DNA of 64,000 nt, taken from positions 1 to 64,000 of the forward strand of contig WQWN01000005.1 in the NCBI GenBank assembly GCA_009785325.1. The letters are read 5' to 3'. This document shows positions 1 to 64,000 of the stretch, piece after piece; positions within the stretch are counted from its first letter, which is position 1, and every line of letters starts with the position of its first letter. The stretch comes from Candidatus Saccharimonadota bacterium (lineage in GTDB: Bacteria; Patescibacteriota; Saccharimonadia; Saccharimonadales; Saccharimonadaceae). A program made the position numbers and the translations under genes. Under the pieces are notes generated by a model. The model ran no database searches, was not told the origin of the DNA, and worked only from the letters and a program-made list of their open reading frames with translations.

Positions 1-1
1 A

Positions 2-3000
2 CAGTCTGAAGCTTGTGATAATACCATGAACCCAAGTGTTGATACTAATGTATCTGTATGTCCAGCAGGATGGAGGCTACCAACCGCTGGTGCTGATGGC
101 GGAACTATGCAAAACAACAGTACTAACGAATTCTGGAATCTCAACCAAGCAGTGAACGGCGGGTTAACGACAACAGACGCAGGCTTACGTACACAGTGGC
201 TTGGTATGCATGGCGGAAACTGGTTTGATGGAAATTTCGTCAATACTGGCGATTGGGGTTTCTACTGGTCTTCTACTCAAAGCAATGCAGGTAGTGCGCG
301 CCATTTCAGCTTCAATACGATGAACGCCAGCTTCGCAAATGGTTCCAATAAGCAGATCGGACTAGCTGTCCGCTGCATAGCCGAACCAGTCTACATTCAA
401 GAGATAAACGAAAGTAACTGCCCTGTAGAACGCACAATGGCAGTAGACGCACGAGATAACCGCACATACTGGGTACAGAAGATGGGTGATGGCAGGTGCT
501 GGATGCAGACAAACCTAGCCTATGCTGGTGGTGGAGACAACAGATTTGGGGATGTGGTCAATCTCGTCAATGATGAGATTACTGGAAGCTGGTCCTCCGC
601 AAACTTCATGCGTCCACCAGGGGATAATCCTACCACCTTCCCACAAGCTCCCAGCACTTCAACTACCGGAATAGGACAATATGGCTATCTATACAATTGG
701 TGTGCAGCTATGGGCGGACAGTCTGCAGCTTGTATAAACTCTACAAATTCTACCGACCCTAACATATCCATTTGCCCTGCTGGGTGGAGGTTGCCGACGG
801 GTACTGTTGATTTCAATATGCTTAATAATGCCGTGAATAATGACCTCACCGATACAGACGTAGGACTACGTACACAGTGGCTCGGTATGTATAGTGGTGC
901 CTGGTGGAACGGTAATTTTGGCGGTGGTATCGGACAATGGGCTGGTTATTGGACTTCTTATCGGTCTACTGCTGGGACTGCTGACCTTTTCAGTTTCAGT
1001 GAGTGGGGTGTTAGTTTTCCTCCAAATCCTGCAGATAAGCGTGGAGGATACTCTGTACGTTGTATCGCCGAACCACCATCAGAGCGTATATATATCCAAG
1101 AGATTAATGACCTGAACTGCCCAGCAACACGCACGATGGTAGTAGATGCGCGAGACAACAGGACATACTGGGTACAACGCATGCCAGATGGACGCTGCTG
1201 GATGCAGACCAACCTAGCTTACGCAGGCGGCGGAGATAACAGATTTGGAGATGTGATGAATTTAAATAACGACAATCTCATGTGGGGTCCGACCATTGCT
1301 AGCTTCATGCGTCCACTGGACGCTAACCCTACTACTTATCCAGTGCAACCCAGTCAGGCTACGGATGGCGGTCTTAATCCCTCTGGTAGGCAATTCGGAT
1401 ACATGTACAACTGGTGTGCTGCTATGGGTGGACAGGTCGGTGCTTGTGCCACTGGTGGCGGCACAATAGGAGTGATTGATGACCAGATATCTATCTGCCC
1501 GGCAGGCTGGAGACTACCTAAGCATAATTGGCCAGATAGTTTGATAGAAGATGAGTTTACAGATCTTAATAATTCTATAAATAACGGTAATACCAATACT
1601 GATCTTGGTCTGCGCACATACTGGCTCGGTATGTATGCAGGAAACTGGATGTGGGATAACTTATGGGGTAGCGCACAATGGGGTAGCTTCTGGTCCTCTA
1701 CTGGCACATTTGATGGTTGGGGTTGGAGTATCAACACTATGGAGATGATTAGCGGGTTAGGTTGGGGGATCGATACTGTTGCCCTCCACTCTAACCATAC
1801 CGAAATGGATGGTATTTCTGTTCGCTGCGTAGCTAATCCAGTCCAACCTGAAGTTCCCTTTATCCAAGAGATCAATCAGCTCAACTGCCCAACAGAACGC
1901 ACCATGGTAGTTGACGCCCGGGATAACCGTACATATTGGGTTCAAAGAATGGATGACGGTAGGTGCTGGATGCAAACTAACCTCGCCTATGCCGGCGGCG
2001 GAGACAATAGGTTTGGTGATGTGGTTAATGGTCTGGTTGAAAATATCAATAACAGCTTCACAGAAGCCCGCCTCGGCAGACCAACTGGAGCGAACCCGAC
2101 CACTTACCCCACAGCCCCAAGCACAGCCACAGATGGTGGAGCCAATATATCCACCCGCCAATTCGGCTATCTATATAACTGGTGTGCTGCCATGGGAAAC
2201 CAACAAGGCACATCCGCCTGTATGAATACCGTCGCTCCACTACCAGACCCCAGCGTCTCGGTTTGCCCAGCTGGATGGAGATTACCTACAGGTATTCCTA
2301 CTACAGGCGAAGTTACTCTACTTAATAACGTTGCTAATAGTGGACTTACCAATACCGATATAGGTCTTCTAAATAATTGGCTCGGTATGCGTGGCGGCGG
2401 GTGGAGCAATGGAGCTTTTGTATCTACTGACATTTGGGGCTCCTACTGGACTTCTACTCAGAGCGGCGCCACGGGTGCTAGGCGATTAACGCACCACTCA
2501 AGTGGTGTCACCCCTGGCAATTGGGATGATAAGCAACTTGGTCGAGCTGTACGCTGCATAGCCGAGCCAGTGTATCTCCAAGAAGTCAACAGAGACAACT
2601 GTCCGACAGAACGCACCATGGTCGTCGACGCTCGAGACGACCGTACATATTGGATACAACGCATGCCAGACGGTGAATGTTGGATGCAGACCAACCTAGC
2701 TTATGCTGGTGGAGGGGATAACAGGTTTGGGGATGTGGTCTCTTTGACTAATAATCAATCTACAAACAGCTATACTTCAGCTAATTTCATGCGTCATCCA
2801 GATGCTAACCCAACTACCTTCCCACAAGCTCCAAGCACAGCCACAGACGGAGGAGTAGACCCTGCTACCCGTCAATACGGCTATCTCTACAACTGGTGTG
2901 CGGCTATGGGTAATCAGCAAGGTACAGGTGCTTGTCTAAACGGTACTATGCCAGCTCCAAATCAGGGTATCTCTATATGTCCAGCAGGCTGGAGGCTGCC

Positions 3001-3289
3001 AGTAAACCACCCAACTACAGGAAATGAATTTGCCTTGCTAAATAATGCAGTTAATGGCGGACTCACAAACACGGATGTAGGACTACGCACAAGTTGGCTC
3101 GGTGTGTATGCTAATGTCTGGTGGGGCGGTAGTTTCCTCAGTCCTAGCCCCTCTGGCCGTTATTGGTCTTCTACTCAGGCTAGCGGGACACAAGCGAACA
3201 TCTTCTCTTTCTCCCCGACTAGTGTAAGTGCAAGTGCTCCGTTTGATAAGCAGTTTGGTCATGCTGTGCGGTGCATAACTGCTAATTAA
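2..3289 (+). CDS. Multi-repeat FISUMP-like (Fibrobacter succinogenes major paralogous domain) surface protein, 5'-truncated by window edge
   Basis: About five repeats of ~210 aa with TMVVDARDNRTYWVQRMPDGRCWMQTNLAYAGGGDNRFGDV ... YGYLYNWCAAMG ... ISICPAGWRLP; the frame is open upstream of the ORF-track Met (QSEACDNTMN matches the repeat). Confidence 0.75.
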   Translation, partial: QSEACDNTMNPSVDTNVSVCPAGWRLPTAGADGGTMQNNSTNEFWNLNQAVNGGLTTTDAGLRTQWLGMHGGNWFDGNFVNTGDWGFYWSSTQSNAGSARHFSFNTMNASFANGSNKQIGLAVRCIAEPVYIQEINESNCPVERTMAVDARDNRTYWVQKMGDGRCWMQTNLAYAGGGDNRFGDVVNLVNDEITGSWSSANFMRPPGDNPTTFPQAPSTSTTGIGQYGYLYNWCAAMGGQSAACINSTNSTDPNISICPAGWRLPTGTVDFNMLNNAVNNDLTDTDVGLRTQWLGMYSGAWWNGNFGGGIGQWAGYWTSYRSTAGTADLFSFSEWGVSFPPNPADKRGGYSVRCIAEPPSERIYIQEINDLNCPATRTMVVDARDNRTYWVQRMPDGRCWMQTNLAYAGGGDNRFGDVMNLNNDNLMWGPTIASFMRPLDANPTTYPVQPSQATDGGLNPSGRQFGYMYNWCAAMGGQVGACATGGGTIGVIDDQISICPAGWRLPKHNWPDSLIEDEFTDLNNSINNGNTNTDLGLRTYWLGMYAGNWMWDNLWGSAQWGSFWSSTGTFDGWGWSINTMEMISGLGWGIDTVALHSNHTEMDGISVRCVANPVQPEVPFIQEINQLNCPTERTMVVDARDNRTYWVQRMDDGRCWMQTNLAYAGGGDNRFGDVVNGLVENINNSFTEARLGRPTGANPTTYPTAPSTATDGGANISTRQFGYLYNWCAAMGNQQGTSACMNTVAPLPDPSVSVCPAGWRLPTGIPTTGEVTLLNNVANSGLTNTDIGLLNNWLGMRGGGWSNGAFVSTDIWGSYWTSTQSGATGARRLTHHSSGVTPGNWDDKQLGRAVRCIAEPVYLQEVNRDNCPTERTMVVDARDDRTYWIQRMPDGECWMQTNLAYAGGGDNRFGDVVSLTNNQSTNSYTSANFMRHPDANPTTFPQAPSTATDGGVDPATRQYGYLYNWCAAMGNQQGTGACLNGTMPAPNQGISICPAGWRLPVNHPTTGNEFALLNNAVNGGLTNTDVGLRTSWLGVYANVWWGGSFLSPSPSGRYWSSTQASGTQANIFSFSPTSVSASAPFDKQFGHAVRCITAN

Positions 3290-3309
3290 CCCCCCTAACA
3301 AACAAGATT

Positions 3310-3340
3310 AAAGGCCGCTAAATATTAGCGACCTTTGTCT
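3310..3340. terminator. Probable intrinsic terminator hairpin between convergent genes
   Basis: aaaggccgctaa-ata-ttagcgaccttt inverted repeat followed by T-rich sequence. Confidence 0.55.
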
Positions 3341-4265
3341 TTTCATAGATATCGAGACAATCACAGCGAGTATTTGCTCGAAACCCACACAGCAATTCAT
3401 AACGTTCGTCTGCAGTTCTCAGTACCCTAAAGTCTCCCCAGAGATCTTGAAACTTTGACCCACACTCATTACAGGATATAGGCTTGATATCACTACCTTT
3501 ATCGCCCGTATATGACAGATACACTCTGTCCAAATAGTACTTAGGCGATGAAAGTAATACATCTAACAATAACCACTGAGATACCTGTTGATACGTACCT
3601 AGCTCATACCACTCCAAAAGCTTAGTGCCTTTCTTGAGGTTTATCGGAAACAATACGACTGTATTTGCACCATAATCAAACGACCTCTCAATTGAACTTA
3701 CAGCATCACACACCTGTTCACGTACACTCATATTAGGCATACCGACCAATACATTAATACAAATCCCGAAACCGCGTTCGTTCAACTTACGCATCAGCGT
3801 AATAATCTCTGCGTTTACGATCGTAGTCTTACCTATACTTTCACGAACTCTCTCACTCCATGATTCCACGCCAAACTCAAATTTCACAAACTTACCAGGT
3901 AAACGAGCACGTATTTGTTCAGCGAGATCGATACTTACTAACGTATAATGTGTTTCAAAAATCACTACATGAAAATCCGTAGCGGCAACTTTCTCAATCA
4001 ACACCTCTCGATTAGCAAGCGGAAATTCAGCCTCATCAAGGATTGAGCCAAATACATCAAGTACCAACACATGACGTTCACCAACATAACTATCAACACT
4101 CTTGTCAAAATACTCCCTGACTTCTTCGGGCGTAAGATTACGTTCAGCATGACCATAAGAACACATATAACAACCTCTACCTTCAAGCTGGAAACGACAA
4201 CCGATACTTTGAAACACTATCTGTAAATGATCGTGAGTAACAAACGAACGACTAATATCTTGCAT
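3318..4265 (-). CDS. Radical SAM protein, resembles archaeosine synthase-associated RaSEA/Elp3-like family
   Basis: 315 aa; GCRFQLEGRGCYMCSYG cysteine cluster near N-terminus, radical-SAM-like core, Cys-rich C-terminus (ISCNECGSKF). Confidence 0.65.
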   Translation of the reverse strand: MQDISRSFVTHDHLQIVFQSIGCRFQLEGRGCYMCSYGHAERNLTPEEVREYFDKSVDSYVGERHVLVLDVFGSILDEAEFPLANREVLIEKVAATDFHVVIFETHYTLVSIDLAEQIRARLPGKFVKFEFGVESWSERVRESIGKTTIVNAEIITLMRKLNERGFGICINVLVGMPNMSVREQVCDAVSSIERSFDYGANTVVLFPINLKKGTKLLEWYELGTYQQVSQWLLLDVLLSSPKYYLDRVYLSYTGDKGSDIKPISCNECGSKFQDLWGDFRVLRTADERYELLCGFRANTRCDCLDIYEKTKVANI

Positions 4266-4365
4266 AACAAAGTACTCCTCTCTATAAATCTCAAGATGAA
4301 GCTAACAACATTATAAACAATCTTTTCCAAATAAAAAACAGCCCCAAAGAGCTCTTTTTTACATG

Positions 4366-4442
4366 TGGTCGGGGTGAAAGGACTCGAACCTTCGACCTCA
4401 CGGTCCCAAACCGCGCGCGCTAGCCAACTGCGCCACACCCCG
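4366..4442 (-). tRNA. tRNA-Pro(TGG), CCA encoded
   Basis: Reverse complement CGGGGTGTGGCGCAGTTGGCTAGCGCGCGCGGTTTGGGACCGTGAGGTCGAAGGTTCGAGTCCTTTCACCCCGACCA folds as a cloverleaf; anticodon TGG. Confidence 0.9.
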
Positions 4443-4511
4443 ATCGCTTGGAATTATACCACGTTCTGTCAAAGATTAAAATCACAATTTCGTGCTATAC
4501 TTATGCTAATC

Positions 4512-5462
4512 ATGCGAACCATCCGAGCTCAAAAACTCACAAAAACCTTCGGAAAAGTAAAAGCACTGACAGACGTGAGTTTTGAAGTAAAAACAGGATC
4601 AATCACAGGCTTTCTCGGCCCAAACGGCGCTGGCAAGTCCACTACCATGAGTATCTTACTCGGTTTTATAAACGCCACTAGCGGTGAGGCGCACATTTTC
4701 GGCCGCCCAGTCTCTATCAACTCCACATCCATTCGCCGCCGCATCGGCTTTCTCGCAAATAACATGGCTCTGGACAACACACTCACAGCCGCCCAGGAAA
4801 TCAAATATTTCGGGAAACTCGCCGACAACTACGACGAAACTTACGTAAAAGAACTCGCCGAGCGCCTCAGCCTAGATCTCACTCGCAAAATCGGCAGTCT
4901 CAGCACTGGTAATCGCCAAAAAGTCGCCCTCATCACCACACTCATGCACCGCCCCAAACTCCTCATACTCGACGAGCCCACCACAGGACTAGATCCTATC
5001 GTCCGCGCAGAATTCCACAAAATAATCCTGGAGATGCAAGACGCAGGCACGACAGTCTTCATTTCATCACATATACTGAGTGAAATAGAAGAACTCTGCG
5101 ACGAGTTCATCTTCATCAAAAATGGTCGAATCATCGCCACGAAAACCCGCGACGAACTCACAAACCAATCCCAGAAAAAAATCACAATAGAAGCAAAATA
5201 TATAGACAAATTCGCCACGGAGTGCCAACGCACTTTCGAAGATGATATACAGCTCATCAACAAAGACGGAGGCGTAGTCACTTTCACCCTCACAGGAGAT
5301 GTCCAACCACTTTTCAAAATCCTCACAAAATACAAAGTCACCAACATCTCCATCGAATCAGCAAGTCTAGAGGAATCATTTATGGAGTATTATCGAGACG
5401 TCGGCATACCACAAACACCAGCAACTCAAACCAAAAAGAGGAAAAAGAAAGATGCTAAATAA
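4512..5462 (+). CDS. ABC transporter ATP-binding protein
   Basis: GPNGAGKSTT Walker A, LSTGNRQKV signature, LLILDEPTTGLDP Walker B. Confidence 0.9.
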   Translation: MRTIRAQKLTKTFGKVKALTDVSFEVKTGSITGFLGPNGAGKSTTMSILLGFINATSGEAHIFGRPVSINSTSIRRRIGFLANNMALDNTLTAAQEIKYFGKLADNYDETYVKELAERLSLDLTRKIGSLSTGNRQKVALITTLMHRPKLLILDEPTTGLDPIVRAEFHKIILEMQDAGTTVFISSHILSEIEELCDEFIFIKNGRIIATKTRDELTNQSQKKITIEAKYIDKFATECQRTFEDDIQLINKDGGVVTFTLTGDVQPLFKILTKYKVTNISIESASLEESFMEYYRDVGIPQTPATQTKKRKKKDAK

Positions 5463-6240
5463 CGCCCTCTGCAAAATCCTATTCGAAAAACGCTGGATGA
5501 TTTTCTGGTGGTTCATAGCAGCGGCCAGTGTAACATTCATGATGATGCAACTATTTCCGACAATGAGCGACCTATTTGACGTCACGATAACAGAAGAAAT
5601 GCCCGCGGCGATGCAGGCGATGTTCGGCGACATGGACACATTGACGACAATAGAGGGATACGTAGGAGTCCAAATATTCGGAGACTTAGCAATTATCGTC
5701 GTTATTTTCGCAGTAGTTTTCGGCGGAGCTATCATCGCTGGCGAAGAAAAATCAGGTGTACTTCTCACCCAGCTCGCTCGTCCCATCAAGCGCCACTCTA
5801 TATTCTTCCAGAAATTCATCGCCCTGACCTTAGCTATATTAGTTATAGTTATAGGCTTCACAGTCGGCACATTTCTAGGTGCGATCACGATCGGAGACTC
5901 AGTCAGTCTAAGTAAATTTTGGCAACCCGCACTAGCATTATTTTTACTAGCGACCGGATTCGGCGCAATCACCATGATGTTCGGCGGTCTCGGCATAAAA
6001 GGTGGCGGTCTAATCACAGGATTCTACGCAGTCGTCGGCTATCTACTTGCGTCTATGAGAGACTTGAGTGACACGGTCAGCACTCTCGCTCACGGTACAC
6101 CCTTTGGTTTCTACAGCTCTCAGACCTTCATGACAGACGGTCTAGATCCTTCTTCGACACTCTGGCTTATCGGATTCATCATCCTACCCATATTAGTAGG
6201 CCTAATTATATTCACCAAACGCGACCTCCGCACCACCTAG
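5452..6240 (+). CDS. ABC-2 type transporter permease
   Basis: 262 aa, multiple TM segments, overlaps the end of the ATPase gene. Confidence 0.8.
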   Translation: MLNNALCKILFEKRWMIFWWFIAAASVTFMMMQLFPTMSDLFDVTITEEMPAAMQAMFGDMDTLTTIEGYVGVQIFGDLAIIVVIFAVVFGGAIIAGEEKSGVLLTQLARPIKRHSIFFQKFIALTLAILVIVIGFTVGTFLGAITIGDSVSLSKFWQPALALFLLATGFGAITMMFGGLGIKGGGLITGFYAVVGYLLASMRDLSDTVSTLAHGTPFGFYSSQTFMTDGLDPSSTLWLIGFIILPILVGLIIFTKRDLRTT

Positions 6241-6254
6241 CCCTACGCTAAACT

Positions 6255-7166
6255 CTACGCCCCGACCCTATCCCTTCGAATTGACCTCTTTGCATTTCGC
6301 TCCACATACTCAATCATCTTCTCTGCCACATTTCTCCCTGTTACTTTCTCAATCCCAAACCCAGGGCTTGCATTTACTTCCAGTACTAACGGCCCTCTCT
6401 TCGATCTCATCATATCCACACCAGCCACATGCAGCCCCATCGCCCTAGCCGCCTTAACCGCCATTTTTTTCTCATCACTAGTCAACTTCACCATCGTCCC
6501 TTCGCCGCCCTTATGCAGATTAGACCTAAACTCATCATCCAAGCTCTGTCGCTTCATACTCGCCACCACCTGACTCCCCACCACAAAAGCACGAATATCC
6601 ACACCCGCCGACTCTTCGATAAATTCCTGCACTAGCACGTTCGTCCCATCTTCATTTGTCAGGTAAAGCGCCTGCAGCGCCGACTTCGCCATCTTGATTG
6701 TCTCCGCTAACACCACACCGTTCCCGTGCGTCCCTCTTGCTAACTTAATTATCACCGGCACTCCACCCACTTCTTCGATCAAAGTATCAATATCTGTCGT
6801 ATTTCGGCTAAAAACCGTCTTCGGGATCGCCACCCCCGCCCTCGCGAGAATCTGCGCACTTCTCAGCTTATCTCTCGCCCTCACGATCGCAATCGAACTC
6901 GACAACGAATATATCCCCTGCGCCTCCAGTTGTCGCACGATAGCCGTTCCGTAATTCGTCATATGTGCCGCAATCCTCGGGATCACCGCATCATATCCTT
7001 CTATCATCTTCCCCCGATACACTACTCCTGGATCCTCTCGATCAATCGTCACAAGACAATTTTTATACTTTATCACCTTCACTGTATGCCCGCGCGCCTC
7101 CGCCTCTTCTACTAGTCTCTTCGTCGAATAATTTCCGTTTCCATTAGATAAAATTGCAATTTTCAT
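6255..7166 (-). CDS. rimK: RimK-type ATP-grasp amide ligase
   Basis: 303 aa; N-terminal RimK domain, ATP-grasp motifs (PVIIKLARGTHGNGVVLAET, LVQEFIEESAGVDIRAFVVG, GPLVLEVNASPGF). Confidence 0.85.
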   Translation of the reverse strand: MKIAILSNGNGNYSTKRLVEEAEARGHTVKVIKYKNCLVTIDREDPGVVYRGKMIEGYDAVIPRIAAHMTNYGTAIVRQLEAQGIYSLSSSIAIVRARDKLRSAQILARAGVAIPKTVFSRNTTDIDTLIEEVGGVPVIIKLARGTHGNGVVLAETIKMAKSALQALYLTNEDGTNVLVQEFIEESAGVDIRAFVVGSQVVASMKRQSLDDEFRSNLHKGGEGTMVKLTSDEKKMAVKAARAMGLHVAGVDMMRSKRGPLVLEVNASPGFGIEKVTGRNVAEKMIEYVERNAKRSIRRDRVGA

Positions 7167-7729
7167 GATTTTTCCTCATTAGACTTCTTATTCATACCAT
7201 ACTTCTGATCAAATGCATACGGATTTTTCGCAAACTCTTTCGCCAACCCCGGTGTTCGCGGATTTCTCGGATACTCCACCACATTCTGTGTCACATCCAC
7301 TATAAATCGCCTCGCCAGCGTCCTCTTGCCTATCAAAATCGGAAAATTATTCTTCGACCGATCCGCCAAACTGAATAAAACCCGTATCTTCCGCCCACCA
7401 ATCTTCACTAGTAGCCGCGTCCTATACCGCACCTGCTCCTCCCCCATCGCACTCCGCACCACCGCCACCTCAAAATCCGTCCTCTTGAAAATCTTCCCAC
7501 TATAAAACTCCGACCCCTCTCCAAACAGCGCAAATCTCAACACTCCATCCCTTCCTACTCGCACTTTACTCGCCCAAATAGCACTAGAGTCCGCACCAGT
7601 ATCAATCTTCGCAGGCACATCAATAGCTCGCCGCCCGATCGACACATACTCACTCGCCCCCACCATAGTTTTCTCGATATCTTTCATGTTGCCTAATTTC
7701 CAGAGTAAAATGTCTTTCAATAGTAACAT
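7163..7729 (-). CDS. RimB-like retropepsin-type/ATP-dependent zinc protease family protein
   Basis: 188 aa; PAKIDTGADSSAIWA aspartyl-protease-like motif; stop overlaps rimK start (ATGA). Confidence 0.75.
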   Translation of the reverse strand: MLLLKDILLWKLGNMKDIEKTMVGASEYVSIGRRAIDVPAKIDTGADSSAIWASKVRVGRDGVLRFALFGEGSEFYSGKIFKRTDFEVAVVRSAMGEEQVRYRTRLLVKIGGRKIRVLFSLADRSKNNFPILIGKRTLARRFIVDVTQNVVEYPRNPRTPGLAKEFAKNPYAFDQKYGMNKKSNEEKS

Positions 7730-7771
7730 ATCACCCCTAACAAGTCAACTTAAACCCACACTCGCCAGACC

Positions 7772-8647
7772 TCAAGAATCAACAAAATCCTGGTTTGCTT
7801 TGCTGACTAGGTAATCCACCACTATCTCGGCTATATCCACGCCCGTACACATCCGATTTTTCGAAAAGTTGCAAGGGAAGTTCATCTCCGCTACATACGG
7901 CCGTCCACTTTCATCTATCAACACGTCCACCCCGCCAAACTCCACCACGTCAGCTCGTAGCGCCGCCCTAGCCACCTCAAACACCTTCTCGTCATATTCA
8001 AACGGTCTCACTCGCGGCTCTTTCACTGCGTTAGTGCGAAAACCTCCCTCCACAGGTAAGTACTCTATTACATCCAACACCTTATCCCTCAACACTGTAC
8101 ATTTCACATGTCTCGCATTTTTAATAAACTTCCTCAACACAAGCACTTCACCACTACCCATCTCGCTTGCCACCGCCCTCACTTCATCTATTGAGCTAGC
8201 AAGCGCTACACCCCTACCATGATTCTCGTCTGGATTCTTCACCACTACCGGAAACCCTCCCAGCTCCTCTATATTCTTCTCCAGCACCTCGTCGACACTA
8301 CTTACACCGAACCGCGTCGGAATCACAGACGCCCCTTCTCGAATCATCTTCACCTCCATATCCCACACCGCACGCCGCAAAAACTCACCTCCCTGCCGCC
8401 TATACAAACTATTCACTCCATCTCACAACAGTAGTCTCTCCGCAAAACCCGAACTCTTATCATCGTGCTGACAATACACTATATCCCCCACCCCCAACTT
8501 CATATCAATCAAAGAAGACAACCCTACCTTCTCCGACTCTATCACCACCCACTCCACACCCCTCTTCTCGCACGCCTCCTTCATCCGCGAATACATCTCA
8601 AACTTCGCCACCACTTCTTCATCCCGCACCACGCAAAAAAACCTCAT
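7772..8647 (-). pseudogene. RimK-like ATP-grasp ligase interrupted by an in-frame TGA
   Basis: ORFs 8423..8737 and 7772..8416 are in the same frame: ...GFAERLLL-TGA-DGVNSLYRRQGGEFLRRAVW...; downstream half has ATP-grasp motifs (GGFPVVVKNPDENHGRGVAL, PYVAEMNFPCNF). Confidence 0.7.
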
Positions 8648-8648
8648 C

Positions 8649-10070
8649 TCACCCCTTTCCCACTTTAATTTCATAAACCAGCCGCTGATGATCCGTATCC
8701 AGGATATTATTTTTCCCGCCCAAAAACAGATCATCAAACAACGTCAGCGAACCCATATTGTCCTCAATATACTTCCAAATCTTCGCACCACCGTTGTAAT
8801 ACGACAAATCCTTAAACCACGGCAGCGTATCCGTCCCCCTAAACACTCTCTGCGTTCTCGCATACGCCATATCTTTCGCCTTCTTCACCGCCTCTTCCGA
8901 AAAATTATACTTTCCATCTGTCAGCAAGTCCATGCGCCAAGACGCCTCAAACACATCTCGAAAATCCCTCTCTCCGAAGTACGCCAAACCTTCAGTAATG
9001 TAGAGCGGCACACCCGCCTCTTCATACTCACCCATCACCGCCATCTCCATCACTCGTGCTACTCCCTCTTCTGTATCCGCATACCCACTCATTCCCTGTG
9101 CTAAAGGCTTCACACCCATCATCTCACCAATCTCCGCTCGATATACATGAGTTCCTATCTCGTGAACTAACAACCCTTCCAGTTTCGCTTTTGACACCGC
9201 CGCCCTGTTTTTCGGGATGTAAATTTTCTTCTCACTCGCAGAAACCGTAATTCCACCACTCTCAGACCAGTCCACCGACCACCCCATCGCGAACTGTGGA
9301 CCACTCTGCAAACTCTCCAACACCGCAGCAAAAACCTCTTTAATCTCCTCAGCAGTAAACTCCTTGCCATCCCTCGACGTATCCGGCACTACTTCCAAAA
9401 AATTCCCATAAAAATCCCGCGCCATCTCACCGATAAATTCAACCGTTTCATCTTCCGGCTTAAACCGTCCGTCCTCCTCAGCCCCCTCCATATCTCCACT
9501 CACGCACGCCATCAGCTCACCATAAATATTAGCCCCCTCTTCACCCAGCCTACCCTTATCAATACTCACGATCTTTTCCACCAAAAGCGACTTGTAGACA
9601 CTCCCCTCTGGCTCTCCATACAGCTCCCTGTTCAAATCCATATACCTCTCAGCTGCCATCGTATCACCAGGATTCTCCTGCACTTTTTTAGCCATCTTCA
9701 AAAGCTCTAAATTCTTCCGCCTCACCCGCAGCTCACCCTCGTACGCTTTTTTAGTAATTTCACCCATGTTGATACCCGCCAGCGCCTCTTCCACTTCTCC
9801 CAAACTTCCCTCTAACTTCTCCAAGACTTCCTCCGTCAGCGCTCCATACTCATTATTTGGCTGCCTCAGCTCATCGCTACTCAAAAACTCTTTCTTCGCC
9901 ACCTCAGCGTTACTCGGTCGAAACTTCTCGATAATCGTACTATCCGTACGATCAAACCCCTCCTCAAAAGCCTCCACCACCTCAGGTCTCTCAACCAATT
10001 CGACCTTTTCAGCCCCACTACTCTCCATCCTATCCCTCTCACCACTAAATGACCCAAGCTCTCTATTCAT
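8649..10070 (-). CDS. DUF1704 / QEGLA-motif metallopeptidase-like protein (MATCAP-related family)
   Basis: LVHEIGTHVYRAEIGEMMGVKPLAQGMSGYADTEEGVARVMEM: HExxTH plus EEG(V/L)A motif. Confidence 0.7.
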   Translation of the reverse strand: MNRELGSFSGERDRMESSGAEKVELVERPEVVEAFEEGFDRTDSTIIEKFRPSNAEVAKKEFLSSDELRQPNNEYGALTEEVLEKLEGSLGEVEEALAGINMGEITKKAYEGELRVRRKNLELLKMAKKVQENPGDTMAAERYMDLNRELYGEPEGSVYKSLLVEKIVSIDKGRLGEEGANIYGELMACVSGDMEGAEEDGRFKPEDETVEFIGEMARDFYGNFLEVVPDTSRDGKEFTAEEIKEVFAAVLESLQSGPQFAMGWSVDWSESGGITVSASEKKIYIPKNRAAVSKAKLEGLLVHEIGTHVYRAEIGEMMGVKPLAQGMSGYADTEEGVARVMEMAVMGEYEEAGVPLYITEGLAYFGERDFRDVFEASWRMDLLTDGKYNFSEEAVKKAKDMAYARTQRVFRGTDTLPWFKDLSYYNGGAKIWKYIEDNMGSLTLFDDLFLGGKNNILDTDHQRLVYEIKVGKG

Positions 10071-10121
10071 ACACTCACTATACCACATCAGGCATAGCGC
10101 TTATCATGCTATAGTGTACTC

Positions 10122-11051
10122 ATGACAAAAACCATCGCTATCTACGTTAGCACCGCCACCGACACTCAGCCACCCACTTTTAACACCCCTGACAATGCCC
10201 TCGGCTACGCTGATCTTTTCCGCTTCATCATCAAACACGGCGGTCAACCTATCATTACCTACGACGCCGACAGTACATATCTTGGTAATAGCAGATTTAA
10301 TCAATACTGGATCGCCGAACTCGCCAACGACCAAATTTCTTACAAGAAAATCGACTCCGAAATCACCGTCGACCTCCTCTACGACAAAAACCGCTTCCCC
10401 TACTCTGATCTCAAAAAACTCAACCCCGACAAGATTAAACAAATCTGCAACGATAAATACTCTAGCTACCTCCTCTCACCCGACATGTCCTCAACTTCTT
10501 TTCTCATCAACACCCCCGAGCAACTAGATACCCTCCGCGCAACGTACAGCCAACAGCGGATAGTAATAAAAGAGCTAGACGGGCTGGGCGGCGAAAAAGT
10601 GTTTATTGGCAATCTTGCCAACTATCACAACAACTTCAACTACCCCCTCATCTTCCAAGAATTCATCGACACCTCATCCGGACTCCCAGATCTCGCAAAC
10701 GGCATTCACGACCTTCGAATCGCGCTATTCAACGGCCAGCCAATCCACGGCCTCCTGCGCTATCCCACCAATCCAGACGAACTCCGCACCAACCTCTACC
10801 TCGGTGGAAAAGTCCAAGCCTTGTTCATCAACCAAATCCCCACCGACGCCATTAAGCTTGCCCAGGAAATAGATCGTCGCTTTCAGACCGACTCACCACG
10901 CTTCTTCGCTGCCGACTTCGGTTTCGACGGACAAAACTGGAAATTATTTGAACTCAACAATATGCCAGGCATATGGTCTAAACGCCTCTACGGCGACGCA
11001 AACGACGAATATCTTGAACTCCTCGCCAAAAATCTCGTCAGTTCCGCCTAA
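10122..11051 (+). CDS. Glutathione-synthetase/RimK-like ATP-grasp protein
   Basis: 309 aa; IVIKELDGLGGEKVFIGN, LIFQEFIDTSSGLPDLANGIHDLRIALFNGQPIHGLLR, WKLFELNNMPG. Confidence 0.75.
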   Translation: MTKTIAIYVSTATDTQPPTFNTPDNALGYADLFRFIIKHGGQPIITYDADSTYLGNSRFNQYWIAELANDQISYKKIDSEITVDLLYDKNRFPYSDLKKLNPDKIKQICNDKYSSYLLSPDMSSTSFLINTPEQLDTLRATYSQQRIVIKELDGLGGEKVFIGNLANYHNNFNYPLIFQEFIDTSSGLPDLANGIHDLRIALFNGQPIHGLLRYPTNPDELRTNLYLGGKVQALFINQIPTDAIKLAQEIDRRFQTDSPRFFAADFGFDGQNWKLFELNNMPGIWSKRLYGDANDEYLELLAKNLVSSA

Positions 11052-11063
11052 ACCCTACTCGCC

Positions 11064-12167
11064 CTACCCAAAAATCCCCTTCTTCTTCACCCCTTCAAAC
11101 TCCCTCAACATCTCTTTCTGCTTCCTCGTCAGTCCCGTCGGCGTCTCCACTCTCACTGTCACGATATGCGCACCCCGCCCCTCTCTCTTCATATGCGGCA
11201 CGCCATGCCCGCTCAGCTTAAAATCCGTTCCGCTTTGCGTCCCTGCAGGTATTCTCATAGTAATCTTACCATCCACTGTCTCCACCTCAATTTCCGTACC
11301 GAGCGCCGCCTCCACCATCCCCACACTCTCTTCGCTCAAAATCAAATCACCCTCCCGCGTAAACTTCTTGTGCGCTTTTACTCGCACATGCACGTACAGA
11401 TCACCTTTCGCCCCCGACCCAGCCACCGCCTCACCGCGCCCCGCCAGTCGTATCGTCGCCCCGTCATCAATCCCTGCAGGCACTTTCAGTTTCGTCGTCT
11501 GCTTCCTCTTCTCGATCCCATTCCCTGCGCACACCGTACACACTTTCTCTGGCACTTTCCCTTTTCCTCGGCACGTGTCACACGCCACCGTCTGCTGGAT
11601 CTGCCCAAACAACGTATTCATCACCCGATTCACCTGCCCAGCACCTTTACATGCCGGACACGTCTCCATATCATGTCCAGGCTCCGCTCCCGACCCCTTG
11701 CAGTGCTCACATGTATCATCCAAATTCAAAATAATCTCCTGCTCCACCCCAAACACCGCCTCCTCAAACTTCAAATTCAAATTAACCTCCACATCCCGCC
11801 CACGTCGCGCCCGCTGCTGCCGACCCCCCATCCCAAACATATCTCCAAAAATATCTCCAAAACCTCCGCCACCGAAATCAAACTGCACACCTTGCCCACC
11901 AAATCCTCCAAAAGGATTCCCGCCACCAGAAAAACCGCCACCTCCAGCGCTACCCACACCCGCATGTCCAAACTGATCATACCTCTGTCGCTTCGCTTTA
12001 TCCTTCAGCACTTCATGTGCTTCATTCACTTCCTTGAATTTCGTCTCATCGCCACCCTCTTTGTCAGGATGAAATTTCACCGCCGCCTTCCGATACGCCT
12101 TCTTTATCTCATCGTCACTCGCACCCTTACTGACACCCAAAACTTCATAATAATCTCTCTTAGCCAT
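11064..12167 (-). CDS. dnaJ: Chaperone DnaJ
   Basis: J domain [26 protein letters not shown]...HPDK, G/F region, four CxxCxGxG zinc repeats. Confidence 0.97.
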
Positions 12168-12188
12168 ATCTCGCGTATTATACTCCAC

Positions 12189-12215
12189 CTAGCACTCCAT
12201 TTGCAAGAGTGCCAA
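12189..12215. promoter_or_regulatory. CIRCE operator (HrcA binding site) upstream of dnaJ
   Basis: ctAGCACTC-catttgcaa(N9)-GAGTGCcaa, matching TTAGCACTC-N9-GAGTGCTAA. Confidence 0.85.
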
Positions 12216-12276
12216 TCAGTCCTCTTTTCACACTATCACGCATATGCTATACTACCCCCAAACGGACCAATATAAA

Positions 12277-13308
12277 ATGAATAAAGAAGCCCTCAAAAAA
12301 ACCATCCTCCAGCATAACAGCCCTGATTTTCCCTTCGAATTTGCAGTTAATGGCGATTCTATCACAGGCTACTGGAACTGGACTGACGCCAAATGGTTCA
12401 CTCCTGGTACCGTCACCGAAGAACAGCGATTATATAACTTTACCATCACCCTACTCGACAACAACACATACCTCGAACACGAGAAACACGCAGAAAATTA
12501 CCGCGAGGAAAAAGACAACAGCCTCAAAGGCATTATGGCTAAAGTCGGCATTAAAGACGACGACGGCAATATTTCTTCTACAGCCCGCGTCATCGGTCAA
12601 AACCCTGACGACATCCGCGGACCTCTCCGCGATCTTCTCAAACGCGGCGGCTGGAAAAAGGCCAACTTCATCACAACAACTATTGTCAAAATTAAAGATT
12701 TCTTCGGTATACAGTCTAAATCCACCCCTCCAGGAACAACCGCTAATACCCAAATCCAAAACCCCGCCGAAAAAATCGGCGAAGCCGCCTCTCAAATGAT
12801 CACACCAGCAGCCCCACCCACACCCATAACTCCGACCACGACGCCTCCTGATCAGACTTCTGCACCAGCCCCAAACCCCCAGTCGCCCGCCACACCTCCC
12901 TCCTTCGACCCTAGCCTTATCGCAATCGACAATGCCGAAGACGACAATCTCATTCTTCAGAGCCTAAGACCTGACCCAGTCTCTCTCCTTCACACTCCAG
13001 CCACCGAAGAAACCACCCCTCATCCCACACCAATAGCTCCACCCCTTCCCACAACACCGGCTTCTGTCGCCTCACTTACTCCTATTCAGCCAGTTCCCGC
13101 CCCAATTCCAGCAACTCCACAACCGACCCCACCACAAAACACTGCACCGGCGCAACCACAAACACCCATCCCTCAACCAGCCGTACAAGCTCCAATCCCA
13201 CCAACAGCCCCGCCACCAATACCTACCCCCGTCCAACAACCACCCACACCAGCAACTCCACCAACCCAGCCTCAACCCCTCACTCCACCACAACTACCAC
13301 AGCAATAA
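12277..13308 (+). CDS. Hypothetical protein with long Pro/Thr/Ala-rich low-complexity C-terminus
   Basis: ORF with TATGCTATACT-like -10; the C-terminal ~150 aa are PTPPQ/APxP-rich. Confidence 0.7.
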   Translation: MNKEALKKTILQHNSPDFPFEFAVNGDSITGYWNWTDAKWFTPGTVTEEQRLYNFTITLLDNNTYLEHEKHAENYREEKDNSLKGIMAKVGIKDDDGNISSTARVIGQNPDDIRGPLRDLLKRGGWKKANFITTTIVKIKDFFGIQSKSTPPGTTANTQIQNPAEKIGEAASQMITPAAPPTPITPTTTPPDQTSAPAPNPQSPATPPSFDPSLIAIDNAEDDNLILQSLRPDPVSLLHTPATEETTPHPTPIAPPLPTTPASVASLTPIQPVPAPIPATPQPTPPQNTAPAQPQTPIPQPAVQAPIPPTAPPPIPTPVQQPPTPATPPTQPQPLTPPQLPQQ

Positions 13309-13324
13309 CCCCACAAACCCAAAC

Positions 13325-14029
13325 TTACTCTGCGTTCGTGTAAACTCCAGTTACGTCATCATGATCTTCTAGTAAATCTAGTACACGAGTTAAGTTCTCT
13401 CCTATCTCTTCATCTTCCACGCCTACCATCACACTCGGCACATATTGTAATTCCGCCGACTTCACCACTAGTCCCGCATCTAAAATATTCTTTCTCACCC
13501 CCGCGAGTTCTTTCATGTCTATATAAACCACTATCTCACCCTCATCTTCTTCCGCATCTTCCGCTCCCGCTTCCAGTACCGCCAACAGCAATTCTTCCCC
13601 ACTTCCCTCCACTACGATCACTCCCCTCCGCTTAAACTGAAACATCACACTTCCAGGATCCGCGATCCGTCCACCATTTTTCGTGAGCACCGACCGCACT
13701 TCAGGAAAAGTCCGATTCTTATTATCTGTCGCCACTTCTATAATTATCCCCACTCCACCAGGGCCATATGCCTCGTAAGTCTCTTCGATCATTTGCGCAG
13801 CACCCTTATCCGTCACGCGCGCGATCGCCCGCTTGATATTATCATTTGGCATATTTGCCTGCTTTGCCTTCTCTATCGCCATCGCGAGACTCGAGTTTAT
13901 TTCAGGATCAGCTCCGTTTCGCGCCGCAATCGCAATCAAATTCCCCAGCTTCGTAAACACCGCTCCCCTCTTTGCATCCATCACTGCCTTGTGTCTATGT
14001 GTTGTCGCCCATTTACTATGTCCTGCCAT
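13325..14029 (-). CDS. yebC: YebC/PmpR (TACO1) family regulator
   Basis: MAGHSKWATTHRHKAVMDAKRGAVFTKL...YEAYGPGGVGIIIE. Confidence 0.93.
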   Translation of the reverse strand: MAGHSKWATTHRHKAVMDAKRGAVFTKLGNLIAIAARNGADPEINSSLAMAIEKAKQANMPNDNIKRAIARVTDKGAAQMIEETYEAYGPGGVGIIIEVATDNKNRTFPEVRSVLTKNGGRIADPGSVMFQFKRRGVIVVEGSGEELLLAVLEAGAEDAEEDEGEIVVYIDMKELAGVRKNILDAGLVVKSAELQYVPSVMVGVEDEEIGENLTRVLDLLEDHDDVTGVYTNAE

Positions 14030-14167
14030 TTTCCCTCTTCACGTTTTAACTTTTCTCTCCAAATTTTACCACAAAACCCCTCAGCTTGCCATAATGCATA
14101 AATTATGCTATGATCTAGAAAGTTTTCATAAAAGTTCTTTACAAACCCGAAAAGGAGGCATAAGACC

Positions 14168-14899
14168 ATGTTTAGTCGTGTAAAAGCCAAGTTATTCGAA
14201 ATCTACCTCGCAAGACCTCTTTCTATCATTGTCGTATATGTAGTCATTGTTATTGCTGTTGCTACTTTTGCGTTCGTTGTTTCAATCAACAACCAAGCAT
14301 CACAGACCCAACAGCAGTATGCATTATCCCAGACACGCACTGATATCCTCACCCAACAACAAGCACTTCAGGAAAAATGGGAAGATATTACAGGCGTCAT
14401 ACTGCACGTCAATCGCGAGATACAGACTGAAGTCATCCAACCTCTCAGCGAGTTATCACTCGACCTCGAAGCACCGGAATGGTCTACAGTCAGACACCTC
14501 ACCTCAAACGAATTCAAACGACTCCAGCATTACTCCGAGCAAATCATCACTCTATCCGACAGCTATGACATCGCCGCCCTACTCACCGCAGCTACCACGC
14601 TTCACTATATAACCCGAGCCGTAGGTAACACTGTGGAGAGCTTCATACTTCCCGATAACGCTATAGCTCATACAGCCGACCATTTGCGCGGCAACCTACT
14701 TGCAATCGCAGGCCAGCGTGGCAAAGAATACTATGCTGACCTCGACAGTATCGTGCGCTTCGTAAATGCTGCCCGCGAATTCAATCGCCTCCTCTCGACA
14801 CAAAACGGTCAGCAAATCACTACCGAACTTGGACTCGCACCACTCACAATCCCTCGCGAGATCCACCTTCCAGGTCTCACTATTCAGTTCGGGATCTAG
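14168..14899 (+). CDS. Membrane-anchored hypothetical protein
   Basis: 243 aa with one N-terminal TM; upstream aaaggaggcataagacc RBS. Confidence 0.7.
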   Translation: MFSRVKAKLFEIYLARPLSIIVVYVVIVIAVATFAFVVSINNQASQTQQQYALSQTRTDILTQQQALQEKWEDITGVILHVNREIQTEVIQPLSELSLDLEAPEWSTVRHLTSNEFKRLQHYSEQIITLSDSYDIAALLTAATTLHYITRAVGNTVESFILPDNAIAHTADHLRGNLLAIAGQRGKEYYADLDSIVRFVNAAREFNRLLSTQNGQQITTELGLAPLTIPREIHLPGLTIQFGI

Positions 14900-14904
14900 A
14901 AGTC

Positions 14905-14935
14905 AAGCCAGTTTCATTCTAGGAACTGGCTTTTT
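14905..14935 (+). terminator. Intrinsic terminator
   Basis: AAGCCAGTT...AACTGGCTTTTT directly after the CDS. Confidence 0.75.
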
Positions 14936-14995
14936 CATATCAAAACAATAACTCACTAAAACAAAATGACGGATAAATCCGTCAAAATCCTAGTG

Positions 14996-15072
14996 TGGTA
15001 GTACCGGCTGGGATCGAACCAGCGACCTTAGGCTTATGAGTCCTACGCTCTAACCAACTGAGCTACGGTACC
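14996..15072 (-). tRNA. tRNA with CAT anticodon (Met or Ile2), CCA encoded
   Basis: Reverse complement GGTACCGTAGCTCAGTTGGTTAGAGCGTAGGACTCATAAGCCTAAGGTCGCTGGTTCGATCCCAGCCGGTACTACCA. Confidence 0.88.
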
Positions 15073-15180
15073 ACGCCCACCCATTCTACCAAATCCTTAC
15101 AAAAAATCCACCCCGCCACCACTCCTCTCTACCAAATTTCCCACGCCTTCATGTTTATGCTAAAATCAAAGTGTAAAACC

Positions 15181-15885
15181 ATGGACCTACTACCTAATAT
15201 TTTCATCATCCTACTAGCTGCCCTCATCCATGCTAGCCTCCAGCTCGGCCCGGGTTGTTTACTCTTGCTTTGTCGCCATTCCCTCAGCACCCCAAAACTC
15301 CGCAAATCCACCACTACTCTCACCGTAGGTTTCATTCTCGGCGCAGTATTTATCACTACCACCCTCCTCGCCGCCGCCTGCTACTTCCTCTTTATAATCT
15401 TCCAGCAAAACCAACCACCTCTCGTCGTCACCGCCATCGCGTCTGGTGTTGTCGTCGGTCTTGCTGGCGTCCTCCCTTTCATCTACTACCGCCCTACCGG
15501 CACCGCTCTCTGGATTCCTCGCACCACTGCCAATTTCCTAGAGTCTCGCACCGCCAAAACCTCCAACCCCACCGAGTCTTTCTCTCTCGGCATCATGTCT
15601 GTTCTCGGCGAAGCTCCCATCACTCTCGTCCTTATCGCTATCGCTAGCTACTCCATCCTAGAACTCACCACTTCTTGGCAACTTCTCACGATCGTCATCT
15701 ACGCTATTATTGCCACCATCCCCCTCACTAGCACCGCCCTCGCACTCCGTTTCGGTTCCAATATCTCTCGCATCCAGCGTTGGCGCGAGTCAAACAAAAC
15801 TTTCTTTAGAATCATCCTCGCCGTCGGCTTCTTTACTCTCGGTGCTTATATTTTCGTGTTCAAAGGGTTACCGGTCGGCATATGA
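15181..15885 (+). CDS. Multi-TM membrane protein of unknown function
   Basis: About six hydrophobic segments; overlaps the next gene start (ATGA). Confidence 0.65.
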   Translation: MDLLPNIFIILLAALIHASLQLGPGCLLLLCRHSLSTPKLRKSTTTLTVGFILGAVFITTTLLAAACYFLFIIFQQNQPPLVVTAIASGVVVGLAGVLPFIYYRPTGTALWIPRTTANFLESRTAKTSNPTESFSLGIMSVLGEAPITLVLIAIASYSILELTTSWQLLTIVIYAIIATIPLTSTALALRFGSNISRIQRWRESNKTFFRIILAVGFFTLGAYIFVFKGLPVGI

Positions 15886-16169
15886 CAAAACAAAAACCTC
15901 TCACTATCATCAAACGCTCTGGCGAACGTGAACAAAACTTCTCCCCTCGCAAATTCCACGCCAGTATCCTAAAAGAAGCCCTCGCCCTTAAAATTCCCCC
16001 AGGTCAAGCTGAAGAAATCGCTAAACTCACCACTGACCACGTCGAAAAATGGACTAAATCTCGCCCTACTGTCACTACTGCCGACATTCGTCGCGTCGCT
16101 ACTCGTCACCTCAAACGCCTCCATCTCGACCTAGCCTACCTCTACGAAAACAATGGACATATGATCTAA
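15882..16169 (+). CDS. Stand-alone ATP-cone domain protein
   Basis: TIIKRSGEREQNFSPRKFHASILKEAL...TTADIRRVATRHLKRLHLDLAYLY resembles the NrdR/RNR ATP-cone. Confidence 0.7.
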   Translation: MTKQKPLTIIKRSGEREQNFSPRKFHASILKEALALKIPPGQAEEIAKLTTDHVEKWTKSRPTVTTADIRRVATRHLKRLHLDLAYLYENNGHMI

Positions 16170-16196
16170 ACCAACCAAATCAAAGGAGAATACCTC

Positions 16197-17573
16197 ATGC
16201 TAAACAAATCCAAATACGACTTCGAACTTATCGTCATCGGCAGCGGAGCAGGCGGATCAACTGCCGCTCTCACGTCTGCTAAATCCGGCTACAAAACCGC
16301 CCTCATCGAGTCAGACGTCTTCGGCGGCAGCGCCCCTAACCATAGTGACGTTCCTATGTCTGCCCTCCTCCAAGCCTCCCACCTCTACGACCAAGCTCGC
16401 CGCGGTGTCCGTTTCGGTATTAGTAGTAGCGGCCTCCGTTACAACTTCCCTACTATCATGGGATTCAAAGACGCCGCCAGTAAAAAAACCGGCGCAAAGG
16501 ACAACCGCCAACTCTACGAAAAAGCAGGTGTAAAAACTTTTCATGGCACTGCACATTTTCTCAGCCCCCACGAGATCTCCATCGGCAATAAGCGCCTCAC
16601 CGCCCGTAAATTCCTCATCGCTACAGGCGCCACACCTACACTAACCGATATTCGTGGCCTCGACACTGTCTCACACCTCACTCCTCGCTCCGTCACTGAA
16701 CTTCACCGTCCCGTCAAATCCATCTTCATTGTCGGTGGTGGCACAGCTGGCGTCGAGATCGCTCAGCTCTTCGCTTCTCTCGGCACAAAAGTCCTTATCG
16801 CCGATATCGCCTCTAGACTCCTTCCTCGCGACGACGAAGAAGTCGGCCAGCTCATCGGTCAAGTTTTCGACAAAACTTACGGAATTAAAGTTCTGACTAG
16901 CACTCGCGTCGTAACTGTATCAAAAGACGGTAGCTACAAAAAAGTCACCTACCTCCGCGGCGGAGAGGAAAAAACCATCCGCGTCGATGAAATCCTCATC
17001 GCCACAGGCTCTACCCCTGCTACTGACCTCGGTCTCGAAAACGCAAAAGTCGACTACGACAAAACTGGTATCACTGTCAGTTCCAGTCTCCAAACTTCCG
17101 CCAAACATATCTACGCCGCTGGTGACGTCGTCGGCGAAGGCCCGAGTTCCACGACAAAAGCCGTCCTCGAGAGTCAGGTCGCAGGTCACAACCTCTTCCA
17201 TAAAAACAAGCAAAACGTTGACTATACCGTCATCCCGAAAATCATCCGCACTCACCCAGTCGTCGCCACCGTCGGGCTCATGGAAGACGACGCCATCAAA
17301 TCCGACCTCAAATACCTCAAAGCTCTCGTCCCTCTCAAAAACACTCCTCGCTCCATCACTGCCGATTTCACCGACGGCTTCGTCAAACTCATCACAGCAA
17401 AAAATGGCCAAATCCTCGGCGCTACCATTGTTGCCCCAGAAGCAGATACCATGATCCACGAGCTCTCCCTCGCCATCCGTTACCAACTCACTACTTACGA
17501 TCTCGCTACCCTCCCTCACGCTTTCCTTTCCTGGAACGAAATCATCCGCCTCGCCGCCCAAAAAATCAAATAA
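16197..17573 (+). CDS. FAD-dependent pyridine nucleotide-disulfide oxidoreductase homologue lacking active-site cysteines
   Basis: VIGSGAGGSTAALTSAKSGYKTALIE, VGGGTAGVEIAQLFASLGTKV, IYAAGDVV; the usual GGTCxxxGCxPSK reads GGSAPNHSDVPMSA. Confidence 0.85.
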   Translation: MLNKSKYDFELIVIGSGAGGSTAALTSAKSGYKTALIESDVFGGSAPNHSDVPMSALLQASHLYDQARRGVRFGISSSGLRYNFPTIMGFKDAASKKTGAKDNRQLYEKAGVKTFHGTAHFLSPHEISIGNKRLTARKFLIATGATPTLTDIRGLDTVSHLTPRSVTELHRPVKSIFIVGGGTAGVEIAQLFASLGTKVLIADIASRLLPRDDEEVGQLIGQVFDKTYGIKVLTSTRVVTVSKDGSYKKVTYLRGGEEKTIRVDEILIATGSTPATDLGLENAKVDYDKTGITVSSSLQTSAKHIYAAGDVVGEGPSSTTKAVLESQVAGHNLFHKNKQNVDYTVIPKIIRTHPVVATVGLMEDDAIKSDLKYLKALVPLKNTPRSITADFTDGFVKLITAKNGQILGATIVAPEADTMIHELSLAIRYQLTTYDLATLPHAFLSWNEIIRLAAQKIK

Positions 17574-17715
17574 TCCACACTCAGCACCTTGACTTCCGCT
17601 CGCACATCTGCTACAATTCCAGATACTAATTAATATAACTTCTTTCCTCTGACGCAGCGCGTACAAAAAACACGTACTCGGACAGCGTCGTTGCTGAAAC
17701 GAATTTTGGAGACCT

Positions 17716-19839
17716 ATGACAAACAACCAACCAAATATAGACCGCGCAAAGCTTGCCGATCTTGATAAATACCTTGCCGCAAAAACTGCGGAGAGTACAA
17801 AGTCAGCTCAGACACGACCCGCTCGGCCTACTCAAAAACAAAACCGCGAGGCCGCTCGCCGTGCCAAACTCATGGCGATGCGCGACCGCAAGCTCAAAGA
17901 CATGAAGTCTCGAGGCCCAAGCAATACGCCAGAAAAAACCAAAGCGGACAAAAACAAAATCAACCTCTCAACAACAACTCGTCGCGGCGAGATGGTTAGA
18001 GCACAGAGGATGATGTCTCAAGACGTAAACGCCCGTGCCACTCAACACATCGTCAATATTCCCGTCAATAAATCCGAATTCAACGGCTTCAAAGGTCAAC
18101 AACCTTCCCCCGCTCAGCTCCGCACCGTAAAACCATCTAAAGAAGCAGTCCGTATCATTCCACTTGGCGGCGTCGGTGACACAGGTATCGGCAAAAATAT
18201 GACTCTTATTGAATATGGCGACGAGTCTATCGTTATCGACATGGGTGTCATGTTCGCAGGCGATGATTACCCAGGCGTCAACTATCTCATTCCTGACATC
18301 AAATACCTCGAGCGCCGACTTTCAACTGTAAAAGCCATTCTCTTCACCCATGCCCACCTCGACCATATCGGTGCCGCTCGCCACCTCCTCCCACGCTTCC
18401 ATCACCTCACTCCGATTTACGGCACAGAATTCACTCTCAACATGGTGAAAAAACAGATGAACGAACTTGCCGAAGTCCCCGAACTCAACTATGTCTCAGT
18501 TGATCCAGCTAAACACGAACAAATTCAAGTTAGTCCAAATCTCTCTGTCGAATTTATCAGCACCACCCACTCCATCCCAGGCAACGCTTCCTTCATAATC
18601 CGCACCCCAGCAGGCACTATCGCATACATGGGCGACTGGCGCTTTGAGGAAAAACCCGTCAGTACTCCATTTGATATCGGCCGCTTTGAGGAGATCCGCG
18701 ACAAAGAAGGCATCGACCTTCTCATCAACGAATCTACCAATATCAACATCCCCGGCGCCCACGCCCACAGCGAGTTCGACGTCAGCGACAATATCGGCAA
18801 AGTCATGGATAACTTCCCAAATGGACGTATTATTATTTCCAGTTTCTCCAGCCAGATCGCCCGCATTCAACTCACTCTCGAAGAAGCCCAAAAGCGCGGC
18901 CGCAAAGTCGCCTTCGCTGGCTTTTCCATGATCAACAACCTCGAAACCGCCCTCCGCTCCAAAGAAATCAAAGTCCCCAAAGACACGATCATGAAAATGG
19001 AAGACATCGTCAAACTTCCCGACAATAAAGTCACGATCGTTTGCACAGGATCTCAAGGCGAGCTAAACGCCGTCCTCAACCGCATGGCTTCAGGTTCTCA
19101 TAAATTCATCAAAATCAAACCTACCGACATCATCGTCTTCAGCTCTAGCCCCGTCCCGGGTAACGAAGTAAACGTCGTACACACAGTCGACGGGCTCACT
19201 CGCGAGGGCGCCGAAGTCATCCGCCACGGCAATACTCACCTCACAGGCGTCGGACCACTCCACCTCTCTGGTCACGCTTACTACGAAGACCACGTCAAAC
19301 TCCTCGAACTACTTAAACCAAAACTCTATCTTCCAGTTCACGGCACCTTCTCCATGCTAGAGAGTAACGCCGATATGGCCGTCAACATCGCAGGTATCAA
19401 AAAAGAAGATACTCTCGTCATCGACAACGGCGATACAGTCGAATTCTTCCCTAACAAAACCATCAAGCGCGGCATCCGCATAAATGTCGGAAGCGAACTT
19501 TACGACAACTCCAACAACCGCGTCCACGAAGCCGTAGTAAAAGACCGCCTCCATATCAGCAACGAAGGCATCTTTATTATCGTCCTCACACTAAACAAAA
19601 AAACCGGTCGCCTCATCAAAACTCCAGATGTCGTGTCCCGTGCCTTCGTCTACCTCGACGACAGCGAGGAGCTCATTGGCAAAATCCGCCACTACCTCCG
19701 CACCAAAACCGACCGCATCGGTCCTGGCGAAGTCGACCTCTCCACTCTCAAACAAGAGATTAAAGACGACATCTCCCACATCCTCTACGACACCACCGGT
19801 CACACTCCCATCGTCATCCCTGTCGTCAACAAAGTCTAA
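17716..19839 (+). CDS. rnj: Ribonuclease J (metallo-beta-lactamase/beta-CASP)
   Basis: IIPLGGVGDTGIGKNMTLIEYGD, FTHAHLDHIGA, VHGTFSMLESNADMA. Confidence 0.93.
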   Translation: MTNNQPNIDRAKLADLDKYLAAKTAESTKSAQTRPARPTQKQNREAARRAKLMAMRDRKLKDMKSRGPSNTPEKTKADKNKINLSTTTRRGEMVRAQRMMSQDVNARATQHIVNIPVNKSEFNGFKGQQPSPAQLRTVKPSKEAVRIIPLGGVGDTGIGKNMTLIEYGDESIVIDMGVMFAGDDYPGVNYLIPDIKYLERRLSTVKAILFTHAHLDHIGAARHLLPRFHHLTPIYGTEFTLNMVKKQMNELAEVPELNYVSVDPAKHEQIQVSPNLSVEFISTTHSIPGNASFIIRTPAGTIAYMGDWRFEEKPVSTPFDIGRFEEIRDKEGIDLLINESTNINIPGAHAHSEFDVSDNIGKVMDNFPNGRIIISSFSSQIARIQLTLEEAQKRGRKVAFAGFSMINNLETALRSKEIKVPKDTIMKMEDIVKLPDNKVTIVCTGSQGELNAVLNRMASGSHKFIKIKPTDIIVFSSSPVPGNEVNVVHTVDGLTREGAEVIRHGNTHLTGVGPLHLSGHAYYEDHVKLLELLKPKLYLPVHGTFSMLESNADMAVNIAGIKKEDTLVIDNGDTVEFFPNKTIKRGIRINVGSELYDNSNNRVHEAVVKDRLHISNEGIFIIVLTLNKKTGRLIKTPDVVSRAFVYLDDSEELIGKIRHYLRTKTDRIGPGEVDLSTLKQEIKDDISHILYDTTGHTPIVIPVVNKV

Positions 19840-19905
19840 ATTTTTAAATAGCCAGCTCTACTCTTGCAAACATCTGTTATATCTGCTAAAATCTTTAGCA
19901 GATAT

Positions 19906-19982
19906 CGCGGGGTAGAGCAGCCTGGTAGCTCGTGTGGCTCATAACCACAAGGTCGCAAGTTCAAATCTTGCCCCCGCAACCA
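19906..19982 (+). tRNA. Initiator tRNA-fMet(CAT), CCA encoded
   Basis: CGCGGGGTAGAGCAGCCTGGTAGCTCGTGTGGCTCATAACCACAAGGTCGCAAGTTCAAATCTTGCCCCCGCAACCA; C1:A72 mismatch and A11:U24 are initiator hallmarks. Confidence 0.92.
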
Positions 19983-19993
19983 CGACATTATCC

Positions 19994-20016
19994 AAAAACT
20001 CCCTCTCGGGAGTTTT
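19994..20016 (+). terminator. Intrinsic terminator after tRNA-fMet
   Basis: AAAACTCCC-tctc-GGGAGTTTT. Confidence 0.8.
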
Positions 20017-20072
20017 ACATTAACTAGCACACTCTTGTCCCCACTTCTTAGTCATGCTACTGTTTATCATAA

Positions 20073-20750
20073 ATGAACTCTATCGATAAACCCAGTTTCA
20101 ACGAAAACATTACTACTACGTTAGATTTCTTCCAAAATCCCAAAACGTCAGATCCTTTCCGCTTTCTCTCTGGTAATGGCTGTGTGCTCATCTCTGCTCC
20201 ACACAGCGTCGAGCAATTACGCCTCGGCAAACCCAAGCTCCCTGAATATCAAACCGGCATCCTCGCTCTACTCCTCCACCATACACTCAATTGCCCCACT
20301 ATCATAAAAACCTCAAATCAAAATGACGACGCCAACTTCGACATGCCCTGCGCCTACAAATCATTCCTCACTACCCAGATCCCCGACAGCAGCATTAAAT
20401 ATCTCATCGACCTACACCAGATGTCTAGACGCCGCAAACAAATGATTACTATCTGCACTGGTCGCGGAGCTAACATCCACAAACGAGACGACATCACAGA
20501 TCTTATCAAAAACTCTTTCAAAGCATCGAAGTTCCACGGCATCCATATTGACGATCCCTTCGACGCCACCTATGAAAACACTGTTTCTTCCTATATCTCT
20601 CGCACTTGCCGCATTCCTTGTTTCCAGTTGGAAATTAATTCCCAGCTAGTCCACACCGACCACCCTCAGCACAGGTTCTATGATGTCTTAAACGTTCTCT
20701 CGCACATCATCCAAACTCTCAATAACCCTAGTGCTTCCCTAAAACCTTAG
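20073..20750 (+). CDS. N-formylglutamate amidohydrolase-like protein
   Basis: ISAPHSVEQLRLGKPKLPEYQTG, YLIDLHQMSRRRKQMITICTG resembles the FGase family. Confidence 0.55.
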   Translation: MNSIDKPSFNENITTTLDFFQNPKTSDPFRFLSGNGCVLISAPHSVEQLRLGKPKLPEYQTGILALLLHHTLNCPTIIKTSNQNDDANFDMPCAYKSFLTTQIPDSSIKYLIDLHQMSRRRKQMITICTGRGANIHKRDDITDLIKNSFKASKFHGIHIDDPFDATYENTVSSYISRTCRIPCFQLEINSQLVHTDHPQHRFYDVLNVLSHIIQTLNNPSASLKP

Positions 20751-21489
20751 AAGCAATCCCCGTCAAATCCGTCGGCATTAAAATAATAGTTTTCTGATTA
20801 GGATCTCCAGAAATCTTCTCCAATGTCTGCAGCGTCCTCAGATTTACACCCCCAGGAATTTCCGTCAGCATCCTCGCCGCTTCTGCCACCGCCGCAGCCG
20901 CCGCCTTTTCACCTTCCGCTGTAATGATCGCCGCTCGCCGCGTCCTCTCCGCCTCCGCCTGTCGCGCCATCGCCCTCTGCATATCCGCCGGCAACTCAAT
21001 ATTCTGCAGCTTCACATGTTCAATATCAATCCCCCACTTCGCCGCTTGCACCTCTACAATCCCTCGGATCTGTTGTGAAATCTCATCTCGCTTACTCAAA
21101 AGATCATCCAGTTCAAACGTTCCCGTCACATCACGCAGCGCCGTCTTCGCATAATGACTCGTCGCATACACGTAATTAGTCGTTTCCAAAATCGCCTTAG
21201 CAGGATCAATTACTTTGAAATACACTACCGCATCCACTCCTACTGTCACGTTATCTCGCGTAATCACGTCTTGCTTCGGCACATCCACAGGGGTTGTCCT
21301 AATGTCCACCTTTATCATCCTCTGGAAATACGGCACAATCAGTCGCAGTCCCGGAGTCTTAATCGAGCTAAACCGCCCCAGCGTCAAAATCACCCCTCGC
21401 TCATACTGATTCACAACCCTAATACCTGGAATCACAAAAAACAGCAGAATTACCGCTATAATTGCACCAAGTCCTATCAATCCTTCCAT
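20728..21489 (-). CDS. SPFH/Band 7 (stomatin/slipin-like) protein
   Basis: N-terminal TM, VNQYERGVILTLGRFSSIKTPGLRLIVPYFQRM, AKWGIDIEHVKLQNIELPADMQRAMARQAEAER. Confidence 0.92.
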   Translation of the reverse strand: MEGLIGLGAIIAVILLFFVIPGIRVVNQYERGVILTLGRFSSIKTPGLRLIVPYFQRMIKVDIRTTPVDVPKQDVITRDNVTVGVDAVVYFKVIDPAKAILETTNYVYATSHYAKTALRDVTGTFELDDLLSKRDEISQQIRGIVEVQAAKWGIDIEHVKLQNIELPADMQRAMARQAEAERTRRAAIITAEGEKAAAAAVAEAARMLTEIPGGVNLRTLQTLEKISGDPNQKTIILMPTDLTGIASKVLGKH

Positions 21490-21527
21490 TCGTATATCTC
21501 CTCTTATTTTACCTTCATTCTACCACA

Positions 21528-22691
21528 CTAAAACTGCTTCAAATAATTCGTCTCGAAACTCGACTTCACACGCGCCCTTTCCGCAAACCTCTCCTCCGCC
21601 AACTCCACCAGTTTCTCCACTAGCTTTACATTACTAATCCCCGCTTTCGCAAAGTTATGCGCATAAAGACCCCCCGGCATCGGATTCACTTCGTTGAAAT
21701 AAATCTTCTTTGTCTTTTCATCAATTAAAAGATCCACTCGCGCGATCCCGTTTAGACCCATCACCCGCCACACATCACGCGCCGTATCTTCACACTCCTC
21801 ATACAGACCCTCTGGTAGTTTCGCCGGAATCTCCGAATACCCTTGCGCACTCTTCTCGCCGCTCTTTTTCCCGCCTTCGCGGATATATTTCGCCTCAAAA
21901 TCAAACACTTCCCCATCACCCAAATTCATCGGCCGCTCCACCATGGCTACCTCAGGCTCCACTCCACCAATCATCGGCACCGTCACCTCGATCAAATTCT
22001 CTACCGCCTCCTCCACCAAAATCACCTCATCATAATACGCCGCCACCTCCATCGCATTCTCCAACCCCGCCACACCCTTCACTTTCGTAATCCCAATACT
22101 CGACCCCAAATGCGCCGGCTTCACAAATACAGGAAACTTCAGCTGCTTCTTCACTCTCCCCGCCACTTCATCACGCCCACTCTCAAAATCCCCTCGCGAA
22201 AAACTCACGAACTTCGCTGTCAAAATCCCGCTCGCCTCTGCCACCTGCTTCGCCAAAACCTTATTCATCGCCACTACACTCGCCTCCATATCACACCCCA
22301 CAAACGGCACATTTGCCATCCTCAGTAGTCCCATCAACGACCCATCCTCCCCATACGCTCCATGTGTTGCCGGAAATACAACATCTATCCCCCACTCTTT
22401 CTTTCGCAATCCACTTCCCACACTCAACTTCAACCCTCCACCCATTTCCACCTTCACCGCTCGCGACCCATTCATCAACTCCTCCACCTTCCCCGTCCGA
22501 TAAGCCCCAATCTCCCCGAACTCTTCCCCCGCATACCACTCACCCCTCTTCGACACATACACCGGCACCACCTCGAACCCCGCCAGCTTCAGTGGCTTGA
22601 TCACGCTCGCCACTGCCGTCACGATCGACACATCATGTTCCGGGCTCTTTCCCCCAAACACTACCGCCACAGTCTTCTTTAAACTCATCAC
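21528..22691 (-). CDS. ddl: D-alanine--D-alanine ligase
   Basis: VAVVFGGKSPEHDVSIVTA, PVFVKPAHLGSSIGITKV, FNEVNPMPG. Confidence 0.93.
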   Translation of the reverse strand: MMSLKKTVAVVFGGKSPEHDVSIVTAVASVIKPLKLAGFEVVPVYVSKRGEWYAGEEFGEIGAYRTGKVEELMNGSRAVKVEMGGGLKLSVGSGLRKKEWGIDVVFPATHGAYGEDGSLMGLLRMANVPFVGCDMEASVVAMNKVLAKQVAEASGILTAKFVSFSRGDFESGRDEVAGRVKKQLKFPVFVKPAHLGSSIGITKVKGVAGLENAMEVAAYYDEVILVEEAVENLIEVTVPMIGGVEPEVAMVERPMNLGDGEVFDFEAKYIREGGKKSGEKSAQGYSEIPAKLPEGLYEECEDTARDVWRVMGLNGIARVDLLIDEKTKKIYFNEVNPMPGGLYAHNFAKAGISNVKLVEKLVELAEERFAERARVKSSFETNYLKQF

Positions 22692-22858
22692 ATACCTCCT
22701 AGTCTCTTCTAATTATACCCCTCCCGCCACTTAAAGATCAAACTCTATAAACTCCATCGACTCCCTTCTCACAAAATATACTAATGTCTAGAGCAAGAGC
22801 TATGGAGGCTTAAGTAGAAGCATTAAATACACTCACGCGAGAGGAAGCTATCCACATT

Positions 22859-23086
22859 ATGCGAATCAAAACAAAAACACTCAGCAAGTTACCCTATATA
22901 GTAGTTACTGCAGTGCTAGGAGTTTTTTCAGCCCAGACTCTAGTATTAAATTTAATCGATCCAGCACATCAAGCAGGAATAGTAGATGTTACTGTACGTA
23001 CCCTACACGGATCAGTCACCTTATATCAATCATATACTTTCATAGACTTACCAGACGTGCCGAATACGGGACATGAACGCCCCTAA
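22859..23086 (+). CDS. 75-aa remnant: signal-like N-terminus fused to the C-terminal tail of the RCC1/IPT surface-protein family
   Basis: GIVDVTVRTLHGSVTLYQSYTFIDLPDVPNTGHERP nearly matches the C-terminus of 57619..59199, with close DNA identity. Confidence 0.7.
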   Translation: MRIKTKTLSKLPYIVVTAVLGVFSAQTLVLNLIDPAHQAGIVDVTVRTLHGSVTLYQSYTFIDLPDVPNTGHERP

Positions 23087-23132
23087 CTCTCAAATCCATG
23101 TTATAATTCTCCCTAGAAAAGGAGAAAACGGT

Positions 23133-24428
23133 ATGCAAAAAGTTAACACCGCACCACTATCTGGATTCATGCAACTCTTGCCCGAAGACCAGATCGAATT
23201 CGACCGCATTAAACAGGTAATTCTAAACGCCCATCATCGTAATGGCTTCCTCTCCATCGAAACACCCATCGTTCACCGCCAGGAACTTCTCTTCGCAAAA
23301 GCAGGTAGCGATACAGAGAAGCAGATCTACCAACTCGAAAAAGGCGACCACAAACTCGCCCTCCGATTCGACCTCACCGTCCCACTTGCAGCATATGTCG
23401 CCGAAAACCAATCCTATCTCAACTTCCCATTCAAAGCCAGCAATATCGGCAAAGTTTATCGCGGCGAACGATCTCAGCGCGGTCGCTACCGCGAATTCTA
23501 TCAGTGCGACGCCGACGTCATCGCTCGCGGCGAACTTGACATCGCTTACGACGCCGAAATTATCGGCCTTATCCATGAGATCTACTCCGAACTAAACTTC
23601 GGCAAATTCACCCTCCGCGTCTCCAACCGCAAACTCTTAAACGGTTTCCTCAACTCCCTCGGCCTCGGCGAAAAATCCATCGAAGTTAGTCGCATAATCG
23701 ACGATGCCGAAAAAATCTCCGAGCAAGAATTCGTCCAAAAACTCCAAGATCTTAAAGTCGCCCAAAAAACCATCGACCACATAACCCAATTCATCAACAT
23801 TAAAGGCGAATCCACCGAAATCATCGCTCAGCTCCGCGATCTCAAAATCACCGACGAACAATTCCTCACTGGCCTCTCCGAACTCCAAACGGTCATGAGT
23901 CTCCTCGCCGCCAAAAATGTCACAACTGCCAAAATCGACCTCATGATCGTCCGTGGCCTAGATTATTACACCGGCACCGTCTACGAAACTATCCTAAACG
24001 ACCACCCAAACGTCGGTTCTGTCAGTTCTGGCGGTCGCTACGATAACCTCACCTCTACCTTCTCAAATGAAACCTTTCAGGGAGTCGGCGGCAGTATCGG
24101 CCTCACTCGCCTCTTCAGCGTTCTTAAGGAAATCGGAATCATCAAATCAGAAAACACCGCCCCAGCCGACCTTCTCGTCATCCCGATGTCGCCCGACCAA
24201 TTCCCATTTTGCTACAAACTCGCCACTGATCTACGTAGTCAGAATCTCAAAATCGACACTTACCTCGCCTCCGGCAAGGTCGCTAAAAAACTCTCCTTCG
24301 CTGACAAATCCCACATTCCTTACACGATCGTCGTCGGCGAAAACGAGGTTGAAACAAACCGCCTCCATGTCAAAAACATGACCGACGGCTCACTCACTCC
24401 TCTCGACGAATTCCTCCAGAATCGCTAG
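23133..24428 (+). CDS. hisS: Histidyl-tRNA synthetase
   Basis: Class II aaRS motifs; FDLTVPLAAYVAENQ, YREFYQCDADVI, GLDYYTGTVYE, GGRYDNL. Confidence 0.95.
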   Translation: MQKVNTAPLSGFMQLLPEDQIEFDRIKQVILNAHHRNGFLSIETPIVHRQELLFAKAGSDTEKQIYQLEKGDHKLALRFDLTVPLAAYVAENQSYLNFPFKASNIGKVYRGERSQRGRYREFYQCDADVIARGELDIAYDAEIIGLIHEIYSELNFGKFTLRVSNRKLLNGFLNSLGLGEKSIEVSRIIDDAEKISEQEFVQKLQDLKVAQKTIDHITQFINIKGESTEIIAQLRDLKITDEQFLTGLSELQTVMSLLAAKNVTTAKIDLMIVRGLDYYTGTVYETILNDHPNVGSVSSGGRYDNLTSTFSNETFQGVGGSIGLTRLFSVLKEIGIIKSENTAPADLLVIPMSPDQFPFCYKLATDLRSQNLKIDTYLASGKVAKKLSFADKSHIPYTIVVGENEVETNRLHVKNMTDGSLTPLDEFLQNR

Positions 24429-24438
24429 ATTATACCGC

Positions 24439-25926
24439 CTACGCGTAATTATCCGTCCAGTCGTTCTGCATCAGCACCACATCTCCCGCCGCCACAAACT
24501 TATCCAGGTTCTGATAAAATTCCACTGGATCTTCCACTATCTTCAGCTCTCCCTCAAAATCTCTTCCGACCAGCCCCGCCTCGATCCATCCCGTCACCGA
24601 ATTCTTCATCAACACCACCTCATCCACTCCATCTGCTAGTAACCCCCCGATCTCCAGATGTAACCTCTCTCCCTCCTCTCCACACTCAACCAGTCCTGGC
24701 GTCACGTAAATCTTCTTCTTTCCCTCTAAACTCTTCAATAACCTAATCCCTGCCCGCATCCCATCGATATTTCCGTTATATGTATCATCAATCACTGTCG
24801 CACCACTCACACTACGCGGCTGCATCCTATGCTTAAACGGCTTCACACTCGCTAGTCCTTCCATAATCTCTTTTTCACTCAACCCGAGTTTCAGTGCCAA
24901 ACTCACCGTCGCCGCGACTACTCCTACACTATGCTCACCCAATAGTCTCGTCCTCACAGTCAACTTCTCTTTGCCTTTTTTCATCACAAACTCTGTCCCG
25001 CCCACATCCACCTCTACATCAGAGATCTTCCATCCGTCCACACCACCTATTCCATATAAAACATCCTCCGATCTCGCCATCTGTCTCAGCTCTTCCGAAT
25101 CTCCGTTTAAATAAACCCCCTTCTCGCCCAAAAAGTCCCTCAACCCAAACAACGTCCTCACGATCTCATCTTTCGACCCAAAACTGGCCAAATGCGCTTC
25201 ATTCACCCCAGTAATAAACCCTACATCTGGCCGCACCCACTCACACATTTCACTAATATCCCCTGCCCGATATTCACCCATCTCAAAAATTAAAACCTCC
25301 TCATCACCATCCAGTCCCTCTACAAATTTCGCAATTCCCAGTGGTTGATTAATATTCCCTTCTGTCGCCGCCACCTTTTTTCCTACTCCCAACACCATCC
25401 TCAAGACCTCTTTCGTCGTCGTCTTTCCATAACTCCCCACTACTGCAATTTTCACACCCTTATGTCCCGCCAACTTCCCCTCTGCCTCACCGATCACTCT
25501 TCCTTCAATCGGTTTCTGCACAAAAACCTCCCCCACCGCCACAGGTACCACGACCAAATATGCTAGCCACCACTTCATCGCCCACACCGTCAACGCAAAA
25601 ACCCCCACCGCGATCAAAACCCTCACAGCTACACCCTCTACCACCCACTCGCCACACACCCACTCCTCCATCCCGCATCGCGCAAAAACCAGTCCATACA
25701 AAAACCACACCGCCACTCCCGCCACAGCCAGCCCAAAAAGTTCCATACCATACCCCACACCTGCCAATACCTTCGCCTTCCGCGTCCAGTCCAACTTCCC
25801 ACGCACCGCCACATTTTTATATCTAAAATTCTCTGCCCGCCGCACCCATCGCATATATTCTCGTGCATCATACTCCGTCGCCTGCAACATATAAACCAGC
25901 GTCACTACATACTTCAGTGAGAACAT
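24439..25926 (-). CDS. murF: MurF-like UDP-N-acetylmuramoyl-tripeptide--D-Ala-D-Ala ligase with N-terminal membrane region
   Basis: VVGSYGKTTTKEVLRMVLG, EGNINQPLGI, IDDTYNGNIDGM; start chosen at MFSLKYVV to reduce overlap. Confidence 0.8.
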   Translation of the reverse strand: MFSLKYVVTLVYMLQATEYDAREYMRWVRRAENFRYKNVAVRGKLDWTRKAKVLAGVGYGMELFGLAVAGVAVWFLYGLVFARCGMEEWVCGEWVVEGVAVRVLIAVGVFALTVWAMKWWLAYLVVVPVAVGEVFVQKPIEGRVIGEAEGKLAGHKGVKIAVVGSYGKTTTKEVLRMVLGVGKKVAATEGNINQPLGIAKFVEGLDGDEEVLIFEMGEYRAGDISEMCEWVRPDVGFITGVNEAHLASFGSKDEIVRTLFGLRDFLGEKGVYLNGDSEELRQMARSEDVLYGIGGVDGWKISDVEVDVGGTEFVMKKGKEKLTVRTRLLGEHSVGVVAATVSLALKLGLSEKEIMEGLASVKPFKHRMQPRSVSGATVIDDTYNGNIDGMRAGIRLLKSLEGKKKIYVTPGLVECGEEGERLHLEIGGLLADGVDEVVLMKNSVTGWIEAGLVGRDFEGELKIVEDPVEFYQNLDKFVAAGDVVLMQNDWTDNYA

Positions 25927-25949
25927 ACTCACCAATCGCTTCACATCTT

Positions 25950-26711
25950 TCACTTCGCCAAAAACTCCTTCACTAGCTTCAAACACTCCTCAGGTCTCTC
26001 CAGAAAAACATAATGCCCCGCGTCATTCAGAATATGTACCCTTGAATCCCGAATCCGCTTAAACTCATATGCATCTTTCGCTGGCGTATCCGTATCGTTC
26101 GCCCCCCAAATCACCAAACTCGGCTGCTCAATCTTCTCGATATACCTCTTCAGATCTTCCGCTACCACATTTCGAAACACCTCCCTCATTCCCTCGCTCG
26201 CATTCACAAAATCCGTCGCCCCCGCCGCACCATACAGCTTTATTCGCATCAATTTCGCGTAACTTTTCACTCCAGGCAACTTACTCACCGCACGTCCCGC
26301 TTTTGCCGCCGCACCATATGCTCGCATCTTCACCGACCTCTTCCGCTTAATCCCTCCAGACCCCATAAATACCAACTTATCCGCCTCCAACTTCCCCTCA
26401 CCAAAACCTTTCAACATCACCCTCCCACCAAACGAATGCCCTACCACCGCGTACACTTTTTTCAACTTTAACTTCTCTATGAATTTCGTCACAAACTCCA
26501 CGTAATCCTCCACTCCCCACGCACTCGGCGGTTCATCCGTTCCACCAAAACCTGGCATATTCAAAGCCACCACTCGATACTTCTTCTTTAATTCCCCGCT
26601 CATCTCTTCAAAAACTTTCGAGCTACTCCCCCATCCATGCAAAAACAAAACTACCTTACCATTCCCGGCCGCCTCATATTCCGTCATGATTCCGTCGACA
26701 ACTATTTTCAT
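25950..26711 (-). CDS. Alpha/beta hydrolase
   Basis: LFLHGWGSS, VVGHSFGGRV, LNDAGHYVFLERPEE. Confidence 0.9.
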   Translation of the reverse strand: MKIVVDGIMTEYEAAGNGKVVLFLHGWGSSSKVFEEMSGELKKKYRVVALNMPGFGGTDEPPSAWGVEDYVEFVTKFIEKLKLKKVYAVVGHSFGGRVMLKGFGEGKLEADKLVFMGSGGIKRKRSVKMRAYGAAAKAGRAVSKLPGVKSYAKLMRIKLYGAAGATDFVNASEGMREVFRNVVAEDLKRYIEKIEQPSLVIWGANDTDTPAKDAYEFKRIRDSRVHILNDAGHYVFLERPEECLKLVKEFLAK

Positions 26712-26796
26712 ACCCTCATTATACCCTACAAGCCCTACTCGTGCGCATCGTCCCGCTTATCACCTAACAACAACTACTTATGCTAAAATAATCCCT

Positions 26797-28005
26797 ATGC
26801 TCGGGCATCTTAAATCTCTCCGCACAAACGAAAATATCCTCGTCGCCGTGGACACTCTTCTTCACAGCAAATCTGTCTTTGTTTCCGTCTTTCTCATGAC
26901 CTACATGATCCGCACCTCTCTCACCGATTCGCCCGACGGCTTCATCATCTTCCGCCTCGTTAGCTACATCGTTATGGGAGCTGCTTCTATCTTTCTTATG
27001 CGCTTCCTCCGCAAACACCCCCTTGCCGCTTGGCGCATCGGTACATTCTCCTCTATTCTCAAAATCGGCCTCGTTATCCTCCTCGACCCTTACTCTATCA
27101 CCTTTCCTCTCATCATCGCCCTCATCAACGGCCTCGAAGCCACCCTCTACTGGCGCCCGACTGTCTTCTTTTCAATCACCGAAGTCCGCAATGACCGTCG
27201 ACATCGCTTCGAGAGCCTCAAACACATCTTCTCCTCCATCGTCAGAATTATCTCCCCCATTATCCTCGCCCTCCTCATCACCGACGCAGGTTTCGCTCAA
27301 ACTTCCATCGTCATTATCATTATTTCAATCGTTCAATTTTTCATCACTATCCTCTTCCGCCCCGCGCGCGTTGTCACCACCCGTCCTCACAAACTCCGCG
27401 CCATCTGGAACCAATTTATTCGCATCAAAGACCTCCGCCGCAATATCCTCCTCATGCAGTTTGTCCGTGGCCTCCTCATCTCTGGATCTGCCTACCTACT
27501 TGTCCCTATCATACTGATCTACACATACTCCCAATCCGACATCGCCCTCGGCATATACACTTCTATCGGTGTTATTTTTGCCATCACTCTTACTTTTACC
27601 TATCAACGTATCGCCCGCAGCCCAAAGCGCATCCGCTCTTTCGCAAAACTTATTGCTCCTTTCGCTATCCTCGCACCGCTCCTCCTAGTCCTCTCTCCCT
27701 CCACACCCTTTGCTGTCATTTTTTATATCTTCAGTATCGCCGCAGTCGAAGGATTCTTCAACCTCTTCGCCTCCGTCCATATCATGAACTCCATCAAAAA
27801 ACACCTAAATGGCGATTCTTATCTTCTAGAAGTCGAATGCGTCGGCGAGGTCGCCCTCTGTGTCGGCCGTGTCATCTCATTTTCTACTCTACTCATACTT
27901 ATCACTCTTACCGGCACCACCTACCTTCCTCACTTTGCCGTCATTTCTTCACTCGCCATCATACCCGCTCTCACTATCACCCTCCCCAAACACTCCAAAT
28001 CATGA
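26797..28005 (+). CDS. MFS-like transporter
   Basis: About 12 hydrophobic segments; start placed after TATGCTAAAAT -10. Confidence 0.7.
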   Translation: MLGHLKSLRTNENILVAVDTLLHSKSVFVSVFLMTYMIRTSLTDSPDGFIIFRLVSYIVMGAASIFLMRFLRKHPLAAWRIGTFSSILKIGLVILLDPYSITFPLIIALINGLEATLYWRPTVFFSITEVRNDRRHRFESLKHIFSSIVRIISPIILALLITDAGFAQTSIVIIIISIVQFFITILFRPARVVTTRPHKLRAIWNQFIRIKDLRRNILLMQFVRGLLISGSAYLLVPIILIYTYSQSDIALGIYTSIGVIFAITLTFTYQRIARSPKRIRSFAKLIAPFAILAPLLLVLSPSTPFAVIFYIFSIAAVEGFFNLFASVHIMNSIKKHLNGDSYLLEVECVGEVALCVGRVISFSTLLILITLTGTTYLPHFAVISSLAIIPALTITLPKHSKS

Positions 28006-28017
28006 CATAATGTCACC

Positions 28018-29208
28018 ATGAACCGCATTCCCCTAGCCGAAAAACTAAGACCCGAAAAACTCTCCGACGTCATCGGCCAGTCCCACCTAATCGGCCCCGA
28101 CAAAATCCTAAACAAAATAGTCGAAAAAAACGAACCCGTAAATCTCATTTTCTGGGGCCCACCCGGCATCGGAAAAACAACTCTAGCTCGCATCATCGCC
28201 ACCGGCTGGAAATCCGACTTCATCGAAATTTCCGCCGTCACCAGCGGAAAAAAAGACGTAGAAAAAGTCGTCGAACACGCCCGCCTCAACTGGAATCTCC
28301 AGATTCGCACCGTTCTTTTCGTCGACGAAATCCATCGCTTCAACAAAGCTCAACAAGACGCCTTTCTCCCCCACGTCGAATCCGGCCTCATCACCCTCAT
28401 CGGCGCCACCACCGAAAACCCCTCCTTCGAAATCATCACCCCACTCCTCTCCCGCTCCCGCGTCCTCGTCCTAAATCCACTCGCCAAAACCGAAATTCTA
28501 CAAGTCTTGCGCCGCGCAGTAAAACTAGAAAACGCAACCAAAAAAATCGACAAAAAATCCCTCGACTACATCGCCGAACTCTCCGGCGGCGACGCTCGCA
28601 CCGCCCTCGGCAACCTCGAACTCAGCCTCAGTCTTTCCGAAAAAGTCACGGTAGAAACCGTAAAAACCGCCGCCCAAAAAATCGTCCCCGGCTACGACAA
28701 AAAAGGCGACATGCACTACGACGTCATCTCCGCCTTCATCAAATCCATGCGCGGCAGCGACATCGACGCCGCCCTCTACTACCTCGCCCGCATGATTCAA
28801 GCCGGCGAAGACCCCAAATTCATCGCCCGCCGCATGGTCATTTTCGCCTCAGAAGACATCGGCCTCGCCGGCAACCACGCCCTCACCCTCGCCCTCTCTG
28901 CCTTCCAGTCCATCGAACGCGTCGGCATGCCCGAGGGAGGAATCATCCTCTCCCACGTCACCGTCGCCCTCTGCAAATCCCCCAAATCCCGCCAAACCTA
29001 CGACGCCTGGCATCGTGCCTTAGACCTAGCCAACAAATCCCCAAATCACCCCGTCCCCCTAGTCCTCCGAAACGCCCCCACCAAACTAATGAAAGACCTA
29101 AACTACGGCAAAACCAAATCCGGCGAATCTCAAAAGTGGACCGCCGGCCATCACGCCGACGCCTCCTACCTCCCTGACGACCTCCCACCTGACCCAATTT
29201 TCCAATAA
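28018..29208 (+). CDS. rarA: Replication-associated recombination protein A (RarA/MgsA)
   Basis: PLAEKLRPEKLSDVIGQSHL, GPPGIGKTTLARIIA, FVDEIHRFNKAQQDAFLPHVE. Confidence 0.95.
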   Translation: MNRIPLAEKLRPEKLSDVIGQSHLIGPDKILNKIVEKNEPVNLIFWGPPGIGKTTLARIIATGWKSDFIEISAVTSGKKDVEKVVEHARLNWNLQIRTVLFVDEIHRFNKAQQDAFLPHVESGLITLIGATTENPSFEIITPLLSRSRVLVLNPLAKTEILQVLRRAVKLENATKKIDKKSLDYIAELSGGDARTALGNLELSLSLSEKVTVETVKTAAQKIVPGYDKKGDMHYDVISAFIKSMRGSDIDAALYYLARMIQAGEDPKFIARRMVIFASEDIGLAGNHALTLALSAFQSIERVGMPEGGIILSHVTVALCKSPKSRQTYDAWHRALDLANKSPNHPVPLVLRNAPTKLMKDLNYGKTKSGESQKWTAGHHADASYLPDDLPPDPIFQ

Positions 29209-29270
29209 TATCCCACTGTGATATAATCACGTCAAGTGGGAGTATCTTACATCAAAAGGAGCAAATCTAT

Positions 29271-29717
29271 ATGTCGCAGATCAAAGTCGAGATCGTCAAC
29301 AAGTCCAACAACCCCAATCCAACGTATCAAACTTTCGGATCCTCTGGCATGGACATCCAGGCATACCTACCAGAAAAGTCAGTGGTCATATATCCTGGTA
29401 AAACCGCCAAAATACCTACCGGTCTTTATTTCTCTCTCCCTTTTGGCTACGAATTCCAAGTCCGCCCCCGCTCAGGATTAGCCGCAAAATCTAGCATCAC
29501 CGTCATCAACACTCCCGGTACAGTCGATGACGACTATCGTGGCGAAGTATGTGTACTACTCATTAACCACGGCAACGAAGCTTTCTATGTCCAAAGCGGC
29601 GATCGCATTGCCCAGCTCGTACTTCAACAAGTCCCAAAAGCCGAACTAATCCCAGTCAAAGACCTCGACGACACCAAACGCGGGTCTGGAGGTTTCGGCA
29701 GCACTGGCATCACCTAG
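29271..29717 (+). CDS. dut: dUTP diphosphatase
   Basis: SSGMDIQAYLPE, RPRSGLAAKSSITVINTPGTVDDDYRGE, GDRIAQLVL, RGSGGFGSTG. Confidence 0.95.
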   Translation: MSQIKVEIVNKSNNPNPTYQTFGSSGMDIQAYLPEKSVVIYPGKTAKIPTGLYFSLPFGYEFQVRPRSGLAAKSSITVINTPGTVDDDYRGEVCVLLINHGNEAFYVQSGDRIAQLVLQQVPKAELIPVKDLDDTKRGSGGFGSTGIT

Positions 29718-29746
29718 ATCTACCAAATCAACTCCTACTTATCAAC

Positions 29747-29781
29747 AGACCCAGGACACTTACCTGGGTCTAATTCTTTTC
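29747..29781 (+). terminator. Intrinsic terminator after dut
   Basis: AGACCCAGG-acacttac... CCTGGGTCT followed by TTCTTTT. Confidence 0.7.
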
Positions 29782-29807
29782 CAGTGGTCAAATGAAAAGC
29801 CGCAGGA

Positions 29808-30434
29808 TTACCTCCCGCGGCTATCTTTTCGAAGAACCTCACACAGACGATCCCACTTATACCAAACAAGTATAATCCCCATGACAACAGCAACTCCCAG
29901 CCAAAACCAAAACCAACCAGCAGTCATCACAGCCGACCAAGTCAGCTCCGACTCTGTACCGACCGTCGATGCTAGTAGTAAAATAATCACTACTACTGCA
30001 ATCAGCGGACCATACAGCCAGCGTCGTCTTGTCAAGATTAGCCCTTCCGCTATCTTCGCATACTCTGGTGATCTTTTCAAAATCACCACCATAAATTGCA
30101 ATGCTAGTCCGACGACCACCACTGCCTCCGCAAATCGCGCCCCAAAAGCATACGTATGGATCGCTACGTACAACAGCGCCGCCACACCCAGAGTTATATC
30201 TGCGACCATATCGAACATGACTTTGTTGACTCTCCACCATAGGCTTTCTTCTAGATGTCTTGGGTATGGCCACCGACCTGCTGCTGGACCGTCAAAAGCA
30301 TCCGTCAGCTCTCCCACCGAAAACGCTATCAATACCCATATCGGACTCGTGCCTCTTACTACAAACACAAAAATCAGAAATGCGAAAACAAACCTCGAAA
30401 ATGTTAGTACGTCAGCTATGTGATACTTCTTCAT
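29808..30434 (-). CDS. CDP-alcohol phosphatidyltransferase family membrane protein
   Basis: DVLTFSRFVFAFL, ELTDAFDGPAAG resembling the DG(x)2AR(x)8 region, multiple TMs. Confidence 0.65.
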   Translation of the reverse strand: MKKYHIADVLTFSRFVFAFLIFVFVVRGTSPIWVLIAFSVGELTDAFDGPAAGRWPYPRHLEESLWWRVNKVMFDMVADITLGVAALLYVAIHTYAFGARFAEAVVVVGLALQFMVVILKRSPEYAKIAEGLILTRRRWLYGPLIAVVVIILLLASTVGTESELTWSAVMTAGWFWFWLGVAVVMGIILVWYKWDRLCEVLRKDSRGR

Positions 30435-30495
30435 CACAACCCACCTCCTTTTGTGTAGCTGAATCATCAAATTATACTATCAAATACCAGATACG

Positions 30496-31332
30496 TCAAT
30501 AACTACCGCACACTACATTATTCGCCTCTAGCCACCCCTCCAGCGACCCCCCATCCAGATACCTCCCTGTCATCGGCAACACTCTCATCACATTCCCCGC
30601 ACGGATATAGTCAAAAATCGGATCAGTAATCATATATTCCTGATCTTTTGGCCCAAAATCATTCCCCTTCACATAATCTACCACCATCCTAAGCATCTCC
30701 GCGCTCATCACATATTTACTAATGTTAATCATACTACTTGGCGCCTCTTCCACACTTGGCTTCTCTACAATTCCCGCCAGTTTCCCTTCAACCACCTCTA
30801 GCACCCCGTATTTACTCACATCTTCTCTTGCTATCGTCGCCCCCACTATTGCCGACTCGTCCTCACTCTCTACGCTAGCGATCAAATTCGCCATCTCACT
30901 TCCCCCTTCAGCCTCCCAAATAAAGTCATCTCCCATCAAGACCGCCACCGCCTCATCAATTCCAAATTCCTCCGCTGCAATAGCTACTGGAAGCGCCGTA
31001 CCATATCGTCCATCATCTTTTTGCACCACATAGTGAAAATTAACGCCTTTAGGCGCCGTTTTCATCAATTCAATTCTATCTCCTTTTCCACGCTCCTCCA
31101 GATACTTCTCCAACACCAAATTCTCCCCATAATATGCCTTCACCTGACTACATTCTCCCTCTCCAATCACCAGATAGATATCCTTAATTCCTGCCTTTAC
31201 ACAATCTTCCACTACATAGTCCACAATTGGCCTATTACCAATCGGCAACATCGACTTCTCAATTACTTTAGTTATAGGTAGTCGTCTAGTTCCCCATCCT
31301 GCGATGGGAATAATCGCTTTTGTAATACTCAT
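30496..31332 (-). CDS. galU: UTP--glucose-1-phosphate uridylyltransferase
   Basis: TKAIIPIAGWGTRRLPITKVIEKSMLPIGNRPIVDYVVE, FNYVVQKD-like region, AVLMGDDF. Confidence 0.92.
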   Translation of the reverse strand: MSITKAIIPIAGWGTRRLPITKVIEKSMLPIGNRPIVDYVVEDCVKAGIKDIYLVIGEGECSQVKAYYGENLVLEKYLEERGKGDRIELMKTAPKGVNFHYVVQKDDGRYGTALPVAIAAEEFGIDEAVAVLMGDDFIWEAEGGSEMANLIASVESEDESAIVGATIAREDVSKYGVLEVVEGKLAGIVEKPSVEEAPSSMINISKYVMSAEMLRMVVDYVKGNDFGPKDQEYMITDPIFDYIRAGNVMRVLPMTGRYLDGGSLEGWLEANNVVCGSY

Positions 31333-31367
31333 AATCTTCATCATACCACATCCCACCCCTACCTACA

Positions 31368-32321
31368 CTAGTGCCTATCAATATCTCCTTCATCGCTGTG
31401 ATCATACTCGTGAGAGTGTTCATGATCATTCTCGTCTTCGTCATCATGGCTATGATCTTCATCGCCACAATCGTCATGACTATGGCTATGCTCATGCGAA
31501 TGATCGTGATGATGACCATGATGCGAGTGCGAATGTCCGTGTTCATGATCATGTACGTGCTTATAGTCATGTGTCAAATGAATCACCGTCCCTACTAGCG
31601 CTACCCCCAATAATACACCTACCACCTCCCTATAAACTTTCCGATTCCTACCCTTTTGCATGCTCGGTATAATCTCTCCAATCGCAAGATAGATAAAGAA
31701 TCCAGCCACTACAGCTAGAAACAATGGCATCTCATATTTCATATTCGCACCCAGATGAAACGCGATCAACATGCCCGGTATCATCGCTAGGACCTGCGCC
31801 ACCTGAATCGCTATAATTCGCCGTGTCGGCCATTTTGCCTTAATCATCACCGCAAAATCTCCGATCTCCATCGGCAACTCATGCGCTACCACTACTAGCG
31901 CTACCACCAATCCCAGTCTCACATCCGCCGCAAAAGCCACTCCGATCACCGCACCATCCACAAATTTATGAATAGCATCCACAATTATCATCATCTTTGC
32001 CGCCTTAGCACTATGCTCATCTACTTCGTCATGACCGCCGTGCTTATGCCATTTCGCAAGTATATATCCGAGTATAAAAAAGAATACAAACCCCACCAGT
32101 ACAAACACCATAGCCGTATACACGTCTACCGTTCCCGCATGAAACACTTCGGGTATCAGATGCAAAAATGCCGCCGCGAGCAGTGCTCCCGCCGCAAAAG
32201 GCACACCCCACGCCTGCAAAAACCTCGCTACTTTAGACTTTGTCAGCAGTAGAAATCCACCCGACAAACAAATCACTCCACACCCCAACGCAATCAAAAT
32301 CAACCAAATTGTATCACTCAC
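31368..32321 (-). CDS. ZIP family metal transporter with very His-rich C-terminal tail
   Basis: HLIPEVF, VVAHELPMEIGDFAVM; tail HDYKHVHDHEHGHSHSHHGHHHDHSHEHSHSHDD... Confidence 0.88.
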   Translation of the reverse strand: MSDTIWLILIALGCGVICLSGGFLLLTKSKVARFLQAWGVPFAAGALLAAAFLHLIPEVFHAGTVDVYTAMVFVLVGFVFFFILGYILAKWHKHGGHDEVDEHSAKAAKMMIIVDAIHKFVDGAVIGVAFAADVRLGLVVALVVVAHELPMEIGDFAVMIKAKWPTRRIIAIQVAQVLAMIPGMLIAFHLGANMKYEMPLFLAVVAGFFIYLAIGEIIPSMQKGRNRKVYREVVGVLLGVALVGTVIHLTHDYKHVHDHEHGHSHSHHGHHHDHSHEHSHSHDDCGDEDHSHDDEDENDHEHSHEYDHSDEGDIDRH

Positions 32322-32354
32322 AAGATCCTCCTTCGCTTAGCGGTCGCAACCTCA

Positions 32355-32849
32355 TTACTGAAACAGTCGCACCCACAAAAAATCATCACCAAAACCTACC
32401 ACCTCGAATGGGCTTTCTCCTTCACACTCCCAGCGCCATTCGTCATCCCCGCTCAAACGATACCGGTAAGTAATAGAAGTTCGCCCGTCTGGAAGCTCAC
32501 ATAATAGCTCGTCGGAAATCTGAAGTATTATAGCTCCATCCTCAGTGCGAAAAGCTACCGTATTGATATAACCAAGTTGCAGAAGTGCCTCATCCTCAAC
32601 TTCCAGTACAGTGCGAGGCGCCGTTTCTGAATTTAGTGTTTCATCTGGTTGCTCTGGAGCTTCTGTTCGTTCACTATAACTAGAATCCGACTCTTCTTGC
32701 AGGCATTTCAACTCCCCTCTGAGCATCGCCGGAATAAAAACTATTTTCAATACCACCAACCCTACTAGAACCACCACTAGAATAGCTACCACTACCGTTA
32801 ATTTCTTTTTTGTCTTCTCCGCACTTTTAATAACCTTATGCATTTTCAT
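32355..32849 (-). CDS. Single-TM hypothetical protein
   Basis: 164 aa, N-terminal TM. Confidence 0.55.
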   Translation of the reverse strand: MKMHKVIKSAEKTKKKLTVVVAILVVVLVGLVVLKIVFIPAMLRGELKCLQEESDSSYSERTEAPEQPDETLNSETAPRTVLEVEDEALLQLGYINTVAFRTEDGAIILQISDELLCELPDGRTSITYRYRLSGDDEWRWECEGESPFEVVGFGDDFLWVRLFQ

Positions 32850-32932
32850 ATTCTCATCATACCATAGTATTTGCCACTAGAACCATCTTCCTGTTGCTAA
32901 ATCTCCCCATACCCGCTAAAATATCCTCAGTC

Positions 32933-33009
32933 GGGTTGTTAGCTCAGTTGGCTAGAGCATCTCGTTTACACCGAGAGGGTCGGGGGTTCGAGTCCCTCAC
33001 AACCCACCA
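32933..33009 (+). tRNA. tRNA-Val(TAC), CCA encoded
   Basis: GGGTTGTTAGCTCAGTTGGCTAGAGCATCTCGTTTACACCGAGAGGGTCGGGGGTTCGAGTCCCTCACAACCCACCA. Confidence 0.93.
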
Positions 33010-33056
33010 TTAGACTCTTACTTAAACCCTGCCCAAAAAAATTTGAGGCGGGGTTT
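33004..33056 (+). repeat. Inverted-repeat copy 1 (includes tRNA-Val 3' end and its terminator); partner 37378..37430
   Basis: ccaccattagactcttacttaaaccctgcccaaaaaaatttgaggcggggttt; 3 mismatches in 53 nt to the reverse complement of 37378..37430 by eye. Confidence 0.9.
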
Positions 33057-33170
33057 CTTGTTTTTGTAGATCCTATAAGCTCTAAATCGCTCTGTATTTT
33101 TCAGCGGCGCAACCCATATTTCTAATTATAATTATCTACTTTATGAAACGTTGCTTTCTTTGTTCATCGG

Positions 33171-35307
33171 TCAAAAACTATCTGACCAGAAATCAGCTGC
33201 ATCACTTAGAAATCTCATACTAGGCACATTGCGAAGGGAGCTTCTTGCTGCATCTTGAATAGTCCCATCACCAGGTCCACGCCTAACCTTTTTATTCTGT
33301 TTCGCAATGCGGCGCTCCCAGGGGCCTTGCTCCTCCCAGCTCTCCACATCCCCTAAACTTTCATTAACAGCTCTCTCATAACCCATCTTTATCAAACGTT
33401 TAGCAAGTTTCTTACGATTCAGCCCCTTAATCTTACCTAAATACTTCGCTATAGCCCAAGCATCTCCATTCTCAATTGTTTTGTCAACAATCTCTTGAAG
33501 ATTATCCAAACCTTCAAATTTCTCCAAGTTAAACACTATCCGGCGTGCGCTACCTTTCTCAACTAGTCTATCCGCAAGGTCCTGGTGGTTTAGCCCTTTG
33601 AATTTTTCTAGGCTACCCGCTACAGACCACTCCTTGCCTGCTTCAATCAATTGATGGGCAATGTCGAGACTCAACTCTTCAAATTTCTTTAAGTGTTCAG
33701 CAACAGCATCGATATCACCCCTCTCAATCATCTTGCTCGCAAGTCCCTGATAGTTTATTCCTTTAAACTTTTCCAGATTCCGCACTATATTCCAGTTATG
33801 CCCGCCCTCAACCAACTTATCCACGAGCTCCTGATGGTCTATTCCTTCAAACTTTTCAAGGTAACGCGCAATATTCTTACCATCTCCGCTTTCAAGAAGC
33901 TTATCTACAAGCTCCTGATGGTCTATTCCTTCAAACTTTTCTAAACTATAAGCTATACCTTGCCCATCTCCAGCTTCAATTAATTTATCCACTAGCTCTT
34001 TATGGTCCAACCCTTCGAACATTTCAAGGCGTTCCGCTACATTCGAACCTCGTCCTGCCGCGATAAACAGGTCAATTACATCATGATCACTGCTCAGCCC
34101 ATCAAATTTATCCAACTTATCAAGAACATATCCACCATGTCCTTCCTTTATTATCTTATAGGCAGTTTCTTGATTTAAGTTTCCGAAATTATCAAGACAC
34201 CCCGCTACAGTCCACACACTCCCCGCCTCAATCATCTTATCGGCTACTTCTTGAGACAACTCTTCAAAATGCCTTAATAAATATGAAGAACCCCTCAGTC
34301 GACTACTATCCTTTTCGAGGATACTAATAGCGGCTTCTGACCCCAGGCCTTCAAACTCGTCTATATTGCGAATAGCATACGAAATCCCGTGTTCTTCTAG
34401 CATATTAATAAACTCACGATCACTATTACTTACTTCAAGCTCCTCTATAGTACCTCCTCTTTCAGAAGTGTTTTCGGCAAGTTTTTCGGATGATTCTTCA
34501 CCTAACTCTTCTACATTATCAGGCCGCGCTTCCGGTGATCCATCAAATTCAAATTCCGACTCTTTATCTGTTAAACTTTCGCCCTCGTCACCCTCCATCA
34601 GCCTCACTTTATTTATCGCCGCCGCACCCTTTGCTGAAATCGTTTCAGCACTTATCTCCTCTCCACCAATCTCTATACTGCCCTCTGTTTCAATACCGCT
34701 CTCGATACCAACCATAAATATCTTCTGAGCCGTCCTCATCTGCGAGATGTCTTTTTCCTGTTCCACTTCAGGAAGCTTAGCAAACGCGTCACCGTACCGA
34801 ACTTCTTCACCTTGTTTATTCAGTACAGGATTTCCTTCTCTATCTTTAATTACCGCGCCTCTTTGCCACGAATTCCTCTCTACCCAAGCTGTATGAATCT
34901 CCTCACCGACACGGTCATAGGTCTCTGCATCTGACAGGTCAACTTCACTGCCTTCTCGCTCTAAAATCCCTACAATTACTTCCGCTGCGGCCTTATTCTC
35001 AGCTTGCCAATGTTCAGGCAAATCCGCATACGAAGTGTTTGCGATGTCGACACTCTGTAGTACTCGATCCCCCCCCCGTAACATCCGCCTCGTTCTTCCA
35101 CTTACTTCCTCCCTCTACTTCTACCTCTACTTTCACACGAGGGCGATAAGTTCCATCTTCATTACGAAAATTCTCATTACGCCACTGGTCGTGAAACTCT
35201 GAACCTAGCTCCGCCACTGCACTATTTCGTATTTCAATCATCTCTGGACTGTCTTTTGTTTCAGGACTATCTGTAAGATTGTACTCAGGTGTTAATTTGT
35301 TTGGCAT
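33171..35307 (-). CDS. Helical-repeat protein split by a G9 homopolymer frameshift
   Basis: ORF 35014..35307 runs into ORF 33171..35084 at a run of nine G (plus-strand C 35069-35077); one fewer G joins ...ADVTGG-DRVLQSVDIANT...; many ~30-aa repeats LEKFEGIDHQELVDKLIEAGDGQGIAYS. Confidence 0.6.
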
Positions 35308-35515
35308 AACTTCCTCTCGTTATGTTGTTTAACATAAGTATGTCATAAGCAACATAATAACGCAAAGTAAAATCGCCAACCAAAGAGGAGAATTACATAA
35401 CCAATCGCCAGACCCTTCACATCAACAAATTATCCCTAATAGCACTTAGGTAGGACTTTGCTTTTCTCAAAAAACCAACTAAACTTGGTAATTCCGAGTC
35501 TCTAGTATGTGAATA

Positions 35516-35544
35516 TTGACCCAGTCCCCCCGACATGCTAATGT
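35516..35544 (+). promoter_or_regulatory. Promoter of RCC1 gene with poly-C in the spacer
   Basis: TTGACC - 17 nt containing C6 - TAATGT. Confidence 0.55.
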
Positions 35545-35607
35545 TTACATAGAGTGTAAACAAAAACATCATCTAAAACTATCTGCGAGAGAAAGTTTGT
35601 TTTTCTC

Positions 35608-37203
35608 ATGCGAACGCTAAATAGAAAGATATTAACTAGATTGCCGTTTATTACTGGTGTGGGAGTGATAGTGTTCGCCTCACTACAGACATTAGCTGTC
35701 AATTTAATTAATCCAAACTATACAGCTACCGCACTATCTATTACATCCATCACTTCTGAGTATGGCCCTGTTGCTGGTGGGCAGACTGTTACTATTACTG
35801 GGGATTTTGGAGTATCTGCTAATCCGCAAATATCAGCTGGCAACAATCATACTCTCGCCCTAGATAGTAATGGGCAACTCTGGGCATGGGGATATAATTG
35901 GCTGGGTCAATTCGGCAATGGAACAACAACTAGTAGTAGTATTCCAGTCGCTATAGATATGTCTGAGACCTTTGCCGATAGAAATATTGTACAGATAGTG
36001 GCATCTTGTAACGAACATTCACTTGCCTTAGATAGCGAAGGTCAGATTTGGGCATGGGGGTGGGGTTCTGAAGGTCAACTCGGTAATGGAACTAACACCA
36101 GTAGTAACGTGCCAGTCGCAGTAGATATGACTGGAGCTTTAGCAGGAAGAACTATTATTCAGGTAGCTGCCGGCTGGGGTCACTCACTAGCACTAGATAG
36201 TGAAGGTCAAGTATTTGCGTGGGGTAGTAATTGGTATGGTCAACTTGGCGATGGTACGAATACTAGTAGTAATGTCCCGGTTACTGTAGATGTTTCTGGT
36301 ATGTTCGCTGGGAGGGATATTATACAGATAGCAACTGCTAGTGCTCACTCACTTGCTCTAGATAATGATGGCAGTATATTTACATGGGGGCGGGGTATAG
36401 AAGGACAACTCGGCAATAATACAAACACTGGCAGTAACGTGCCAGTCGCAGTAGATATGACAGGTGTACTTGCTGGTAGTGATATTGTGCAGGTAGAGGG
36501 TGGTGGGAGTTTCAGTTTCGCCCTAGATAGTGCCGGTAGAGTCTTTTCATGGGGATGGGGGTTAAATGGCGAACTTGGTAATGGTGCGAGTGTTAATGTT
36601 AATATCCCAACTGCTGTAGATATATCTGGTGTATTAGCTGGAAGAACTATTGTGCGGGTAGCATCTGGTAGACAACATGCGCTTGCTATAGATAGTGAAG
36701 GACAGATTTTTACATGGGGACTCAACAGCAGTGGTCAGCTCGGCAATGGCACAATAGGCGGCATTTACAATACTCCAGTTGTGGTGGATATGACAGGTGT
36801 ACTTGCTAGTAGTGATGTTGTTCAAATAGCGGGTGCTTTTGGGAGCGGTTTGGGTCGCTCTGTTGCTCTGGATAGTGAAGGAAATGTGTTTGCTTGGGGT
36901 AGTAATTGGAATGGTCAACTTGGTAACGGCACTAGTGGCTGGAATGCCTATAGTGCTGTTCCTGTATTTATCATGAACCTAGGAGTTCCTACCAACCCCA
37001 TCCAATCCGTAACTCTCGGCGGTCTCTACTGTACAAATATTCAGGTAATTGACCCTAATACAATCACATGTATAGTACCAGCTCATCCAGCAGGAACAGT
37101 AGACGTGGTAGTTAATACACTACATGGATCAGCTACTCTATATCAGGGATATACCTATGTAGACATTCCTGATGTGCCGAATACGGGGCATGGGATGGCT
37201 TAA
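35608..37203 (+). CDS. RCC1-repeat secreted surface protein with IPT/TIG-like segments
   Basis: Signal-like N-terminus, SITSEYGPVAGGQTVTITGDFG, repeated HSLALDSEGQIWAWGWGSEGQLGNGTNTSSNVPVAVDMTG; ends DVPNTGHGMA. Confidence 0.85.
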   Translation: MRTLNRKILTRLPFITGVGVIVFASLQTLAVNLINPNYTATALSITSITSEYGPVAGGQTVTITGDFGVSANPQISAGNNHTLALDSNGQLWAWGYNWLGQFGNGTTTSSSIPVAIDMSETFADRNIVQIVASCNEHSLALDSEGQIWAWGWGSEGQLGNGTNTSSNVPVAVDMTGALAGRTIIQVAAGWGHSLALDSEGQVFAWGSNWYGQLGDGTNTSSNVPVTVDVSGMFAGRDIIQIATASAHSLALDNDGSIFTWGRGIEGQLGNNTNTGSNVPVAVDMTGVLAGSDIVQVEGGGSFSFALDSAGRVFSWGWGLNGELGNGASVNVNIPTAVDISGVLAGRTIVRVASGRQHALAIDSEGQIFTWGLNSSGQLGNGTIGGIYNTPVVVDMTGVLASSDVVQIAGAFGSGLGRSVALDSEGNVFAWGSNWNGQLGNGTSGWNAYSAVPVFIMNLGVPTNPIQSVTLGGLYCTNIQVIDPNTITCIVPAHPAGTVDVVVNTLHGSATLYQGYTYVDIPDVPNTGHGMA

Positions 37204-37377
37204 TCCAACTTATTTCTGTTTCTTCAGATACGTCAGATTCACAGCTTACCTTGTTGAGAATATTATTCTACGTTTCGAAAACAGTTTTACACTTATAAGT
37301 TATATTAGTTAGTCTGATGAATCCTCCAGCACCGATCAGCGGAAGTAAGAGGATTGATAAAAGTGAATTAAACCAAA

Positions 37378-37430
37378 AAACCCCACCTCAAATTTTTTTG
37401 GGCAGGGTTTAAGTAAGAGCTTAATGGTGG
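37378..37430 (-). repeat. Inverted-repeat copy 2 of 33004..33056
   Basis: aaaccccacctcaaatttttttgggcagggtttaagtaagagcttaatggtgg. Confidence 0.9.
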
Positions 37431-37515
37431 TCCTCTCTGGCGTTAATTACAAAAATTTGCTAACACTAGTGGACTACTGTCATAATAATATCACACAAAC
37501 CGATAATGGCAAAAA
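37421..37515 (+). repeat. Repeat A, inverted partner of 47693..47790
   Basis: tggtggtcctctctggcgttaattacaaaaatttgctaacactagtggactactgtcataataatatcacacaaaccgataatggcaaaaa. Confidence 0.9.
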
Positions 37516-37870
37516 TCTAGCCGATATTTACCCTCGCGCGACCAAGCGGCTCATCCGCCAGCACCGACCATTTACCGAGTCCGAAAAGCTCGCCATTATC
37601 GCCGATTACAAACAAAGCGCGATGGCTAAAGAACTGGTCGAAAAGTACGGCCGCCACCGCGCCAACATCAACAAGATACTGACCGACCACGGCATCACCC
37701 TCCGCCGCATCAACCCCTCCACGCGCGGCAAGGAGGCCGAAATAGCACGACTCTATCGCTCTGGCCTCAGCATCGCCAAAGTCGCCAAGCACTTCGGCAT
37801 CAGCCAAACGCCTGTCGTCAAATGCTTGCAACGGCAGGGGGTTGAGATGCGGGCGGCTGGGAGGAGGTAG
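37424..37870 (+). CDS. HTH protein (resolvase/transposase-type helix-turn-helix); start uncertain
   Basis: RGKEAEIARLYRSGLSIAKVAKHFGISQTPVVKCLQRQGVEMR; the ORF-track start lies inside repeat A. Confidence 0.5.
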   Translation: MVVLSGVNYKNLLTLVDYCHNNITQTDNGKNLADIYPRATKRLIRQHRPFTESEKLAIIADYKQSAMAKELVEKYGRHRANINKILTDHGITLRRINPSTRGKEAEIARLYRSGLSIAKVAKHFGISQTPVVKCLQRQGVEMRAAGRR

Positions 37871-37895
37871 TCATTCTTTATGTTAAAATATCCCT

Positions 37896-40055
37896 ATGAA
37901 TAAGGTCGTCGTCAAGCTAGAAAACTGCTACGGGATAAAGAAGCTCGACCGCACCTTTAAGTTCGCTGAACCTAACAAAAGTGCTTATTCTATATACGCA
38001 ACCAATGGGTCAATGAAGACTTCCTTTACAAAAACGTTTGATGACTTCAGCGCTGGGCGCGAATCGTGCGACATGATTTTTACTGACCGGAAAACCGTGC
38101 GCGAGATTAAAGGCCCAGATGGCAACGACTTGAATCCAGCCTCGATTTTCGTCGTCAAGCCATACGATGAGGGCTATTCGTCGGGCAAGACGTCAACGTT
38201 GCTAGTGAACAAGAAGCTCAAGGACGAATACGATAAGATTTGGGCAAACATCAAGGCACTGGAAGCGGAGCTCTTAAAGAGCCTCGTAAAATCGTCAGGC
38301 CGTAAAGATGCGGACGAAGAGGTATCGGAAGTATTTACTGGCACAAGCGGGAAATTTCTCGACTCTGTCCAACGCGTAAAAGGCGAAGTAAACGACGGTA
38401 AAGCCGCTATTTTTAGTGGTGCATCGTATAAGATCCTATTTGATGAAAAGGTTGCCAAAATCCTCGGTGACATACAGCCAGAGTTGACAGATTACATTGC
38501 TCGATACAACGACCTCGTTGACCAGTCGAAATACTTCAGGAGAGGAGTATTTAACCACACCAACGCCGCTACTATCGCTGACACCCTAGTCAAAAACGGG
38601 TTCTTTGACGCCTCGCATGCAGTCACATTGTCAGGCGGCGGTGGGAAGAGCGAGATTACATCCCAAGACGAGCTTAAAACTGTTATCGAGGGTGAATTAC
38701 AAGAAATACTGAAGGACGAAAAGCTACGCAAAGCGTTCGATAAGATAGATAAAAAACTAACTGGGAATCAGCAGGTTAAAGATTTTCGCGACTACATCAC
38801 AGAGCATCAGGAGTATATCGCAGAATTAGCAAGCACCAACCACTTCAAGCAGAAAATATGGATTGACTACTTTAAGGCGCATCTGGCTGAATACAATAAC
38901 CTCGTCAAGGCCCATGATGATGCGAAGACAGAGCTAGACAAGATCCGTAATCAAGCAAATAAAGAGCGTACCCGCTGGGCGGATGTCGTCGATATATTCA
39001 ACTTGCGTTTCAATGTTCCCTTTGTCCTGAGCGTCGACAACCAGAGCGATGTGATTCTTGATGGAATATTACCATCCCTGAGTTTTGAGTTTAAGGATGA
39101 GACGTCGCAGAAAACCATCAAGCGCGAAGAACTTCTTCAGGTTTTGAGTGTCGGTGAGAGAAAAGCCTTATACATCTTAAACATCCTGTTCGAAGTAGAA
39201 GCGCGTAAAGATTTAGGCGAAGAAACCCTGATGATAGTTGACGACATAGCCGACTCCTTCGACTACAAGAACAAATATGCGATTATCGAGTACTTAAAGG
39301 ATATATCTGAGATAAGCGGATTCTACCAGATTGTGCTGACGCACAATTTTGACTTCTTTCGCACAATCCAGTCCAGGTACATACCGCGAGACTACTGCCT
39401 GATGGTTGACAAGAGTGCTGGTGGCGTTTCGTTAGTAAAAGCAGATTATGTAAAAAATCCTTTCAAGCATTTCCTCGAGACATTATCGACGGTGACGAAC
39501 GATGCTATGCTCCTATCATTGATACCATTCATGCGCAATATCGTCGAGTATACAGAGGGTGAAAAGAGCGCTAACTTTTGCACTCTCACATCCGTTCTCC
39601 ACATCAAAGATACTACACCAACCGTCCAGGTTAAAAACATAAAGGAAATGGTGAAGAATGTCTTCGACAAAGATATAAAAGTCGGCGACGAAAACAAAAA
39701 TGTTGCCGACCTGTTCATAGAAGTCGCTGACACTATGGTGAAAAATACTAAGTCCCTGAGCCTTGAGTGCAAAATCGTCCTCTCGGTCGCCATCAGATTG
39801 AAATCCGAACAATTTATGATAGATAAGATCGCCGACCCTGAGTTCTTAAAATCGATAACCGGCAACCAGACGGCCGCCCTATCTGACAAATACTTGGAAG
39901 GCGAAACGGCTGCGGACTGTATCGGTACAATCAAACGAGTAAACTTGATAACTCCACAAAACATACACCTCAATTCGTTCATGTACGAACCGATCCTGGA
40001 TATGTCAGATGAAGAATTAAAGACTCTATACAAGGATGTGGTGAGCCTCAAATAG
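37896..40055 (+). CDS. ABC/AAA-type ATPase, putative R-M-linked defence ATPase
   Basis: 719 aa; P-loop IYATNGSMKTSFTKTF, signature-like LLQVLSVGERKALYILNILFE, Walker B TLMIVDDIADSFDYKNKYAI. Confidence 0.65.
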   Translation: MNKVVVKLENCYGIKKLDRTFKFAEPNKSAYSIYATNGSMKTSFTKTFDDFSAGRESCDMIFTDRKTVREIKGPDGNDLNPASIFVVKPYDEGYSSGKTSTLLVNKKLKDEYDKIWANIKALEAELLKSLVKSSGRKDADEEVSEVFTGTSGKFLDSVQRVKGEVNDGKAAIFSGASYKILFDEKVAKILGDIQPELTDYIARYNDLVDQSKYFRRGVFNHTNAATIADTLVKNGFFDASHAVTLSGGGGKSEITSQDELKTVIEGELQEILKDEKLRKAFDKIDKKLTGNQQVKDFRDYITEHQEYIAELASTNHFKQKIWIDYFKAHLAEYNNLVKAHDDAKTELDKIRNQANKERTRWADVVDIFNLRFNVPFVLSVDNQSDVILDGILPSLSFEFKDETSQKTIKREELLQVLSVGERKALYILNILFEVEARKDLGEETLMIVDDIADSFDYKNKYAIIEYLKDISEISGFYQIVLTHNFDFFRTIQSRYIPRDYCLMVDKSAGGVSLVKADYVKNPFKHFLETLSTVTNDAMLLSLIPFMRNIVEYTEGEKSANFCTLTSVLHIKDTTPTVQVKNIKEMVKNVFDKDIKVGDENKNVADLFIEVADTMVKNTKSLSLECKIVLSVAIRLKSEQFMIDKIADPEFLKSITGNQTAALSDKYLEGETAADCIGTIKRVNLITPQNIHLNSFMYEPILDMSDEELKTLYKDVVSLK

Positions 40056-40117
40056 CACGTGTCGCTTGTCGTCAACTGTGCTCGCCAGCGTGTACGCGGA
40101 TGTGTTATAATATACTC

Positions 40118-40795
40118 ATGTACGGAACACATGCACAGCAACTATTTGACGAACTACAAAAGCACGGCATAATTGGCGCGACCGGTAGGATTAGTGTCGA
40201 GCTTCTAAACGTGGAGTGTGATGTGAATGAGAAAAGTGCCGTTGGTGACCTACTTCAGGAATGGCTTGGCGCATGGATGACTGAGGTTGGCTTCTACCAC
40301 AGGACTGGTCCTAATACACAGGAGTTCCCTGATTTCTACTTGGGCGAAACGGACACCGCTGATCTACTAGAGGTAAAGTCGTTTAATTTTAATGCTACAC
40401 CAGCCTTCGATGTCGCCAACTTTGATGCGTATGTACGAAGCGTAACCGAGAAAGCATATCGTATCGATGCTGACTACCTCATCTTTGGTTATACCTTGAC
40501 GGAGCATGGCTTAAAAGTTGAGCAAGTTTGGCTGAAGAAAATCTGGGAAATAACCTGCCCTAGCGAGGCGTACGCCCTGAAGACGCAGAACAAACAAAGC
40601 AAGATTATCAACATCCGCCCTTATGATTTCAAGAATATGTCCCGCGGCTTCCAGCCATTCGCTAACCGTCGAGAGTTTGTCGAGGCGATTAGGCTGACGC
40701 TGGCAAGCTATCCAATGCGAACAATGCCGGCTCAGGATTGGATTGAGGCTGTTCAGACAAGTTATACCGGGACTCGTCCAGGAAGCTCGCTCTGA
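40118..40795 (+). CDS. Type II restriction endonuclease, NgoBV/NlaIV-like
   Basis: HGIIGATGRISVELLN, VGDLLQEWLGAWM, NTQEFPDFYLGETDTADLLEVKSFNF (PD-(D/E)xK). Confidence 0.6.
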   Translation: MYGTHAQQLFDELQKHGIIGATGRISVELLNVECDVNEKSAVGDLLQEWLGAWMTEVGFYHRTGPNTQEFPDFYLGETDTADLLEVKSFNFNATPAFDVANFDAYVRSVTEKAYRIDADYLIFGYTLTEHGLKVEQVWLKKIWEITCPSEAYALKTQNKQSKIINIRPYDFKNMSRGFQPFANRREFVEAIRLTLASYPMRTMPAQDWIEAVQTSYTGTRPGSSL

Positions 40796-42077
40796 CAACC
40801 CTGTCGCCGATAAGTCGAATAGCGTTTATGCTCACGGAGTTGCCCAGCAGGTCAAAAGCGTCTTTATAAGAAACTGGAGAGAGATCATAGTCTTCTGGAA
40901 ATCCGAAAAGGCGTAACCCTTCACGGGTGGAGAGGCGTCTGAAGCCGCTTTTGTCGACGACCGCCATCTTCGTTACATCCATCGCAACTAAAGTCGGGGT
41001 CAAGTCGTTTGGGTCTAGGATATTGCTTATATCAAAACTCAGTTTACCCGCAACGATGTTATAGCCACGCAGATCCTCTCTATCGGAAGCCTGCTTCGGC
41101 GTCTCGAAAGAGAGGTATTTCTTCTCGACGAGATCGTCTAGTGTGCTCTTCAATTTCACAATGCTCTCCTTACTGTTGTCGATAGCGCCCAGGTGGAAAG
41201 ATACTATATCATCCAAAGTGAGAGGCATGCCGTCAGACCATTTTATTCCCTTCAGCTCCGCCCAATCCTTTCGGCGTCGCTGACGAAGGATTGCTTCGAG
41301 GAGGGTCTTTTGCTCATCAGACACCGCACCCTTAAGTTCAACGTCCCAGCTGTGGATGTTGTTTTTACCACCACGCTTATCTTTAATCTGCTTACCGACT
41401 AGATCTTTGACCTCATATTTCTCTAGCAATTTCTTAGCGAGAGGCTTGTCGATATAAAGCGACTTGTCAGCCTCTGCTTCTAGAATATCTCCCAACTTGG
41501 ACGGCGACCGTGGAATGTCATCCAAATCTATGTAGCCATCAAGCGACCCGACGATATAGATCCTTTTGCGTTTTTGCGGTACGCCATGATTACTTGCATC
41601 GAGCAGTTCCCAAGAAGTTTTATAGCCCAAGTCTTCCAAATGAGACAGTATAGTCTCCAGTGTACGCCCAATAGGTTTTGCCTTATCAACACGGTCGTGG
41701 GTAACTAGACCCTCAACATTCTCTAGTAAGAATGCTCGTGGCTTTTTCTCGCGCAAGATTTCTTCGATAGTAAAGAACAGCGTCCCTCTGGTATCTAGAA
41801 AGCCTTTTCGTGAGCCTGCCGAGCTAAATGGTTGGCAAGGAAACCCAGCAAGTAATACATCAAAGTCTGGTATGTCTTTAGGGTCAACCTGTGTGATGTC
41901 TCCATGAATCTCATCTCCTGGGAAGTTCTTTGAATAAACAGAGATAGCGTGCGGTTTAATTTCAGAGGTAAAAACGCATTTGCCAGAGAGATCATTCCTC
42001 TCGAGCGCCTGTTCTAGACCGATACGGATACCTCCCAGTCCAGCGAACAAATCGATATATCTAACCGTTTCCCGCAT
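40689..42077 (-). CDS. C5-cytosine DNA methyltransferase
   Basis: YIDLFAGLGGIRIGLEQAL, LAGFPCQPFSSAGSRKGF, FLLENVEGL, GNSVSINAIRLIGDRV. Confidence 0.95.
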   Translation of the reverse strand: MRETVRYIDLFAGLGGIRIGLEQALERNDLSGKCVFTSEIKPHAISVYSKNFPGDEIHGDITQVDPKDIPDFDVLLAGFPCQPFSSAGSRKGFLDTRGTLFFTIEEILREKKPRAFLLENVEGLVTHDRVDKAKPIGRTLETILSHLEDLGYKTSWELLDASNHGVPQKRKRIYIVGSLDGYIDLDDIPRSPSKLGDILEAEADKSLYIDKPLAKKLLEKYEVKDLVGKQIKDKRGGKNNIHSWDVELKGAVSDEQKTLLEAILRQRRRKDWAELKGIKWSDGMPLTLDDIVSFHLGAIDNSKESIVKLKSTLDDLVEKKYLSFETPKQASDREDLRGYNIVAGKLSFDISNILDPNDLTPTLVAMDVTKMAVVDKSGFRRLSTREGLRLFGFPEDYDLSPVSYKDAFDLLGNSVSINAIRLIGDRVVRASFLDESRYNLSEQPQSNPEPALFALDSLPASA

Positions 42078-42311
42078 ATATTTTGATTATACCATAAGCG
42101 ACCGAAGAAAACTAATGAATCTCCCCATAAGAAATCGTGAAAATTCTAGATTCTCCCGCCGTCAAAACCAATGTATTCCCACCACCCCCAACAGATGAGC
42201 CACCTGTCGGGACAACCTCCAAACACCCCTATAATCGCCCTTCGACTGCATTTGACTTCCATGCTATCTTGAGACCAGCCCGCGCATAACGCCGGCAGAA
42301 AGGAGGTTCGC

Positions 42312-42566
42312 ATGAATAGAGCTAATAGTCACAATCGTCCGACGCTACGTCTTTTGCTGTCTGGCCACCAGACGAGAAGCACTACTGGTTTAGCGCACGA
42401 GCGGAGCGACACTCATATATCTTTTATATATGCCACCCATCGGGACAGGCATCACCACAGGGGGCTTAGTCCCGATGGGATCCGCCCCCGACAAACCAAA
42501 ATAATCCCAAGGGAGCTCCTATTATATAGGACTCTGGACAGACATCTCGGAGGCAGCTTTGGCTAG
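42312..42566 (+). CDS. Small ORF with strong Shine-Dalgarno upstream of the recombinase
   Basis: agaaaggaggttcgcATG; overlaps the next ORF; contains a DNA hairpin at 42436-42479. Confidence 0.4.
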   Translation: MNRANSHNRPTLRLLLSGHQTRSTTGLAHERSDTHISFIYATHRDRHHHRGLSPDGIRPRQTKIIPRELLLYRTLDRHLGGSFG

Positions 42567-42744
42567 TCCCACCAAGAAGCGACCGCGAGGTCGCCCAAGG
42601 ACTAGCAATGGTGTGACGATATTCCCCGTCCGCCGAAATCCTGATATTTCAGAGATTTCTCGGGCTTTTATCGAACTGGGGCAGTATTTTTCAGAGAAGC
42701 GCGTTAAAATGAATCAGAAAGGGGCGAAAAATGCTGGACTTTAA
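42559..42744 (+). CDS. Small basic AT-hook-like protein
   Basis: TTG start; MASPTKKRPRGRPRTSN; overlaps the recombinase ORF. Confidence 0.45.
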   Translation: MASPTKKRPRGRPRTSNGVTIFPVRRNPDISEISRAFIELGQYFSEKRVKMNQKGAKNAGL

Positions 42745-44402
42745 TCAAAATCCAAGGTTGAATGGGAGTGCGATGGAGAACAAAACACCGATGTTAAATC
42801 TGAAACGAGCAGTCTCGTACTTGCGCGTCTCAACCCGCGACCAAGCGGAGCGAGACGGCGAAATCGACGGCTACTCCATACCAGCTCAACGCGAGGCTAA
42901 TAAGGATAAGGCGTTGTCACTAGGCGCTGTGGTCGTCAAGGAGTTTTCAGACAAGGGCGCATCCGCCAAATATGCCAACCGCCCGGGTCTGCAAGATATG
43001 TTGGAGTATATCAAAGACCCCGACAACGAAATCTCCTATGTTATCGTCCACAAAATCGACCGCCTGGCTCGCAATCGCGAAGATGACGCCACGATTAGTC
43101 GTATTTTCCGAGTCAGGCATCAAACTCATCTCGACTAGCGAGGGTATCGACAATACGCCAGCCGGCATGATGATGCACGGCATCCTCGCCACGATGGCGG
43201 AGTTTTACAGTCAGAACCTCGCCCGTGAAGCTCTCAAAGGCATGGCACAGAAAGTAAAGAAAGGCGGCACGGTCGGCAAAGCACCCCTCGGCTACAAAAA
43301 TGTCCGCTATGTCGACAGTAACGGTCGTGAGGTGCGGACTGTCGAACTAGACGACGAGCGAGCGCCGTTCGTCACTGAGGCATTCAGGCTCTACTCGACT
43401 GGCAAATGGTCGATCCATAATCTCGCCATCGAGCTTGCCGACCGCGGATTCACCACCTCGCCGACTCCTCGCAAGCCCAGCAAGCCAATTAGCGAGAAAT
43501 CTCTCAACCCGCTGCTACAAAATCCCTACTATCTCGGTAAGGTCAAGTTTCAAGGCGTACTGCACGATGACAAACACGCCAAACTAACAGATGAAATAAC
43601 TTTTAGAAAGGTTCAAGAAGTAATGAAAAATCACCAAAACGGCGAGCGCAAGCGCATCAACGACCACTATCTCAAATCCACTGTCTACTGCGGTGAATGT
43701 GGCAGTCGGCTCATCATCAACGCCAGTAAGTCACGGAGCGGCACATATTATCTGTACTTCGTATGTATCGGCAGACAGTCCAAGCGGACGAGTTGCCAGC
43801 AAAAGGCGATCCTCACCTACGAGATCGAGGATCAAATCACCGAATACTACAAGCAAATCGAGTTCACGGAGGAATATTGCGAACAACTCCGTAAACAAAT
43901 GGTCGCCGACATAGCCAAGCAGAAAGCACTGTCCACCAAGAATCGCGACGAACTGCGTCGGGAGCGGGACAGGCTGAAAGACAAACAGCGCAAATTACTC
44001 GAAGCTTATTATGATAATGTTGTCAACAAAGACCTGCTCCGAGAAGAACAAGAAAATATCACGAAACAACAAACGAATATCGATGCCCAGCTGGCGATAG
44101 CGGAGGACGAATACGACATAGTCGAACAACAGCTAATGGCAACACTCAAACTGATTGGCAACTGCCACAAAGCCTACCAATCTGCTCCGCCGAATATACG
44201 ACGGGCATTCAACCAAGCCTTCTTTGAGAAAATCTATGTCAGCCCCAATAAAGCCGATAGTACAAAAGTTATCATCTCCGCTGATCTCGCCGAGCCATTC
44301 CACAGCACAGTAAAAAACCATCACCTTCTTAAGAGCAATGGTTGGAGTCAGGATGGTCTGGTGGGGGCGGCTGGACTTGAACCAGCGGCCAATCGGTTAT
44401 GA
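42731..44402 (+). pseudogene. Large serine recombinase (resolvase + recombinase + zinc ribbon), frameshifted near 43100
   Basis: Frame 1 RAVSYLRVSTRDQAERDGEIDGYSIPAQREAN...IDRLARNREDDATIS; continues in the +1 frame ESGIKLISTSEGIDNTPAGMMMHGILATMAEFYSQNLAREALKGM...CGECGSRL. Confidence 0.8.
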
Positions 44403-44434
44403 GCCGACTGCTCTAACCACTGAGCTACGCCCCC
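44359..44434 (-). tRNA. tRNA with CAT anticodon (Ile2 or Met), CCA encoded
   Basis: Reverse complement GGGGGCGTAGCTCAGTGGTTAGAGCAGTCGGCTCATAACCGATTGGCCGCTGGTTCAAGTCCAGCCGCCCCCACCA. Confidence 0.9.
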
Positions 44435-44557
44435 AATAGGAAAACTATACCATGTTAATTTTACTCATTCTCGGAAAACCTCAAGTAGACTTGGTTTCTC
44501 TCTCGAATATTTGAATTATAGCATAGATCGGCTGGTGGGTTTTGATATAATTGAAGT

Positions 44558-44992
44558 ATGAACGGAATGCGTACAAAAATTCGGAAGACTTGGTATCGGG
44601 TGAAGCGGGACTTTTTGACGACACAAAATGTAGTGATGATAGTAGCGATCATGTTGGGGCTGAATTGGACGTGGTCAGCAATTTCGACGATGCATAGGAA
44701 TTATGATCTACAGAGGCGGATTGAGAGTATGAGGCGAGAAGAAGTCATTTTGGATCTTGAGACGCAAGCTCTAGAGCATGAAGCGGCTTTTTATCAGTCG
44801 CGGGAGTTTCAGGAGTTGGCGGCGAGGGAAAGATTAGGATTAGCGAATCCTGGAGAGAGAGTGTTACTTTTACCGCCGAATAGTGAAGAAGCGACAAACA
44901 GGCACTCAGTAGTAGATATGAGTGAAAGCGAAGGAGAGAGTAATTTATACCAATGGATGACGTTTCTGTTTGGTGGAAGCGCTAGAAATTAG
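44558..44992 (+). CDS. DivIC/FtsB-like septum formation initiator
   Basis: TM, coiled coil, EHEAAFYQSREFQELAARERLGLANPGERVLLLPP. Confidence 0.7.
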   Translation: MNGMRTKIRKTWYRVKRDFLTTQNVVMIVAIMLGLNWTWSAISTMHRNYDLQRRIESMRREEVILDLETQALEHEAAFYQSREFQELAARERLGLANPGERVLLLPPNSEEATNRHSVVDMSESEGESNLYQWMTFLFGGSARN

Positions 44993-47538
44993 GACTTAAC
45001 TGGCAATAATGTACGTACTATAAGTATAGATACAGCTATAACTCCGACCACTCCAAATACTACACCTAAAACCCGCAAATTAACATCAGTTATCTCCGAG
45101 CTTGTCACTCCGTACCCAGTATTTGGTACTCCAGGCAATTGGCCTAACTGGTCTCCGTTACTTCCACCTCCTAACAGTTCATACTGTGCCACAAAAGTAG
45201 TGTCAGCTACTATAACTACGTCATCTATTTCATCATAAGATACAAATACCCCAGTAGTAGACTCTCCTATAAATTTCAACCAGCCTATAAATATATATTT
45301 CGTATCTGAATAATCTACTTCTGGCACTTCTTGCGGATGCCAGTGTGGAGAAATAGCACTAGGGCCAGAGATAGTAATTGACTCTTCTCTCAGGTCAGGC
45401 GCGCCTACACCAGTAAATATCCCTCGTGATTTGTCTGTAATATATGTGATAATCAAATCTACTTCTGCTACCGACCCGAATACGTAGTTAATGTCGAAGT
45501 TATTGATAGGATGATTAAATACAGATGTCGACGCGAACGAGAGAGGTATTCTATACGCAATATTCTCTAATTCTGCTGGTGGATTAAATGCTCCATTTCC
45601 AGCCCAGTTGCCTGAGAATATTACATCTTCACTAAGCGTAATACGGAGATAGCGCATTGGAGACGTAAGAGGAGCAGTTGGGATAGTGGCTAGGTAGGTA
45701 GTGATACCTGCTACATAGATGCCACCACCGTTGAAGGTAGCGATATTACTCAAGAAAGCGCCAGAATGTCCTATGAAGTGAGTACCAACAGCAGACCGAT
45801 AGATACCCCCTCCTCGGAGAGCTGAGTTGCCACTAATTAAACCGTTTATCATAAAAAACTCAATAGTACTCGTAGCCGTCGCACCCCATATATGCACCCC
45901 GCCTCCACGTTCTGCCGAGTTATTATTAATATTACCACCATACATATTAAACTTTGTATGATGGTTAGCTGCACCAACTACAGACACTCCACCGCCATTT
46001 CCGTCATTAGTGGCATTTACGCCAGTAGCGCCTATTGCGGTTGCTTCATTGTATGATATTGTGCCACCCTTTAGATTAAATATTGCATTACTTGTCACAT
46101 GAACTCCACCGCCACGTATTGCCTGATTACCCTTAATATACCCGTCATTCATTGTGAAAACTGACCCCGCCCTACCAACGAACACTCCACCGCCACCCAA
46201 AACATTTACATGAGCAGCGACAGTAATCGATGAAGTACATGTATTACGATGAATAGTGCCTCCGTTCATAGTAAACGCTGCTGCGCCTGAAACATGAACT
46301 CCGCCACCAGCTGGGAGAGTAGAGTTGTCACGAATTTCCCCATCTTCCATAATGAAACTACTTCCCGTTTCGCCTACAAACACTCCGCCGCCGCCACTCA
46401 GATGTACAGAATTGTCAGTAGGAATAGCGTTAGTAGTGGTACTGTTACTAATAATCCCTCCATTTTTCATAACAAACATACCGCCATTGCTGACATTTAC
46501 GCCACCACCTCTAGCACTGGTTACATTACCCCTTACTTCGCCGTAATGCATTATAAATAAAGGATTTCCAAATGTCTCATATGTGCTCCATGTACCAGTT
46601 AGGCGTGCATTACCTAAATATACACCCCCTCCAGTACCTAAGGCAGTGTTATCAAGTATGTCACCATAGTACATAACAAAGACTCCAGCACCCAGCACAC
46701 TCACGCCACCACCATCACCATGAAGACCTATTATGTGTCCACTCATATCGGATCCGTTGCCAGCATTATTTCTAATCACGCCACCGTTCATAGTAAAGGT
46801 AGAATCCCGGATACCAACACCTCCACCACGTCTAGCTGCATTATTTCTAATCACGCCACCGTTCATATCAAAAGCTGCACCATTTTCTAAATAAACACCG
46901 CCACCATGCCCTTCACCTAGGTTGAAAACTCGATTACTACTGATCTCGCCATCATTCATAATGAAAATAGCACCGCTCCCACTTACACGCACTCCGCTTC
47001 CCCCGTGACCGTTTGCAGTTCTATTGCCAGTAATCACTCCTGCATTCAGTATAAATTCTCCACCATCAATAATGTGAATTCCTCCGCTAATACCCACAGC
47101 ACTAGCATTAGGGTCTATCCTGGTTAGAGTAACTACACCCATCCCCTGTTCTTCTTCCAGCGCAAGGCGGCCACTTATAATAAAATGTCTAAAGTTTCCC
47201 TCAACATACAACGTCACTCCATCATTATCTCCAGACACTAAGGTTACATCTACACCCGAAGGAACATTAATAGCTCCGTTCGTAATATTAATATCATTCA
47301 TAACTCTAATGGTTCTGGTTCCTGCCTTTTCTGCGTAATATATAAGATCTACTAGATTGTTTACTTCCACAACCTCTCCGCTGAGTTGTATAGTATTTAT
47401 TGCCCCTACCTCTATTGAGCTAGATATATCAGTAAGAATAGTCTGTATCGAAAATACAGCTATCGTCGCTACAGATACTGCAAAACATAATCTAGTAATT
47501 GAACTACCGAACCTATTAAAAGTGTCAGCTACCCGCAT
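44989..47538 (-). CDS. Beta-helix (PMP-like) surface protein with VPNTG-type cell-wall sorting signal
   Basis: Repeats GGGVHVSG..FTMNGGTIHRN / GGGVFV; C-terminus PGVPNTGYGVTSSEITDVNLRVLGVVFGVVGVIAVSILIVRTLLPVKS. Confidence 0.85.
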   Translation of the reverse strand: MRVADTFNRFGSSITRLCFAVSVATIAVFSIQTILTDISSSIEVGAINTIQLSGEVVEVNNLVDLIYYAEKAGTRTIRVMNDINITNGAINVPSGVDVTLVSGDNDGVTLYVEGNFRHFIISGRLALEEEQGMGVVTLTRIDPNASAVGISGGIHIIDGGEFILNAGVITGNRTANGHGGSGVRVSGSGAIFIMNDGEISSNRVFNLGEGHGGGVYLENGAAFDMNGGVIRNNAARRGGGVGIRDSTFTMNGGVIRNNAGNGSDMSGHIIGLHGDGGGVSVLGAGVFVMYYGDILDNTALGTGGGVYLGNARLTGTWSTYETFGNPLFIMHYGEVRGNVTSARGGGVNVSNGGMFVMKNGGIISNSTTTNAIPTDNSVHLSGGGGVFVGETGSSFIMEDGEIRDNSTLPAGGGVHVSGAAAFTMNGGTIHRNTCTSSITVAAHVNVLGGGGVFVGRAGSVFTMNDGYIKGNQAIRGGGVHVTSNAIFNLKGGTISYNEATAIGATGVNATNDGNGGGVSVVGAANHHTKFNMYGGNINNNSAERGGGVHIWGATATSTIEFFMINGLISGNSALRGGGIYRSAVGTHFIGHSGAFLSNIATFNGGGIYVAGITTYLATIPTAPLTSPMRYLRITLSEDVIFSGNWAGNGAFNPPAELENIAYRIPLSFASTSVFNHPINNFDINYVFGSVAEVDLIITYITDKSRGIFTGVGAPDLREESITISGPSAISPHWHPQEVPEVDYSDTKYIFIGWLKFIGESTTGVFVSYDEIDDVVIVADTTFVAQYELLGGGSNGDQLGQLPGVPNTGYGVTSSEITDVNLRVLGVVFGVVGVIAVSILIVRTLLPVKS

Positions 47539-47692
47539 TTAAAATATCTTTCTCTCGCAAATCACTTTTATACCAGAAAACTTTACAAGTTTCCATACTC
47601 TATACAGTAAACACTAACATAATATAAAAGCTCACGCAATACTTATTATCAACCACTCTCTCAACATTTACTTAGCTAATATCTTACTGCAG

Positions 47693-47790
47693 TTTTTTGC
47701 CATTATCGGTTTCTGTGATATTATTTTTACAGTAGTCCACTAGTGTTAGCAGTTTCTGTAATCAACACTAGAAAGGACCACCAAACTTAA
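47693..47790 (-). repeat. Repeat B, inverted partner of 37421..37515
   Basis: Reverse complement tggtggtcctttctagtgttgattacagaaactgctaacactagtggactactgtaaaaataatatcacagaaaccgataatggcaaaaa. Confidence 0.9.
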
Positions 47791-47791
47791 T

Positions 47792-48322
47792 ATGATCTTA
47801 TTAATAGTCAAAGGTTACCCCGGGGTTGGTAAATCCACTCTCTCAAAGAAATTCGCTAAAAAGCACGATTTTGCCCTGCTCCAACAAGACCATTTTTGGT
47901 TCGGACTCAACCCTTTCACGATGAACCTCCGCTCCACCCGCCCTATCGATCGCCAAATCGGCTTCAAAAACCTCCTTTCTACCGCCAAAAACTATATTGA
48001 TGCCAAAAAACCTATCCTCACCGAAGGCGCTCTCCTCATCGACGCTCCAGGTGAACCACCAATCATTCCTAGTCTCATCAAACTCGCAGACAAACACAAT
48101 TACCGTATCGTTATAATCACTCTCCAGACAAAAGACAATGTTCGCAAAAACCGCCAAAGAAAACGCGGCTACGTCCTCCGCCCCCACATCGACAATCGCC
48201 TCAAAAAATCCGCCACAACCCAATTCGCCGACCTCGCGTCCACCACTCTCGACACTTCAAAGCTCTCCATTAAAAAGAGCCTCGAAGCCCTCGAAAACCT
48301 AGTCTTCCCAAAACAGCCTTAA
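47792..48322 (+). CDS. P-loop nucleoside/nucleotide kinase-like protein
   Basis: LLIVKGYPGVGKSTLSKKFAKKHDFALLQQDHFW. Confidence 0.7.
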   Translation: MILLIVKGYPGVGKSTLSKKFAKKHDFALLQQDHFWFGLNPFTMNLRSTRPIDRQIGFKNLLSTAKNYIDAKKPILTEGALLIDAPGEPPIIPSLIKLADKHNYRIVIITLQTKDNVRKNRQRKRGYVLRPHIDNRLKKSATTQFADLASTTLDTSKLSIKKSLEALENLVFPKQP

Positions 48323-48329
48323 CCAAATC

Positions 48330-49262
48330 CTACGCCAAAAGCAACCCAAGCATCACAGGTAGCGTCACGACCGACATAATCGTACTAATCACCACTAATT
48401 CACTCGCACTCACAGGATCGCCACCATATTTCTCTGCAAATAACCCCAGGCTCGTAGCTGTCGGCAGTGCCTGGATCAAGACCAAGATATTCCTCACCTC
48501 CATCGGTACTCCTAGCGCCCACAAAATCACCCACGTTAATGCCGGACCTACCGTTAATTGCACCGCCGCCGTAATAAACAGTCGCCTCTTCTTAATTAGC
48601 TTTTTAATCTCCGCTCTCGAAAGCATATATCCGATACAGATCAACGACAACGGTGTCATAATCTGTGCTACTGTCCCGATAGTCGAATTAAAAATCTCTG
48701 GCAACCCCGTAGATGTCACAAATAGCGCACACCCTACCATCACCGCGATAATATTCGGGTTTAGCAGCGTACTCACCAGCATCTTCCCATCGAACTTCCC
48801 CTTCATCAGATACACTCCATAACCAAACAACGCTATATTAAACGGAATAATAAACCCACAGTACGGCATCATCGCCTCTTGCCCGAAAATCGTCAGCACT
48901 AGCGGTAGCCCCAAAAACGCTGCGTTATTAAATATCAATGCAAACTGACTTTCGCTTCTCGCATATCGACCCGCTTTAGGTAACGTCCATTTATTGAAAA
49001 ACAGCTTCCCAATCACCGCCAACGACAAAAGCACTAACGTTCCGCCACCTAGCCCCATCAAAAAACTATTCAACGCCTCCCGATCAAATTCCTGTGGAAA
49101 CGCTCCAAAAAGTGCTGCCGGCATAGCTACCATCAGCAGAATATTAATTAACTGCTTATTCGTCCCTTCGGAAATCCACTTTGCTTTTCCGAGGAAAAAA
49201 CCAAGTACCATTATTAAACCTACCGTCGCTAATCTCGAATAGAACACACCTAAATCATCCAC
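48330..49262 (-). CDS. AEC (auxin efflux carrier) family transporter
   Basis: About 10 TMs, VMAMPAAL-like motif, PLSLICIGYMLS, ALPTATSLGLFAEKYGGDP. Confidence 0.8.
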   Translation of the reverse strand: MDDLGVFYSRLATVGLIMVLGFFLGKAKWISEGTNKQLINILLMVAMPAALFGAFPQEFDREALNSFLMGLGGGTLVLLSLAVIGKLFFNKWTLPKAGRYARSESQFALIFNNAAFLGLPLVLTIFGQEAMMPYCGFIIPFNIALFGYGVYLMKGKFDGKMLVSTLLNPNIIAVMVGCALFVTSTGLPEIFNSTIGTVAQIMTPLSLICIGYMLSRAEIKKLIKKRRLFITAAVQLTVGPALTWVILWALGVPMEVRNILVLIQALPTATSLGLFAEKYGGDPVSASELVVISTIMSVVTLPVMLGLLLA

Positions 49263-49300
49263 GTCCTCATTCTATCATACCGCCCACACGTTACAAAAAA

Positions 49301-49325
49301 GATACACCCCCTACGGAAGTGTATC
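49301..49325 (-). terminator. Intrinsic terminator of the 68-aa gene
   Basis: GATACAC...GTGTATC with TTTTTT on the minus strand. Confidence 0.7.
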
Positions 49326-49347
49326 CCTCGCTAGTTTATTAACAAAA

Positions 49348-49554
49348 CTATTTCTTCTTCGAAACTGTCAAGAACCCGTTTCGTGGATTCTCGTTCACTA
49401 CGCGATCTGCTGGTAGGTCTGTTGGTGTACCTTTCGCGTTCTTCTCTACTTTCGCAAAGAAGAAGATCGTCTGTGGCTTGCCGCCACGTAGAGTCACCTC
49501 TTGCTTATGCAAGAAATATTTCACACCCTTGGAATTAGTATGACTGTAAGCCAT
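49348..49554 (-). CDS. Small basic conserved hypothetical protein
   Basis: 68 aa MAYSHTNSKGVKYFLHKQEVTLRGGKPQTIFFFAK..., own terminator. Confidence 0.65.
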   Translation of the reverse strand: MAYSHTNSKGVKYFLHKQEVTLRGGKPQTIFFFAKVEKNAKGTPTDLPADRVVNENPRNGFLTVSKKK

Positions 49555-49662
49555 GATATTTTGCTTCCTCCGTTAAATACCTTGTGACTCTAGGTTATCC
49601 CCTTATCGCAACCGTGTCAATAGCCTTTTTAACTAAAACCTCTCCTATTTCAGTATTTTTCC

Positions 49663-50301
49663 CTAGTCTTTTGCGTTCATCAACATGATTTTGAGACTAA
49701 TTATTACCACTATCCTCCACAGAATCACCACTGTCAAAAATATACAAAACAATATCACAAACCCCGTCAAGCTCGGTGTCCAAATTGGTGATATATAACT
49801 CAGTCGATATAGTTCTGTTCTCGGTAATTGCACTTCAGGCATCGCATAATCCAGCGCCGCAAAGTTCGACAATTCCCTCTCGATACAGTCAAAATACGGC
49901 TGCGAATACCCCCATCCAAACCTTTGTGCTAACGGATCACAAATATCCGCCACTAGTCGAAAAATATTTCCGTGCGGATTATCTATCGAAGTGTATTCAC
50001 GCGCCCTCTCCAACACCTCCCGGGCATCTCGTTCATACTGGTGTACCAAATGAAATTCCCCCGTATTTGCATTCATATGCGTCAAAACATACCGTCTTAG
50101 GGTCGCTAGATTTCTCTCTAGTAGCTCCCGATCTCCTGCTTCATCCGCATCCAGTACTGCCTGTCGCCTCTGTACCATTCCGATATGATCCAATCTCAAA
50201 AGCGTCGCCCCCACAAAACACATCAAAATCAAAATCACCACCAGTTGCCACGTCCTGAGTTTTTTTACTCGTTTAAGTTTCTGTCGAATTTTCTTCTTCA
50301 C
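49663..50301 (-). CDS. Membrane hypothetical protein (two TMs)
   Basis: 212 aa, N- and C-terminal hydrophobic segments. Confidence 0.6.
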   Translation of the reverse strand: MKKKIRQKLKRVKKLRTWQLVVILILMCFVGATLLRLDHIGMVQRRQAVLDADEAGDRELLERNLATLRRYVLTHMNANTGEFHLVHQYERDAREVLERAREYTSIDNPHGNIFRLVADICDPLAQRFGWGYSQPYFDCIERELSNFAALDYAMPEVQLPRTELYRLSYISPIWTPSLTGFVILFCIFLTVVILWRIVVIISLKIMLMNAKD

Positions 50302-50399
50302 GTCGCGCTAATCCACCCTCTCTTTCCTATATTTTACCACATCCAAAAAACAACTCCCTTACAAATCTATGCTACAATTACTTCCATTAAAGGAGGTTT

Positions 50400-51086
50400 A
50401 TGAGCAAAAATACTTGGATTATTCTATCTGTCATCTTATTACTTTTCGGTGGACTAGTTTGGTATCTCACCAGAAACAACACAGAAGTCGACCTTTCTGA
50501 CATTGATCACTACAACTTTATCTCTGGTATCGAACAAAATGGCGAAATCGCCGATCATATCCGTGGCAACCCAAACGCTCCCGTTGTGATTATTGAATAT
50601 AGTGACTTTCAATGTCCCGCCTGCGCCTCTGCCGCACCCCGCATTCGCGCTATCCTCGAACATTACGACTACGACCAAGTTGCCTTTATTGTCCGCAACT
50701 TTCCCCTCGCTAACATGTTCCCAAATTCCCGTGCCGCCGCTGCATCAGCCGAAGCCGCAGGACTCCAGGGACACTTCTGGGAGATGCGCGAACTCCTCTT
50801 CCGCAATCAACGCATCTGGTCTGGTGCTAGCGCACAAGATCGCGACGCTATTTTTGCTGGATATGCCGCCGAACTCGGCCTAGACACCGAGCGCTTCTCT
50901 GCTGACGTCCGCCTCTCTACTATCAACACCAAAATCAACTTCGACCAGTCCCTCGGCCGCGAAAAAGGTGTTTCAGGCACTCCTACTTTCTTTATCAACG
51001 GCACTCGTGTCGAACCAGCTGTCGCCGGCAGCGACGAGCGCTTCCGCGACCTCATCGACTCTCTCCTTCGCAGCGCCTCCGAATAG
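50400..51086 (+). CDS. DsbA-like thioredoxin-fold protein
   Basis: TM, VVIIEYSDFQCPACASAAPRI, GVSGTPTFFINGTRVEP. Confidence 0.9.
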   Translation: MSKNTWIILSVILLLFGGLVWYLTRNNTEVDLSDIDHYNFISGIEQNGEIADHIRGNPNAPVVIIEYSDFQCPACASAAPRIRAILEHYDYDQVAFIVRNFPLANMFPNSRAAAASAEAAGLQGHFWEMRELLFRNQRIWSGASAQDRDAIFAGYAAELGLDTERFSADVRLSTINTKINFDQSLGREKGVSGTPTFFINGTRVEPAVAGSDERFRDLIDSLLRSASE

Positions 51087-51100
51087 TCTCTAGGCTACAC

Positions 51101-51670
51101 CTACTCTCTCACAAAACATCCAATTACGTGGTCGTTCACCATTCCTGTCGCCTGCATGAACGCATAAATTATCGTCGAGCCGACGAACTTAAAGCCTCTC
51201 TTTTTCAAATCTCGACTAATCCGATCTGAAATCTCCGTCGTCACAGGAATATCCTCTAATTTCTCCCACCTATTCATAATCTGCTTCCCATCCACATAGC
51301 CCCAGATAAACTTACTGAAACTCCCATACTCTTCCTGGATCTCCATAAACAATTTCGCGTTCGTCGTCGCCGACCGAATCTTTAGCCGATTCCGAATTAT
51401 TCCTTCATTCACGACTAGCTCCGCAAACTTCTCCTCACCATATTGCGCCACTTTTTCCACATTAAACCCATCAAAAGCCTCCCTATACGCCTCCCGCTTC
51501 CTTAGTACTGTAATCCAGCTCAACCCTGCCTGCGCCCCTTCCAAAATCAACATCTCAAACAACCTCTGATCATCATATACTGGTCGTCCCCACTCCTCAT
51601 CATGATACTTTACGTATAGCTCATCATCTCCCGCCCATCCACATCTCTTTTTCTCTGTAATCTCACTCAT
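51101..51670 (-). CDS. tag: DNA-3-methyladenine glycosylase I
   Basis: RCGWAGDDELYVKYHDEEWGRPVYDDQRLFEMLILEGAQAGLSWITVLRKREAYREAFDGF. Confidence 0.95.
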   Translation of the reverse strand: MSEITEKKRCGWAGDDELYVKYHDEEWGRPVYDDQRLFEMLILEGAQAGLSWITVLRKREAYREAFDGFNVEKVAQYGEEKFAELVVNEGIIRNRLKIRSATTNAKLFMEIQEEYGSFSKFIWGYVDGKQIMNRWEKLEDIPVTTEISDRISRDLKKRGFKFVGSTIIYAFMQATGMVNDHVIGCFVRE

Positions 51671-51813
51671 AATCACAATTATACACCCAAACAAAAACAA
51701 GCCCACTTCTAGGCCTGTTTTCGCTAAAAACTCTTTTCGCATTCTCCGCCGATCATTTGAGTCACTTCAGATGCTATAGTCCATCACATCCACATGATCA
51801 GCTTCAACGAATA

Positions 51814-51906
51814 TTAAATTTCGATAAACTCCTGCCACTTAGCTGGCAGAATTTCCACTTTTATCTTCTGACGCCTCGCTGGTGCAACTTCAATAGAAAT
51901 TGACAT
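51814..51906 (-). CDS. Candidate 30-aa small protein
   Basis: ATG...TAA MSISIEVAPARRQKIKVEILPAKWQEFIEI with aacaggagccaaca upstream; below ORF-track cutoff. Confidence 0.35.
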   Translation of the reverse strand: MSISIEVAPARRQKIKVEILPAKWQEFIEI

Positions 51907-52113
51907 TGTTGGCTCCTGTTAAAATTCTGTCTTTACGTGAGAGGTGTCGACCTTAAAAAAATAAACCCCCACAAGAGACAAAACCAATACTACCAAACGC
52001 ACCCGAGTCACGTCAACAAAATACACACTTCTATCGTGCTTGTACTTCACATATTATCTCAAAAAACCGATAGAAACAACTACTCACGTCACGATTGTAT
52101 ATTTCACAACAAC

Positions 52114-52917
52114 CTAGAATGAAACAGACACCCAAAAGACAACAAAAATCACCAACGCCAACACTATTTTATACCACCCAAACATCTGCAAACTCCGCTT
52201 TTTCGTTAAATATTTCATCAACAAGCCAAGTACAATCACCCCACTCACAAAAGCCACCACATTCGACACCATCAACACCTCCCAGTTTTCATACATATAC
52301 ACCCGATTTTGACCGTCCACCACCATCCTCAACACCACTGCAATCATCACGGGTATCGCCGCCAAAAAACCATACTCCGCCGCCTCTCGGTTCCGCATCC
52401 CTGTTATTCGCCCTGCCACGATCGTCACCCCCGACCTCGACACTCCGGGTATTAGCGAAATCGCCTGCGCCGCCCCTACTAGTAGCGCCCTCTGCCAGCT
52501 TAACTCTTTCCCACTTTTCACTACCGACATTTTTGGTATCTTATCAATAAAAATCATCACCAACCCCACCACTACCAACATCACAATTACTACTCTCGCA
52601 CCTCCAAACAGCCCCTCATCAAACATCCTCGCACACAACCATCCCGCTACCAGCATCGGTAGTGATGTAATTACCAAATTTCTAGCTAGTCGCCAGTCCT
52701 TTCTCTTAAAAATATCTCCCAACACCTCCCAGAGTTTCGTCCGAAAATAAACCAACAGCGCCGCCAGCGTTCCGATATTTATAAACTGCAAAAAGAAACC
52801 ATCCCCTGCTCCCTGTAATACTTGTTGTACAATCAACAAATGCCCCGAACTACTCACGGGTATGAGTTCTGTCAAACCCTGAGTTAAACCTAAAACTACC
52901 GATTCTGCTATTGTCAT
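52114..52917 (-). CDS. uppP: Undecaprenyl-diphosphatase UppP/BacA
   Basis: GLTQGLTELIPVSSSGHLLI, GAAQAISLIPGVSRSGVTIVAG. Confidence 0.95.
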   Translation of the reverse strand: MTIAESVVLGLTQGLTELIPVSSSGHLLIVQQVLQGAGDGFFLQFINIGTLAALLVYFRTKLWEVLGDIFKRKDWRLARNLVITSLPMLVAGWLCARMFDEGLFGGARVVIVMLVVVGLVMIFIDKIPKMSVVKSGKELSWQRALLVGAAQAISLIPGVSRSGVTIVAGRITGMRNREAAEYGFLAAIPVMIAVVLRMVVDGQNRVYMYENWEVLMVSNVVAFVSGVIVLGLLMKYLTKKRSLQMFGWYKIVLALVIFVVFWVSVSF

Positions 52918-52981
52918 CCCCGTATTTTACCACATCAAAAAACAACTCACACCGTCATGTTAATCATCTGCCACGAGACAA

Positions 52982-53158
52982 TTACCTTAGTGTTACAGAA
53001 ACAACGTCTTTCATCATCACATCCATCCCACTTCCACCAACTGATTGCATCACGCTCAGCGCCAAAATAGCCAGAGATAACAATATCATCACCGACCACC
53101 GCATTTGCGCCAGCTGCGTATCAGCCAACACGACTTTTTCTACACTTTTCTTTCCCAT
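52982..53158 (-). CDS. 58-aa single-TM small protein (below ORF-track cutoff)
   Basis: MGKKSVEKVVLADTQLAQMRWSVMILLSLAILALSVMQSVGGSGMDVMMKDVVSVTLR. Confidence 0.5.
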   Translation of the reverse strand: MGKKSVEKVVLADTQLAQMRWSVMILLSLAILALSVMQSVGGSGMDVMMKDVVSVTLR

Positions 53159-53228
53159 TGGTTTTTCTTTTTAGTTTACCTTCCGCTCATCATACACACC
53201 CCCACTACTAATTGCAAGCCCTTAGAAG

Positions 53229-54152
53229 CTAAAGTTTCATCATTACAATCCCCACTACTACCAACACGGTCGCTATTAAGTGGATCAAAATCTGCCTCCT
53301 TTTCAATTTCTCTCGCCCAAATCGCGGTATTAAAAGCGTTAGTCCTATCCCTAGACCAAATGTCAAAACCATCTGCGCCGATTGGCTCGTCACCGTCACT
53401 AATGCAATCGGAGCCGCCAAAAGCGCCGCCCTAAACAACATCTCCGCCATACTATCAAACATCTCATTCATCAACACTACTCGCATCTTGTGACTTCGCT
53501 GTTCCACCAAAAATTCTCGCACCACCCGCATCCAGTCTCTCCTCACTAGCCCCAGCAATACAATCGTCCCAAGCACTCCTAGCAAAAACCACACATATGC
53601 ATCTTCGTAATATTCCACTCCTCGCCCAAACACTACAAAAATCACATCCCCCACAGCCCAGCCCAAACACGCTAATCCAATCAGTCCTCCCGTCTTTATC
53701 CCTAACTTAAATCCTCGCTTCGTCCGCGTTCCCGCAATCAAAATCATCGCCGCCACCAAAACCAAAACAAACGCTAGCCCCTGCAGTACCGAAATTCGCT
53801 CCCCTAATACTAAAACCCCCAACACCAGCGCCAACACTGGATAAGCCTGCATCAAAACCGTCGCCCCCGTCGTATCCTCCGTCTTCAACGCCTGATAATA
53901 TGGCAACTGCACCACTATATGAATCACTCCCGCCGCTAAAAGCCCAAAAGCCGCCATCCCCGCACCACCAAATATATCCAGCCCCCGCCAAGCCACCATC
54001 ACCCCTATACAAATAATCGCCGAAATCGCCCCAAACAAAACAAGTGGCGCAGGGTCGCGCTTCTTAAAATGTACATCCGTCAGATAATTATCCGTAAAAG
54101 CCGACAGCGTATACAAAATCGCCGACCCTATCGGTAATAGAATCCACCACAT
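53229..54152 (-). CDS. EamA/DMT family transporter
   Basis: About 10 TMs, VLMQAYPVLALVLGVLVLGERISVLQGLAFVLVLVAAMILI. Confidence 0.8.
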   Translation of the reverse strand: MWWILLPIGSAILYTLSAFTDNYLTDVHFKKRDPAPLVLFGAISAIICIGVMVAWRGLDIFGGAGMAAFGLLAAGVIHIVVQLPYYQALKTEDTTGATVLMQAYPVLALVLGVLVLGERISVLQGLAFVLVLVAAMILIAGTRTKRGFKLGIKTGGLIGLACLGWAVGDVIFVVFGRGVEYYEDAYVWFLLGVLGTIVLLGLVRRDWMRVVREFLVEQRSHKMRVVLMNEMFDSMAEMLFRAALLAAPIALVTVTSQSAQMVLTFGLGIGLTLLIPRFGREKLKRRQILIHLIATVLVVVGIVMMKL

Positions 54153-54201
54153 GCCCCAATTTTAACACACCAGCGCACAACTCCCTCTAGACATATAATC
54201 A

Positions 54202-54228
54202 AAAAGAGACTCTAAAAGAGCCTCTTTT
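54202..54228. terminator. Terminator after dnaK
   Basis: aaaagagactct-aaa-agagcctctttt. Confidence 0.7.
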
Positions 54229-54244
54229 CTTCAGCGAGTCTGGT

Positions 54245-56164
54245 CTAACTCACCACCTCACCTTCCACCGCCTCATCATCTTTCTTACTCTTCTTACTTT
54301 TACTTTTTTTCTTCCCACCAGCATCCTCAGTCTCTCCTTCATCGCCCTTAGCTGCTTCTTTTTGCTCCGCTTCGTACATCTTCGCCCCGATCGGCATGAT
54401 CACATCTGTCAACGCTTTCGCCGCCTTCTCCAGCTCTTCCTTATCTTCAGATGACTGTGCTTTTTTCGCTTCTTCCACCGCCGCCTTAATCACATCCTTG
54501 TCTTTGTCCGAGATCTTATCCTTGAACTCATCTGGCATTTTTTCCGCCTGATAAATCGCATTTTCTAACTTCCCCTTCGCCTCCACAGACTCACGCTTCT
54601 TTTTATCTTCCTCAGCGTGCATCTCTGCATCTTTCTGCGCTTTCTCGATATCCGCTTTGTCCATATTTCCTGACCCCTGAATCGTGATCGACTGCTCTTT
54701 ATTTGTCCCCTTGTCTTTAGCAGAAACATTCAAAATCCCATTCGCATCCAGATTAAACGTCACTTCAATTTGCGGCACGCCTCGTGGTGCCGGCGCAATT
54801 CCATCCAACACAAATGTCCCAAGCGACTTATTATCCGCCGACATCTCCCGCTCACCCTGAAGTACATGGATCTCTACTTGCGGCTGATTATCCGCATAAG
54901 TCGAAAAAACTTGACTCTTACTCGTCGGGATCGTCGTGTTTCGATCAATCATCGGTGTCCTCACACCACCTGCCGTTTCAATTCCCAGTGTCAGAGGCGT
55001 CACGTCCAGCAGTAGGATATCTTTCACATCCCCCGCAAGCACCCCACCTTGCACCGCAGCACCCACCGCCACGACCTCATCTGGATTCACGCCTTGCATC
55101 GGATCTTTCCCGAAAATCTTCTTCACCTTTTCCACCACCGCCGGCATCCTCGTCATCCCACCGACCAAAACCACCTCATTAATATCCGAAGTCTTTAATT
55201 TCGCATCCTTCAGCGCCTTCTGTACAGGCTCCTCCAGTCGATCAATCAAATCTCCGACCAGCTTCTCCAACTCTGTCCTCGTCAAATTCTTCTCAAAATG
55301 CTTCGGTCCATCCGCATCCGCGGTCAAAAACGGCAAGTTAATCTCCACCTGTGCCGCACTCGAGAGCTCTTTCTTCGCCTTCTCCGCCTCATCTTTCACT
55401 CGCTGCATCGCCGCCGCATCCTTGCGAATATCTACTCCCGACTCTTTTTTAAATTCATCACACAGATAGTTCACGATTACATTATCAAAATCTTCACCGC
55501 CGAGATGAGTATCACCGTTCGTCGACTTCACTTCAAACACCCCGTCCCCGATTTCCAAAACGCTCACATCAAACGTTCCACCACCGAGGTCAAATACCAC
55601 GATAGTCTCGTCTTTCTTTGAGTCCATTCCATATGCCATCGCCGCCGCAGTCGGCTCATTCACAATCCTTTTCACCTCTAGTCCAGCGATCTTCCCTGCA
55701 TCCTTTGTCGCCTGACGCTGCGAGTCATCAAAATACGCCGGCACAGTAATCACCGCATCCGTCACTTTTTCACCGAGAAAAGCTTCAGCATCCGCCTTGA
55801 TCTTCGACAAAATCATCGCCGAAATCTCTTCAGGCGTGTATTCCTTCCTATCCATCTCCACCGCCACACCGTTACCCTTCTTTACAATCCCAAACGGCAT
55901 AATTTCCTGATCTCGCTTCACCTCGTCATCACCAAACTTCCGCCCGATCAACCTCTTCACACCATAAATTGTATTCTTCGGATTCGTCACCCTCTGCCTT
56001 TGCGCTACTTTTCCGACCAGCCTTTCACCCTTTTTCGTCACCGCCACCACCGACGGCGTCGTCCGATCACCCTCCGCATTTATAATTACCTCTGGCTTCC
56101 CCGCCACCATATACGCAAACGCTGAGTTTGTCGTTCCCAGATCAATTCCGATAATTTTTCCCAT
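54245..56164 (-). CDS. dnaK: Chaperone DnaK (Hsp70)
   Basis: [54 protein letters not shown]. Confidence 0.98.
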
Positions 56165-56222
56165 TTTACTCTCCTTTTTCGTTATTTTTTGCCCTAAACA
56201 GGCATAATTTCTAATTCTATTC

Positions 56223-56248
56223 TAGCACTCATACTACATGACTGCCAA
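56223..56248. promoter_or_regulatory. Degenerate second CIRCE upstream of dnaK
   Basis: TAGCACTC-atactacat(N9)-GACTGCCAA. Confidence 0.6.
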
Positions 56249-56268
56249 TACCCTCAGTTTACACAAAG

Positions 56269-56295
56269 CTAGCACTCATGTCAATAGAGTGCCAA
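56269..56295. promoter_or_regulatory. CIRCE operator upstream of dnaK
   Basis: ctAGCACTC-atgtcaata(N9)-GAGTGCcaac. Confidence 0.85.
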
Positions 56296-56313
56296 CCACA
56301 AAATTCAAAAGCC

Positions 56314-57489
56314 CTACGAAGTCTGGTCCAACACCCGATTCGCCTGCCGCACCATCTGTCGCGCCTCGTCCGTCTTCACTACATATACCGTCGTCGCCGA
56401 CCCTTTCGCGCTCACCACCTCAGCACTCCCTTCATTCGCCACCTCATCCACTTCTACCCCCAAATACCCCAGCCCCTCCATCACCGCCGTCCGCACCACC
56501 ACACTTCTCTCCCCGATAGTCGCCGTAAACACGATCGCGTCTACCCCACCTATCACCGCTGCCATCTGCCCGATCGCTACCTTTATCTTCCGCACATACA
56601 TCCCAAAAGCCAGCTCCGCTCGCTCATCCCCAGCACTCTTCGCTTCAATCAACTCCCTCATATCATCCGTCGACCCACTCACTCCTAACATCCCAGCTGA
56701 TTTATTCAAATACTTCTCCAGTTCCTCATCGCTACCCAGGCCCAGCGCTCGCTTCACCGCCATCCCTGCTGCCACATCCATACTCCCCGCCCTCGTCGCC
56801 ATCATCACACCCTCCAGCGGCGAATATCCCATCGTATTCTCTACGCTCTTCCCATTCAACACTGCCGTCACACTACTCCCACTCCCCACATGACAAACAA
56901 TCAACTTCTCAGGCAAAACCCCACGTTCCTCCAAACTTTCCACCACACTCGCCACACTCAGCCCGTGATATCCAAACCTCTTAATCTCAAATTCATCCGC
57001 TAGCTCTTTATCAATAGCATAGTAATTCGCCGCATCTGGCTTCCCAGCATGAAACGCCGAATCACTCACACTCACCACCTTCGACTTTTTAAACGCCGCC
57101 GCCAGATATTCAATTTCCCGAGCCATATTTGGCGCATGTAGCGGCGCCCGCTCTTTCGCCACCTCCAGCCTCTCCACATACTCCGCATCCACAATATGAT
57201 CTTTCGCAAAATACCCCCCCGGCGCCACCATCCTCACCACCACCGCATCTGGCTCTTCGCCTTCCTTCAAAACTCCCTCAGCCACCAAAACATCATGTAA
57301 AATCCCCACCACCTCTCCCAGCTCCTTCACTCCCACCTCCACACTCTTCCCATTTAGCCCACAAACAATCTCCCCATCCTCAAACTCAAAATGCAACGAC
57401 GCCACCACCTCTTCCCCGCGATAAATCGCATACTTCCTACTCGAACTCCCCGGATTCGCCACAATTACCAACCTATCAGACATTCTCAT
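56314..57489 (-). CDS. ackA: Acetate kinase
   Basis: VIVANPGSSSRKYAIYRGE, GYHGLSVASV, ICHVGSGSSV-like LIVCHVGSGSSVTAVLNGKS, DTTMGYSPLEGVMMATRAG-like region. Confidence 0.92.
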   Translation of the reverse strand: MRMSDRLVIVANPGSSSRKYAIYRGEEVVASLHFEFEDGEIVCGLNGKSVEVGVKELGEVVGILHDVLVAEGVLKEGEEPDAVVVRMVAPGGYFAKDHIVDAEYVERLEVAKERAPLHAPNMAREIEYLAAAFKKSKVVSVSDSAFHAGKPDAANYYAIDKELADEFEIKRFGYHGLSVASVVESLEERGVLPEKLIVCHVGSGSSVTAVLNGKSVENTMGYSPLEGVMMATRAGSMDVAAGMAVKRALGLGSDEELEKYLNKSAGMLGVSGSTDDMRELIEAKSAGDERAELAFGMYVRKIKVAIGQMAAVIGGVDAIVFTATIGERSVVVRTAVMEGLGYLGVEVDEVANEGSAEVVSAKGSATTVYVVKTDEARQMVRQANRVLDQTS

Positions 57490-57528
57490 CTCCTTTTCTT
57501 TTACCCAATTCTACCACACCTACCTCTA

Positions 57529-57556
57529 TTGACTACCCCCCCCGACATGCTAATGT
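57529..57556 (+). promoter_or_regulatory. Promoter of RCC1 gene with C8 tract in the spacer
   Basis: TTGACT - 16 nt containing C8 - TAATGT. Confidence 0.55.
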
Positions 57557-57618
57557 TTATATATAAAGATTGTGCAAGTATAATTTTTAAGTTCATATCA
57601 ATAAGGGGGTTCGGTGCG

Positions 57619-59199
57619 ATGAAAATATTAAAACATTATTTAATCAGACTATCATCTTTTACTGCAATAGCAGTGATGGTAGTTTTTTCAATACAAACGA
57701 TCATACTTAATATGATTAATCCTACAGAGACCGCTACAGCACTCTCGATCACATCGATTACTCCAAACATTGGATCAATAGACGGTGGAGAATTAGTCAC
57801 TATTACTGGGGACTTTGGGATACCTACTGATGTTCCGCTGAACATTGTGGAGATATCGGCTGGGACTAATCACACACTTGCCCTAGATAGTAATGGTCAG
57901 ATTTGGGCTTGGGGAGCTAATGGTAATGGTCAACTAGGTAACGGCACTAATACGGCCAGTAGCGTTCCAGTTGAAGTAGATATGACCGGGGTACTTTATA
58001 GTAGAGATATTATACAAATAGTGGGCGGTGCTCCACATACACTCGCCCTAGATAGCGAGGGACAGATTTTTGCATGGGGACTCAACACCTCGGGTCAGCT
58101 CGGTGATGGCACAAACACCAATAGTAACATCCCAGTCGCAGTAGACATAACCGGAGCGCTTGCTGGGAGGAGGGTCGTACAGATAGCGGCCAGCCACCAT
58201 GCTTCCCTCGCCCTGGATAGTGAGGGTCGAGTTTTCTCTTTTGGAGGAAACTGGAGTGGTCAGCTCGGTGATGACACAAACATAAATAGCAATATTCCAG
58301 TTGAAGTAGATATGACCGGGGTACTAGCTGGAAGGAGGGTCGTACAGATAGCAAGTGGGAATGAGCACTATCTCGCCCTAGATAGCGAGGGACAGATTTT
58401 TGCATGGGGACTCAACACCTCGGGTCAGCTAGGTAATGGTACTTTTACTAACAGTAGCGTTCCAGTTGAAGTAGATATGACCGGGGTACTAGCTGGGCGA
58501 GATATTGTGCAAATCTCAACCAGTACCAGTCACTCTCTCGCTCTAGATAGCGAAGGTAGGATCTTTACATGGGGGAATGGCGGGAGTGGTCAACTAGGTA
58601 ACGGCACTAATACGGCCAGTAGCGTTCCAGTTGAAGTAGATATGACCGGGGTACTAGCTGGAAGGAGGGTCGTACAGATAGCGGCCGGGGGCGATCACAC
58701 ACTTGCCTTAGATAGTAGTGGTCAGATTTGGACTTGGGGGGGGAATGCTAACGGACAGCTCGGTGACGGCACTAATACAGCCAGCAACGTTCCAGTTGAA
58801 GTAGATATGACTGGTGTACTTGCTGGACGAGATATTGTGCAAATGACGACTGGGAATAGCTACTCTCTCGCCCTAGACAGTGAAGGTAGAGTTTTCGCAT
58901 GGGGAGCTGGAGGAGCATTCGGTAATGGAACAAATACAGGGAGTAACGTTCCAATAGCTATTACCAACTTCGGACAAGGTTTAATAGATTCACTTGATCT
59001 TTCTGTAACTATGGGTGGTAGTCCTTGTACTAATGTAAGAGTAGTTAATCCAACTACAATAACCTGTATCACTCCAGCACATCCGGCAGGAGTAGTGGAT
59101 GTTACTGTACGTACCCTACACGGATCAGTCACTCTATACCAGTCATACACCTTCATAGACTTACCAGACGTGCCGAATACGGGACATGAGAGATTGTAG
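57619..59199 (+). CDS. RCC1-repeat secreted surface protein with IPT/TIG-like segments
   Basis: SITPNIGSIDGGELVTITGDFG, repeats HTLALDSNGQIWAWGANGNGQLGNGTNTASSVPVEVDMTGVLAGR, ends DVPNTGHERL. Confidence 0.88.
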   Translation: MKILKHYLIRLSSFTAIAVMVVFSIQTIILNMINPTETATALSITSITPNIGSIDGGELVTITGDFGIPTDVPLNIVEISAGTNHTLALDSNGQIWAWGANGNGQLGNGTNTASSVPVEVDMTGVLYSRDIIQIVGGAPHTLALDSEGQIFAWGLNTSGQLGDGTNTNSNIPVAVDITGALAGRRVVQIAASHHASLALDSEGRVFSFGGNWSGQLGDDTNINSNIPVEVDMTGVLAGRRVVQIASGNEHYLALDSEGQIFAWGLNTSGQLGNGTFTNSSVPVEVDMTGVLAGRDIVQISTSTSHSLALDSEGRIFTWGNGGSGQLGNGTNTASSVPVEVDMTGVLAGRRVVQIAAGGDHTLALDSSGQIWTWGGNANGQLGDGTNTASNVPVEVDMTGVLAGRDIVQMTTGNSYSLALDSEGRVFAWGAGGAFGNGTNTGSNVPIAITNFGQGLIDSLDLSVTMGGSPCTNVRVVNPTTITCITPAHPAGVVDVTVRTLHGSVTLYQSYTFIDLPDVPNTGHERL

Positions 59200-59350
59200 A
59201 AGACAATTCCTGCGATGAAAAGTGGACTGCCGAACTAGCCACGCCGAAATACACTATTCGCACGTCCAGTTGAGTCTATAAGTGGCTGAACCCTATAAGA
59301 AAACCTAGTACCTTCAGAGACATCATCGCAACAATCGTCAATAATCGTCG

Positions 59351-61636
59351 CTACAGCAACATATCCTCCCCATTCTCCCGTATAAACGCCCCTTGTTCAC
59401 GCAACTTCCCTTCATACTTCTCCACCAATCCTCGTACTCTCTCCTCATCCAACGCCCCCACCTCCATCGCCCGCCACCAAATCTCCATCGCCACTTGCCA
59501 CCGGCTAGTCCCGTTCCGCACCTGCATATCATACGGCGTTGTTGTCGCCCCCTTCTCGTCATACCCCCTCAGACTCACCCGCCTCACATCTGTATAATTC
59601 CCCATTATCGCCCGCATCGTACTCGTATACCCATGGAAATTCATCACAATCGGCCGATCCACCGTAAACAGCTCGTCAAATTTCTCCTGGCTCAACTTAA
59701 ACTCCGTCGTCCCAATCGCTCCATAACTCAACGCCGCCACCCCCACAAATCTCATCCGCACCTCAGGCGTCTCCGCCCGCACGATCTCCATCGCCCTCAG
59801 CGCCTCCGTACTCACATAATCTCCAGCCCCAGCCACCACCACATCCACCTCTCCATCATCACTCGCAAACCCAAACACACTCGCCCCACCGCCATTCGTC
59901 AGTTGCCATTTCGCATGTCCAGAATCAATCCATCGCGGCTCGTCCGTCTTCCCCGCCGTCAACACATTCACCACGTTCTTCGTCTTCAGACAAAACTCCA
60001 TCGCCGCCGCAGTCGCCACATCATCCACGGGTAGCAATATATTCGTAAACCCGCTCGGCTTGTCCAGTAGTCCCGAAATAAAACTCGGATTCTGATGGCT
60101 ATACCCATTATGATCCTGCCTCCACCCCACACTCGTCAAAATATAATTCAAACTCGCCACATCACCACGCCACTCCACATCCCGCGACTGCGCCAAAAAC
60201 TTCACATACTGATCCACCATACTTGACACGATCGGCATAAAAGCCTCATAACTCGCCATCACTCCATTTCGCCCCGTCAACACATATCCCGCCATCACCC
60301 CCTGCAACGTCTGCTCGCTCAGTAGCTCCATCACACGCCCATCCTTCGCCAAGTTCTTATCCCACTCTTTTACATCCATCATCCACGACCGATCCGCCAC
60401 CTCATAAATCGCCCCTAGCTTATTACTCTCCGTCTCATCAGGACAAAAAAACCTAAACTTCTCCTGATTTTCCGCCATCACACCCCTGAGATACTCCCCT
60501 ACCGCTTTCATACTCGACTTCCGCTCCACTCCCGCCTCAACTTCTCGCACACCATCAATCCCTGGCACTACTAACTTCTCATCCACAAACTTCCGCCCAA
60601 AAGTATGCCGATTCCGTCCCATCCGCACCCCTTCATCTGGCAAAACCCTCTCCAAAAATTCCCCAAATCCATCCTGACCAAACAACTCCTCAAACCTATA
60701 CGACCTCAGCCACATCTCCAACAGCCCCAACTCCTCCTCGTCCGTCTTCGCCTTCGAGAGAATCACCTGATGACTCGAGCAGTTCCCCGCGATCTTCTCC
60801 CCACGGAAATCTTCCAGCCCGCCCTCACCCTTCTCTGTCTTTAGTACAATAAACGGCATCCTCACAAACTCATCCGTCCCCTTCACTTCAGTCATCTTAT
60901 CGCTCACAAATTCCAACGCTCCCGCCAACCCATCCTCACCTACAATCACCGGCTCATACCCAAACCCACTGATCAAATTCACCAGCTCCTTATCACTCAT
61001 CCGCCCATAGACCGTCGGCCCTCCAATTTTATACCCATTCAAATGCAACACAGGCACCACTACCCCATTTTCCCTCGCACTCACCAACTTATTCAAGTTC
61101 ATCGCAGAAAGCGCCGCCCCCGTCTCAAACTCCCCATCCCCGATCATACAAACCGCCACTAAACCAGGATTATCCAAAACCGCCCCATACGCCGTACTTA
61201 GCGAATATCCGAGCTCTCCCCCCTCTAAAATCACTCCTGGCGTCATCGGGCTAGAGTGCGAATTAAACCCATACGGCCAACTAAACTGCTTCACCAAATA
61301 CCCCAGTCCTTCCGCATCCACCCCAGCTCGCTCATCCACTACCTCCAAACTTCCCTCCATCCAAAGGTTCGCATTCAGCGCCGCAAAACCATGCCCCGGC
61401 CCCAACACAAACATCACATCCTCCAGTCCTCGCTTCTTCATCCACAAATTCACATTCGCATACAGCCGATTTATCCCAGGACACGTCCCGAAATGCCCAA
61501 GCAACCTCGGCTTCACATCACCAAACTCTAACGGCCGCTCCAACAGGAAATTATCCCTGAGAAACACCTGCGCCACACTCAGATAATCCGCCGCCCTAAC
61601 ATACTGATCAATCGCTCGCTCGTCCATACTATCCAT
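59351..61636 (-). CDS. xfp: Xylulose-5-phosphate/fructose-6-phosphate phosphoketolase
   Basis: LGHFGTCPGINRLYANVN, GPGHGFAALNANLWMEGS, VCMIGDGEFETGAL-like core, SLNYILTSVGWRQDHNGYSHQNPSF. Confidence 0.95.
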   Translation of the reverse strand: MDSMDERAIDQYVRAADYLSVAQVFLRDNFLLERPLEFGDVKPRLLGHFGTCPGINRLYANVNLWMKKRGLEDVMFVLGPGHGFAALNANLWMEGSLEVVDERAGVDAEGLGYLVKQFSWPYGFNSHSSPMTPGVILEGGELGYSLSTAYGAVLDNPGLVAVCMIGDGEFETGAALSAMNLNKLVSARENGVVVPVLHLNGYKIGGPTVYGRMSDKELVNLISGFGYEPVIVGEDGLAGALEFVSDKMTEVKGTDEFVRMPFIVLKTEKGEGGLEDFRGEKIAGNCSSHQVILSKAKTDEEELGLLEMWLRSYRFEELFGQDGFGEFLERVLPDEGVRMGRNRHTFGRKFVDEKLVVPGIDGVREVEAGVERKSSMKAVGEYLRGVMAENQEKFRFFCPDETESNKLGAIYEVADRSWMMDVKEWDKNLAKDGRVMELLSEQTLQGVMAGYVLTGRNGVMASYEAFMPIVSSMVDQYVKFLAQSRDVEWRGDVASLNYILTSVGWRQDHNGYSHQNPSFISGLLDKPSGFTNILLPVDDVATAAAMEFCLKTKNVVNVLTAGKTDEPRWIDSGHAKWQLTNGGGASVFGFASDDGEVDVVVAGAGDYVSTEALRAMEIVRAETPEVRMRFVGVAALSYGAIGTTEFKLSQEKFDELFTVDRPIVMNFHGYTSTMRAIMGNYTDVRRVSLRGYDEKGATTTPYDMQVRNGTSRWQVAMEIWWRAMEVGALDEERVRGLVEKYEGKLREQGAFIRENGEDMLL

Positions 61637-61879
61637 AAGCACTATTCTACCAGATACCCCCACGCCCAACCACCCCTCTTTGACACCGACCCTACACGAT
61701 GATATAATTCTAAAATCATAGCCTCTCACCGCCACAGGTTTCTCTGTCGGTTTTTGGTTCGTTCATTTACACAGCTACCACACCCGTCCACGGTGGATGC
61801 TGGCCTACATCGGTAGTTCGCCATCCATCTTGGACACTGACACGTGTAGAGTGCAGTGAAATATGAAAGAGGCTACTCT

Positions 61880-62539
61880 ATGAAGAAACACCCTCCTATC
61901 AACCTCACACTTTTCGGCGCACCATTCGCCGGAAAAACCACCCAGGCAACAAAAATATGTGAACGATACGGCTCACTCCTGATGGACGCTGGACACATTA
62001 TCCGAGAGGAAATAACAGCAAACACTCCACTCGGTCAGGAAGCAGGGCCTTTCATAGATCGGAAAGAATTCATACCGACCCATGCCGTCATCGCCATGCT
62101 CAAAGGCCGCATAGCAACACACAGCCACACAGGCGGCTTCGTCTACGCCGGCTTCCCGCGTAGTATCGAGCAAGTCCAAGCGGCCGACGAAAACAACATC
62201 ATTATCGACTGCGCCCTTCATATTGAGCTGTCTAGCGAAGCTTTCACAACCCGCATGGAAGGCCGACGCACCTGCGAAAACTGCGTCGCCGTCTACCACG
62301 TCACCGACAATCCTCCCATACAGCCAGACATCTGCGACAAATGCAGTAGCCCCCTCATCGTCCGTCTAGAAGATAACCCCGCATCAAACATCCTTCGCCT
62401 CCAAGATTACTATGAGAAAACCGCTCCCCTCATAAACTACTTCGCCAAAGCCAGCCGGCTCATCACAGTTCAGAGCCAGCCCCGCGTCGACGATACCGCT
62501 CGCCTCATTTTCGCCGCACTCGACAAAAAACTCCGGTAG
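61880..62539 (+). CDS. adk: Adenylate kinase-like protein with Cys4-type lid
   Basis: LFGAPFAGKTTQATKI, FVYAGFPRSIEQ, CENCVAVYHV...CDKCSSPLIVRLEDNP. Confidence 0.85.
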   Translation: MKKHPPINLTLFGAPFAGKTTQATKICERYGSLLMDAGHIIREEITANTPLGQEAGPFIDRKEFIPTHAVIAMLKGRIATHSHTGGFVYAGFPRSIEQVQAADENNIIIDCALHIELSSEAFTTRMEGRRTCENCVAVYHVTDNPPIQPDICDKCSSPLIVRLEDNPASNILRLQDYYEKTAPLINYFAKASRLITVQSQPRVDDTARLIFAALDKKLR

Positions 62540-62551
62540 CCATCCATCCAC

Positions 62552-62575
62552 AGCCCCTCCTTAGGGGCTATTTTT
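62552..62575 (+). terminator. Intrinsic terminator after adk
   Basis: AGCCCC-tcctta-GGGGCT-ATTTTT. Confidence 0.8.
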
Positions 62576-63457
62576 CTAGTGTCTTATCTCATCCCCTGCC
62601 GACCAGTATATAATCGCGCCCACATTCAGCTCTTTCCGCAGCTCTAGTTTCACACGTCTCACTTCTCCCTCCACGTCTTTTTGATTCGCACCACTCTTCA
62701 GATCAACCATTATAATCGCTTCTCTGCTTTCTGGCCCATAGTCATGTATGTCTAGCCCCACCACTCTCTCAAAAATCCCATGCGCTGCCACAATTCTTCT
62801 GATTTTCCTCCGCAGCTCTTTATCCACCGGCCCTCCGAGTAGTAAATTTGTATGCTCCCGGAAAATCTTCACTCCACACAGCAGAATAAACACGCTCACA
62901 CCCAGTGCCGCGATCCCGTCCACGGGCAGTTCAGTCAGCGGCGCCACCGCCATCGACACAAGTACTAGCATCGTCGCACAATTATCTGCAATACAATCTT
63001 TCATCCCCGCTTCCACCGCCTTCGACTTCAGCTTGCGATTACCCTTCAGTAAGTAAATCGCCACTCCCGACTTCACTACGATCGACCCTATCAATACCCC
63101 CACTAGCAGCATTGACGTCTCCACCTCGACCGAGTTTACTATCCTCTCAACCGCAAACTGCCCCACTTGCAACGCCGCCAAAATAATCAACATTGATACA
63201 ATAAAACCACCCACATACTCCATCCGTCCTCTCCCAAAAGGATGTCTCGGATCGCGCTTCTTTCCAGCTAGTCGAAACCCCACTATCATCGCTATCGCAC
63301 CCACACTATCCATCAAGTTATTCATTCCATCTGCGATCACCGCGGCACTACCAGAAGCCCATCCCAATACTAACTTACCCGCCGCCAACACAGCATTACA
63401 TACCAACAGCACCATCCCCATCCTACTTCCTTCACGAAAACGCTTCTGCATACACAT
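62576..63457 (-). CDS. Cation diffusion facilitator (CDF) transporter
   Basis: ADGMNNLMDSVGAIAMIVG, RHPFGRGRMEYVG, AGMKDCIADN. Confidence 0.9.
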   Translation of the reverse strand: MCMQKRFREGSRMGMVLLVCNAVLAAGKLVLGWASGSAAVIADGMNNLMDSVGAIAMIVGFRLAGKKRDPRHPFGRGRMEYVGGFIVSMLIILAALQVGQFAVERIVNSVEVETSMLLVGVLIGSIVVKSGVAIYLLKGNRKLKSKAVEAGMKDCIADNCATMLVLVSMAVAPLTELPVDGIAALGVSVFILLCGVKIFREHTNLLLGGPVDKELRRKIRRIVAAHGIFERVVGLDIHDYGPESREAIIMVDLKSGANQKDVEGEVRRVKLELRKELNVGAIIYWSAGDEIRH

Positions 63458-63481
63458 ATATTATCACGAACAAAAGAAAAA

Positions 63482-63505
63482 GGCGCCCCTGAGAGTTAGG
63501 GCGCC
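63482..63505 (-). terminator. Intrinsic terminator of the IreB-like gene
   Basis: GGCGCCC...GGGCGCC with minus-strand T tract. Confidence 0.7.
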
Positions 63506-63768
63506 ATAGGGCTATCTCCAACAAGATATTTTATTAACATCACTCTTAATATCTCATCACGATAACCACCACCATACTTACTCATGATCACTCGCGCGCC
63601 ACCCTGCGCAGTTATATAAGTTGGATCATCCGAGATTATATACCCCACTATCTGATTGACTGGATTATAGCCATTCTTCGCTAGCAATCCATAAACCCTC
63701 CTCAGGTCCTCGTCGAAATCCGCCACCGGAAAGATATTTGTATTTAGTCGCTCTGTTCCATTCTCCAT
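63496..63768 (-). CDS. IreB/UPF0297-like regulatory protein
   Basis: FDEDLRRVYGLLAKNGYNPVNQIVGYIISDDPTYITAQGGARVIM. Confidence 0.8.
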   Translation of the reverse strand: MENGTERLNTNIFPVADFDEDLRRVYGLLAKNGYNPVNQIVGYIISDDPTYITAQGGARVIMSKYGGGYRDEILRVMLIKYLVGDSPMAP

Positions 63769-63862
63769 AGCAAACCTCCCACTAAAAATAACTAAGCCGC
63801 TCTCAATCAGCTTCTATCATAAATTAAACACGTAAATTCCACTTCTGACAATAGCTAACAGA

Positions 63863-64000
63863 TTATCCGATCTTCTCGATCAAACTTTCGTCCCACTCAC
63901 TCTTCGGCTCCAGACCGTGCAGCATCGCCACTGTCGCCGCCACATTGCTCAGCCCAAACTCCCCTCCATCAGCCTTCTCCTTCTTCAGCCGATACTTCCC
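63863..64000 (-). CDS. C-terminal fragment, possibly cofactor-independent phosphoglycerate mutase (cut by window end)
   Basis: GKYRLKKEKADGGEFGLSNVAATVAMLHGLEPKSEWDESLIEKIG* resembles the GpmI C-terminus. Confidence 0.45.
   Translation of the reverse strand, partial: GKYRLKKEKADGGEFGLSNVAATVAMLHGLEPKSEWDESLIEKIG

Follow-up and report, generated by a model that had tools for sequence, protein, structure and literature searches.

Large serine integrases of bacteria very likely split their own genes on integration at tRNA and tmRNA genes: a defence island in a tRNA-Met gene of Candidatus Saccharimonadota

There are some reports about integrases that disrupt their own genes. In the 'suicidal' integrases of the archaeal SSV1, pTN3 and pT26-2, attP lies within int, a tRNA gene is the target, and int(N) and int(C) are left at the two ends of the element (PMC8371274). 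These enzymes are tyrosine recombinases of archaea (Phage_integr_3), and a 2021 review describes self-disrupting recombinases as exclusively archaeal and as tyrosine recombinases only (PMC8371274). The large serine integrases A118/LI, phiC31 and Bxb1 are composed of resolvase, recombinase and zinc-ribbon domains and use a palindromic attP of ~47 bp; structural work has shown that the zinc-ribbon motif in attB is shifted 5 bp towards the centre (PMC3783163). Integration into tRNA genes by serine recombinases has been termed rare (PMC3218068). It is represented by phiRSM1 of Ralstonia (tRNA-Ser) and the AICEs of Mycobacterium (tRNA-Leu), in which a serine recombinase is found at the tRNA 3' end (PMC3218068; PMC3816273). 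The Int of phiRSM1 is small, and its attP is located between ORF14 (int) and ORF15, outside int (PMC3816273). In tRNA islands of the Islander type, a tyrosine integrase lies beside the regenerated tRNA with the cargo behind it. A description of self-splitting serine integrases was not found in the literature outside subscription journals and preprints.

The integrases considered here have serine recombinase domains and bacterial hosts, and thus appear to work like the SSV1 type without being members of it. Unlike in the SSV1 type, the catalytic part seems to stay whole in int(N), and only the HTH C-terminus is lost, a tRNA-encoded tail taking its place. They differ from A118/LI, phiC31 and Bxb1 in an extra HTH C-terminal domain, in an attP inside the gene, and in what appears to be their target, the conserved T-loop/CCA found in numerous tRNA and tmRNA genes. 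In contrast to Islander-type islands, the enzyme is a serine recombinase, the core measures 4-8 bp, and what is displaced is part of the integrase gene, not a tRNA fragment.

The window is a stretch of 64,000 nucleotides (positions 1 to 64,000 of contig WQWN01000005.1, assembly GCA_009785325.1) from a Candidatus Saccharimonadota bacterium, which is represented by an incomplete metagenome assembly (76%) and stands alone in its genus. A first-pass annotation of this DNA had described two inverted repeats, A and B, bounding a 10-kb segment, and had suggested that flipping of the segment would exchange the genes read from repeat-borne promoters, with a serine recombinase encoded between A and B as a possible agent. 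The following features make up the island that begins at repeat A, together with its target and the neighbouring gene.

37424-37870, plus strand: int(C), 148-aa HTH protein (HTH_58/HTH_7), fused to the integrase in G064, G252, L171 and L204
37425-37430, plus strand: att core TGGTGG, antisense of the tRNA 3' CCACCA, common to int(C) starts and tRNA ends
37896-40055, plus strand: candidate defence ATPase PDC-S46, 719 aa (PADLOC, E = 3.9e-262), cargo
40100-40795, plus strand: NgoBV-like type II restriction endonuclease (PF09564, E = 2.4e-42), cargo
40689-42077, minus strand: C5-cytosine DNA methyltransferase (PF00145, E = 4.4e-78), cargo
42731-44402, plus strand: int(N), large serine integrase (PF00239, PF07508, PF13408), its ORF ending inside tRNA-Met
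44340-44358, plus strand: putative attP left half-site motif, the int(N) end GGTTGGAGT, in which position -18 relative to the core is G
44359-44434, minus strand: tRNA-Met(cat), probable integration target (ARAGORN; Rfam, 75.8 bits), holding the second core at 44359-44364
44558-44992, plus strand: DivIC-like gene (PF04977; synteny), forming the inverted block with tRNA-Met

Since int(C) starts at 37424 and the reading frame of int(N) stays open into tRNA-Met at 44359, the sequence between them reads as a 7-kb defence island that fills 37425-44364 and is inserted in tRNA-Met. The frame at the int(N) end (SQDGLV/GAAGLEPA, the slash marking the core) and that of the HTH ORF (MV/VLSG) are in phase at the core, and hence a circle would fuse both as one protein. 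The resolvase, PF07508 recombinase and zinc-ribbon domains of a large serine integrase are all found, in two frames: after a 1-nt frameshift near 43090, the frame 42731-43138 is carried on in the frame 42972-44402. The restriction-modification genes and the serine recombinase of the first-pass annotation thus do lie between A and B, the recombinase itself being frameshifted; the surface protein that it placed in the same segment (44989-47538) is outside the island, beyond tRNA-Met and DivIC. The A-to-B segment is therefore a composite of the 7-kb island in tRNA-Met and 3.4 kb of chromosome. The pair in this window is imperfect in another respect as well, as the left arm of int(N) is unlike the arm beside A. 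The element itself is mosaic and, with its frameshift, decayed. Misassembly at the repeats is possible in this island, which comes from a metagenome assembly. Int(N) matches L158/G092 at 58%, and no close relative above 30% was found in the phage and plasmid collections. Among PDB sequences, int(N) had no match, and the matches of int(C) were short HTH domains only. The predicted structure of int(C) alone has a mean pLDDT of 68 and is confident for the last HTH only. In this genome, a clean antisense terminator for the tRNA (-11.8 kcal/mol plus T6) is located inside int; such a terminator was set aside as a general trait, since it occurs at 7 of 56 junctions versus 4 in control windows.

The comparison set consisted of the 80 nearest integrases out of 85,000 species genomes. 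A tRNA or tmRNA gene lies directly at 72 of them. An antisense tRNA is found downstream of 66, the tRNA 3' end being within the integrase ORF in every one of these (66/66) and in a single phase in 61/64, and a tmRNA gene is found at the ORF end of six further integrases. The first seven related integrases already had an antisense tRNA as their ORF end, with the HTH in the same ORF solely in G064, where the tRNA is absent. Conversely, int(C) starts coincide with the core in about 20 loci. Their DNA begins with TGGTGG or TGGTCG, the antisense of the tRNA 3' end, and is preceded by unrelated flanks, several of which have a terminator hairpin. Int(C) is also present in 37 of 40 genomes with int(N). 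Where both halves are on one contig, all 17 pairs have int(C) on the strand of int(N) and upstream of it, at a distance of 3-45 kb; eight further pairs, on an inferred contig only, were kept outside these 17.

Unsplit genes are found in G252 (G252:C265, L118), G064, Aeromicrobium (L171) and Kibdelosporangium (L204). The reading frame of G252:C265, ..FFGQGLNNLFLVELTETHSNYK.., is uninterrupted across the core, as in L171 and L204. Over the 485 nt that lead to the core, L122 and L217 share 98.6% identity; beyond it, int(C) follows in one of them and a tmRNA gene in the other, and by this comparison they are one element in two states. As for the empty site, the joined flanks (450 nt) of a 31-kb island of Streptomyces scabiei 87.22 are uninterrupted in Streptomyces G466 (3-442, 86%), and in other Streptomyces over somewhat shorter spans; the island of the window has no relative within its genus in which such a contiguous site could be seen. 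Thus an attP within int and a gene partitioned on integration are both found in these genomes, and the comparison strongly supports the gene split, the anatomy of the att site, the targeting of tRNA and tmRNA genes, and the island ends.

The att site was delineated from an alignment, anchored on the core, of the ends of 56 int(N) and the starts of 20 int(C). GTT is found at -18 to -16 in 56/56 and AA at +26/+27 in 20/20, so that attP reads as a pair of GTTYGARTA half-sites in inverted orientation, with the core TGGTGG at the centre. The core is short, at 4-8 bp. The T-loop GTTCGA of the tRNA is located at +18 to +23, 5 bp nearer the centre than the attP half-site. An attP of ~40-50 bp with inverted half-sites and an attB motif 5 bp inwards, the rule for serine integrases (PMC3783163), was thus found here. 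Because the T-loop motif lies 5 bp inwards as in serine integrase attB, the target of the integrase is very probably the conserved T-loop plus CCA. Recognition of this kind fits the variety of targets, which include Ala, Val, Arg, Leu, Pro, Met, Ser, Gln, Ile and Lys tRNAs and tmRNA.

Two further sets of sequences in the window, repeats A and B and a shorter repeat next to A, appear to derive from such att sites.

37425-37518, plus strand: repeat A, att core and putative attP right arm, equal to the first ~31 codons of int(C)
47691-47783, minus strand: repeat B, core at 47778-47783 and then 87 bp, an apparent frameshifted relic of a second int(C) start
32933-33009, plus strand: tRNA-Val(tac) (ARAGORN), its 3' CCACCA joined to sequence of the attP left arm
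33010-33064, minus strand: putative attP left arm copy, 92% identical to 37370-37424, with antisense reading FFGQGLSKSL/MVGCEGLEP
37370-37424, plus strand: putative attP left arm, apparently the 3' end of another element's int(N), directly before the core

A and B are inverted with 88% identity over 94 bp and one 1-nt gap (E = 6e-28), as had been reported with coordinates differing by a few bases. The genome search that had been proposed for further copies found only these two in the whole genome of 678 kb in 7 contigs, and the repeat is absent at the DNA level from 100 genomes of the same family. A overlaps the start of the HTH gene, as noted before; the HTH ORF 37424-37870 begins within A, a relative in G076 is 36% identical over residues 1-147, and the family alignment of int(C) opens at residue 1 with (M/L)VALS. 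A is thus evidently protein-coding sequence, not a promoter. B was matched as a frameshifted copy of residues 10-35 of the HTH protein and reads as the decayed right arm of a second int(C). The length of B is insufficient as proof of a second whole element. B, which ends in CCACCA, gives a good RNA fold, with z of -2.6 to -3.3, and has no family match in Rfam. A/B as a promoter or riboregulator was dropped, since A proved coding; B might still carry a promoter of the kinase gene. A 10-kb transposon with A and B as its terminal inverted repeats was discarded, the end of the island lying at tRNA-Met and not at B. Descent of B from an element that had entered the second tRNA-Met, past DivIC, is unproven, the kinase not being syntenic.

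The '53-bp' repeat reported to abut A is also real and measures 61 nt at 92% (33004-33064 versus 37370-37430), with a third, shorter copy after tRNA-Ala on contig C1. In the stretch 37370-37424, GGTTT is located at -19 relative to the core, the position that it has in the 56 int(N) ends; over 45 nt, the stretch shares 87% identity with the int genes L122 and L217. With this 19-nt spacing and this similarity to int gene ends it was rejected as the native trailer of tRNA-Met, and together with the core it reads as an attP-type junction. The copy at 33010-33064, 93% identical over 30 nt to the integrase genes L122/L217 and also bearing a terminator hairpin, probably marks, as scar or as end, an older element that entered tRNA-Val. 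With a left half-site at the exact spacing, the similarity to L122/L217 and the same arm at tRNA-Val and tRNA-Ala, the two nested repeat pairs seen in the first-pass annotation stand as repeats, and are reread as the two arms, left and right, of a single kind of attP, derived on this evidence from several related elements.

Taken together, A and B very likely represent copies of an attP right arm. This attP would be contained in the gene of a large serine integrase, and the gene would be split upon integration at a tRNA or tmRNA gene. In the circular element, the integrase would be encoded by one unbroken gene, with the catalytic, recombinase and zinc-ribbon domains followed by a linker containing attP and by a tandem-HTH C-terminal domain. 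The element would be inserted by recombination of attP with a tRNA or tmRNA gene at its 3' CCA end, where the T-loop GTTCGA serves as attB half-site. As attP is within the integrase gene, integration would cut the gene in two: int(N) would remain at the tRNA with a new tail, LVGxxGLEPA, from the antisense tRNA, and int(C), beginning at the core, would end up at the far end of the element. In the window, the element would be the 7-kb island 37425-44364 in tRNA-Met; B would be what is left of a second int(C), and the attP left arm of related elements would account for the 53-bp repeat. Later, the segment between the A and B sites would have been inverted, either by homologous recombination or through a breakpoint in tandem elements.

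One could regard the HTH gene as a regulator in its own right, or as a recombination directionality factor, that starts at the island end by chance, since the integrated int(C) ORF often has a usable start codon (ATG/TTG GTG) from the core. However, the HTH is fused to the integrase in the same frame in the four unsplit genes and the L122/L217 pair preserves both states over 485 nt, which makes a chance position highly unlikely. A phase-variation switch bounded by A and B, in which the serine recombinase would flip the 10 kb and swap the genes read from the repeat promoters, is very improbable too. B does contain sequence readable as a -35/-10-like pair and as a hairpin, and the flipped block with A and B at its breakpoint intervals would suit such a switch, but A is int(C) coding sequence to which relatives align from residue 1, B is a decayed copy, and no similar repeat pair is found in other genomes of the family. 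The recombinase belongs to a tRNA-integrating clade and is frameshifted here; it would act as a tRNA-targeting integrase, not as an invertase.

The suggestion of an invertible segment nevertheless stands in part. tRNA-Met(cat) adjoins DivIC in nearly all relatives. Fifteen relatives share one order, the 49663 homologue (+), tRNA-Met (-) and DivIC (+), followed further on in most of them by tRNA-Met2, 16197 (-) and 15151 (-), whereas tRNA-Met/DivIC is flipped between the same neighbours in the window. The breakpoint intervals are 19.98-44.36 and 44.99-49.66 kb, and A and B lie inside them. This points to a single rearrangement in the past, and there is no sign that a switch is still at work. 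We infer the order of events, and likewise A x B recombination as origin of the inversion. Recombination across the 94-bp homology, with A and B as attL-type ends of two elements, has about an even chance of being correct: A and B are the sole inverted repeats of at least 40 bp that span both intervals, but these intervals are wide, and the window genes at 20-37 kb are placed elsewhere in relatives, so that other rearrangements took place too. The flank of A is an attP-type left arm and not a clean tRNA trailer, and therefore a tandem or second element is needed. The left arm stands before A at the correct spacing, so A looks like the int(N)-core-int(C) joint expected from tandem elements, and a similar joint is found in Actinomyces L186/L263. 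Tentatively, then, tRNA-Met might have held two elements in tandem, E1-E2, with B as the int(C) of E1 beside its own trailer on the kinase side, the left arm and A as the E1/E2 joint, and the inversion breakpoint inside E1, ~94 bp into int(C). This would require the loss of nearly all of E1, as at most 55 bp of its int(N) remains.

Large serine integrases recombine attP with attB in one direction, and an RDF reverses the reaction. Self-splitting by integration, the reading favoured here, might also control the direction of recombination, which is a speculative and rather doubtful extension. The full-length integrase bearing the HTH would integrate, and integration would swap its C-terminus for the tRNA-encoded tail. 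The integrated enzyme would then be inert, or would excise only with Int(C), made from the start codon of the core itself, acting in trans as directionality factor; it would thereby be barred from integrating further copies. If the genes are split as proposed, bacterial serine integrases that cut their own gene would form a wide group in Actinobacteria, Firmicutes and Saccharibacteria, in contrast to the archaea-only statement of the review. 'Recombinase' proteins that end in VGxxGLEPA and small orphan HTH proteins would be halves of one gene, and the split-gene anatomy would give exact island ends. These integrases apparently read the T-loop plus CCA, which is present in nearly every genome, and are therefore candidate integration tools with a broadly available target. 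The split integrases may also offer a direct test of how the direction of integration is controlled.

Sequence of the attP left arm, the 3' end of the N-terminal integrase part that precedes the core, is also joined to two other tRNA genes of this genome:

window 33010-33064, attP-left-arm sequence joined to tRNA-Val
G000:C1:174244-174270 (locus L004, on another contig), attP-left-arm sequence joined to tRNA-Ala

Judged from sequence, both sites look as if an element had formerly integrated there and was later lost, with its arm left behind as a terminator. At six loci (L217, L181, L161, L216, L234 and L236) an integrase from the same clade terminates in a tmRNA gene; ssrA is therefore also a target. 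In Ornithinimicrobium and Actinomyces, second ORFs resembling the displaced C-terminal HTH part of the integrase adjoin the target tRNA (L230, L186/L263, L192), which suggests tandem elements with hybrid integrase genes at their joints.

The neighbourhood of the DivIC-like gene and tRNA-Met is a hot spot, because among relatives (L142-L157) the strand of the tRNA-Met following DivIC differs and its distance from the homologue of the window gene at 49663 varies from 1 to 9 kb. In the window, the integrase gene (42731-44402) is broken by a one-base frameshift near 43090, where the frame of relatives is uninterrupted; the break may reflect either decay or a mistake in the assembly.

Elsewhere in the window, two RCC1-like repeat surface protein genes (35608-37203 and 57391-59199) both contain 165-bp repeat units and have a 190-bp 3' end in common (70%), and the first 3 kb (26-3289) encodes a protein with four to five repeats of ~700 nt, 60-72% alike.

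Within the element, the gene at 37896-40055 matches PDC-S46, a candidate defence gene in PADLOC, almost perfectly (E 3.9e-262). Together with the adjoining NgoBV-like restriction-modification pair, this gives the element the look of a small mobile island of defence genes.
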